From: a virus
Length of the DNA: 37,850 nt
IMG/VR virus record: IMGVR_UViG_3300032291_001527
Location: 1-37,850 of that record
Strand: one strand, 5' to 3'
In this document: one piece after another, positions 1-37,850 of the stretch
Numbering within the stretch: position 1 is the stretch's first letter
Layout of the letters: every line of letters begins with the position of its first letter
Translations under genes and position numbers: made by a program
The notes under the pieces: generated by a model
What the model saw: only the letters and a program-made list of their open reading frames with translations
Told to the model about the DNA's origin: nothing
Databases searched by the model: none

Positions 1-488
1 AATATATTTTTATATTGATTATAAGTTGCCAATGTAGAAAGAGTTGATGCATCATCTTGTGTTAAAGTAGGTGCACCATATCCATTTGAATCACCATATG
101 CAATTGAAAATTGTACTTCAGCTCCATCATTCGATGTTAAATCATTATAAACATCTAAATAGTATTTACCACTTGTAGATGCAACTTGTGCAGATGAAGT
201 ATAATTTGCTTTAACATCTAAAGAACCAGTATCACCACTCCATATCCCAGAAGTTACGATTTGCGTTCTATTAGTTACTTTGTCAATTGTTCCAAATTTT
301 TTATAAATACCATTACTAATAGTAGTGATATCGGAACTGATTTGTTCACCTGTTCCTAAAAATTGGTTTACGATTCTAACTAATTCGTTAGTATCTACTG
401 GAGTACCTGCTGTGTTTGCAGCACCAGCTAAGTAAGTTGATAAATTACTTGCTAAAAGGCTCCCTCTGTTGTCTCTAATTAATGCCAT
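1..488 (-). CDS. Virion structural protein, C-terminal part missing at window edge
   Basis: An open frame starts at the ATG at 488 and runs without a stop through 162 codons to the window edge, so only the N-terminal part is visible. It begins MALIRDNRGSLLASN and continues as a Ser/Thr/Gly-rich, beta-strand-like sequence without membrane segments or cysteines, as in phage tail and baseplate proteins. It lies 9 bases after the 207-residue structural gene and ends the baseplate/tail run, so a tail or fibre role is inferred from position. I do not recognise a named family. The leader is A-rich with no Shine-Dalgarno sequence, as for most genes here. Confidence 0.75.
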   Translation of the reverse strand, partial: MALIRDNRGSLLASNLSTYLAGAANTAGTPVDTNELVRIVNQFLGTGEQISSDITTISNGIYKKFGTIDKVTNRTQIVTSGIWSGDTGSLDVKANYTSSAQVASTSGKYYLDVYNDLTSNDGAEVQFSIAYGDSNGYGAPTLTQDDASTLSTLATYNQYKNI

Positions 489-497
489 AGTTTTTTA

Positions 498-1121
498 TTA
501 TTGAACGTAAGTTACGGTAATTGGAATAGTTTGTGAACCACCCGTTTCGTTACCATACACCGTAATAGTTGTTCTGATAGTCGAAGTTAAAGATGGGTTT
601 GGAATAAATTTGAAAGATAAACCTTTAGCTACAACCGCAGTTGCTGATACATCGTCTCCAATAAACATTGGAACCGAACCAACATCAGATGTTACACCTT
701 CACCGATGATATCACCCGCTGATTTATTAGATAATACAATAGTATATCCCATACTTCTATTTCCTGCTGGAGATGTGGTTGGTGACAATGCGACCTCACC
801 ACTTTTTTGGTTAACTGAAATATTTGGAACACCGAACTCTACAATAGGAATACGAGTTGTATTTTTTGGTAAAGTTACTAATTTATATTTCATTACTTGT
901 GTCTCATCTGGATTAGCTTCTAATACAGGCATATTCTTAATTGCTGCATCATAATAAGCCGTTCCTAATGGATGTGCTGGTTCATATAAAGAGTAATCAA
1001 TCTCATCATCTGCCAAAGCAAATTGAGTGATGTTTAACCCCTGTCCTGCAGCTAATTTTTCTCTACCCTTCTTTGTAAGGATAGCATCAACTGTTAATTC
1101 TGTGTTACTTAAATATCCCAT
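498..1121 (-). CDS. Virion structural protein of T4-like phage type (207 aa)
   Basis: The N-terminal third contains a segment familiar from structural proteins of marine T4-like phages (TVDAILTKKGREKLA, residues about 10-24, followed by an ALADDEIDY stretch). Such proteins are usually annotated only as virion structural protein. The C-terminal half (about 100-207) is Ser/Thr/Val-rich with a strand pattern that suggests an Ig-like sandwich. There is no signal peptide or membrane segment. It follows the 1714-residue tail protein across a 47-base gap that carries a TATTTATA element, so it may begin its own late transcript. The structural call is fairly safe; the exact position in the baseplate or tail is not known. 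Confidence 0.75.
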   Translation of the reverse strand: MGYLSNTELTVDAILTKKGREKLAAGQGLNITQFALADDEIDYSLYEPAHPLGTAYYDAAIKNMPVLEANPDETQVMKYKLVTLPKNTTRIPIVEFGVPNISVNQKSGEVALSPTTSPAGNRSMGYTIVLSNKSAGDIIGEGVTSDVGSVPMFIGDDVSATAVVAKGLSFKFIPNPSLTSTIRTTITVYGNETGGSQTIPITVTYVQ

Positions 1122-1141
1122 AGTGTTGTATTATCGTTTGA

Positions 1142-1149
1142 TATAAATA
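1142..1149 (-). promoter_or_regulatory. Candidate late promoter element TATTTATA
   Basis: On the minus strand the gap before the 207-residue structural gene reads TATTTATA, ending 20 bases before the ATG. No -35-like element is visible upstream, as expected for promoters read by gp55-type late sigma factors. The same octamer lies before the genes starting at 6313, 25874 and 37772. Confidence 0.35.
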
Positions 1150-1168
1150 TAATTATTTTTAAATTTCG

Positions 1169-4100
1169 TTATTCTACTTCCAAAATTGGTTCGTTTGTAC
1201 TTCTACCAGTTTTGTTTACGGTTAATGTGTTTGGATTAGATATAAATGTTTCAATTGGAGGAGTACCATCTAATGTGGTAGCTGCTGTATTTTTTGAACC
1301 ATTATAATATGAGTTTATTAAACCTGTTGTCAAATCACCTGTGTTTCTATAATGTGTTGGTAAATACCCATCAACGGGTTTTACTGATATAATATTACCT
1401 TTTACATTTGGTGCTACTGAACCACTAAATGGTTGAATATTTAATGTAGTTTCAGTATATGATTGAATACCTGGAATAAATCCTCCGCGCGGGTCACCTA
1501 AACCATTTGATGAAGCAGTTACTGCAAATTTAGTTATTATTCTTTCTTTTTGTTCTGTTACTAAATTTACTAAAATTCTTTCTTTAACTATTTTATTATC
1601 CGTATTAAAATATGTTCTAATTGCCGTACCATTTTCTGCATAAATTCCAAATCCAATTTCTTCATATGTAGATTGTCCCACCAATTGATTGCTATTTAAA
1701 CCATCAACTTCTGCCTGTATAGTGGGGTCATCTAAACCAACCAATGCCGATACCTCATATTGATAATTTTCTCCATTTATATTTTGAATCGAAGATGTGA
1801 ATATTTCCGCACCATATTGATAATTTTCTGCAATTATATTTTCAACCGATGCTGTATATATTTGTGCTTCTAATTGATTATTTTCTCCAAATAAATTCTC
1901 TGATAAATTTGCATCTACAATTGTTTCTAATTGTTCATTTTCTCCTGTTAATATTGTTGTATCACTATAATGAATTTCTACTTCTTGTTGATATTCATCT
2001 CCTGAAGGTCTTTTATGTGCAATCTTACTTCTTTCTAAGATATGTGGTTCAATTAATAAACCAGTAGTTGCTTTAACTCTAGCTGGCAACATCTTCTTAA
2101 TATCTTCAAACATAGATTTCTCATATAGTTTGATTAAGTTAATGTATGCATAAATATCTCTACCATCAAATCTTTGGAAATAATAATTTCTTAAATTATC
2201 CAATGATTTATAATTTGATTTATATACATCGGATGGGTCACCAATGTAGTTATCTAAATTAATTCCGCCTAAAGATTTTGCAATATCTAAATTCAACTCT
2301 TTTGTAGGAGAGAAGAATAATCCAACTCTATTAGAATCGGTTGGCGATTGGTCAAATGATTTTTTAGTTGCTCTACTTTTTATAGATAAATCAACACCCA
2401 CACTTCCACTTATTTTAGTTCCATCGAATGTATATTGGTCTTCAAATCTAACTTTATTTGTTGAATACCTACTTGCACCTAAATCAGGAATTTCTAATAC
2501 AACACTTCTATCTATTGCTTCGAATTGATATGGATATGATGTACTAGAACTAAAATTAAATGCCGATGCTGATAATAGTGCTGATGTATTCTCTGATACA
2601 AAGTTTGCAACACTTCCTGTTAATTCTATTACAATTGGTGTTATCGAATTATTTATAGATTGAGAAAGTGAGGCCGATGGTTGTAAATTGTTTGGAAATG
2701 AAACCATTCCTGTTCCACCATGTGAAATAGATATAGATGTTAAAACGCCATTTGTTAATGAACCCGTTACAGATGGTTGTGTTTGTTTAAATTCTCCACC
2801 TACAAAATATAATGGAATACTACCATTCGAAGTTCCTAATGAACTAGTATATCCAGTACCACCATTAATTATTGTTATATTAGATATTGAGCCTGTTATT
2901 ATATTTAATCCGTTTTCAAAATTATTTCTATTTAAACTTGCACTAAAATATACATTTGTGTCAACATTTATTAAAGAGGATGTTAATGCTAAATTTTTTG
3001 GATATTCAAAGTCCAATCTAAAAAATAAATCATCAGTAGATGCGGAGATGTGATTTCCGTTAATCATTTCAGGGAAAGAAACGTGTTCGTAAAATCTTTC
3101 TTTATCTAATGGAGTAGACCATAAACGGAATTCATCCAATGAACCACTATATCCGGCACTACCACTTGCAATATAAATGTAATTTCCATTATCCCAACTT
3201 GCACTAACATTTAAAATACTTGCTGATACTGATTCTTGGAATATAGTTCTTTCTTTATTAGATTGTCTTACATTAAGTTCAAAACTAGATGATACACTTC
3301 CACTATTTCTACTAACTTCAATACCAAAGAAACTATCATTGAATATTGGTAATAAAGATGTAGACATTGAAATTGAACCGGAATAATTAAATACAACTTT
3401 ACCATATTTAGAATCCGTTGAACCAATAAGATTTACTCCCCATCCACTACCAGATATGATATTAAAATTACCACCATATGCGGGTTTCACAAAACATTCT
3501 ATTGTATCTGGTTTTCTATTTTTATTAGTATTTTGCCACCCCATTTGAATTGAAGACCCCAATGTAAATTTTAAAGCAGTAGTTACATTATCGTAAACTA
3601 ATTTACTTTTAGATGTTTCAGTTACTTCAGGCCCACCAAATTCTAAAATTGAAAGATTTGATGAAGGAATTCCGTAACAACTCATCAATGCATATATACC
3701 ACGTCTTGTTCCTTTGTGTTTTAATAGATATGGTAAGTTATTTACAATTCTTCTCCAAACTTCATATGTTCTTTGTTTTGCCGGATTTGTTTCTTTAGTA
3801 TTACCATTTACATCTTCACCAAATACATAACTCCACAATTGTTCATCTGCAGCTAAATTTTTTGCATCCCAATTAAATGATTTTAATACATCAAATAATA
3901 ATTTATCCGAAATACCATCTTTGGCTTTGTATCCTAATCCTCTACTTTTTTCAATAGCTTTTGTATGATAGTATATATTATCAAAATGCTGTCCTATCAT
4001 TGCAAAAAATAATAAATAACTATCATTCTCACTATTATTTAAAATATATTGTGGGATATTATTTTGAATATTATTTGAATTTTCAACATCAAATCTTTCG

Positions 4101-6313
4101 GCTAATGTTATTATATTTTGAGACCAGGGAATTACACTACCAGTATTGGTTGACAACAATCTAATACTACCACTATAAGGCCATGTAATTGAATTACTTC
4201 CTGATGTTGTATATGAAGATGATGTGTATAAAAAACTTTCAAATCCATCAAATGATTGAATTATTTGATTTTTCTTTAATAATTGTCTTTCTCTTTCTTG
4301 TATAGCGGATAGAGACCCAGTATGAGAGCCGGAACCAGCTGCGATTTCAGCTACTGAACCCGAAAAATATAATGAAGAAGAAATTGCAACTTCATATTGT
4401 TCAATTAATTTTACTTTGTATTGAAAATTTAAAACTCTTTCGGTTGCCGAACTAAAGTGTACAAAGTTATCCCACAAATAAGTAGAACCACTTACATAAT
4501 CTATATTTAATTCCGTTGTACTAAATAAAGAAGAACTCAAATATGTACTAACCAAATTTGAAGAACTCGATATAGAAGTATTTAATATTAAATTATCTAA
4601 AGATTCATAGTTAGTAGATTTACCGGATACATAGTCAACATCAATATTAAAATTCGGCCCTTTTATTGGAGGGCATATTAATACACTTTGTTCATTTAAA
4701 ATGATAGTTTCTATTAACGGATTTGTCATCAACTTTGTAATCCAAAAAGTTGAATTATTTGTGATATTTGCAGGAAGCGGATTATATAATTTTAATATTA
4801 TAGATTCAACTATATTATCGGGTTTTACTATTTCATTTCCTAATTCATCTATTGTTTTTTTAGATAAAGTCCAATCATCTTTTTCCCAAGACGAAATTAT
4901 TATTTGTTCATTATTTCCAAAATTGGCAAGATGCGTTAAATGTTTACTTTCTTTTTCTGGTTCATCAATACGAAAATTTTGTAAAAATGAGTCAAATATT
5001 GATTTTTTAATAATATCTTCATCAATTTGTAGAGCTGGATATGTTAATGAAGTTTTTATTTCATATTCATTTCCAACTAATTCTTCGGCACCATTTCTAT
5101 TATAAGGTTTGAATATTAAAGTTACATTATCATTACCATTCCATTGTGAATATCTTGTAGCTAAATCTTTTAAATTTATTTTAAAAGAACCATTGGGTGT
5201 TAATTTTTCAAATATACCTACTTTAGTTTTATCTTTTAAAACCAAAAATACATCAATAGAACTAGCTGCAAATGATGAATATTTTACATTATATTCAATA
5301 TTTAAATCAGAAAATGATGGAATGTCTATTGAATCCGTATATTGAATTTCGGTAATGGATGGAAAATCATTTACTGCTACAAAATTAATAGTAATTTCAA
5401 CTTTATCACCTGTTCCATATAAATCACTATAAGGTACTGCTATTATTTTTTTATTACCATATATTCCGTCAAAATTATTTAAAAAAGATAACGCACAATT
5501 TCCTCTACCGGATTGTACTCTAATTGATTTTGTTGATGATAAATAAAAATCAATATAATCACAATTTATTTCTTTAAAATCAACATTAACAACCATATCT
5601 AAATCAGAATCTTTGATTTGCTTAGTATATTTTGTTGTATTTAAAGTTATTGTTGGTTTTGGTGAACTAATTACTTTTTCAACAATAACAGCAACTGCGA
5701 CTCCTCCTGTTAACAATTCCTTTGCAGGTACTCCCATAAAATCACCACCAACTTTCCATTTAGTATAGTCTGTTATATTCTTATTTGCAGTTGTTAAGTT
5801 TGCATAATATACTTTTTTTATACTATAATTTGCCGGTAGTGTATTTTTTAAATAAATGTTTAAAATTCCATTTACTAATGTAGATTTGTTTGATTTTAAA
5901 CCATCCGTATTAGAATTAGATAATTTTAAATTACCAGAAGTTTTTGTTCCTTCTGAAATCAATTCATAATCTAAATTTATAAAATCTCCAATTTCATTTT
6001 GTAAATTTGAAGTAATAGATAATTCATAATTTATAGATGGGTCAGATACAACATTAATGTTTGGTGTAGGATTTTCCGGTGTAGGAGTAAGTATATCAAC
6101 TTGTGGTATTTCCAATCCTGGTGTATAAACTAAATCATTTGTCGGTGGATTTAAAGGTGCACTATAAAATGTACCACCACCTCCACCACCGCCCAAATAT
6201 GTATCATTATTATTTAAGAAACTTAAATTATTTTGGTCTTCGTTGGTATTGGGCCCTATTGGGCCTTCAATATCTAAATTTTGTTTATATTGTCTATCGT
6301 ATCTTATTGACAT
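1169..6313 (-). CDS. Giant baseplate/tail protein (1714 aa) with Tail_P2_I-like and LamG-like segments
   Basis: The largest gene in the window. The N-terminus has a run of seven glycines (about residues 42-48), then Ig-like strand-rich sequence to about residue 430. Around residues 850-895 the stretch NLPYLLKHKGTRRGIYALM followed by CYGIP resembles Tail_P2_I-type baseplate proteins, which connect the wedge to fibres. Residues about 905-1080 look like a concanavalin/LamG sandwich, ending with GSLDEFRLWSTPLDKERFY. Residues 1457-1532 are four copies of a 19-residue repeat. Its place after gp25 and gp6 corresponds to that of gp7 in T4, but I cannot show homology to gp7. It is probably a baseplate wedge or fibre-attachment protein. 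Confidence 0.75.
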   Translation of the reverse strand: MSIRYDRQYKQNLDIEGPIGPNTNEDQNNLSFLNNNDTYLGGGGGGGTFYSAPLNPPTNDLVYTPGLEIPQVDILTPTPENPTPNINVVSDPSINYELSITSNLQNEIGDFINLDYELISEGTKTSGNLKLSNSNTDGLKSNKSTLVNGILNIYLKNTLPANYSIKKVYYANLTTANKNITDYTKWKVGGDFMGVPAKELLTGGVAVAVIVEKVISSPKPTITLNTTKYTKQIKDSDLDMVVNVDFKEINCDYIDFYLSSTKSIRVQSGRGNCALSFLNNFDGIYGNKKIIAVPYSDLYGTGDKVEITINFVAVNDFPSITEIQYTDSIDIPSFSDLNIEYNVKYSSFAASSIDVFLVLKDKTKVGIFEKLTPNGSFKINLKDLATRYSQWNGNDNVTLIFKPYNRNGAEELVGNEYEIKTSLTYPALQIDEDIIKKSIFDSFLQNFRIDEPEKESKHLTHLANFGNNEQIIISSWEKDDWTLSKKTIDELGNEIVKPDNIVESIILKLYNPLPANITNNSTFWITKLMTNPLIETIILNEQSVLICPPIKGPNFNIDVDYVSGKSTNYESLDNLILNTSISSSSNLVSTYLSSSLFSTTELNIDYVSGSTYLWDNFVHFSSATERVLNFQYKVKLIEQYEVAISSSLYFSGSVAEIAAGSGSHTGSLSAIQERERQLLKKNQIIQSFDGFESFLYTSSSYTTSGSNSITWPYSGSIRLLSTNTGSVIPWSQNIITLAERFDVENSNNIQNNIPQYILNNSENDSYLLFFAMIGQHFDNIYYHTKAIEKSRGLGYKAKDGISDKLLFDVLKSFNWDAKNLAADEQLWSYVFGEDVNGNTKETNPAKQRTYEVWRRIVNNLPYLLKHKGTRRGIYALMSCYGIPSSNLSILEFGGPEVTETSKSKLVYDNVTTALKFTLGSSIQMGWQNTNKNRKPDTIECFVKPAYGGNFNIISGSGWGVNLIGSTDSKYGKVVFNYSGSISMSTSLLPIFNDSFFGIEVSRNSGSVSSSFELNVRQSNKERTIFQESVSASILNVSASWDNGNYIYIASGSAGYSGSLDEFRLWSTPLDKERFYEHVSFPEMINGNHISASTDDLFFRLDFEYPKNLALTSSLINVDTNVYFSASLNRNNFENGLNIITGSISNITIINGGTGYTSSLGTSNGSIPLYFVGGEFKQTQPSVTGSLTNGVLTSISISHGGTGMVSFPNNLQPSASLSQSINNSITPIVIELTGSVANFVSENTSALLSASAFNFSSSTSYPYQFEAIDRSVVLEIPDLGASRYSTNKVRFEDQYTFDGTKISGSVGVDLSIKSRATKKSFDQSPTDSNRVGLFFSPTKELNLDIAKSLGGINLDNYIGDPSDVYKSNYKSLDNLRNYYFQRFDGRDIYAYINLIKLYEKSMFEDIKKMLPARVKATTGLLIEPHILERSKIAHKRPSGDEYQQEVEIHYSDTTILTGENEQLETIVDANLSENLFGENNQLEAQIYTASVENIIAENYQYGAEIFTSSIQNINGENYQYEVSALVGLDDPTIQAEVDGLNSNQLVGQSTYEEIGFGIYAENGTAIRTYFNTDNKIVKERILVNLVTEQKERIITKFAVTASSNGLGDPRGGFIPGIQSYTETTLNIQPFSGSVAPNVKGNIISVKPVDGYLPTHYRNTGDLTTGLINSYYNGSKNTAATTLDGTPPIETFISNPNTLTVNKTGRSTNEPILEVE
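1718..1945 (-). repeat. Four tandem 57-bp (19-residue) coding repeats in the 1714-aa tail protein
   Basis: On the plus strand the block tttct(c/g)c ends at 1774, 1831, 1888 and 1945, exactly 57 bases apart. The protein repeat has the pattern GENxQxEAxIxTxSxxNI with 19-residue spacing (first residues near 1457, 1476, 1495 and 1514). Copies have diverged, so this is an old protein repeat rather than a fresh DNA duplication. Confidence 0.85.
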
Positions 6314-6324
6314 CTATTATTTTT

Positions 6325-6332
6325 TATAAATA
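6325..6332 (-). promoter_or_regulatory. Candidate late promoter element TATTTATA
   Basis: The 22-base gap between the 440-aa gene and the 1714-aa gene reads AAATATTTATAAAAA on the minus strand. The octamer ends 12 bases before the ATG at 6313. This is the same element as at 1142-1149. Confidence 0.35.
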
Positions 6333-6335
6333 TTT

Positions 6336-7658
6336 TTATTTTTGATAATCTTGATAAAGTGGTTTATCTACTCGACTATTATTGTAATTATCCGCTGGAG
6401 TGGGAATATATTCTCTACCTCCACCACCTCTACCTCCACCACTACCCCCACTGCCTCCACCTGTTGGTGGTGTTGGTGGGGTGTAACCACAATCGGGTGA
6501 ATTTGTTTGAACCAATTCTTCGTAAGTACCACCATTACCATTGGCATAAACACCATATTGGTCATATCCCTTACAAACATTTTTAATAAATGTTCCCTTT
6601 GTTGGATAATTTGGTTCTACAAATCCAGTATTAGTATCATTAAATACCGACGCAACTCCATCTGGAGAATAAACATTTCTTTTTGTTTGTGTAAATGTAT
6701 TAAAAGAATCTAAATTATTTTGAATTTGTTTTTGTAGTTCTGTTATTGCAAATTCTTTAGGTAAGGTTTTTAAATTTACTTCTCTTCTTTTTAAATTTTT
6801 TAAATTAAAATTAATACATTCTGTTAAAATATTTTGTATAGTAGATACTATATTATTAAAATCATAAACTTCACAATCTTCAAATCTTATTTCAGAAGGT
6901 TTACCAAATGTTGCTTCTGATATTTTATAATATTTGTTATTTAAATAATATTCAACTGATTGTTTAAAGTCATTTGATATTTTATCTCTTATAATATTAA
7001 AATTACTCAACCCAAAATCTTTTTTAAGAATATTAAAAAAATCTTTACCATATTTTGTTTCTAATTGAGAATTAATTTTATCTAAAAATGTGTTATCAAA
7101 AGAGCTTAAAGAATTTAATAAAGCTTTTTTATAATATTTAAAATCTTTATTTAAATTTTCTAAATTTTTAAATTCTTTTTTTGTTTTATCGTTGATAATT
7201 GGAAATTTTGTTTTAAGTGGAATAATACGAATTTCTTCTCTTGATGGAGAAATTTCTTCAATCCAAACACTTTCCAATACATCTTCACTTCCAACTTTAT
7301 ATCTAACAAAATTGATATTAATTTTAATAATACCATTTGTATAACCTAAATCATTTATCAATTTTTCAGCATCAATCGCCAATTCCTTTAATCCTTGTTT
7401 ATTTGTTATTTGGTACATGTAATTTTTAATGTCACCCATTTTAATATATGCTACATTATTACCAGATGATTGTGGTAGTATATTATTATTGATATCGTAT
7501 AACGATACTTCCATAACATCATATTTACAATCACCAAAATCGGTAGCATCTATTTCCGTTTTTGAAACAATAAATAAATCATCAGCTTGAAGAAATTGAC
7601 CTTCATTTGAGGATTTGTTATTAATATTTTCAATATTTGTATATTTTTTAATACTCAT
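6336..7658 (-). CDS. Baseplate-region structural protein with glycine-rich tail (440 aa)
   Basis: I do not recognise a named family. Residues about 1-150 are mixed strands; the segment IEEISPSREEIRIIPLKTKF near 135-155 is like proteins next to the baseplate genes of other T4-like phages. Residues about 155-310 are Lys/Asn-rich helices. The C-terminus (about 395-425) is a Pro/Gly linker including GGGSGGSGGGRGGGG. The next gene product also has a poly-glycine run near its N-terminus, so both ends may be flexible linkers in the same assembly. It lies 11 bases after the coiled-coil gene and 22 bases before the 1714-residue gene. A structural role is inferred from context. Confidence 0.65.
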   Translation of the reverse strand: MSIKKYTNIENINNKSSNEGQFLQADDLFIVSKTEIDATDFGDCKYDVMEVSLYDINNNILPQSSGNNVAYIKMGDIKNYMYQITNKQGLKELAIDAEKLINDLGYTNGIIKININFVRYKVGSEDVLESVWIEEISPSREEIRIIPLKTKFPIINDKTKKEFKNLENLNKDFKYYKKALLNSLSSFDNTFLDKINSQLETKYGKDFFNILKKDFGLSNFNIIRDKISNDFKQSVEYYLNNKYYKISEATFGKPSEIRFEDCEVYDFNNIVSTIQNILTECINFNLKNLKRREVNLKTLPKEFAITELQKQIQNNLDSFNTFTQTKRNVYSPDGVASVFNDTNTGFVEPNYPTKGTFIKNVCKGYDQYGVYANGNGGTYEELVQTNSPDCGYTPPTPPTGGGSGGSGGGRGGGGREYIPTPADNYNNSRVDKPLYQDYQK

Positions 7659-7669
7659 AATTTATTATA

Positions 7670-8833
7670 TTAGAATGACTTCGGATGCATTTTACCATAT
7701 CTAGTTTTATATTCTTTTGTTTCGGTACTAGCATCTGCAGATGTAACCGTTACTTTCATAACGGAATCATAACTGGCACTATTACTCCAACCAGTTCTAA
7801 CTCCAAGCACATATACACCTTTACTATCTATCGCGCCGACTTTACCATTGATTGATAAAGTTAAATCCTTTGTTCCACCCGGAGGTATTTTAAAAGAAGT
7901 TTCAGGAAATACAATCCAATCTTTATTATTTCCAAAGGCTGCCGGTTTTTTATGAGTTATATTTATACTCACTTCCGATTTATCATTATTAGTGAATTTC
8001 ATTCCACCACCGGTTGACCATCTGGTAGCGTTATCATCACCCGCCTTACCATTCCCTCTCAATTTAACTTCTTTATCTTCCTCTGGCCCTTCGAATTTTA
8101 ATAATACAACCTTATTTATAACCTCTGCACCGGATGCAAGTGCCGTATTAGTTGAAGATTGTTGAATCGCTTGTTGTTGTTGTATTGCACCCAATTGAGC
8201 TTGTAAACCTTCAATGATTGAGTTTAATGAATCAATTTGTTTAATCAAAGCTTTGATTTGTGCTTGAAATCCCGTATTTTGAGATTGTAGTGATGCTCTT
8301 AAAATACTTTCGTCTACTGATTTTTGTAATGATATTGATATTTGGCCGGTAAAATCATTAATTGTATTTGTTAATGTGTCCATTTGATTTGCCAATGCAT
8401 CATTTGTTTGCTCAATACTTAATCTATTATTTATCTCCGTTTCAACTTGTGATTGTAAAGTTGTTATTTGACTATTTAAATCATTAACAGTTGTTGTTAA
8501 TGTTTCTACTTGCTTTCTCAAATCTTCAACTAAATCAACTTGTTCGGTATATAGTGGTCTTGGTACTAAGTCTAAATTACGTGTAGGTATATTTGGCATT
8601 AATTCCGTTACATCTACATCTATTGCTTTAATAAGTTCAACCTCATCATATTTGGGTTTACTTAAATTTTTGAATACTAATGATGATGCGGGATTTAAAT
8701 TTTCAACAATGGTTACACCATATTCATTTTTTGTAATAGCAGACGAACCCGATACCTTTAATATTGTCTCTATGGTTTCTTTTCTGATATCATTTAGTTT
8801 TTCAGATATTGCTTCTAAAGATGTTAATGCCAT
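7670..8833 (-). CDS. Coiled-coil tail/baseplate structural protein (387 aa)
   Basis: Residues about 97-240 form a long heptad pattern rich in Leu, Gln and Asn (for example VEDLRKQVETLTTTVNDLN), indicating a parallel coiled-coil stalk, probably trimeric as in phage fibres. It ends in a Gln-rich stretch (QQQQAIQQ, near 217-224). Residues about 245-387 are strand-rich with Gly and Lys and look like a compact Ig-like or receptor-type head. No enzyme motif, signal peptide or membrane segment is seen. It sits one base after the DNRLRE-type gene in the same run. A short fibre or whisker-like role is inferred from architecture only. Confidence 0.65.
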   Translation of the reverse strand: MALTSLEAISEKLNDIRKETIETILKVSGSSAITKNEYGVTIVENLNPASSLVFKNLSKPKYDEVELIKAIDVDVTELMPNIPTRNLDLVPRPLYTEQVDLVEDLRKQVETLTTTVNDLNSQITTLQSQVETEINNRLSIEQTNDALANQMDTLTNTINDFTGQISISLQKSVDESILRASLQSQNTGFQAQIKALIKQIDSLNSIIEGLQAQLGAIQQQQAIQQSSTNTALASGAEVINKVVLLKFEGPEEDKEVKLRGNGKAGDDNATRWSTGGGMKFTNNDKSEVSINITHKKPAAFGNNKDWIVFPETSFKIPPGGTKDLTLSINGKVGAIDSKGVYVLGVRTGWSNSASYDSVMKVTVTSADASTETKEYKTRYGKMHPKSF

Positions 8834-8834
8834 T

Positions 8835-9917
8835 TTAAACTATTTCAAATATTAATTTATCATCTATAATAGTAGATATACCACTTTCAACTATTTTTAG
8901 TTTTAATTTGTATGTTCTATTAATTGGATATGTTGATGTATCTAAATTAAAATAATTTGATGTACTATCACAACTTAATTTAGAATAATCTCCAAACGGA
9001 ACAATTGCTTCATTTGTTATATAATCTTCTATTTGATAATATACTGAACCAGATGGTAAATATTTTGATTGGTCGTATTGAAATGTAGTACCAAACGATT
9101 TTAAAGGATACATATCTCTACCTTTAACTCTTATTTTTACTTTAGAGTTTGAAGGATATTCTCTTTTAAGATTTGTAACTACTACTTTATAACCATCTTC
9201 TGCAGAACCGGTTACAGGTGTTAAACTTCCTGTTGTAAATAAACTATCGTCCCAAACTAATTCTAATTTAGGTTCATATATTGTACTTGTTTCCTTTGAA
9301 AAGAATTTTAATAAACCATAATCCAAACCATCGTTTTCTACATCAATACTATGTCTAACTATAAATCCATTATTCTTTAAAGAACCACTAACCCATTGAT
9401 GTATTATGTTGGTCACATTCATTCTAATATCATCCGGCTCATTACTAAACGATTGTGTTGCTGAACCTGTAATAAACCAAGTTCCACCTTCTGCATTTGC
9501 CGAACCTGTTGTACCCGCTGCAAAAACGGCAGAACCACCATCGGTATTATCTTGCCATGTACTTATTCCATCTCTATATTTCCAACTAACTCCGTCCGAT
9601 GTTATATTATCAAATTTTGTTCCTGTACCCATTGTCCAACTTTGAGAAACTGCATTTGCATAAATTGAATACTCCAATGGAATTTCTTCTGAGTTAGCAG
9701 AACGTAATACTAAATATGTTTGCCAACTACCCGTTCCTATTGATGTTATTTCTGACTTAATTGAACCCGTATCGAATTTAATTAAAGTTCTGGTAATATC
9801 TTTTGAAGAACCATAATAAAGTTTACCTACCTCCAATATTTCATCTCTACCTGCGTTTTGTTCAGGTTGTTGAAGATATATACTTGCGTCAAATGACGAT
9901 GTAAAAAATTTATGCAT
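8835..9917 (-). CDS. DNRLRE/CBM-like virion protein (360 aa)
   Basis: The N-terminal half fits the DNRLRE-type beta-sandwich found in surface and phage structural proteins: DASIYLQQPEQNAGRDEILE, then the RTLIKFD segment, and later VTNIIHQWVSGSLKNNGFIV and a KLELVW strand. The C-terminal part (about 235-360) is further strand-rich sequence. Such domains often bind carbohydrates or stabilise long surface proteins. Its ATG overlaps the stop of gp6 by one base (TAATG). Unusually here, a purine-rich GGGAGGG lies about 8 bases before the start, the only clear Shine-Dalgarno-like sequence I noticed. The virion role is supported by the position between gp6 and the coiled-coil gene. Confidence 0.7.
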   Translation of the reverse strand: MHKFFTSSFDASIYLQQPEQNAGRDEILEVGKLYYGSSKDITRTLIKFDTGSIKSEITSIGTGSWQTYLVLRSANSEEIPLEYSIYANAVSQSWTMGTGTKFDNITSDGVSWKYRDGISTWQDNTDGGSAVFAAGTTGSANAEGGTWFITGSATQSFSNEPDDIRMNVTNIIHQWVSGSLKNNGFIVRHSIDVENDGLDYGLLKFFSKETSTIYEPKLELVWDDSLFTTGSLTPVTGSAEDGYKVVVTNLKREYPSNSKVKIRVKGRDMYPLKSFGTTFQYDQSKYLPSGSVYYQIEDYITNEAIVPFGDYSKLSCDSTSNYFNLDTSTYPINRTYKLKLKIVESGISTIIDDKLIFEIV

Positions 9918-11929
9918 TATAAAGCCCTCCCTTTTATGTCTTTGTTAGGAAATTTAACTTCAAATATACATGGGTCTAAAGAAGGATAGACAATCTTACC
10001 TTTAGTTGCTTCATCTATATTATATCTATTGGGTGAATAATTTCCATCACCACCACATAGATTGTGTATTTTTACCGATGGTACACTCATAACACCTTCT
10101 ACATTAGCCAATATTAATTCTATTTCTGAAATATTGATTGGTTTATTAAATGTCCAATTATCTATATTAAAATAATTTTGTATTTCTGTAAGACATTTTG
10201 TAACTATTTCTCTTTTATTGTAATTTGAATAAGTTATAATTTCAAAATCACAACCAATATTTACAACAAATCCGTTCATAATATTTACCGCATCTGTTAT
10301 CATTCTATATTCACCTAAATATGTTTTTAAGTTTTCTTTAACTGCATTATTTAAGTTTGTCAAATTTTTATTTTCGTCAAATCCTAAAACATACATATTA
10401 ATTGCAAATGGGTTGTTTATTTCATTTACTGCAGTCTTCTTTTGAGTAAGATATTTAACCAATTCTTTTTGGATATTTTGTTTTGTACTACCTTTTAAAC
10501 TATCTACTAAATTTGTAAATTCTGTAATATTTTGTGGGTTAGCTAAAATGGATGAAGGACTATTGTTATCTATTTCACCATCTGGACTAACATATACCTT
10601 TGCAACACTACCATATCTTTCAGGCATCGACAATGCTCTTACAATGTAGTCTTGTCTAGTTACTGCTCTATTTTGTGAACCAAACATTGCTAACGCATTC
10701 TGTCTAATTTCTTCAATAGATTCACTACCTCTACCACCTGATGCGGGTTCTAAATTTTCAACTGCAACCGATGATTTATATGTTTGATAGGTTATTAAAT
10801 CTATATCTGCAAATGATACCAAATCTTCATCATATTCTATTCTTCTTATTGTGGTTAAATCACCTGTATTTATATTTGATTCAACACCACCGCCGACTAA
10901 ATACTTAATTGTTAATTGTCCAGTAGGTGCAATTCCAAATGTATTTGTTTTTAAGAAATTTGATGGGTCAATACTTTGATTTAATCTATTAACCGAATTT
11001 GCTAATCCTAATCCTACATTTTTAGTATTTGGTAATATAGTTTCATCTTTCATTGAACTATTTCCATTTCCAAATTGAATATCAATAGTATTATCAGTAT
11101 TGGTTTTAACTGCAAATCTATGTGGTATCTTTTGTACTTCTAAAATATATGGTACATTTTGTACATTATTAGACATATCACCATTTGCATCAGTATTTGG
11201 TTGTTCTACAAAAATACTTTCTTGTGCCAAATAAGGAACTTCATAATATTTGTTTTGATAATTATCGGTAACTGAAACTATTTGTATAATATTAGTATCA
11301 CCTAATGTGATTGATGGGTAATCGGTTGTAGATATTGTAACATTTGTTTCCAATTGTTGAGCAGATATTGCTTGTATTTTTTTAGTAATAAGATATTGTA
11401 ATGGTTCTCCATTTGTATCTCTACTATATACATCAATTTCTCTACTTCCTGATAGGGAGAAATCAACCACATCGGTAGTTCTAAAAACAATATTTGAATT
11501 TGTATTGGAATTAACTTCCATACCATCTTTTATTCTTAAATAATATCTATCATCGGGTACATTATTTACACCCGTTCCTTTTCTTGGAACTAATTGATAA
11601 ACCGTTAATGTTGTTACTGCCGGCGTTGTTACTTTTGGTTTATAACCCATAGCTTGTGCCAATGCAACTACATTCTTTCTTTCACCGGCATATGCCAATA
11701 AAGATTCTTTTAATTGACTATCTTGATAAAAAGAAAGTACATCACCTATATACGATGCCATTTCAATGAAAACCATACCAGGAGAAGATTCATTGAAATC
11801 CGCATAACTATTTGGAAAGTATGTTTTAGAATATTCAATTAAATTTTGTCTTAAAGTATCAAAATCTTTTCCGACATAGTTTATATTCTTAGCATTTCCA
11901 AATGTTTTTTTACTACTATTAATTGCCAT
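9917..11929 (-). CDS. 6: Baseplate wedge protein gp6 (Baseplate_J family)
   Basis: A clear gp6-type wedge protein of 670 residues, close to the 660 of T4 gp6. The N-terminus has the family signature: YVGKDFDTLRQNLIEYSKTY, then FNESSPGMVFIEMASYIGD and the LSFYQDSQLKE helix (residues about 17-75). The middle contains a Baseplate_J-like section with NRAVTRQDYIVRALSMPERYG near 425-445. In T4, gp6 dimers form the ring that links the six wedges and triggers contraction. It starts 8 bases after gp25, the usual gene order in T4-like phages. Nothing appears missing. Confidence 0.95.
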   Translation of the reverse strand: MAINSSKKTFGNAKNINYVGKDFDTLRQNLIEYSKTYFPNSYADFNESSPGMVFIEMASYIGDVLSFYQDSQLKESLLAYAGERKNVVALAQAMGYKPKVTTPAVTTLTVYQLVPRKGTGVNNVPDDRYYLRIKDGMEVNSNTNSNIVFRTTDVVDFSLSGSREIDVYSRDTNGEPLQYLITKKIQAISAQQLETNVTISTTDYPSITLGDTNIIQIVSVTDNYQNKYYEVPYLAQESIFVEQPNTDANGDMSNNVQNVPYILEVQKIPHRFAVKTNTDNTIDIQFGNGNSSMKDETILPNTKNVGLGLANSVNRLNQSIDPSNFLKTNTFGIAPTGQLTIKYLVGGGVESNINTGDLTTIRRIEYDEDLVSFADIDLITYQTYKSSVAVENLEPASGGRGSESIEEIRQNALAMFGSQNRAVTRQDYIVRALSMPERYGSVAKVYVSPDGEIDNNSPSSILANPQNITEFTNLVDSLKGSTKQNIQKELVKYLTQKKTAVNEINNPFAINMYVLGFDENKNLTNLNNAVKENLKTYLGEYRMITDAVNIMNGFVVNIGCDFEIITYSNYNKREIVTKCLTEIQNYFNIDNWTFNKPINISEIELILANVEGVMSVPSVKIHNLCGGDGNYSPNRYNIDEATKGKIVYPSLDPCIFEVKFPNKDIKGRAL

Positions 11930-11936
11930 TTATTTA

Positions 11937-12374
11937 TTAATTATTTATATTTACGTTTACTGTTTCTCTTAAATTAGGATTTGATGTTAATGAAAAATTA
12001 ATTTCAACATCAATTCTATTATTGTCTTTATCTATATCATCATAATCAACAATAATTTCATCAACTGTTATATATGGTAGCCATTTAGAAACCGAATCTA
12101 TTATACTGGTTTCAATTTTATCATCTATATCACCATCTACTATGGGTTCGAATAATACTTTCCATATATCACACCCAAATTCAGGTTGAGATACTCTTTC
12201 ACCCTTTTTAGTCATTAATAAATTTGTAATATTATCTTTAGCTTGAGTTAGTGTTGTATAATTAACGGCAAACATTCCACCTTGATTGGAGGATTTGTTT
12301 ATACCAATCCCCAATACTTTGTAGTCGTTTTCTTTTAAATCCGTTACATTTATTTTACCTAACTCTAATGCCAT
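11937..12374 (-). CDS. 25: Baseplate wedge protein gp25 (GPW/gp25 family)
   Basis: The 145-residue length and the family motif LLMTKKGERVSQPEFGCDIW with VLFEP (residues about 52-77) identify gp25, one of the most conserved proteins of contractile systems. It joins the wedge to the sheath and hub. Gene order gp25 then gp6 is as in T4. Its start overlaps the last base of the preceding 171-residue gene's stop. Despite the old name (tail lysozyme-like) I see no catalytic motif, as is normal for the family. Confidence 0.95.
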   Translation of the reverse strand: MALELGKINVTDLKENDYKVLGIGINKSSNQGGMFAVNYTTLTQAKDNITNLLMTKKGERVSQPEFGCDIWKVLFEPIVDGDIDDKIETSIIDSVSKWLPYITVDEIIVDYDDIDKDNNRIDVEINFSLTSNPNLRETVNVNINN

Positions 12375-12889
12375 TATTTAAATCTTTTAACTAATTCCGA
12401 ATAATCTCGTGTTAATGCTTTTATTGTAGCATCTTGCAGGCCATCTCCTGTTGATTCAAATTGTTGTGGAATATTTTGAGGAGTTTCCATCCCTCTAAAA
12501 TCCATTGTGTTCCAATCTTCATCCATTTGCATAGTTGGTCTAATCATATCTAATACACTACTACCTCCACCCTGTCCACCTTCTACTCTTTCTGCAGAAG
12601 TAAATGGTTGGGTTTGGTTTAACACTTCATTCAACATAGCATTTTTAGTGAATTCTTTTTGTGGTCTATTTGGGATTTGAATTGGCTGCTCATATGCAGT
12701 TTGTTGTCTTTTAACCGGTGTGGGTGTAACTTCCGTCATCTCTCTCAATGATGGAGTAGATGTTTTCTTTTGTGAGTTTAATGTAACTGCACCAGATTTG
12801 ATAAGTTTAACAAGTTCTTCTTTAACTTGTAATTTAACTTCGTTTTTAACAACTTCTTTAATTAAAGTTAATAAAATTTCTGATTTCAT
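12374..12889 (-). CDS. Uncharacterised baseplate-operon protein (171 aa)
   Basis: I do not recognise a family. Residues 1-40 are a charged Lys/Glu/Val helix (KEVVKNEVKLQVKEELVKLI). The middle is Thr/Gln/Pro-rich and probably disordered. A short acidic block, DMIRPTMQMDEDWNTMDFRG (about 114-133), stands out as a likely binding motif, and a final helix closes the protein. The shape, a helix plus a linear motif, suits a small adaptor or assembly chaperone in the baseplate rather than an enzyme. It sits directly before gp25 and overlaps it by one base, so co-translation is likely. Confidence 0.6.
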   Translation of the reverse strand: MKSEILLTLIKEVVKNEVKLQVKEELVKLIKSGAVTLNSQKKTSTPSLREMTEVTPTPVKRQQTAYEQPIQIPNRPQKEFTKNAMLNEVLNQTQPFTSAERVEGGQGGGSSVLDMIRPTMQMDEDWNTMDFRGMETPQNIPQQFESTGDGLQDATIKALTRDYSELVKRFK

Positions 12890-12914
12890 AATAATTGTTT
12901 TGTATATGTTTAGT

Positions 12915-12922
12915 AATAAATA
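12915..12922 (-). promoter_or_regulatory. Weak late-promoter-like element TATTTATT
   Basis: The 47-base gap before the 171-residue gene reads AAATATTTATTAC on the minus strand, one base different from the TATTTATA elements elsewhere, about 25 bases before the ATG. TATTTATT also occurs inside genes, so this is weak. Confidence 0.2.
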
Positions 12923-12936
12923 TTTGATTTAATAAT

Positions 12937-14163
12937 TTATCCAATAACTTTATAACCTGTCCAATTTAACATAGCGGGTGCTGGTGGTGCAGGTGGTGGA
13001 TATTGTGCCATTACCATCATTGTCCCACTAACTCCCATTAAATGAAATTTTGCTAAATTAACAAATGGATTTAAAAATATTATTGTTTGTTCGGAAAATA
13101 CTAATGTTGGTGGAATAAACCATATATTTGGAATATTGGGAATTAATCCTTTTATCATATCATACGCCATAGCTTCCAATTCTTCCTTTGTAGGTATTTT
13201 ATCTTTTATCATTTGCTTTAATTCTGCTTTCGTTGGAATGTGTGGAATAGATATACCCGGTAATACAATATCAGGAATTACTCCATCAATTGTATCTTTT
13301 ACAAATTTTTTGATTTCTTCTTTGGTTGGTTTTTTGGGTAAATTATTTGCCATATCAACTGCGGTTTGTATAGCAGCATAGATTGGTGTTAATATTGCTT
13401 CTTCAATTGGTTTAATAATACTTTCTTCCAAAGCCTTTATTGCTTCTTCCATTAATTTATCCTTTGCAGCATCTACTATTTTTTTCCTTTTAGGTAATTC
13501 TGGAAATGGAAATTTAATTGCTTTTTTGATTTGTGCACCAATAGCCGGCTTTTTCTTTTTTATTTCTTGATAATCTAAAACAATTTTTTTACCAGCTTGA
13601 ATTAATGGATGATTTTTTATTTTAATATCAATCGGTTCTTTTTTAATAATTTTTACTATTGTATCATATACATTTATTTCACCAAAACCCTGTATTATTA
13701 TTGTCTGACTTTTTAAATCGTCTACCAATGCTTTAGCTGCTTCTTTTAATGCTTTGTTAATTGCAGCACTCGATGCTAATTTTATTGGATTGGGCCCTAA
13801 GTTTTTAATTGTTCCTATTGCTGGTGGTGTAGACGGCCATCCCAATGGTTTTAATAATGGATTTGGTATTGGTGCCATTTCTGCACCTAACCAATATTCA
13901 TCAAATGCAGCTGGGTATATTTCTGCTAATATGTTAAAATTTTCTCCTCCTGATTCTTGTCCCTTTTTTAACGCTTGTGTGATTACTCTGGCCATACCAT
14001 TCACATTGCCATTCATAATAGGAACACCATAAATCATATCACCACCTCTTTTTATACATTTGTCATATTCTTTTGATATAAAATATGCAAAACCTTCGGT
14101 GTCATTTGAATATTGAAATGTAATTAATGCGTTTAATACATTTATTTTGTATATAGTCCACAT
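12937..14163 (-). CDS. Uncharacterised baseplate-region protein, helix- and proline-rich (408 aa)
   Basis: No family recognised. The N-terminus (to about 100) is globular with aromatic residues. Residues about 120-330 are Lys/Ile/Ala-rich helices broken by prolines, with an internal repeat of the form PTKEEIKKFVKDTI, PTKAELKQMIKDKI and PTKEELEAMAYDMI at about 290, 322 and 337. The last 60 residues are strand-like and end with a PPPAPPAPA linker. It lies between the gp5-like spike and gp25, where other phages encode wedge, hub or tape-measure-related parts. I used the first ATG, three bases after the spike gene; an internal Met (MIYGVPIMNG) is possible but leaves a larger gap. Confidence 0.6.
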   Translation of the reverse strand: MWTIYKINVLNALITFQYSNDTEGFAYFISKEYDKCIKRGGDMIYGVPIMNGNVNGMARVITQALKKGQESGGENFNILAEIYPAAFDEYWLGAEMAPIPNPLLKPLGWPSTPPAIGTIKNLGPNPIKLASSAAINKALKEAAKALVDDLKSQTIIIQGFGEINVYDTIVKIIKKEPIDIKIKNHPLIQAGKKIVLDYQEIKKKKPAIGAQIKKAIKFPFPELPKRKKIVDAAKDKLMEEAIKALEESIIKPIEEAILTPIYAAIQTAVDMANNLPKKPTKEEIKKFVKDTIDGVIPDIVLPGISIPHIPTKAELKQMIKDKIPTKEELEAMAYDMIKGLIPNIPNIWFIPPTLVFSEQTIIFLNPFVNLAKFHLMGVSGTMMVMAQYPPPAPPAPAMLNWTGYKVIG

Positions 14164-14165
14164 CG

Positions 14166-15395
14166 TTATTTACTTACAAAGTTTTTAGAAGATAATAAAG
14201 TGTTTAACTTTCCCTTTATTGCTTTGAATGCAGCGACATTTGTTGGACCAGGACTTGTTGGGCCTGTTGGGGTAGCATATACTTGTTTTGATATTTCATC
14301 AATTAAATCACCTAATAATTTTACTAACTCACCACCCAAAACCAATTTTTGTACACTTGCACCCGCACCTCCTGAACCTGTATTTTTACCCAAATAAATG
14401 TTACCATTATCTGAATTTAAAAATATTTGATTTGCACCTTTTGAATGTAGTGTCAAATTATTTTCAGTATGTAAGTATATTTCTTTTGTAGCATCTACTG
14501 AATATCTACCATCGGTTATTATACCCGTATTACCTTTACCAAATATAATAAATTCACTTGCTTTAGCTGATAATATTATTCTATCCGAATTTATGAACAA
14601 TTGGTCTCCTGATAAATCCTTTGAATTTGGATAATTTTTAAAAGCTATTTTTTCTTTTTTAATAGTTTCTAAAAATGGTATTTTTACTTTACCAGATGTC
14701 ATATAAACCGATGTTCCATCTTTGTTTATATCTTCATCCACCAATTCACCTATTTTTTTAGAATCTAATTCCGGATTTTGTTTATTACGAATTATAATTG
14801 ATGGTGATGATGTTTTACCATCTTCTGTCAAATGAAATTCACTAAAACGAATTGTATTACCAACTCTACCACTTAAAATTGTGTCTCCTGATTTTGGATT
14901 TAAAAATTTAATTTTTTCATTTATTTTATAAGTAGTTTTTTCCGAATCTTGTTTTGGTTTTTCTGTGTTTGGTGTTCCTGTATTTTTTACCTCATTATAA
15001 TTTTGGCTCTTTGTTGTGTTTGATGCATTTTCTACACTTCTTTGTTTACTTTTTTCCGAAGTTTTATAATCCTCTCTATAATTTGGATATTGTGTAATCG
15101 TATAGGGAAGCCAAAAAAATTCATTTTCGTTTTGAATAATAAGAACGGTTTCTCCTTCAATTGGAAATGTTAAATTATTTTTATCAAATGGAAAAGCATA
15201 GTTTTCTAATTTAAGAGGAGTATTTCTTACAAATTCAATTGCACCTAAAAATCTAGTATCATTTTCTATAAAGTTTTTATTATCATTATAGAATTTTGTA
15301 TAATCGTCTATTACACTTCCAGACATTGGATATTTAGGCCATTTGTCATCGTATTTAATATAAACTTTTTTAACTGAGGCTAAAAACGATTCCAT
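14166..15395 (-). CDS. gp5-like baseplate central spike protein without lysozyme domain
   Basis: Residues about 1-125 form an OB-like domain (FPIEGETVLIIQNENEFFWL near 75-94) as in gp5/VgrG proteins. After a polar linker, residues about 155-370 run through short strands (LFINSDRIILSAKASEFIIF, GRYSVDATKEIYLHTENNLT, IFLNSDNGNIYLGKNTG), the pattern of a trimeric beta-helix spike. The C-terminus (LVLGGELVKLLGDLIDEI onward) is typical of phage and R-pyocin spike or VgrG-like ends. T4 gp5 carries a lysozyme between these parts; here only a Ser/Asn/Lys-rich linker stands there, so peptidoglycan cutting must come from another protein. The start overlaps the previous stop by one base. Confidence 0.75.
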   Translation of the reverse strand: MESFLASVKKVYIKYDDKWPKYPMSGSVIDDYTKFYNDNKNFIENDTRFLGAIEFVRNTPLKLENYAFPFDKNNLTFPIEGETVLIIQNENEFFWLPYTITQYPNYREDYKTSEKSKQRSVENASNTTKSQNYNEVKNTGTPNTEKPKQDSEKTTYKINEKIKFLNPKSGDTILSGRVGNTIRFSEFHLTEDGKTSSPSIIIRNKQNPELDSKKIGELVDEDINKDGTSVYMTSGKVKIPFLETIKKEKIAFKNYPNSKDLSGDQLFINSDRIILSAKASEFIIFGKGNTGIITDGRYSVDATKEIYLHTENNLTLHSKGANQIFLNSDNGNIYLGKNTGSGGAGASVQKLVLGGELVKLLGDLIDEISKQVYATPTGPTSPGPTNVAAFKAIKGKLNTLLSSKNFVSK

Positions 15396-15799
15396 TATAA
15401 TTTAGTTTTAATTTCTTCAATTTCTATTTCCAAATCGCCCATTTTTTCTTTTGTCTTTTCTTCTACTGCGTTGATAGTATCTTCCATATCTTGTAGTAAT
15501 TGTGTCTTTTCATGTTCACTCAACCAACCATCTTCTCCAATACCTTTGGCTTCGGCAGCTGCAAGTCTTTGTGCAATAGTTGCAAGTTTAATTAAGTGGT
15601 CATCGTTTTTAACCGATACCTCAATTAAATCTTTTATGATGGGTGCAATCACAGTTGCTTCTCCTACATTTTTAATTAGTTTACGAAGGGATTCAATCAG
15701 TTCGGAAATGTTTTTCTTTTTGTTTAATTGATTTTCGTATATATCTTTAAATAATGATGATAAATTTTTACCATCAAATAATTGAAATTCGTTTGCCAT
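15395..15799 (-). CDS. Small helical protein at head of baseplate operon (134 aa)
   Basis: I do not recognise a family. The protein is almost all helix, starts MANEFQLFDGKNLSSLFKDI and ends in a charged coiled-coil-like tail (EKTKEKMGDLEIEIEEIKTK). Small helical proteins of this kind are common beside hub genes in T4-like phages and may be chaperones or hub parts. It is the first gene of the baseplate run, 23 bases after the carbamoyltransferase, and its stop overlaps the spike gene's start by one base. A structural or assembly role is inferred from position only. Confidence 0.6.
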   Translation of the reverse strand: MANEFQLFDGKNLSSLFKDIYENQLNKKKNISELIESLRKLIKNVGEATVIAPIIKDLIEVSVKNDDHLIKLATIAQRLAAAEAKGIGEDGWLSEHEKTQLLQDMEDTINAVEEKTKEKMGDLEIEIEEIKTKL

Positions 15800-15822
15800 T
15801 TTATATGTTTATGTACCAATAA

Positions 15823-17520
15823 TTATTTACTTATTAAAAACTTACCCAAAACTAAATAATCCATATCACAATTATGAAATGTCCAAATTGCTTTTTGTGG
15901 GTCATTTGTCATTGTATGGTCTTTTAAGTTAAATGATGTATTCAATAGAATAGGTGTTCCTGTTAGTTTTTCGAACTCCTTTAATAAGTCATAGTAAAGT
16001 GGGTTATCTTCTCTTTTAAGTGTCTGTATCCTTGCCGAATTGTCAACATGAGTTACTGACGGAATGTTTACTCCATTTTTAACTTTGACAACCTGGTTCA
16101 TATATGGTACATCTTCTTCTGATAGAAAATACTTTTGATAATCTTCAATTGTTACCGATGGAGCAAATGGTCTAAACATCTCTCTCTTTTTGACAACCTT
16201 ATTAATTCTATCTCTAATGTCGGACAAATGTGGATTACCCAATATGGAGCGATTGCCCAAAGCTCTTGCACCAAATTCAGTTCTACCCTGAAACCATCCT
16301 ACAATATTACCTTCTTCAATTAGTTTTGCAACCTCTTTACACAATGTCTGATGGGTATCATGCATTATAACTTTACTTCTATTGTTTTGTAATATAATTT
16401 TAAGTAATTCAGGACTACTCCACTCCTCACCCAAATACGGAGATTGATTATCACCACCTTTTATTTTTGGATTACCAAATGTTTGATGATAATGATATAA
16501 ACATGCACCAATTGCAGAACCACTATCGGATGGTGCAAAGGGAATCCAAACATTTTTAATTGATGTAGCTGTTTTTATTTTACCATTAGCAGTTCCATTA
16601 TATGCACAACCACCACCTAATACTAAATTCTCACATTCCCAAACATTAGTAATCCTATTGATGATAAAATATAGTGCACCCTCATACCATCTTTGTAATG
16701 ATGCAGCTAAGTCTTTATGATGTTGTTCTATTGGTTCATCTTTGAAACGTGGAGGAAATCCAATTAAATCAATGAGTTTTTGGTTGAACATATCGTTATC
16801 CGATGTTTCCCATGTAAAGTATTTCATATTAAGTTTAATAATATCAATCTCACCACCAATGGTAGCAATGTTGTCAAATAAACTATGATATTTTTGTCTA
16901 TCTCCGTATGGTGCCAATCCCATTACTTTGTATTCACCTTCGTTTGGTTTAAATCCTAAATAAGCAGTAAATGCTGAATATATTAATCCCAATGAATGTG
17001 GAAAGTGTAATGTTTGTATCTTATGAAATCCTTTGCCATCACACATTGTAGCATATACTGAATGTCTTTCACCAACTCCGTCAATTGACAAACCTATTGC
17101 TTTATCAAATGGTGATGTGTAGTAAGAAAATGCTAAATGTGATAAATGATGTTGTGTATAAGTAATAATACCATCGTAACCAATAGATTTTAATATTCCT
17201 TTTAAGTTACCTTCCGTTTTATTCCATCTTTTTAAGAATTGTCTCCATTTCATTGGATATCTTAAACCACCCCACTTACCAATTGTTTCTCTAACTCTTT
17301 CAAATTTATCTTTTGGGTTTTCATACCAACAAACCATATCAATTTCATCAATTGTTATTTTTGCATATTCTAAACACCATTGAATTGATTTAAACGGAAA
17401 AGAACTATCATGCTTTTCGCCGGATAGTTTCTCCTCTTCAATTGCACATATTACTTTACCATCTATAACTAATGCTGCTGCTGAATCATGGTAAAATGCT
17501 GATAAACCTAATTGTATCAT
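15823..17520 (-). CDS. O-carbamoyltransferase, NodU/CmcH/TobZ family
   Basis: A full-length (565 aa) carbamoyltransferase. It shows HDSAAAL at 11-17, the metal-binding HHLSH at 124-128, GEYKVMGLAPYG at 195-206, GGGCAYN at 302-308, SDSGSAIGA at 331-339 and GRTEFGARALGNRSI at 412-426. Family enzymes use ATP and carbamoyl phosphate to make a carbamoyl-adenylate and pass the carbamoyl group to a hydroxyl of a sugar or other small molecule. All key motifs look intact, so it should be active. The acceptor is not known. It lies between the late sigma factor and the baseplate genes, 2 bases after sigma, so it is probably expressed with late genes. Possible targets are a virion glycan made by the downstream-numbered island or a modified nucleotide. 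Confidence 0.93.
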   Translation of the reverse strand: MIQLGLSAFYHDSAAALVIDGKVICAIEEEKLSGEKHDSSFPFKSIQWCLEYAKITIDEIDMVCWYENPKDKFERVRETIGKWGGLRYPMKWRQFLKRWNKTEGNLKGILKSIGYDGIITYTQHHLSHLAFSYYTSPFDKAIGLSIDGVGERHSVYATMCDGKGFHKIQTLHFPHSLGLIYSAFTAYLGFKPNEGEYKVMGLAPYGDRQKYHSLFDNIATIGGEIDIIKLNMKYFTWETSDNDMFNQKLIDLIGFPPRFKDEPIEQHHKDLAASLQRWYEGALYFIINRITNVWECENLVLGGGCAYNGTANGKIKTATSIKNVWIPFAPSDSGSAIGACLYHYHQTFGNPKIKGGDNQSPYLGEEWSSPELLKIILQNNRSKVIMHDTHQTLCKEVAKLIEEGNIVGWFQGRTEFGARALGNRSILGNPHLSDIRDRINKVVKKREMFRPFAPSVTIEDYQKYFLSEEDVPYMNQVVKVKNGVNIPSVTHVDNSARIQTLKREDNPLYYDLLKEFEKLTGTPILLNTSFNLKDHTMTNDPQKAIWTFHNCDMDYLVLGKFLISK

Positions 17521-17522
17521 CT

Positions 17523-18221
17523 TTAAATTTTTATATCACCATCTCTATCAAATTCATTATAAAGTGCCATTTGTTTTTCTTTCATCTTATTGACAACTTT
17601 GGTAATATAATGTGTCGGGTGACCGGTCATTTCTCTAATAAGTAGATATAGTGATTTTTTATTAAAATTTTCTATGTAATTAGCCCTTCTAAATAATTCT
17701 AAAACAGAATCTGCAATTTGCATATCTCTTTTCTTTGGAAAATGATTTTCTAAATGCTTATCCCAATATTGTAACATTCTAACATTAAAAGTTCTATGTT
17801 CATCATTTCTTTCTTCTTCTCTAAAATTATTTTCAGTATCAAATGAATCTGGCAATCCAGACATCACATCGGTATCTTTATATCTTTTATAGTTTGCGTT
17901 ATTATTTAAAATTAGATAGTTTCTCGCAACAATAGTAAAATAAGAAAATGCTTTACCCTTGCCCGCTTTGTACATATGAATTTTTTCAATCATAAATGCA
18001 ACTACTTCGGACATTACATCTTTTGGGTCATCATCAAAGTAAGTAAACTTCCATTTATTATAAACTATCTCTGCTAGTTTGTCAAATGCAGCTGCAATTC
18101 TTTCTCTATATAGTTTATCTTTAATAAATTGGTCATTAGTAAGATTATACTCAATGATTGCATCTTCAGTATCTTTTGGAAAATATTGTCTATTAGGCCC
18201 TCTCTTCTTTCTAATTGGCAT
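17523..18221 (-). CDS. 55: gp55-like RNA polymerase sigma factor for late transcription
   Basis: A 232-residue sigma factor of the T4 gp55 type. Residues about 68-125 match the region 2 core: DPKDVMSEVVAFMIEKIHMY, then GKGKAFSYFTIVARNYLI, where aromatic residues help melt the promoter, followed by NNNANYKRY. The C-terminal part (about 160-220) is helical and could be a reduced region 4. In T4, gp55 directs host polymerase to late promoters with a single -10 box TATAAATA. Its start region overlaps the 88-residue gene by 11 bases, and it directly precedes the carbamoyltransferase and structural genes. It is the best candidate reader of the TATTTATA elements. Confidence 0.85.
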   Translation of the reverse strand: MPIRKKRGPNRQYFPKDTEDAIIEYNLTNDQFIKDKLYRERIAAAFDKLAEIVYNKWKFTYFDDDPKDVMSEVVAFMIEKIHMYKAGKGKAFSYFTIVARNYLILNNNANYKRYKDTDVMSGLPDSFDTENNFREEERNDEHRTFNVRMLQYWDKHLENHFPKKRDMQIADSVLELFRRANYIENFNKKSLYLLIREMTGHPTHYITKVVNKMKEKQMALYNEFDRDGDIKI

Positions 18222-18477
18222 CTTTTTGTTGTTTGAATTTTTCTATTGTTTCTTTGATTTGATAAAATATAGAACCAACTTCATCATCCTTCTCAAACAT
18301 TTCACGACTATCAATTAGTCTCAATGCTTCCAGTAATGATTCGTTTCTTTCAATTTCAGCTTGTATAAATTTTTGTGTTTCTTCGTATGTATCTTCGTAT
18401 TTTTCTAATTTTTGAAGAAGATTATAAACTACATATAACAATGTAAGTATAAGTAATGTAAGTATTGTATATATCAT
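18211..18477 (-). CDS. Small membrane-anchored coiled-coil protein (88 aa)
   Basis: Residues about 2-21 (IYTILTLLILTLLYVVYNLL) form one membrane segment at the very N-terminus. The rest is a charged Glu/Lys helix with heptad character, expected to face the cytoplasm. There is no family I can name. It is one base from peptide deformylase and overlaps the sigma gene by 11 bases, so it belongs to the same transcript. Comparable small anchored coiled-coil proteins are common between regulatory genes of T4-like phages; the function is unknown. Confidence 0.7.
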   Translation of the reverse strand: MIYTILTLLILTLLYVVYNLLQKLEKYEDTYEETQKFIQAEIERNESLLEALRLIDSREMFEKDDEVGSIFYQIKETIEKFKQQKDAN

Positions 18478-18478
18478 A

Positions 18479-19114
18479 TTAAACTATTTCGTATCCTTGT
18501 AAAAATAATTTGTTTGCATTTTTGTATTTAACTTCAATCATTTCACCTTCTTTTGATTTCATTACAATTTTTTCATTTCTACCAAAATCTACTTTTTTAA
18601 CTACCTGTGTTGTATAAACTCTATCTTTAATTGTAAATCCGTCTAAATGGTCAATTTCATGTTGAACTATAACGGTCATCATTGTTTCTTTTGATATTGA
18701 TTCATTTGCTTTATCTCCTTCTGGATTAATTTCAAATGTCAGTTCACCTAAGTTATCGGTGTCAACTACGACTTTACAAGCTCTAATAGTTCTAGTTGGT
18801 TTTGTAAGTGATGCTGGGATGGATAAACACCCTTCCATAAAAAGAAACCCTTCTTTAGATTTTTCTTTTATCATTGGATTGACTAAGAATAATTCTTCTT
18901 CTCCAAATTTAATATAACAAGCTCTTTTTTTAATTCCCAATTGAGTAGCAGATATTCCTAAACCAGGATAGTCTGTTAAACCCTGTTCTAATTGTTTTCT
19001 TAACTCATCTGCTTCTTTTTGAGTTATTTCTGACTTTAATACAGGAGTTTTAAGATACTCCGTAAACTCTTTTGTTGTTAGTCCGTTTGAACCTTTGTCA
19101 ACTATTAATTTCAT
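18479..19114 (-). CDS. def: Peptide deformylase
   Basis: All three family motifs are present: GLGISATQ at 51-58, EGCLS at 94-98 and QHEIDH at 151-156, giving the Cys and two His metal ligands and the catalytic Glu. The enzyme removes the formyl group from new N-terminal methionines. The 211-residue length is slightly longer than bacterial forms, with an extra Lys-rich C-terminal tail (about 175-211). Phage deformylases are known from marine T4-like phages, where they are thought to keep processing of phage or photosystem proteins fast. It follows the DUF2061 gene by 3 bases and should be active. Confidence 0.95.
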   Translation of the reverse strand: MKLIVDKGSNGLTTKEFTEYLKTPVLKSEITQKEADELRKQLEQGLTDYPGLGISATQLGIKKRACYIKFGEEELFLVNPMIKEKSKEGFLFMEGCLSIPASLTKPTRTIRACKVVVDTDNLGELTFEINPEGDKANESISKETMMTVIVQHEIDHLDGFTIKDRVYTTQVVKKVDFGRNEKIVMKSKEGEMIEVKYKNANKLFLQGYEIV

Positions 19115-19117
19115 ATT

Positions 19118-19327
19118 TTATTTTTTTAATCCGTATTTAATCCACTTATACCAAACTGTTTCGTGAATATAGTATTGAATGGGTTTGTAAATCAATTCTG
19201 CTGCTCCAAATGCTGCTCCAACTTTAATTGAACCACTTATCAACCACATTAATAAGAAACCAATTAAGGTACTTAAAATACGATATGATATGGTTTTAGC
19301 AATGTGTCTCTTTCTTTCTACAATCAT
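19118..19327 (-). CDS. DUF2061 family membrane protein (69 aa)
   Basis: The sequence matches the DUF2061 pattern: a basic start, AKTISYRILSTLIGFLLMWL, a second hydrophobic stretch (SGSIKVGAAFGAAELI), then KPIQYYIHETVWYKW. It has two membrane segments. Some family members sit next to or are fused with nucleotide-activating enzymes such as adenylylsulfate kinase; here it follows the HxGH nucleotidyltransferase, overlapping it by one base. The biochemical role is unknown. A link to sulfate or nucleotide handling is only a guess from neighbours. Confidence 0.85.
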   Translation of the reverse strand: MIVERKRHIAKTISYRILSTLIGFLLMWLISGSIKVGAAFGAAELIYKPIQYYIHETVWYKWIKYGLKK

Positions 19328-19704
19328 TATTTATCCATTGTATATATTACCTCATCACCATTTGAGTCAATATACTTTTTCCTAATTGCTGTTCCGCTAA
19401 TTTTTTCGATTTCTTTTGGTGGTTCGTGGTATATTACCTCATATCCAACCGCTCTACCATAGTTAACACTTTCAATGTCAGGTATAATAGATAACATAAT
19501 CTTATCCCAATTATTTGTAAAGAATGGCTCGTTTGATAATTCTTTTAAAACTTCTTGTGCTGATTTTGGATTGTTCTCATCTTGTTCAACATCTCTAATT
19601 GCTACCCAACAACTCTTTCCCTTCTCTAATTGTTGATTGATTAACCACTCATGACCTTTATGCCATGTTTGCCACCTTCCTATAAATAATGCGTATTTTT
19701 TCAT
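19327..19704 (-). CDS. HxGH nucleotidyltransferase (NMN adenylyltransferase-like, 125 aa)
   Basis: The nucleotidyltransferase signature GRWQTWHKGH is at 9-18, with the HxGH pair H15 and H18, and SGTAIRKK at 103-110 matches the ISGTxIR motif that grips ATP phosphates. Members such as NadM transfer AMP to a nucleotide (NMN to NAD) or to other phosphates. At 125 residues it is shorter than NadM (about 170-180), so the substrate could differ. A host-type promoter (19709-19740) ends 4 bases before the ATG, so the message is probably leaderless. The gene starts an operon with DUF2061, deformylase and the late sigma factor. Confidence 0.85.
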   Translation of the reverse strand: MKKYALFIGRWQTWHKGHEWLINQQLEKGKSCWVAIRDVEQDENNPKSAQEVLKELSNEPFFTNNWDKIMLSIIPDIESVNYGRAVGYEVIYHEPPKEIEKISGTAIRKKYIDSNGDEVIYTMDK

Positions 19705-19708
19705 ATTT

Positions 19709-19740
19709 GTAATATACGAAAATAATTTTACAATACCAAA
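19709..19740 (-). promoter_or_regulatory. Host-type promoter TTTGG-N19-TATATTAC
   Basis: On the minus strand TTTGG (19740-19736) is followed after exactly 19 bases by TATATTAC (19716-19709), then AAAT and the ATG. Box sequences and spacing fit the Bacteroidota pattern TTTG / TAnnTTTG. Four more copies occur in the window. The short distance implies a leaderless message. Confidence 0.75.
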
Positions 19741-19743
19741 TAA

Positions 19744-20832
19744 TTAATAAGTTTTGATATTTTCTTCTTCGTTCCTGATTTTTGACAACTCTCTAACACT
19801 TCCACCTTTTGATTTTAACCAATAATTAACTGCTTTTGGATTATTTATCCACAAATTTCTTTTTTGCCATTGGAAATCTGGATGCATAAATTCTTCCCAT
19901 TTTAATGATGGTACTTCTTCTATAATTCCATCATCAGGTGTAGAATTTGCCACAACATCAGTAGTGTTAGTAGATGTAATTTCATTCGTTTTGTTAATCT
20001 CATTTTTTTCAGTTTCGTTAATAATATCATCTCCGTAAACCTCATATAAACCCATTTTTTGATTATTTTCAATCATTTCACCTAAAATATCTTCTCTTTT
20101 TTTCTTTTTAACATCGATTAGTCCATTAAATGCTATGATAAGTGCTACTGCCAACGGGTCAAACACTATTACAATCAAAAATATGAAGAATTTGACTACA
20201 TTTTTTAGTTCTACACCAAATGCTTCAGCTACAAACCTAAAACCACCCACCTCTTTCTCTAAATCTATGTTAGAAGTCTTAATTTCGTTGATTTTTTCGT
20301 TCTCTTTAGCGTTTTGGTCTTGCAAATCACTAATTTTTTTGTTAATTTTAGCAATTTCTTTGTCTCTATTGTCTATTGAGCGTAAAAGACGAGAATTTAC
20401 CTTGCCGCCATCAATGATTTTACCTTGATTTTTGTTAAACTCACTAATTTGTGTTGATAGTTGCGTAATTTGTGTTGTATTTTGGTCAATTTTAGTAGAG
20501 TGTACCATAATTTCCCTATCTACCTGTTGTAGTTTAAGTGATTGTGCTTGAAAAGCATTAGATAGATAACCAAAGATACCAGCCGAAGTGATTAACATTA
20601 GTAATGCTACTGCAGATACTAAATACCACTTATTAAATCCTTTAATTTCACCCCACATTTGTTTTAGGTAAGTTGCTGCTACTAATTTAGCAAACTCCAA
20701 AGAACCGGCCATTACCATTACTGCGGTTGATGCTCCACTAAATAGAACACCCAATCCGGTAACCGAAAAGAACGCTGCACAACCGGCTATAATTAGTGCA
20801 GAAAATCCGACTAAGTATTTAAGCCAATTCAT
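19744..20832 (-). CDS. Membrane protein with central coiled coil (362 aa)
   Basis: Three or four membrane segments: about 5-30, 32-55 (less certain), 70-92 and 212-236 (FFIFLIVIVFDPLAVALIIA). Between the third and fourth segments is a long coiled coil (about 98-195), rich in Gln, Lys and Asn. The C-terminal 120 residues are polar; its end (EEFMHPDFQWQKRNLWI with NPKAVNYWLKSKGG) looks like a small folded unit. I know no function for this type, which recurs in large phages. It begins right at the stop of the 58-residue gene and ends 3 bases before the promoter of the next operon. Confidence 0.75.
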   Translation of the reverse strand: MNWLKYLVGFSALIIAGCAAFFSVTGLGVLFSGASTAVMVMAGSLEFAKLVAATYLKQMWGEIKGFNKWYLVSAVALLMLITSAGIFGYLSNAFQAQSLKLQQVDREIMVHSTKIDQNTTQITQLSTQISEFNKNQGKIIDGGKVNSRLLRSIDNRDKEIAKINKKISDLQDQNAKENEKINEIKTSNIDLEKEVGGFRFVAEAFGVELKNVVKFFIFLIVIVFDPLAVALIIAFNGLIDVKKKKREDILGEMIENNQKMGLYEVYGDDIINETEKNEINKTNEITSTNTTDVVANSTPDDGIIEEVPSLKWEEFMHPDFQWQKRNLWINNPKAVNYWLKSKGGSVRELSKIRNEEENIKTY

Positions 20833-21009
20833 TTATCTATTTATTCTTGTTAATTCGGAAATACGCTCTACTACCTTTCTTGCATCTTCTAAAGTAGTGT
20901 GAGCTTCTGATGGTGTCATTGTTTGTGCACCAGTAATTCCATTTTGTAAAATCCTCAATTTACCATCTAAGGACTCTAATAACATTTGTATTTTTTCGTT
21001 GTATATCAT
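20833..21009 (-). CDS. Small protein (58 aa), first gene after the 21.07-kb promoter
   Basis: An uninterrupted frame from the ATG at 21009 gives a 58-residue protein starting MIYNEKIQMLLESLDGKLRI and ending ERISELTRINR, wholly helical and charged. Its TAA is followed directly by the ATG of the membrane coiled-coil gene, the tight coupling expected of a real gene. It lies just after a host-type promoter (21066-21097) and a hairpin with a U-run (21032-21065). No family recognised. Confidence 0.75.
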   Translation of the reverse strand: MIYNEKIQMLLESLDGKLRILQNGITGAQTMTPSEAHTTLEDARKVVERISELTRINR

Positions 21010-21031
21010 AATAATAAGTATTTATTTAAAT

Positions 21032-21065
21032 AAAAAAAGGTAGAAGTGACTGAACTCCTACCTTT
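21032..21065 (-). terminator. Hairpin with U-run just after a promoter: terminator or attenuator
   Basis: On the minus strand AAAGGTAG-G-AG pairs with CT-T-CTACCTTT (one mismatch, 8-base loop) and continues into a run of T. It is a good rho-independent terminator shape for the hsp20 transcript. However, a host-type promoter ends at 21066, so the same hairpin would also form the 5' end of the next message. Confidence 0.75.
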
Positions 21066-21097
21066 GTAATATACGAAAAATAACTGAATTAACCAAC
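21066..21097 (-). promoter_or_regulatory. Host-type promoter GTTGG-N19-TATATTAC overlapping the hsp20 stop
   Basis: On the minus strand GTTGG (21097-21093) and TATATTAC (21073-21066) are 19 bases apart, as at 19709-19740, with one change in the first box. The upstream box overlaps the last codons of the Hsp20 gene. It should drive the 58-residue and membrane coiled-coil genes. Confidence 0.7.
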
Positions 21098-21475
21098 TTT
21101 CGGGGTTAATTTTTTTGGTTTGGACTCTTCTTTTCTTTCGATGGTAATTAAGAGAATACCATGCTTAATCTCAGCTTTTGCGTTTCTACCATCAAAGTTT
21201 TTACCTACATTGATTCTTTCTTCAATGTCCGAAATCAATTGATTAAAAGGATGTTCTTTGTTCTCTTGTGTCTTTTTGGCTTTGATTTCAATTTTGTCCT
21301 CAAAGCAATTAATTTCAATATCCTTTGGGTCGTGTCCTAATACTGATAGGGCAAGTGTTGCAGCTTCATCTTTAATGTCTACTGCGAATTTGTTTTGAAC
21401 ATAAGTCGTTCTTTGTTTTGGTTGTTCGTTTGGAAAAAATTCATCGAATAACTTACTGTAATCAATCATGTACAT
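21089..21475 (-). CDS. hsp20: Small heat-shock protein (Hsp20/alpha-crystallin)
   Basis: The 128-residue protein has an alpha-crystallin domain from about residue 28 to 115, ending in the hallmark AEIKHGILLITIER (about 102-115, the A-x-x-x-n-G-v-L pattern), with a short basic tail. Such proteins hold unfolding proteins in ATP-independent oligomers. Hsp20 genes are common in T4-like cyanophages, where a role in capsid or scaffold folding has been suggested. The ATG at 21475 has a second in-frame ATG two codons later (21469); either could be used. It stands alone between a 119-base leader and the hairpin/promoter at 21.05 kb. Confidence 0.92.
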   Translation of the reverse strand: MYMIDYSKLFDEFFPNEQPKQRTTYVQNKFAVDIKDEAATLALSVLGHDPKDIEINCFEDKIEIKAKKTQENKEHPFNQLISDIEERINVGKNFDGRNAKAEIKHGILLITIERKEESKPKKLTPKVG

Positions 21476-21538
21476 AATATAAATGTTTTTTAGTTAATAA
21501 TACCCATATAGTCCAAATACTATACCAACCCCAATTAT

Positions 21539-21576
21539 GTAACAAAGTTATGACAAAACTACCCTAACTTTATTAC
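21539..21576. repeat. Imperfect inverted repeat in the hsp20 leader
   Basis: The arms gtaacaaagtt (21539-21549) and aactttattac (21566-21576) match at 10 of 11 positions around a 16-base spacer. They lie in the 119-base gap between the HD hydrolase and hsp20, with no U-run after them, so an operator or leader hairpin is more likely than a terminator. Confidence 0.4.
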
Positions 21577-21594
21577 AAATCGGAAATTGTGTCA

Positions 21595-22242
21595 TTAAAG
21601 TAGGTTATCTTGTCTTTCAATGATTGTAGACATATGGTCTGCCCAATGCATAATAAATTGTAACTTATAAACTAATTGTTTCTTTAAGTCGTGACCCGCT
21701 AAATACTTTTGATTATCTTCATCATACATACCATCGGTAAGTTTGATTGCGAAATACTCTTTCTCATTATACTGAATACCATAGTGGTTTAATGTAAAGA
21801 AAGTTCTATCGGTTAAGGTCATATATGGGATATTCTCATTACGAACAAATAAAGTTCCGTATTTCTTTTGAGACCATTCTTCCTGATTTGGTAAATAATG
21901 TAGTTCACCCTTAACACCCAATTTTCCTAAGTCGTGATGTAGACAACTAAATATCAACTCTTCTTCGGTGAAATCAATCTCTCCACCTTGCATTACGAAC
22001 AGGTCTCTCATTTTAAGAGCATTCTTACATACATTAAAGATGTGGTCTATATACCCACCTATATATGCGTTATGATAGTGTTTTGAGCCAGATGCGGCAG
22101 ATAGTGTAAGGTTAACACCCAATTCTTCTTCGGAATACATATGGAGTAATTTCTCCAATCTTTCTCCTATAAAATACTTCTTAATTATACCTATAAATCG
22201 GTCATAATTTGCTTTTAATTCTTGTTCTGTTTTTTGTTTCAT
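21595..22242 (-). CDS. HD-domain metal-dependent hydrolase (215 aa)
   Basis: The HD pattern is visible: first His near 67 (GGYIDHIFN), the HD pair H103-D104 in SCLHHDLGKLG, and a last Asp near 202 (MHWADHMS). Enzymes of this superfamily bind two metals and cleave phosphate esters of nucleotides or signalling nucleotides. The substrate cannot be told from sequence. Phages often use such enzymes to adjust nucleotide pools or remove alarmones. A host-type promoter (22271-22302) lies 29 bases upstream, leaving a short leader with no Shine-Dalgarno sequence. Confidence 0.85.
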   Translation of the reverse strand: MKQKTEQELKANYDRFIGIIKKYFIGERLEKLLHMYSEEELGVNLTLSAASGSKHYHNAYIGGYIDHIFNVCKNALKMRDLFVMQGGEIDFTEEELIFSCLHHDLGKLGVKGELHYLPNQEEWSQKKYGTLFVRNENIPYMTLTDRTFFTLNHYGIQYNEKEYFAIKLTDGMYDEDNQKYLAGHDLKKQLVYKLQFIMHWADHMSTIIERQDNLL

Positions 22243-22270
22243 AATTTAGAGTTTAATTGTTTATAATACT

Positions 22271-22302
22271 CTAATATACGACAAATAATTGATATTGCCA
22301 AA
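22271..22302 (-). promoter_or_regulatory. Host-type promoter TTTGG-N19-TATATTAG
   Basis: On the minus strand TTTGG (22302-22298) and TATATTAG (22278-22271) are 19 bases apart, identical in layout to the four other copies. It begins two bases beyond the stop of the SGNH hydrolase gene and should drive the HD hydrolase with a leader of about 25 bases. Confidence 0.75.
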
Positions 22303-22303
22303 T

Positions 22304-22951
22304 TTATATTAAAGCTGGATTTATTAGTTTTTTATATAACATATCTGCAAAATCTTTATGTCCTTTGAATGAAAAATGATAATCTTTTATTTCATCTTTA
22401 GTTGCATCTGCTATTTTTTCAAATCTAGTTGTAGAGTGTATTAAAACTACACTCCAAATAAATGTAGTTGTTTTTTTATCTTTTAATAATTTATGTAAAA
22501 AATTAAATCTTTTTAAATGTCTTTTTTTATAAAGTTCATCATTAGCAAAATAATAATCAAAATTTATTAATGTTTCCATTTTTTCTTTTTCTAATTCATT
22601 AACATTTTTTAAATCTTCAAATTGCCAATGCATAGTTGATAATACCCTTTTTTTTAATAATTCATTTTCTATCGGAATATCAAATCTATTATAAAATGAA
22701 GTACCAATTATAACATAATCTTCTTCTTTAATGTTATTCCAATTATCAATTATCGAATCTATTATAAAATCATTACTTGCACCGCATTTACCAAAATTTT
22801 TAACTTTTGTATTTAACAATCCTCCTAAATGATTCGGCCAAATATCATCTCCTTCTTTTTTATAATTAAAATAATACTCACTTGTTGGGCCATCTGGTCT
22901 ACATCCATGTCCAAAAGTAAAACTATCTCCAAATGTCCAAAGTGTATTCAT
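22304..22951 (-). CDS. SGNH-type hydrolase, last gene of the glycan island (215 aa)
   Basis: The nucleophile block FGDSFTFG (Ser10), the GASND block (about 57-61) and a late D-x-H block with FKGH (about 190-198) fit the SGNH/GDSL hydrolase fold. These enzymes cut or transfer ester groups, often acetyl groups on sugars. I chose the ATG at 22951 (MNTLWTFGDS): the frame is open to 23035, but that would add 28 Ile/Lys-rich residues and overlap the previous gene by 80 bases, while 22951 lies 4 bases after its stop. It is adjacent to another SGNH gene. Substrate unknown; acyl editing of a glycan is an inference. Confidence 0.75.
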   Translation of the reverse strand: MNTLWTFGDSFTFGHGCRPDGPTSEYYFNYKKEGDDIWPNHLGGLLNTKVKNFGKCGASNDFIIDSIIDNWNNIKEEDYVIIGTSFYNRFDIPIENELLKKRVLSTMHWQFEDLKNVNELEKEKMETLINFDYYFANDELYKKRHLKRFNFLHKLLKDKKTTTFIWSVVLIHSTTRFEKIADATKDEIKDYHFSFKGHKDFADMLYKKLINPALI

Positions 22952-22955
22952 TAAA

Positions 22956-23714
22956 TTATATTTTTTTATGAATATAAAAATCATATAAATTTTTGGCATA
23001 TTTTTTGTGTTGTTCAGGTCCAGGATGAGAACCATCTAATCCCCAATCCAAATATGGGTAATAATTATAATAAAACTTATTATTATCTTCATAAAGAGTT
23101 TCTGATATAGAATCGTTCCAAATAAATGGAATATTTTTATTTTCTAAAAAATTTGTAATTAGTAAATGATTTTTATACCAATTTATATAATCTTCGTTAT
23201 CATTTTGTAACCTCGTTTTCAAATATTGAACTTCTGTCCCCGCACTGGTTTCTTGTAAAAATCCCCAGCTTTGTCCTGGAATAAAAGGTTCAATACCACC
23301 AGATTTTGTATAATATTCTGTTCTTGTTGGGTATGTATACATAATTAAAACTAAATCCGGTTTAATTAAATCAAAAAATGATAATAAACATCTTGTAATA
23401 AAATCATTACTTCTACCACTTACACCAAAATTTAAATTTACCGAATTGGGTATATATGAACAAAATTGACTCGGCCATGTTTCATCATCATTTACACCAA
23501 TACCTTCGGTAATCGAACATCCCAAAGAAACTACTTTAAATCCGTTTTTATGTATTGAATGTCCCCTAAAACCCAATTCATTATAAGTATATGTACATAA
23601 GCCGGTATTATCACTTCCCGATGTCTTATGTATTTTATTTTTTCTACTTTTCAAATGCCATTTATATGAAGATATTTCAAACTCTTCAACTGACCAATGT
23701 TTTAAAATTTTCAT
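22956..23714 (-). CDS. SGNH-type hydrolase (252 aa)
   Basis: The motifs are clear: VVSLGCSITEG with Ser67, GVSGRSND with Gly/Asn at about 100-103, and LDGSHPGPEQH with Asp227 and His230, giving a complete SGNH catalytic set. The N-terminal 60 residues precede the fold and may help bind substrate. There is no signal peptide, so it acts in the infected cell or on the virion, not by secretion. Together with the next gene it forms a tandem pair that looks related but diverged. Acetyl- or acyl-ester chemistry on a glycan is the likely role within this island. Confidence 0.8.
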   Translation of the reverse strand: MKILKHWSVEEFEISSYKWHLKSRKNKIHKTSGSDNTGLCTYTYNELGFRGHSIHKNGFKVVSLGCSITEGIGVNDDETWPSQFCSYIPNSVNLNFGVSGRSNDFITRCLLSFFDLIKPDLVLIMYTYPTRTEYYTKSGGIEPFIPGQSWGFLQETSAGTEVQYLKTRLQNDNEDYINWYKNHLLITNFLENKNIPFIWNDSISETLYEDNNKFYYNYYPYLDWGLDGSHPGPEQHKKYAKNLYDFYIHKKI

Positions 23715-23793
23715 AATAATATTTTATTTTGTATCATCTTCTATCGATTTTATAACACCATTTGCTATAATTTGATAACATACCTTTCATAAA

Positions 23794-24375
23794 TTATAAA
23801 AAACTTTTTTGTGTTTTTACTATGAATTCTTTATCACCCGATTGTATTTTGAAATCGTTTGGTTCAACCCAAATGTTTAATGATTTTCTAATTCCTTTGT
23901 GTACCGGCATCACACCATGCCAAATTGTGTGGCCGTTGAATGTCAATCCATTTCCTTGATTAATAGTATATAATGATTTCTCATCAACTATACTATTTTC
24001 TATTTTTACTTTATCTTCTGATAAAACAAATCTACCATCTTCAAAATCATTGGTTAAAACTATTACCGAAGTTAATTGAGTAGAAGTATCTCTATGCATT
24101 TCTAAAAATCTACCATCATAATATCTGGTTAGACTTAAATATATTTGATTTATGGTAAGAGTATTTAAATCAAATGGAACGGAGTCATCGTTTAAAAAAA
24201 CTTCTTTGTATCTTTTTAAAATTCGTTCTTTAAAGTTATCATCATATACTCGTAGGTTATCCCACTTATTATATGCATCTATTTTATGAAGAGTTTGCAA
24301 ACCGAATTTTTCACAAAATAACACAATTTCTTCACATTCTTCTTTTGAAAAGAAAAAATTGTTTTTTATTAACAT
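23794..24375 (-). CDS. 2-oxoglutarate/Fe(II) oxygenase, prolyl-hydroxylase-like (193 aa)
   Basis: The iron ligands are visible as MHRD (H94, D96) and H153 in TIWHGVMPV, with R163 placed to bind 2-oxoglutarate (KGIRKSLNIWV). The double-stranded helix fold is complete though compact. Such enzymes hydroxylate proteins, nucleobases or sugars. Phage members are common in marine T4-like phages, and targets are mostly unknown. A 79-base gap without a gene follows it. It is preceded by a probable 32-residue gene and the ATP-grasp/Hint gene. Confidence 0.85.
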   Translation of the reverse strand: MLIKNNFFFSKEECEEIVLFCEKFGLQTLHKIDAYNKWDNLRVYDDNFKERILKRYKEVFLNDDSVPFDLNTLTINQIYLSLTRYYDGRFLEMHRDTSTQLTSVIVLTNDFEDGRFVLSEDKVKIENSIVDEKSLYTINQGNGLTFNGHTIWHGVMPVHKGIRKSLNIWVEPNDFKIQSGDKEFIVKTQKSFL

Positions 24376-24384
24376 AAAATTATA

Positions 24385-24483
24385 TTATGCGTTTCTAATC
24401 AAATTCAATAAAACTAAAAAGATAGATTTACATTCTGCTCTTTGTTCTACTGAAAGTGTTACTATTTCTTGTGGTTGTGCCAT
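24385..24483 (-). CDS. Possible 32-residue protein
   Basis: An ATG at 24483, five bases after the stop of the ATP-grasp/Hint gene, opens a 32-codon frame (starts MAQPQEIVTLSVEQRAE, ends LLNLIRNA) that stops 9 bases before the oxygenase start. It fills an otherwise empty 113-base gap and ends in a short hydrophobic helix. It is too short for certainty. Confidence 0.45.
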   Translation of the reverse strand: MAQPQEIVTLSVEQRAECKSIFLVLLNLIRNA

Positions 24484-24488
24484 TGTGA

Positions 24489-25874
24489 TTAAGATTTATA
24501 ATTGTAAATAATGAAATTGTTTGCAATAGTATGTCCGATTCCGTTTGTATTAGTTCCTGAAATAAATACATCGGCTGGTTCAATGTTTAATTTTATAACA
24601 TCACCACTAAATTTTTCATATGCTATTGAAGTTACACTTGCTATAATAGTATTTGATACAACAATATAGTCACCACTTGTTAATTCACTTGCTGCTTTGA
24701 ATGTAAGATTATTACCATCCACATCACAAGTCAATACCAATTCAACTAAATTTACTAACATATAATTTGATGTACCTGCTATATCATAATTTACTTTGAT
24801 AAACCACTCATTAATTGTTTCATTCATTTTAACAACAACGGAAGCAGTTGTATATGTGATATCGGTATAAGAACCAGTATGTACCCAATCCATAGCTCCT
24901 TGAGTATTTGATGCATCATTTAATCCAGGTAAAGTTATAGCTTTTACAGTATCTCCTAATTCAATTTGACCCAATGTTACCGATACTTCTACACCATCTA
25001 CGATTTTTACTGTTTCGTATGTTGCGGGAATACCAACACCGGTTCTACTTGCATTTGAAAAGTATAAAATTCTACTATCATTTTCTAATACCGAACCACT
25101 ATAAGAAATATATTCCGAATTTAGTGGTAATGCATTTGCAGAAATATAACCACCAAAATCAATAGTTGTTGTTGCATCGGAACATAATATTAACCAATAT
25201 CTAATGTGGTCTCTGATTTTTCCATTGTACAAATTATTTGAATTGAATTGAAATTCCTGTGCAATCAAATCAATATCCATAGTTGCTTTTACATCCGATA
25301 CTTCCGCTTCTGTGGTTAAGTTATAAAATTTAGGAAAGTTTATTTTATCAAAATCAGGTAAACTTTTTTTAATTATTAAGTTTGGATGCGTTCCATTATC
25401 TATTAAATTTGATACATTATCAAATGTTGTACCATCTTTTTGAAAATAAGTTTTAGGAATTAAATTTGTTTGGTCATTGTTAAAAATTAAACTTAATAAT
25501 TCTTTTTTATCTCTACAATAAACATCATCTATTAAAGCGGTAATATCATAAGATATTCTTAATGTAAATTCATTATCCACATCTTCAAAAAATGGAATAG
25601 TGATAGAATCTATTGCAACGGTTACTTTTTCAAATATGATACCATTTGAATTACATATTGATTCCAATCTATTAATAAATTCAGTAGCGGTGTGTTCACT
25701 TTTATATATTATTCTAAATTTAGAAAATGAGTTTGTTGTTAAATAAGTTTCAAGTGCAGTAAAATCAAATGAATTATACGATATGTTTGGGATATACACA
25801 TCTGTATTTAATTCTAATAATTTCATTTGACCTTCCAGATTTAAAAAATCTATTCCTAATAATACCGATTTCAT
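24489..25874 (-). CDS. ATP-grasp-like protein fused to a C-terminal Hint (intein-like) domain
   Basis: Residues about 1-275 resemble an ATP-grasp ligase: VLLGIDFLNLEGQMKLLELN at 4-23, FTLRISYDITALIDDVYCRD at 103-122, the NLIIKKSLPD strand at 165-174 and QEFQF at 206-210. Residues about 280-461 look like a Hint domain: TLGQIELGDTVKAI, the FKAASELTSGDYIVV strand pair, and a final block VIKLNIEPADVFISG then IIYN. Hint domains cut or splice peptide bonds, but I do not see an obvious N-terminal catalytic Cys. Both assignments rest on patterns. A TATTTATA element lies 23 bases upstream, which may put it under late control, unlike its neighbours. Confidence 0.55.
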   Translation of the reverse strand: MKSVLLGIDFLNLEGQMKLLELNTDVYIPNISYNSFDFTALETYLTTNSFSKFRIIYKSEHTATEFINRLESICNSNGIIFEKVTVAIDSITIPFFEDVDNEFTLRISYDITALIDDVYCRDKKELLSLIFNNDQTNLIPKTYFQKDGTTFDNVSNLIDNGTHPNLIIKKSLPDFDKINFPKFYNLTTEAEVSDVKATMDIDLIAQEFQFNSNNLYNGKIRDHIRYWLILCSDATTTIDFGGYISANALPLNSEYISYSGSVLENDSRILYFSNASRTGVGIPATYETVKIVDGVEVSVTLGQIELGDTVKAITLPGLNDASNTQGAMDWVHTGSYTDITYTTASVVVKMNETINEWFIKVNYDIAGTSNYMLVNLVELVLTCDVDGNNLTFKAASELTSGDYIVVSNTIIASVTSIAYEKFSGDVIKLNIEPADVFISGTNTNGIGHTIANNFIIYNYKS

Positions 25875-25897
25875 ATTTTTTATTGTTTAATTTCTAT

Positions 25898-25905
25898 TAT
25901 AAATA
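25898..25905 (-). promoter_or_regulatory. Candidate late promoter element TATTTATA
   Basis: The 46-base gap before the ATP-grasp/Hint gene reads CAATATTTATAAT on the minus strand, ending 23 bases before the ATG. It follows a run of nine T on the plus strand. It has the same octamer as at 1142 and 6325. Confidence 0.35.
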
Positions 25906-25920
25906 TTGTTTTTTTTTAAA

Positions 25921-26694
25921 TTAATTGGATATTATATTTTTTATAAAATCATTATATAATTTTCGAATTGGTGGATGGCCTACGAAATGTAAAGCTTCTA
26001 TATTTTCCGATACATTATCATATGGGGTTGGAATTTGATATTTTTTTGTATTAAGTTTTATATATTGGCCGTTTTTGTAAAACATATGAGACCAGGCCGA
26101 CTGTTCAATCCAATCACCGTTTGTTATTCCTATTGTAAATAAATCGTTTAATGCAAATTCTATTGAATTAATGTTGTAATATTCTTTTGATGGAATATAA
26201 AATATACCAACATTCACATTATCTAAAACACTTGCCTTTGTATCCTTACAGAATGAATACGAATTTTGAAAATCAGGAAAATAAAAAGGTGTTGATTGAT
26301 TTATTAATTCAATAATATTTTTTGGTTCGGTTAAAAATAAAATATCACTATCAATACATAATATATTTTTATTGTTAGATAGAAAATAAAAATCAAATAA
26401 TTTCATCTTAGTATTATTAAATATTCTTATATTTTCAAATCTATATTTTGTACAACTTTTATATTCATTTATAAATTCTAAAATAGTATTGTCTGCATAA
26501 ATTTTATCAACTATGTAAGAGTTACCAATGTTCAATAAAATATTTTTACAATCATTATTCAAACTACCATCATCGTGAAAATATATTGGAATTTTTTTGA
26601 ATGCTTCATATCTCCTTAATGATTTTACCATATTCAATCCCATTTCAATATCACGTTTACAAATTAATATTCGTATTTCTAAATCATTAAACAT
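25921..26694 (-). CDS. GT-A fold glycosyltransferase (257 aa)
   Basis: The motif ILCIDSDILFL (D115-S-D117) is a classic DxD site for a metal-bound nucleotide sugar. It is preceded by the strand and helix order of GT-A enzymes (IYFHDDGSLNND near 37-48) and followed by NVGIFYIPS and a final ALHFVGHPP block, as in GT8-like enzymes. It has no membrane segment, so it is cytosolic. It starts one base after the stop of the GT25-like gene. The sugar and acceptor are unknown. Confidence 0.8.
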   Translation of the reverse strand: MFNDLEIRILICKRDIEMGLNMVKSLRRYEAFKKIPIYFHDDGSLNNDCKNILLNIGNSYIVDKIYADNTILEFINEYKSCTKYRFENIRIFNNTKMKLFDFYFLSNNKNILCIDSDILFLTEPKNIIELINQSTPFYFPDFQNSYSFCKDTKASVLDNVNVGIFYIPSKEYYNINSIEFALNDLFTIGITNGDWIEQSAWSHMFYKNGQYIKLNTKKYQIPTPYDNVSENIEALHFVGHPPIRKLYNDFIKNIISN

Positions 26695-26695
26695 A

Positions 26696-27301
26696 TTACA
26701 ACAATTTTTTCTTTTTATTGGTTATTTCAATTCTTTTATAACCATTTGGTGCTAAATTTGAAATAAACTTATTTTGAACTTGTATAAATGTTGGAGTTGG
26801 CAAGTATTTGAATTTTAAATGTTTTATTTTATGGAGCTCTAAATCATAAGCGTCTGTAATTTGTATAGAATTATAATGTAATAATAATTTTGCTGCAGAT
26901 TGCCAATTGACGGCATACGAATAACAATTCATTCCCAGTTCACCCAATTTAAAAACATCAAAAGTATCCCACTCAATACTATTCCAATCAAATGGAGTTA
27001 TATAATCCAAATCATCTTCAATTAAAATAATATTAGTTTTATTATCGGTAGACCATTTTAAAATATTCATATGTGAAATGAATGTTGCCATCACCGCATC
27101 TTGAATTACATCCCATTCGTGGAAGTTTACATATTTAAAGTATCTATGTTTAATTTCATCCGTAATCTCATCAGGTTTTGTTGCATTCCAAAATTCAAAA
27201 TCTAAACCAATTTTATCTTTTAGAGATAACATCCATTCTCTTCTATCTCTATTGGATTCTAATGATAGACACCAAAATTTATATGATTGATTTTTTAACA
27301 T
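26696..27301 (-). CDS. GT25-family glycosyltransferase (201 aa)
   Basis: The start SYKFWCLSLESNRDRREWML and the acidic site LIEDDLDY (E95, D96, D97) are typical of family 25 glycosyltransferases, which add galactose or similar sugars to lipooligosaccharide (bacteria) or collagen (animals). The middle VMATFISHMNILKWS also fits the family's conserved Ser/His helix. At 201 residues it is near the lower size for the family. It overlaps the end of the preceding 427-residue gene by 23 bases. Role: sugar addition in the island's glycan. Confidence 0.85.
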   Translation of the reverse strand: MLKNQSYKFWCLSLESNRDRREWMLSLKDKIGLDFEFWNATKPDEITDEIKHRYFKYVNFHEWDVIQDAVMATFISHMNILKWSTDNKTNIILIEDDLDYITPFDWNSIEWDTFDVFKLGELGMNCYSYAVNWQSAAKLLLHYNSIQITDAYDLELHKIKHLKFKYLPTPTFIQVQNKFISNLAPNGYKRIEITNKKKKLL

Positions 27302-28562
27302 TTTTAATATCTGTTTTAATATGCGAATAAAATTTAATCAATTCACTGTTATCCAATATTTGATTATAATTATGGATTAAAATTTCTTTCATTTCGTTTC
27401 GTATCAATGTACATTTTTCTAAATCCCAACTTGCTATTTCTTCTAATATTTTTGTTATTTTATTCATTCTTATTTCAAAATCAATTTCATTATCATAATT
27501 TTCATCCCACCATTTATCAAAAGTTTTAAATCCATATTCTTTTAATTTTTTAAGAGAATGAGTATTACCAACAATTATAAATGGTTGACAAGTATAAATA
27601 GATTTGTATGTTTTTTCGGTTATAAATACCACATCTTGTGTTGTTAGTGTTTCTGTTATTACATTTACAAAAGTTTTTAAATGTGCTTCAATGTTTATAC
27701 TATCACCAGTTTGAACATCTTTTACCCAATTCGTAGTATCATATGAATAACCATTTATTGAATTGTAATTTTTATAATATTCAATCATTTCTTTATGATT
27801 TGTTGAATTTACAATATCAAATAAAGATTTATCCGTTGTATTTTTATTAAGAGACAAAATTGATTTATTTTTTAATTTTATATTATTGGTTAATTCATAA
27901 AACATCCACAATCTATGCAACTTTGTTAAATTATTAAAACATAAAAAATGTTTTTTTATATTGAAATTATTTATAAAATAATAATATTTGTTTTTAAATG
28001 ATTTAATACTTAATGTATCTCGTTTATTAATTAATGCAAAAAATAACTCATCACTAAAATAATTGTAAGATAGTATTGTAAATTTGTTTCTTTTATAATT
28101 TTCTTCTGCTAATAAATTTGAAGTAATCATTATTAAGTCATCTGGTTCTAAATTATATTTTGTTACTAAATTATCCAACCAATTGCAATGTGATATATTT
28201 TCACCAAACCACCCTTCCGTTATATAGAAAAAAACTATTTTAGCTTTTTTATTTTTTATAGATTGTAGTAATATATCACTTAAGTTAATCGTTGATTGTT
28301 TTTCAAATAAGTCATTACTATATAAAACAATTGGATATATAAATTTTTTTTCTGAATTTGAAAAATATTCAGTTGTATTTTTATTAAATGTGTGAAATTG
28401 ATTTCCCAAAAAATTATCAATATGCAACCAATGTAAGTATCTTTTAGGATGAACATTCTCTCCCATTAACCAGTTGGGGCTATACTCATATTCTGATAAA
28501 TTTGGTTTGGTAATATCATCATATGCTACACTAACTATAATATCGGTAATAAAGTTTGTCAT
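27279..28562 (-). CDS. Probable glycosyltransferase of the ITEKT type, paralogue A (427 aa)
   Basis: Recognisable segments are LCFNNLTKLHRLWMFYEL (about 207-224, with the His-Arg pair), VVFITEKTYK (311-320), PFIIVGN (327-333) and GFKTFDKWWDENYD (344-357). This set occurs in a family of poorly studied phage and marine bacterial proteins that I take to be GT-B-like glycosyltransferases, because the EKT/PFII segment resembles the donor site of GT10-type enzymes. The gene starting at 31243 shares the same segments, so the two are paralogues. No membrane segment. The enzyme class is an inference. Confidence 0.6.
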   Translation of the reverse strand: MTNFITDIIVSVAYDDITKPNLSEYEYSPNWLMGENVHPKRYLHWLHIDNFLGNQFHTFNKNTTEYFSNSEKKFIYPIVLYSNDLFEKQSTINLSDILLQSIKNKKAKIVFFYITEGWFGENISHCNWLDNLVTKYNLEPDDLIMITSNLLAEENYKRNKFTILSYNYFSDELFFALINKRDTLSIKSFKNKYYYFINNFNIKKHFLCFNNLTKLHRLWMFYELTNNIKLKNKSILSLNKNTTDKSLFDIVNSTNHKEMIEYYKNYNSINGYSYDTTNWVKDVQTGDSINIEAHLKTFVNVITETLTTQDVVFITEKTYKSIYTCQPFIIVGNTHSLKKLKEYGFKTFDKWWDENYDNEIDFEIRMNKITKILEEIASWDLEKCTLIRNEMKEILIHNYNQILDNSELIKFYSHIKTDIKNVKKSII

Positions 28563-29146
28563 TAAAAATATTTTCTGATTCCAACTTTTTTTGATAACAT
28601 ATGCCCCTCTAATTCTCTATCCGTTAATTTTGACAAATCAAAAATGCCTGTTAGTGTTTGCAATTGAGTATTTAAAAAACCAAATCGTTCCATATGTTCT
28701 TCTAATGGAAATTTTGCACTATTAAAATTATTTCTTCCTAAAAAATATCCACCATTTATTATATTTTTTGCACTCCATTGTTGTGCGTGCAATTTTGCCA
28801 ATGGTGTTAATTCAAAATTACCAATATCATTGTAACAAAATGCGATGGGATATTCTTCATTTAATTCTAAAACATTTAATACTCTTACATTTGGATGATT
28901 TGTTGGATTGGCTATATCATACCCAATACATCTATCATACCCAAAATGTTTACATAATAAATCAAAACTTACACAATTATTTGTTCCCAATACAACAACA
29001 TAACCAGCATTGGGAATGTCAGTTATTTTACATACAATTTCTTTGAACATAACATATGCCCAATAATTTTCGTCATATGCATCTATGCCATGATTTTGTA
29101 ATTCATTAAACCAAAAATCTTCTGAGTAATAACTTTTTTCTTTCAT
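28562..29146 (-). CDS. Methyltransferase-like Rossmann protein (194 aa)
   Basis: The stretch YVVVLGTNNCVSFDLLCKHF (about 49-68) followed by RCIGYDIANP resembles the first two motifs of SAM-dependent methyltransferases, with Asp at the end of strand 2. Later motifs are less clear: IAFCYNDIGNF could be motif IV. The protein is short and lacks an obvious C-terminal sheet, so it may be degenerate or bind something other than SAM. It overlaps the next gene's start by one base. In this island a sugar O-methyltransferase would be sensible, but this is uncertain. Confidence 0.45.
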   Translation of the reverse strand: MKEKSYYSEDFWFNELQNHGIDAYDENYWAYVMFKEIVCKITDIPNAGYVVVLGTNNCVSFDLLCKHFGYDRCIGYDIANPTNHPNVRVLNVLELNEEYPIAFCYNDIGNFELTPLAKLHAQQWSAKNIINGGYFLGRNNFNSAKFPLEEHMERFGFLNTQLQTLTGIFDLSKLTDRELEGHMLSKKVGIRKYF

Positions 29147-29150
29147 AATT

Positions 29151-29387
29151 TTATAGATTTTCTACTTTATTCCATTTTTTTAAATCACAACTACCCATAA
29201 CCGGTGTGAATATTTTTTTACCCAATGGACAACCACATTCACCACATACTTCCGTAAATACGATAGATGATTGTTTGGATGGGCAAGTTTGACAAATCGT
29301 ATATCTTTTAGTGGCCAGTATCGTTTGTTGTGGTGTAGGATTTGCAGCTCTCCTCCAACTTAAGAATATTTCGGATGCCTTATTCAT
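29151..29387 (-). CDS. Cysteine-rich zinc-ribbon-type small protein (78 aa)
   Basis: Six cysteines are spaced as C32-x2-C35, C48-x2-C51-x-C53 and C67 (YTICQTCPSK, then VCGECGCPLGKK and GSCDLKKW), an arrangement expected to bind one zinc ion in a ribbon. The N-terminus is a Trp/Arg/Ala helix. Proteins of this kind are frequent in phages that encode glycan enzymes, but I know no defined function. It overlaps the aminotransferase gene by 8 bases, so the two are probably made together and might interact. Confidence 0.8.
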   Translation of the reverse strand: MNKASEIFLSWRRAANPTPQQTILATKRYTICQTCPSKQSSIVFTEVCGECGCPLGKKIFTPVMGSCDLKKWNKVENL

Positions 29388-30000
29388 ATTTTGAAAATAT
29401 TGATTGTTTTGTTAAATCTTTATAAGTTTCATAAGAACCACAATCTTCATTAAAATCTTTTATTTTAGTATTAAAAATATTAATTCCAATTTGAGCATCT
29501 TCTGGTGTCATATACATATGGTATCCTATACATTCTAATTCATCTTGATTATACATTTTATCAATATGTCTACCATCATATATCATCGGCCTGGCCCAAC
29601 TTACAAAGTTTTTATCATTTGTTAATATCATACCACCTTTACCTATGTTAAGTATCTTTCTATGATGAAATGAAAGTATTTGATAAGTATCATCCATATA
29701 CATTCTTTTCCTAAATCTACATGCTGAATCTACTACTGGTAAAGGAAATAATAAATATTCACCACTCCAATTCATATCAACAAATTTAGGAATATTACCA
29801 CTATGGATAATTTGCATTGGAACCGACGCATATGTATGTTTTGGAATTTCTATTTCTCTGTCTTTTACTTTAAGATATTCTAATACCAATTTGATTGCAT
29901 TTGAATTACTATCACATGCTACTGCATACTTTGAACCACAATACTTTGCAATAATGTTTTCAAACTCCAATACTTTATCCCAATCGTTATTTAATTTCAT
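29380..30000 (-). CDS. Shortened DegT/DnrJ/EryC1-type aminotransferase (206 aa)
   Basis: The sequence follows the large-domain pattern of DegT sugar aminotransferases: an N-terminal KYAVACDSNSNAIKLVLEYL, a PKHTYASVPMQI strand and SFHHRKILNIGKGGMILTND, where K115 is in the position of the PLP-binding lysine. Full members are about 370-400 residues; this one ends near 206, soon after the PLP region, so most of the small domain is absent. It might still bind PLP or form a dimer with an outside partner, or be a non-catalytic regulator. Its usual reaction is transfer of an amino group to a keto-sugar nucleotide. Confidence 0.75.
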   Translation of the reverse strand: MKLNNDWDKVLEFENIIAKYCGSKYAVACDSNSNAIKLVLEYLKVKDREIEIPKHTYASVPMQIIHSGNIPKFVDMNWSGEYLLFPLPVVDSACRFRKRMYMDDTYQILSFHHRKILNIGKGGMILTNDKNFVSWARPMIYDGRHIDKMYNQDELECIGYHMYMTPEDAQIGINIFNTKIKDFNEDCGSYETYKDLTKQSIFSKYE

Positions 30001-30001
30001 A

Positions 30002-31243
30002 TTATATATTTAAAATATATTGTTTAAAAACTTCTTCATAATTATTATTTTTAATAAAATTATGATTATGAATTAGTTTATCTACATTATTTTTGTAATA
30101 AATAGAAATTTCTTCTTTCATAGTTGATAATCTTTTAATTTCATTTACTACCATATGAAATCTTTTAACATCATCTATTTCGTCATCATAACTATGGTCA
30201 ATTAAATCATCGAAGAAATAAAAATCATATTCTTCTCTCATTAGTTTTACATGGTTGTATTCTGCTAAGAAGAGTGGTAATTGAAAAAAATGAAATGGTT
30301 TAAAGCTTTTTTCTGTTATATGTACACTATTTTCTCTAAAATGATAATGTGATTCGGTTACTATGTTAATATAACTATTTTCAAAGTTTAATTCACTTTT
30401 AAAAGTATTAGTCGGGTTTTCATAATTATATGTATCTAATGTATTTTTCCAATTTATATCTTCTTTATAAAAACATAGTTTTTTAACATTAGATATAAAT
30501 TTATAAATTTCTATTAATTTTTTATCATTCAAATCTAAATATTTTTTAAAATGTAATAGAGATACTATGTTCGGTGAATTTAAATAAAATAATGCATAGT
30601 CATTGTAATTTACTATCAAAGACCAATTTGTTATATCGTTTTCTAATAAATTCAAATATTTTAAATATGTTAATAATAATATTCTATGATAATGTGGTTG
30701 TCTATTTTGACATAAAAAAATAAACTTTTTATTTAATTTTATATTTTCTATACTTGGTGGATTTGGATTTTTACTATAAAATTGGATTAAATAATTTGCT
30801 TTAAAAACATTTATATTTGTTTTTAACATATATTTTAATTCATATAACATAGAATTATTATCTATGATACAAAAATTTGATTCGTTCCAATTGTTCTTTT
30901 TTATTTTTTTAATCAATAAAGACATAAAAGTGTCGATATACTTATGACTTTCGTGTTCACATAAAAAAATTATTTTTAAATCAAAATTTTTTATATAATA
31001 TTCTATTTCTTTTGGTAAAAAAATTTCTCCACCTTGAATATACAATTGATACGAATAATTGATGGAAACTATAAAATAAAAATTTTCAAGATGGTTTATA
31101 TCTTCCAATTTACATTTTTGTATATTAAAACTAGCATCATTAAGAAAAAATGGAAATAGAAAAGTGCTATACTCAGTATTTAACTCTGATAAATTTGGTA
31201 GGGGATTTCCATTGTCATCCCATCTATTAAAAACTAAATTCAT
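30002..31243 (-). CDS. Probable glycosyltransferase of the ITEKT type, paralogue B (413 aa)
   Basis: The same segments as in the 427-residue protein are seen: FIFLCQNRQPHYHRILLLTY (about 174-193, with a His-Arg pair), NIVTESHYHF then VHITEKSFKPFHFFQLPLFL, and a DFYFFDDLIDHSYDDE acidic block. The N-terminal 170 residues are Lys/Asn-rich and diverged from the paralogue. The likely role is a soluble GT-B-like glycosyltransferase. It ends one base before the aminotransferase start and begins one base after the DUF6734-like gene. Function by family resemblance only. Confidence 0.6.
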   Translation of the reverse strand: MNLVFNRWDDNGNPLPNLSELNTEYSTFLFPFFLNDASFNIQKCKLEDINHLENFYFIVSINYSYQLYIQGGEIFLPKEIEYYIKNFDLKIIFLCEHESHKYIDTFMSLLIKKIKKNNWNESNFCIIDNNSMLYELKYMLKTNINVFKANYLIQFYSKNPNPPSIENIKLNKKFIFLCQNRQPHYHRILLLTYLKYLNLLENDITNWSLIVNYNDYALFYLNSPNIVSLLHFKKYLDLNDKKLIEIYKFISNVKKLCFYKEDINWKNTLDTYNYENPTNTFKSELNFENSYINIVTESHYHFRENSVHITEKSFKPFHFFQLPLFLAEYNHVKLMREEYDFYFFDDLIDHSYDDEIDDVKRFHMVVNEIKRLSTMKEEISIYYKNNVDKLIHNHNFIKNNNYEEVFKQYILNI

Positions 31244-31244
31244 A

Positions 31245-32195
31245 TTAAATTAATTTTTTACTTTTTGTATTTTTAATATTCAAAATGGAATTTATTTTTT
31301 GATAAAGTTCTGGATACATTTTTTCAATAACATTAATTAATAATTCATCCATGCCGGCAACTTTTTTACTAATCCATAAATGGTGACCTTGATTTTCTTG
31401 CATATATTTTGATAAAGATTTTTTTATATCAATATCTTTCATTCTAAAATTTGTAATATTTGAAAATTCTTTCATCTCATATATTCTTAAATATCCCCCA
31501 TCTCCCTTTATTAAAACATTTTCATATTCGTTTAACTCTTTAATCTTAAACCCATTCTCTAAAAAGAATTGAGCAGATAAATATTGTTCTATTGCCCAAT
31601 GTGGTGGTGCTTCGGTAGAATATGTATTAACTATACTTTTAATATTTTGTTGAGTATATTCATCCAATCTTTTGAAATATTCAGTAATAGATTTATGATA
31701 AATTGCCGGAACACCGAACACACATACATTCATTGCATAGTTTTCGTTTATAATATTAAAACCAAATTTATTATAGTTTAGTTTTAATTTATCTATTAAA
31801 CTACTATATCCTAAGTTAAATTGATTCTCACCACACTTCTCTCTGGTTTCGGAATAACCACAAATAATTTCATTTTCTAATTTTATTTTATTAAACAAAA
31901 AATAATCTATATCAAAGTGTATATATTCTTCTTCTACATTTGAATATGTAAATAGTTTTGATAAAGTTCCATAACCATTTTCTACTAAAATATTGTTTGG
32001 TAATATTCGTATTTCATTGTAATAAGAATTTGATAATGTTAATGCAGTTTTTTCATCACAATATAATATAACTCTATCATATTGTTTCTTTAACAAATAT
32101 GATGATAGCAATGCCATTATTAATTGTAATCTTATTGAAGATGTATCATTACTATTATAATATTTATGTAAATTTAATGTTTGAACGGCTAGCAT
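31245..32195 (-). CDS. DUF6734-like GT-A glycosyltransferase (316 aa)
   Basis: The site YIHFDIDYFLF (D95-x-D97) is a DxD motif, after a GYGTLSKLFTYS helix, as in the DUF6734 group of GT-A fold proteins. The later APPHWAIEQYLSAQFF segment (about 195-210) fits the acceptor-side helix of these proteins. Metal and nucleotide-sugar binding are therefore likely. It is soluble. It follows the oxygenase gene by 6 bases. The sugar is unknown. Confidence 0.75.
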   Translation of the reverse strand: MLAVQTLNLHKYYNSNDTSSIRLQLIMALLSSYLLKKQYDRVILYCDEKTALTLSNSYYNEIRILPNNILVENGYGTLSKLFTYSNVEEEYIHFDIDYFLFNKIKLENEIICGYSETREKCGENQFNLGYSSLIDKLKLNYNKFGFNIINENYAMNVCVFGVPAIYHKSITEYFKRLDEYTQQNIKSIVNTYSTEAPPHWAIEQYLSAQFFLENGFKIKELNEYENVLIKGDGGYLRIYEMKEFSNITNFRMKDIDIKKSLSKYMQENQGHHLWISKKVAGMDELLINVIEKMYPELYQKINSILNIKNTKSKKLI

Positions 32196-32201
32196 TTACT
32201 T

Positions 32202-32894
32202 TTATTTTTTGTCTATGGCTTTTTCACCATCAAACCAATATAAACTTCTATGTGGGTTTTCATTGGTAGAATTTGATGTATAATAAAATAGTCTAAATCC
32301 ATCTCTATATTCACCATCTGGACAATCAATTGGGTTTGGATGTCCATGAAATCCTGATTCATCGTATTCCCATATTACGGCGTTGCCCCAATCAGGAAAA
32401 TAACTTTTAACACATTCTTTATTTTCTTTATCCCACAATTGAATATCACCATTCCATTTTTTTTGCCAACCTTTATTAAGATATATCACTAAGGTTAAAA
32501 CTCTATTTAATTTTATATCGTCATTCCAGTTAAAGTCGGTGTGCACCTTTAAACTATCACCATTCCCACACCTCATATATCCGGCACCATGCATATGAAT
32601 ATCGGGTATTAGGCCGGTAATGTTTGTTATTTCTTCTAACCATCTGACAAATTCAGTTGAATGTAAATAAGAAACTAAATTATATGCTATTGGTGTATCT
32701 TTTTGATTATACTTATACCACTCATGCATTGCCGAACCATTTCTATTAAAGAATTTAAATTCGTCTTTACGATAGTCAAATAAACCATTTAATTCTTCTT
32801 TTAATTTAGAAGTAATTTCATAATCTATAAACTTATCAAATACCCAATGGTTTAACGGGTCGCTTTCTTTATTGTATAATTTATTTATCTTCAT
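32202..32894 (-). CDS. 2-oxoglutarate/Fe(II) oxygenase, prolyl-4-hydroxylase-like (230 aa)
   Basis: The iron site is KVHTDFNW (H118, D120) and a distal His in ESGFHGHPNPI (about 183), with R201 in DGFRLFYYT for 2-oxoglutarate. All four ligands are present. The HTDFNW variant is common in phage and marine oxygenases of the P4H group. It is the first gene after a host-type promoter whose -7 box ends 6 bases before the ATG, so its message is nearly leaderless. It heads the run of sugar enzymes, which suggests the hydroxylated product is part of, or attached to, the glycan. The substrate is not known. Confidence 0.88.
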   Translation of the reverse strand: MKINKLYNKESDPLNHWVFDKFIDYEITSKLKEELNGLFDYRKDEFKFFNRNGSAMHEWYKYNQKDTPIAYNLVSYLHSTEFVRWLEEITNITGLIPDIHMHGAGYMRCGNGDSLKVHTDFNWNDDIKLNRVLTLVIYLNKGWQKKWNGDIQLWDKENKECVKSYFPDWGNAVIWEYDESGFHGHPNPIDCPDGEYRDGFRLFYYTSNSTNENPHRSLYWFDGEKAIDKK

Positions 32895-32900
32895 CTATTA

Positions 32901-32932
32901 CGAATATACGAATAATTCCTAATACTACCAAA
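32901..32932 (-). promoter_or_regulatory. Host-type promoter TTTGG-N19-TATATTCG
   Basis: On the minus strand TTTGG (32932-32928) and TATATTCG (32908-32901) are 19 bases apart, followed by TAATAG and the ATG of the oxygenase. It probably drives the glycan island as one long transcript. The -7 box differs from the other copies at its last two positions. Confidence 0.72.
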
Positions 32933-32947
32933 TTTATAATATGGGTG

Positions 32948-33103
32948 TTATTTATCGTTTCTATACCATCTCCTTCTCTCTACATACCAAAATGGAAACT
33001 TACACACCCAATAGATAATAAGACCACAGGCAGCAATCAAAAGCAATGGGGAAAGGATTATTAGGGTTGTTATGTTTGATATTAACTTAGTGAGAGATAC
33101 CAT
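32948..33103 (-). CDS. Small membrane protein (51 aa)
   Basis: Residues about 13-35 (TLIILSPLLLIAACGLIIYW) form one membrane segment, followed by a basic-aromatic end (WYVERRRWYRNDK) that would sit in the cytoplasm. The frame is open up to an ATG at 33133, but the ATG at 33103 overlaps the previous gene by only 17 bases instead of 47, so I prefer it. No family recognised. It ends 15 bases before the island promoter. Confidence 0.65.
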   Translation of the reverse strand: MVSLTKLISNITTLIILSPLLLIAACGLIIYWVCKFPFWYVERRRWYRNDK

Positions 33104-33359
33104 TTCCGTAAATTGATGTGTAAATACCGACAATACCGACTAACATCCAAAATATGTTTAAAATCAAGTATGCTCTATTACTTCTCTCCCATGCGGCATA
33201 AGTAAGAATTATAGCATCGATTGTATTCCATATCCACATATAAAGGAAAGGAGTATCAGGTCCCATAATAGAAAGAGTACCAAATGCAATGATTCTCATC
33301 ACTACTCCAATGTTCTCTAATAATTTTACCCAGTTTTCTTTTAATAACTTTAGTTTCAT
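33087..33359 (-). CDS. Small multi-pass membrane protein (90 aa)
   Basis: Two or three membrane segments: about 14-32, 35-57 (PFLYMWIWNTIDAIILTYAA) and 63-82 (YLILNIFWMLVGIVGIYTSI). The layout, with a GPDTPF turn and two Trp-rich helices, is like small membrane proteins I have seen in phage and marine sequences, roughly SemiSWEET-like in topology, but no function can be assigned. It is 3 bases after the sulfotransferase and overlaps the next small membrane gene, so the two could form one membrane complex. Confidence 0.7.
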   Translation of the reverse strand: MKLKLLKENWVKLLENIGVVMRIIAFGTLSIMGPDTPFLYMWIWNTIDAIILTYAAWERSNRAYLILNIFWMLVGIVGIYTSIYGNGISH

Positions 33360-33362
33360 AAT

Positions 33363-34079
33363 TTATATTAAACTTTTTTTAATCGGAGTAATTTTCCAGT
33401 ATTTAATTTTACATTCTTCTAATTCAGGTATCTGTTCTTCTAATTCATACATTTTACATATTTCTCCATCAATCATAAGTTTATAAAATTTATTAGCTTT
33501 AGGTAATTCTTTAATTACTTCACACCATAGTTCTGGTAAGTTAGTTTCAATCCATTTTGATAATTCTTGTTTGGTTATAGATGAATATTTAAAGTTTTCT
33601 CCTTGTGCAGAAATACCATAACTAAGTTTATCATGAATAGTATCAATATTATATCTTTCTTTTAAAAAAGGAGATAAGTTTGATATGTGAACAATTTTTA
33701 TTAAATCTCTATTACCTTTCCAAAATTTATATAGATATTCATAATAATTTATATCCCAATGGGTAGTACCATATTGATTATCATCGGTATTTATAAAATT
33801 TTTAATTAATGGAGTTACTATATCAATTGATAATGATTCTGAGGGGTTTGATAAATACCAGGAAAATATCTCAGTATGTATAGCAGATTGCAGATGTTCT
33901 AAAGGTTCTCTGATTATAATTGTTGATATAATTTTCATATCATATCCTTTATTATTTAGTTCTGCATAATTTATTCGATAGTCGGCCATTAGAATATCAT
34001 TTGGAAATACTTTTTCCAAATAAGTAGTACCACATTTATGCGGTGTTAATATTTCATTATTAAATACTTTAAATTGCAT
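33363..34079 (-). CDS. PAPS-dependent sulfotransferase-like protein (238 aa)
   Basis: The 5'-phosphosulfate loop is seen as TPHKCGTTYLEKVFP (residues 12-26; usual form TPKSGTTxL), and the 3'-phosphate site as IIIREPLEHLQSAIHTE (R57, S65 in the RxP...S pattern). Both binding elements of sulfotransferases are present, so it probably uses PAPS to sulfate a hydroxyl or amine. The His in the loop is unusual. It is 5 bases after the radical SAM gene. The natural acceptor in this setting would be a sugar, but a small metabolite is possible. I see no gene for making PAPS in this window, so host PAPS would be needed. Confidence 0.75.
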   Translation of the reverse strand: MQFKVFNNEILTPHKCGTTYLEKVFPNDILMADYRINYAELNNKGYDMKIISTIIIREPLEHLQSAIHTEIFSWYLSNPSESLSIDIVTPLIKNFINTDDNQYGTTHWDINYYEYLYKFWKGNRDLIKIVHISNLSPFLKERYNIDTIHDKLSYGISAQGENFKYSSITKQELSKWIETNLPELWCEVIKELPKANKFYKLMIDGEICKMYELEEQIPELEECKIKYWKITPIKKSLI

Positions 34080-34084
34080 TTATA

Positions 34085-35845
34085 TTATAATGTTAATTCT
34101 CTTAATTCAGGAAATTGTGAAAAGAATTCATCTTCTTGTTTTTTTCTTATTGCCAGTTGTTCTTTATTTCTTTTAGCAATAAGTTCATCTTTAAGTTCCA
34201 AATATAAACCTCTATTGTATATGGAGTAAGGTATACCAATTTCCTTAAATAACTTTTCCGCGCGTTCAAGTCTATCTAATCTATCTAATGGAGTATTCCA
34301 CTTTGTTGAAAAGTTAACACCATTAATGTATTCAATCCATTCCTTCTCTTCATCTCTCCATCGAACTAATAGAGGTTGGTGTATTAGGAATGCTGAACAT
34401 GTAAGTATTTCTGCCATACAATCGTGGTATTCCTCAACAAAGTCTAATGTCCTTTGAAAATCATCTTCACCTTCGTTTAAATATCCAACGATTAATTGCA
34501 TTGCAAATTGTAGGGGGTCTTTGTTTTCCGTATTGATTTGTCTTACATTTTCAAATATTTCCCTTACACCATCCATTTTAGTATATTTCTTCATATGTTC
34601 CAAAACAGGTTCGGAAGCAGATTCAAATCCAGTAATCATTTTTCTTAAACCCGCTTTACGATATAATCTCATAGTGTCTAAATCTCTCATTGCAGGTTGA
34701 AGTCTCATATTACCACCCCATGTGATATTCAATTCTTTTTTAATCAATTCTTCACAAAATTCTTTTAACCAACGAGGACTACCATTGATAATACTATCGT
34801 GACAAAAGAAATTAGTATTACCTTTGTTAACCCAATATTCAATTTCTTGTATTACGGTTTCTACTTTTCTATAACGAAACTCAGGTATAAAATCTGGTAC
34901 TGAACAAAAGGAACATCTATAAGGACATCCTCTGCTCATAACCAATGGTACATTATATTGGTAAGTAGATTTATAATAGTAATTATCTTCCAATGATGAA
35001 TAGTCGGGGAAAGGTAAAGAATCCATATCAATATTAGGTCTTGTCTTATTATGGATGAATACACCATTACAATTCCAAACTAATCCCTTTATGTTCATCA
35101 AAGACGATTCACTCCAATCGGACTTAAGTATTTCTACCAATGTCATCTCTCCATCACCTCTACTAAACGCATCGATGAAAGTATATTCATTTGTTTTATA
35201 AGATGAATTGGGTAATTTACCAAAGTCTAATACTTCTATACCATTACCACCCATTAGTATTTTAATGTGAGGATACTTTTGTTTTATCAATCGTGCAATA
35301 GCAAGTGTTGCGTCTACATTACCATCGATAACACTAAACCCTAAAAAAGCAGGTTTTGCTTTCTCAATGTATCTACCAACAAAACCATAAGCAATGTCGA
35401 ATATCTCTTTGTATTTATATAGTATATCGTATTCACCTTGACGAGAGTAAGTATTAAATAAATTAAAGAAATCGCTTCCCTTATCAGGAGGGTTTAAAAA
35501 GAAATAATCTATAACAGGGTCTATGATAGCAACTCTTAAATCGGAATGAAACTTATCTATATAAGACTTTAATCCTACTATGCCTGAATAATAACCTGAT
35601 TCATTGATATTAGGTACTTGCATCAATAAACAATCTTGTTCTTCTATATCTTCAAAATGAAATTTATGTTCTATTGCTATCTTAGAATGACGAACTCTCT
35701 CCGTTTGTCTCATATATTGTAGCAAATCGACTTTAACATCAAATACTTCCTTACCTGATTGGATTTGTTCACTAACCCTATTATCGGACTTAATGATTTG
35801 TTCTTGTTCGGTAGGTGTTATGAAATTGTCTAATGTGGTACTCAT
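34085..35845 (-). CDS. B12-binding-domain radical SAM enzyme (586 aa)
   Basis: The cluster motif SRGCPYRCSFC places the three cysteines at 307, 311 and 314. Before it, residues about 70-250 form a B12-binding-like Rossmann domain (AFLGFSVIDGNVDATLAIAR near 166-185; HIKILMGGNGIEV). After it is the TIM-barrel with EXXXXX-type elements and ITGFESASEPVLEHMKKYT. Such enzymes methylate or rearrange unreactive carbons. I start at the ATG at 35845: the frame also opens from a TTG at 35860, but that codon lies against the -7 box of the promoter (35850-35857), upstream of the probable transcription start. The substrate is unknown. Confidence 0.88.
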   Translation of the reverse strand: MSTTLDNFITPTEQEQIIKSDNRVSEQIQSGKEVFDVKVDLLQYMRQTERVRHSKIAIEHKFHFEDIEEQDCLLMQVPNINESGYYSGIVGLKSYIDKFHSDLRVAIIDPVIDYFFLNPPDKGSDFFNLFNTYSRQGEYDILYKYKEIFDIAYGFVGRYIEKAKPAFLGFSVIDGNVDATLAIARLIKQKYPHIKILMGGNGIEVLDFGKLPNSSYKTNEYTFIDAFSRGDGEMTLVEILKSDWSESSLMNIKGLVWNCNGVFIHNKTRPNIDMDSLPFPDYSSLEDNYYYKSTYQYNVPLVMSRGCPYRCSFCSVPDFIPEFRYRKVETVIQEIEYWVNKGNTNFFCHDSIINGSPRWLKEFCEELIKKELNITWGGNMRLQPAMRDLDTMRLYRKAGLRKMITGFESASEPVLEHMKKYTKMDGVREIFENVRQINTENKDPLQFAMQLIVGYLNEGEDDFQRTLDFVEEYHDCMAEILTCSAFLIHQPLLVRWRDEEKEWIEYINGVNFSTKWNTPLDRLDRLERAEKLFKEIGIPYSIYNRGLYLELKDELIAKRNKEQLAIRKKQEDEFFSQFPELRELTL

Positions 35846-35849
35846 GGGT

Positions 35850-35881
35850 TTAATATACAAATAATTATTGAATTTACCAAA
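35850..35881 (-). promoter_or_regulatory. Host-type promoter TTTGG-N19-TATATTAA that fixes the radical SAM start
   Basis: On the minus strand TTTGG (35881-35877) and TATATTAA (35857-35850) are 19 bases apart, followed by ACCC and the ATG at 35845. Transcription would start at or just before the ATG, giving a leaderless message. Confidence 0.75.
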
Positions 35882-35889
35882 AATAAATC

Positions 35890-35911
35890 GGCGGGGAGGG
35901 GGGCAGGGAGG
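35890..35911 (+). other. Isolated G-rich patch, possible quadruplex-forming block
   Basis: The plus strand carries runs of two to six G with only single A and short C breaks over about 22 bases (ggcggggagg then ggggcaggga). This is far outside the base composition of the rest of the AT-rich window. It lies 8 bases upstream of a promoter -33 box, between two transcripts. Confidence 0.7.
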
Positions 35912-35962
35912 ACAAGTCGTTTTTTAAGAAAATTTTTAGAATATACCTTCTATTGATAGTCA

Positions 35963-37114
35963 TTAAATTTCATCAACAAAGTCATTGGCATCGGCATTAC
36001 CATATCCAATCAATGTTGTTTTATTCGTTTCGTATACCACCCAGATTTTTCCACCTTTATAATCTTTAAGGAAATAACCATAGAATATATCTCCTTCTCT
36101 AATAAAGACTATTATTTTACCCGCGTTACCCAATGATGGGTCTAACTTATATACCGGTATGGTATTCGCTTTAAAGTCTCCTCGTTTTCTCATTTGAAGT
36201 TTTCTAACTCTATCTGGTCGTGCAACTTCTTTAGCTAAGGCAGCTGCTTTTGCTGCTGCTTCATCGGCTGCTTTCTTAGCGGCAGCTGCGGCATCGGCTA
36301 TTTGTTGTGAAGCAGATGTTTGTATACCACTAAGGGTACTATACTTATATACGATTTGAGTAGTATCTTCTGGTGGATTGGTTTCGGCTTTCTTAGTTAT
36401 ATCTACCTTACCTAACATAGTGGGTTCTTTACCTTCTAAGAATACACCCTTAATCATATTGAAATCGTTATTAAGTATCTTTAGTCTTGCATTAATGTCC
36501 TTTAAAAAGATTTCCATTTTAAGTTTATCTAATTTACCTTCTTCCTGAGTAGTGGCTACATTTAGAGGTTCTACATTATATACGGTAGTATCATCTCCTA
36601 ATTGTAGTTCCATTACTGAGAAAGTGTCCATTGGTCTTTCCATATCCTGAACGAGGGTATAGTTTATTTGGTCGATTAAGCCTTTGGGAACACCATCAAT
36701 TTTTTCGGTTTCATATATGTAATCAACGGAAGCAATGCCTGCGTTTTTATTTCTAATATCTCTCTCACTACCTAATTTTTGTAAACCATCTATTTTAACT
36801 TCTATGATAGGAATAGTTACACCTATCTTAACTCCTTTCTTCTTTACCATAACCACACCATTTTGCTTTGTATCATAGTGTGGATTGGTCGAACTTGTAA
36901 TTTCTTTTAATGTTACTTCCGAAATTAAGTAGTGCTCACCTGCTTTCACTATAATACCATTAGACTTTAAGTAAGGTTTAAGGGTAAAAGGTAAAGGTGT
37001 AGTAGTAAGGGTTAGAGGTTTAACTCCTTTATTGGGTGAGTCTCCATTTGCCGATATAACCCAACTATCACCCTGTTTAGAATACCTGTCCGGATTTTGT
37101 GATATAGTTTTCAT
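35963..37114 (-). CDS. Uncharacterised protein with Ala/Lys-rich helix (383 aa)
   Basis: I recognise no family. Residues about 1-260 are mixed strands and helices, with a repeated use of Gly, Asp and Lys. Residues about 266-300 are a helix of Ala, Lys and Glu (AADEAAAKAAALAKEVA) like the linkers of TolA-type and phage structural proteins. The C-terminal 80 residues look like a small folded domain (IIVFIREGDIFYGYFLKDY). It overlaps the previous gene by 38 bases and is followed by a gap with the G-rich patch and the radical SAM promoter. It could be virion- or peptidoglycan-associated; this is only a guess. Confidence 0.6.
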   Translation of the reverse strand: MKTISQNPDRYSKQGDSWVISANGDSPNKGVKPLTLTTTPLPFTLKPYLKSNGIIVKAGEHYLISEVTLKEITSSTNPHYDTKQNGVVMVKKKGVKIGVTIPIIEVKIDGLQKLGSERDIRNKNAGIASVDYIYETEKIDGVPKGLIDQINYTLVQDMERPMDTFSVMELQLGDDTTVYNVEPLNVATTQEEGKLDKLKMEIFLKDINARLKILNNDFNMIKGVFLEGKEPTMLGKVDITKKAETNPPEDTTQIVYKYSTLSGIQTSASQQIADAAAAAKKAADEAAAKAAALAKEVARPDRVRKLQMRKRGDFKANTIPVYKLDPSLGNAGKIIVFIREGDIFYGYFLKDYKGGKIWVVYETNKTTLIGYGNADANDFVDEI

Positions 37115-37403
37115 TCTTTGTTATTTCTATAAACGCTCTATTGTAGATAGTCGTTTCTTTTAATCTTTTATCTCCTCTTTGTTTTATCTTATATATCTCT
37201 CTTTGCAATTCTTTATATAATCCTATTTCAATTGCGTCACATATAATCGCATTCAATTCTAAGTCCCCTTCAATTGTTTTAAAGGATTCTATACCTTCTT
37301 CTTCAATTTGTTGTTTTTTGTTTTTATATCCGGTAATATGTGCTACCCCTACTGGAGTACCAAAGCATGTTGCTGCGTTTGCATATGTACTTTCTTTTAA
37401 CAT
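37077..37403 (-). CDS. Uncharacterised small protein (108 aa)
   Basis: I recognise no family. The N-terminal 25 residues are Ala/Thr/Gly-rich; the remainder is charged and mostly helical (NAIICDAIEIGLYKELQREI, about 51-70). No membrane segment, signal or metal site. It starts directly at the stop of the 64-residue gene (no gap) and its end overlaps the 383-residue gene by 38 bases, so all three form one operon. An adaptor or toxin-like role cannot be tested by eye. Confidence 0.55.
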   Translation of the reverse strand: MLKESTYANAATCFGTPVGVAHITGYKNKKQQIEEEGIESFKTIEGDLELNAIICDAIEIGLYKELQREIYKIKQRGDKRLKETTIYNRAFIEITKNENYITKSGQVF

Positions 37404-37598
37404 TTACTTAGGTTGTATTTTGTTAGGTACTAATATTTTTGTTTTCATAACATTAGGGATATTAGATAACTGACTTATTCCGAATTGGTCATTCCACATA
37501 TCATTCCCACAACGGGTTAAGTAATCTTCATCGGTTTCGTCAGGCAATCTTTCACAATGTCCTTCGTATATCTGTAATAATAATTCTTTTAATTTCAT
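37404..37598 (-). CDS. Uncharacterised small protein (64 aa)
   Basis: I recognise no family. The first 35 residues are an acidic helix pair (LKELLLQIYEGHCERLPDE, then TDEDYLTRCGNDMW), and the rest is a short basic tail. There are two cysteines but no metal pattern. It is the first gene after the terminator at 37624-37655, with a TATTTATT element 4 bases upstream of its start. Confidence 0.55.
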   Translation of the reverse strand: MKLKELLLQIYEGHCERLPDETDEDYLTRCGNDMWNDQFGISQLSNIPNVMKTKILVPNKIQPK

Positions 37599-37601
37599 AC
37601 T

Positions 37602-37609
37602 AATAAATA
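37602..37609 (-). promoter_or_regulatory. Weak late-promoter-like element TATTTATT
   Basis: On the minus strand TATTTATT lies only 3 bases before the ATG of the 64-residue gene, just downstream of a terminator. One base differs from TATTTATA and the distance is very short, so support is weak. Confidence 0.2.
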
Positions 37610-37623
37610 TCTTATTTGTAAAT

Positions 37624-37655
37624 AAAAAAACCCCCTACATTTTAAGTAGAGGGTT
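37624..37655 (-). terminator. Rho-independent terminator after the 36-residue gene
   Basis: On the minus strand AACCCTCTAC pairs with GTAGGGGGTT (nine pairs, one mismatch, 7-base loop), followed by seven T. It lies 7 bases after the stop of the 36-residue frame and isolates it from the next operon. It is the strongest terminator in the window. Confidence 0.9.
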
Positions 37656-37661
37656 CTCAGT

Positions 37662-37772
37662 TTATAATTTAATAAACCTTTTTACAAAAGTCACTGCGTA
37701 AGGTAATACTTTCCACCCTACTAATACACCTACCCAAAACGGATAGTGTAAAACGAAATCTAATACTTCCAT
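37662..37772 (-). CDS. Small membrane protein (36 aa)
   Basis: A 36-residue frame from the ATG at 37772 (MEVLDFVLHYPFWVGVLVGW, ending VKRFIKL) has a hydrophobic centre (about 12-30) and a basic end, as expected for a single-span membrane peptide. Its TAA is 7 bases before a strong terminator, and a TATTTATA element lies 47 bases upstream, so it may be a one-gene transcript. It is too short for a family call. Confidence 0.6.
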   Translation of the reverse strand: MEVLDFVLHYPFWVGVLVGWKVLPYAVTFVKRFIKL

Positions 37773-37819
37773 ATTTAATTTAGTTTGGTTAAAAAATAAG
37801 TCAACTAATTCCGATATCG

Positions 37820-37827
37820 TATAAATA
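37820..37827 (-). promoter_or_regulatory. Candidate late promoter element TATTTATA
   Basis: On the minus strand ACTTATTTATACG occurs in the gap before the 36-residue gene, 47 bases before its ATG. It is the same octamer as at 1142, 6325 and 25898. The 78 bases to the window edge show no other gene. Confidence 0.3.
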
Positions 37828-37850
37828 AGTATCACTTAGGTAAAAGAAAA

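Follow-up and report, generated by a model that had tools for sequence, protein, structure and literature searches.

A predicted permuted ATP-grasp/Hint protein and a shared C-terminal tag in a phage locus of exchangeable tailoring enzymes

What do the many tailoring enzymes encoded side by side in a T4-like phage act upon, and is there anything at the locus that could bring them together? The question is raised by a 37,850-nt contig, hereafter the window, which is a fragment of an incomplete genome and carries at positions 22304-34079 an island whose genes all lie on the (-) strand. The features of the island and its flanks are given below; tag scores refer to a C-terminal motif described further on.

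35852..35881, (-): promoter-like element before the 34085 and 33363 genes
34085..35860, (-): B12-binding radical SAM protein of the left flank, present in some relatives; its start is probably the ATG near 35845
33363..34079, (-): sulfotransferase-like protein ending in -PIKKSLI (tag score 11.0)
33087..33359, (-): conserved flank protein of 90 aa, up to 90% identical in relatives
32903..32932, (-): promoter-like element before the main island unit
32202..32894, (-): 2OG-Fe(II) oxygenase (PF13640, E 1.7e-14), untagged (tag score -7.2)
31245..32195, (-): DUF6734 protein (E 1e-8) ending in -TKSKKLI (tag score 10.1)
30002..31243, (-): ITEKS-type glycosyltransferase-like protein, untagged
29380..30000, (-): short DegT/DnrJ aminotransferase-like protein of 206 aa (PF01041, E 2e-21, in two stretches), untagged
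29151..29387, (-): c2, a Cys-rich protein of 78 aa, untagged, with Cys residues conserved in alignment
28562..29146, (-): methyltransferase-like protein, untagged
27279..28562, (-): ITEKT-type glycosyltransferase-like protein ending in -NVKKSII (tag score 8.3)
26696..27301, (-): GT25 glycosyltransferase (PF01755, E 1.3e-7) ending in -TNKKKKLL (tag score 11.2)
25921..26694, (-): putative GT-A protein with a DSD motif, untagged
24489..25874, (-): c1, 461 aa, with a predicted ATP-grasp domain (aa 1-277), a predicted Hint domain (aa 278-458) and a three-residue tail, YKS
23794..24375, (-): 2OG-Fe(II) oxygenase (PF13640, E 1.8e-8) ending in -KTQKSFL (tag score 4.9)
22956..23714, (-): SGNH hydrolase-like protein (PF13472, E 0.003, a weak match), cluster c3
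22304..23035, (-): SGNH hydrolase-like protein of the same cluster
22273..22302, (-): promoter-like element between the island and the HD gene, conserved in relatives
21595..22242, (-): HD-like phosphohydrolase (phrog_28876, E 1e-7), the conserved right flank, up to 100% identical in relatives

The initial annotation had the coordinates and the co-directional arrangement of the island right, as it did the two oxygenases and the two ITEKT-type proteins, which fall into one common cluster. The near-universal spacing of 0-6 bases that it described applies from 34085 down to 25921, where junctions are gaps of 1-6 nt or overlaps of 1-23 nt, but not to the 192 nt before 33087 or to the gaps of 46, 113 and 79 nt around c1 and the 23794 gene. 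Among the three GT-A glycosyltransferases that had been named, the GT25 protein has a family match, whereas the 31245 protein, probably GT-A-like, and the 25921 protein, which has no family match, are assigned from DID/DSD-type motifs read by eye. The DegT-like aminotransferase retains the SFHxxK lysine but is without the central stretch and the C-terminal domain. The SGNH match of the 22956 protein is weak, and the 22304 protein clusters with it; the latter likely starts at 22951 (MNTLWTFGDSF), a start context that is repeated in relatives. The proposed sulfotransferase has no Pfam match, but it falls into a cluster of sulfotransferase-like proteins from the relatives; a second cluster of this type matches Sulfotransfer_2 (E 6e-4). 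The methyltransferase-like protein is read as such by eye and has no family match.

The phage is T4-like, as had been proposed, and uncultured: relatives of gp6, gp25 and gp55 in the window share synteny with Microcystis phage Mel-JY01 and Flavobacterium phage immuto, and megablast of the window against cultured phages gave no match. The kinship with immuto may point to a Bacteroidota host. Relatives were collected with the HD protein as anchor and gp55 as a second working anchor; single-protein pattern scans with the ITEKT protein or the sulfotransferase as query found none. Of the relatives, 24 carry a flanking HD protein with 95% identity or higher, and in these a counterpart reaching 80% identity exists for only 4% of island proteins; the island is, on this comparison of sequences, one version of a hypervariable locus in T4-like water phages. 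The same locus is seen again in dozens of relatives, and for this reason the island can be regarded as real beyond chance. It is a good candidate for an undescribed system, as first suggested. Close relatives swap the surrounding enzymes wholesale, while c1 is kept in most loci. The initial picture of a set that builds a short sugar chain does not describe the island best, since sister loci at the same position encode mostly 2OG oxygenases, sulfotransferase-like proteins, SGNH hydrolases, radical SAM proteins and Trp-halogenases, the ATP-grasp/Hint protein is the nearly constant member, and it is the tag that the enzymes have in common. That picture had included neither c1, nor c2, nor the tag.

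The tag, -K-K-[K/S/T]-[L/I]-[I/L]-COOH, is carried by otherwise unrelated enzymes around c1. It ends 172 of 244 island proteins (70%), as against 31 of 418 downstream proteins (7%) and 3.4% of internal positions; the pattern and the profile were made after the motif had been noticed, and leave-one-family-out training, which reduces that bias though not fully, still placed the true C-terminus at the top in 394 of 622 proteins. Its frequency is 70-81% within 1.5 kb of c1; on the downstream side it drops to about 0-7% past about 7.5 kb, and on the upstream side the loose pattern still fits some 20% of protein ends at distances of 4.5-10 kb. On two long contigs, 7/15 and 13/20 proteins near c1 are tagged, compared with 8/131 and 13/195 elsewhere. 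Five island proteins of the window score 4.9-11.2 (the GT25, ITEKT-type, DUF6734 and sulfotransferase-like proteins and the 23794 oxygenase, whose C-terminus is the highest-scoring position of the whole protein), and all others score 3.3 or less; roughly half of the island enzymes here are untagged (25921, 28562, 29380, 30002 and 32202). Almost no tags occur in two loci that have an intact left flank and no c1, and the tag is absent from the homologous enzymes checked in HTVC008M, P-SSM2 and S-SRM01. Its composition shows no clear covariation with c1 clade.

Homologues of c1 occur at more than 100 loci in IMG/VR. Against cultured phages, tblastn returned matches to the Hint domain only and none to the ATP-grasp part, and a scan of 84,980 bacterial and archaeal genomes with an alignment of closer homologues (A6) found no relative. 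The AF2 model has a pLDDT of 81.7 overall and 93.8 in the N-domain, and its comparison, with that of the sequence, identifies aa 1-277 as a predicted circularly permuted ATP-grasp domain of the glutathione-synthetase/glutathionylspermidine-synthetase class. This part aligns end to end with permuted ATP-grasp ligases (VIA Z 8-9, 4.4-5.4 Å; Foldseek E 9e-7 to 5e-4), residues 1..276 of the model lying on 310..608 of 2ioa, and the top 25 VIA rows belong without exception to the GSS/GspS/trypanothione-synthetase class (Z 7.0-9.3). The alignments of TTL and RimK begin only at about residue 51, as expected from the permutation. Identity to known permuted ligases is 10-15%, and Pfam applied to 60 members gave no meaningful match to the ATP-grasp part; the Mg/ATP-binding motif residues D9, E21, N23, K169 and R225 are invariant in 81/81 homologues, the first three of which would correspond, by the alignment offset, to D318, E330 and N332 of GspS. 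Like eukaryotic glutathione synthetase, glutathionylspermidine synthetase and YgiC/YjfC, this part of c1 has the whole fold in permuted order, but it is 277 aa long, Hint-fused and phage-borne. The S74-like chaperone domain (sub-threshold in Pfam) at the end of some members raised the possibility that c1 is a structural or tail-fibre protein, but its location among tailoring enzymes and the invariance of its ATP-grasp residues argue against this.

The model of aa 278-458 matches the BIL domain 2lwy (VIA Z 16.5, 2.0 Å, 136 residues) and also hedgehog and inteins, and the profile match to the KlbA intein has an E of 2e-6. A terminal Asn is found in 81/81 homologues, preceded in 79/81 by His; the window c1 has Tyr-Asn. 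Intein splicing requires an N-terminal Cys or Ser nucleophile. Columns 276-291 of the 81 homologues contain no conserved Cys, and c1 is therefore probably not a splicing intein; class 2 (KlbA-like) splicing is disfavoured, as the +1 residue is not conserved, and so cleavage rather than splicing is expected. The domain thus resembles BIL/Hint autoprocessing domains in its HINT fold and terminal Asn, and differs in lacking the conserved N-terminal Cys and in standing between an ATP-grasp domain and a short variable peptide. That tail, less conserved than either domain, is hypervariable and in most relatives a Cys/Trp/Tyr-rich peptide, whereas in the clade of the window c1 it has 3-6 residues and is not Cys-rich.

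The reading favoured here, with a probability of about 0.45, is that the tag is a recruitment signal bringing exchangeable tailoring enzymes to c1 or its product, in a hypervariable locus built around c1. The tag would serve as an interchangeable plug that docks whichever tailoring enzymes the phage owns at one hub, and the receptor we infer is most likely the ATP-grasp domain of c1 or a c1-bound product; common docking would allow swapped-in enzymes to act on one shared substrate. On this reading, the ATP-grasp domain would make an amide at a C-terminal carboxylate, and a Cys/aromatic-rich c1 tail, where there is one, would be released as a modified peptide through Asn cyclisation in the Hint domain, by a RiPP-like route. 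A fuller scheme, more tentative than recruitment as such, is modular virus-encoded peptide tailoring, in which the c1 precursor self-releases a hypervariable peptide and rotating hydroxylases, halogenase, radical SAM enzymes, sulfotransferases, glycosyltransferases, and SET and other methyltransferases dock via the tag to give a phage-specific modified peptide. In the window, the product is more probably a small peptide or glycan that is glycosylated and sulfated than a Cys-rich peptide, given the three-residue c1 tail and the many glycosyltransferases. Overall, the locus suggests an undescribed viral assembly line modifying peptides or sugars. The adjacency of c1 and tag could instead reflect both serving a third partner or a host factor.

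Decoration genes are common in T4-like phages, and the enzymes might assemble and trim a glycan carried by virion proteins or by the host surface; c1 would then be a passenger with an unconnected structural or regulatory function, and the tag would be incidental. The glycosyltransferase-rich window is in keeping with this, as are glycosyltransferase-like genes, read by eye, at the same site in c1-free relatives. Such an island seems unlikely, however, since it is the enzymes that turn over and c1 that recurs in most loci, and since the tag is centred on c1 and extends to halogenase, radical SAM and SET enzymes, for which sugar is not required as substrate. Pfam, PHROGs and NCBIfam recognised no nucleotide-sugar synthesis or assembly genes in the window except the truncated DegT, although such genes could be lost by truncation of the contig; likewise, no hydroxymethyl-nucleotide synthesis gene that would feed DNA glycosyltransferases was seen in these 37.8 kb of an incomplete genome.

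Loading and sorting are common roles of short shared terminal peptides, and the presence of the tag on otherwise unrelated enzymes would suit a localisation or packaging signal that places them in the virion or an infection compartment, c1 being further cargo or a loading factor. This is rather improbable: c1 itself is untagged (a loose-pattern match in 1/79), and the tag is limited to one locus genome-wide, whereas a general signal might occur on other proteins. Slightly less probable still is that the tag is a ligation substrate, its carboxylate activated by the ATP-grasp domain so that the enzymes become covalently coupled to the c1 product or another amine. C-terminal carboxylates are substrates of glutathionylspermidine synthetase, RimK and TTL, and this possibility agrees with the fold class and invariant residues of c1 and with a tag that lies strictly at the C-terminus, but many tagged partners for each c1 would be unusual for a ligase. 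A degron that keeps the enzymes short-lived, for example through ClpXP, has similar C-terminal chemistry in its favour, the MuA-type ClpXP signal RRKKAI being basic and then hydrophobic; it is improbable, as a degron would need neither to be centred on c1 nor to be absent from homologous enzymes of other phages. The tag might also be left behind by a recombination linker in the DNA at the ends of genes, which would aid cassette exchange and fit the fast turnover of cassettes; this can be rejected as extremely improbable on codon use, as tag codons vary synonymously (including Ser AGT versus TCN), tagged genes use three stop codons and the bases 3′ of the stop are not conserved. By all sequence indications, the tag is selected at the protein level.

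Among known systems, the 8-12 gene clusters of cyanophages, as described in the passages of that account drawn on here, encode halogenase, 2OGFeDO, carbamoyltransferase and methylases, with a predicted role in making a halogenated secondary metabolite or in capsule decoration (PMC7824862). The present island type has a like mix of halogenase, methyltransferases and 2OG oxygenases, also in aquatic T4-like phages, and a Nol/NodU carbamoyltransferase is encoded in the window (15823-17520); those passages describe neither an ATP-grasp/Hint hub nor a shared C-terminal tag (PMC7824862). In most relatives there is also a likeness to RiPP clusters, with a hypervariable Cys/Trp/Tyr-rich end on the conserved, leader-like c1 near halogenase, radical SAM, 2OG, sulfotransferase-like and SET enzymes. 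Unlike in RiPP clusters, the part of the “leader” would be played by a 460-aa ligase that also has a self-cleaving domain, the enzymes are C-terminally tagged, and the window tail has three residues; no transporter or immunity gene was recognised. A search of open-access papers found no phage system with these parts.

One short C-terminal peptide on dozens of unrelated enzymes, with a single gene at its centre, clearly points to a common machine, which would explain how phages can swap enzymes freely while these continue to function jointly. If c1 does release modified peptides, this would be a new class of natural-product pathway in aquatic T4-like phages. Even otherwise, the tag gives a simple computational means of recognising members of the system and of matching orphan phage oxygenases, halogenases and sulfotransferases with their partners, and could be used in designs for modular enzyme recruitment.

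The small protein c2, whose conserved Cys residues are probably zinc-binding, is a nearly constant member of the locus, present in 35/47 anchored loci. Its homologues near c1 are tagged in 58 of 59 cases, and in the alignment the tag is an extra tail gained by c2 orthologues.

In 155 IMG/VR loci, fetched with the HD-like gene of the right flank and gp55 as anchors, HD proteins are up to 100% identical, and the tailoring-gene island between HD and the left-flank genes is almost completely turned over among relatives. The 24 loci whose HD proteins reach 95% identity or more form 276 pairs; 250 of these have no common island protein at 80% identity or above, and the mean shared fraction at this cut-off is 4%. 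Two near-constant members, passed over by the initial annotation, are c1, a permuted ATP-grasp and Hint protein (36 of the 48 sources compared, window counted), and c2, a Cys-rich protein (35 of 48); a c1 alignment search added 80 further loci, from 261 confirmed stretches. The gene positions of that annotation, which had proposed a glycan-building and tailoring island, are confirmed in the window, and family searches support most of its enzyme classes, with some in need of qualification.

Landmarks of the locus in the window
21595-22242, HD-like gene, right flank
24489-25874, minus strand, c1
29151-29387, minus strand, c2 (78 residues)
33087-33359, left-flank gene
35963-37114, left-flank gene
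37077-37403, left-flank gene
37404-37598, left-flank gene
34085-35860, sometimes a left-flank gene

The last of these, found in some relatives only, encodes a B12-binding radical SAM protein whose nearest models are BchE-type (E 5e-39). The DegT/DnrJ aminotransferase at 29380-30000 (206 residues) lacks the C-terminal domain and a central stretch and retains the catalytic SFHxxK lysine.

Unrelated island enzymes share a C-terminal tag, -K-K-[K/S/T]-[L/I]-[I/L]-COOH; representative proteins without common ancestry end in -KKEKTLF, -KKEKSLI, -ISKKLI and -TNKII. A loose pattern, [KRTNSQ][LIVMF][LIVMF], closes 172 of 244 distinct island proteins; in these loci it closes 31 of the 418 proteins that lie downstream of HD, and it occurs at 3.4% of internal positions of island proteins; for a strict pattern, with a preceding Lys, the respective values are 55%, 4.1% and 0.8%. 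By a position profile trained each time on all other families, the true C-terminus ranks first over all positions of its protein in 394 of 622 cases. Twenty families of at least four members each are mainly tagged, and 48 clusters have at least one strictly tagged member; structural and conserved-flank families are essentially untagged. Because tag codons are freely synonymous (AGT, TCA, TCT, TCC and TCG for Ser; TTA, TTG, CTA, CTT and CTG for Leu) and tagged genes end in three different stop codons, the signal resides in the protein. On c2 the tag is a separable add-on, tagged orthologues extending in the alignment beyond the stop point of untagged ones. Homologous enzymes of HTVC008M, P-SSM2 and S-SRM01 are untagged, with a single borderline C-terminus in P-SSM2 as the exception.

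Tag scores in the window (gene start, protein, score)
26696, GT25, 11.2, clear
33363, sulfotransferase-like, 11.0, clear
31245, DUF6734, 10.1, clear
27279, ITEKT, 8.3, clear
23794, 2OG oxygenase, 4.9, moderate, best-scoring position within that protein
All remaining window proteins, at most 3.3

Tagging centres on c1. Its frequency is 81% directly upstream and 70% directly downstream, falling to 0-14% past about 7.5 kb downstream and standing at about 20% at 4.5-10 kb upstream. On two long contigs, 7 of 15 proteins near c1 are tagged versus 8 of 131 elsewhere (G003), and 13 of 20 versus 13 of 195 (G005). Two c1-free loci with a complete left flank have one tagged protein in six (L048) and one in five (L055); L020 and L089 resemble them, but may be cut ahead of c1. 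L021, L037, L057 and L077 are tag-rich and show no c1 in the stretch covered, which ends near the island. By eye, the same site in L020, L048 and L055 holds glycosyltransferase-like proteins, most of them without the tag and some extended by a LamG-like part, as well as one UDP-glucose-dehydrogenase-like protein.

The c1 protein (AlphaFold2 mean pLDDT 81.7) begins with a domain, residues 1-277 (pLDDT 93.8, pTM 0.88), that matches the circularly permuted ATP-grasp ligases YjfC, YgiC, glutathione synthetase and glutathionylspermidine synthetase (Foldseek E 9e-7 to 5e-4; VIA Z 8.0-9.3 over 205-236 residues). The match is moderate (Z about 9), yet the first 25 hits belong to a single class, and alignments to the non-permuted TTL, RimK and LysX start only near residue 51, as expected from permutation. 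Across 81 homologues D9, E21, N23, R106, D116, Y119, P164, K169 and R225 are invariant; among 60 members compared with Pfam, no family matched more than one.

Residues 278-458 form an intein-like Hint domain (BIL 2lwy, Z 16.5; KlbA intein profile, E 2e-6). In the 81 homologues a conserved N-terminal Cys was not found, the last Asn is present in all, and the preceding His in 79, the window having Tyr. By established Hint/intein chemistry, C-terminal cleavage through Asn cyclisation would thus be possible and splicing would not. Beyond the Asn lies a variable tail that diverges faster than either domain, in most members 25-45 residues long and containing six to nine Cys (for example SCWCPWNYCGHWCNSNYCPTC...), with Cys at position +2 in 71 of 81; in the window's clade it is mostly 3-6 residues. 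In one clade the tail has a Cys-rich region of some 90 residues and then an S74-like chaperone domain, sub-threshold in Pfam, with an SDxxxK motif; such an intramolecular chaperone ends c1 of L030, L032, L062, L064, L069 and L102, in most of which the Cys-rich region separates it from the Hint domain. A few tails (L164, L166, L169, L078, L083, L109) run into a second, canonical Hint domain with N-terminal Cys, so that the two autoprocessing domains enclose short segments, for example KCTWSGFC. Many Cys-rich tails (L176-L240) end in -K-[L/I/V]-COOH, which resembles the enzyme tag but is distinct.

The tag may recruit tailoring enzymes to c1 or its product, a reading to which we give slightly less than even odds (about 0.45). 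The Hint domain may release the tail, and the ATP-grasp domain could form an amide at a peptide carboxylate; that the locus is in full a peptide factory is a less probable reading. The window's member makes the weakest case for the peptide reading, its tail being just YKS and Tyr replacing the penultimate His.

Around c1 in other loci, the 2OG-Fe(II) oxygenases are the largest of the tagged families, which also include Trp-halogenases (PF04820, E 3e-84 and 1.5e-93), SGNH hydrolases, P-loop proteins of sulfotransferase-like type, and SET and radical SAM proteins. G005, read partly by eye from protein starts, has the run 2OG, 2OG, halogenase, 2OG, 2OG, sulfotransferase-like, c2, c1 (Cys-rich tail), SGNH, 2OG, sulfotransferase-like, radical SAM and P-loop protein. 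Glycosyltransferases are more abundant in the window's island than in relatives' versions. The closest described system is a cyanophage halogenase/2OG/carbamoyltransferase cluster (PMC7824862), interpreted as making a secondary metabolite or decorating the capsule. We found no open-access report of a cluster of this type with a common C-terminal tag or with an ATP-grasp/Hint protein. In its enzymes, then, the locus follows a familiar pattern, whereas the tag and the putative ATP-grasp/Hint hub appear to be new.

The window has four copies of a promoter-like element, TTTGGNA-N15-NGTATATT, against 0.04 expected, the pattern having been derived from these same sites; a start codon lies very near at three of the four.

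Promoter-like elements, each directly upstream of a gene
35852-35881, minus strand
32903-32932, minus strand
22273-22302, minus strand
19711-19740, minus strand

These elements probably split the island into two transcription units ending at the HD gene. L013 has three copies; a search of L251 found none. The element resembles Bacteroidota -33/-7 promoters in form, which is consistent with kinship to a Flavobacterium phage.

The record is a linear virus contig of 37.85 kb. Its structural half, including baseplate wedge gp6 and gp25 (PHROG) and a gp55-like sigma factor among others, is syntenic with Microcystis phage Mel-JY01, Flavobacterium phage immuto and a 484 kb uncultured phage (about 24-45% protein identity), in whose compared stretches no island counterpart was found. 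No island protein among those tested has a close match in a cultured phage; marine single-cell viruses give 31% matches to one island oxygenase. Amid the structural genes, 15823-17520 encodes a Nol/NodU-like carbamoyltransferase (phrog_1601, E 2.6e-117), with similar proteins near c1 in G003 and G005. The c1-bearing relative L258 (G005:160001-180000) carries a tmRNA, whose tag peptide is ATSNVAVA, and 25 tRNAs in one block.
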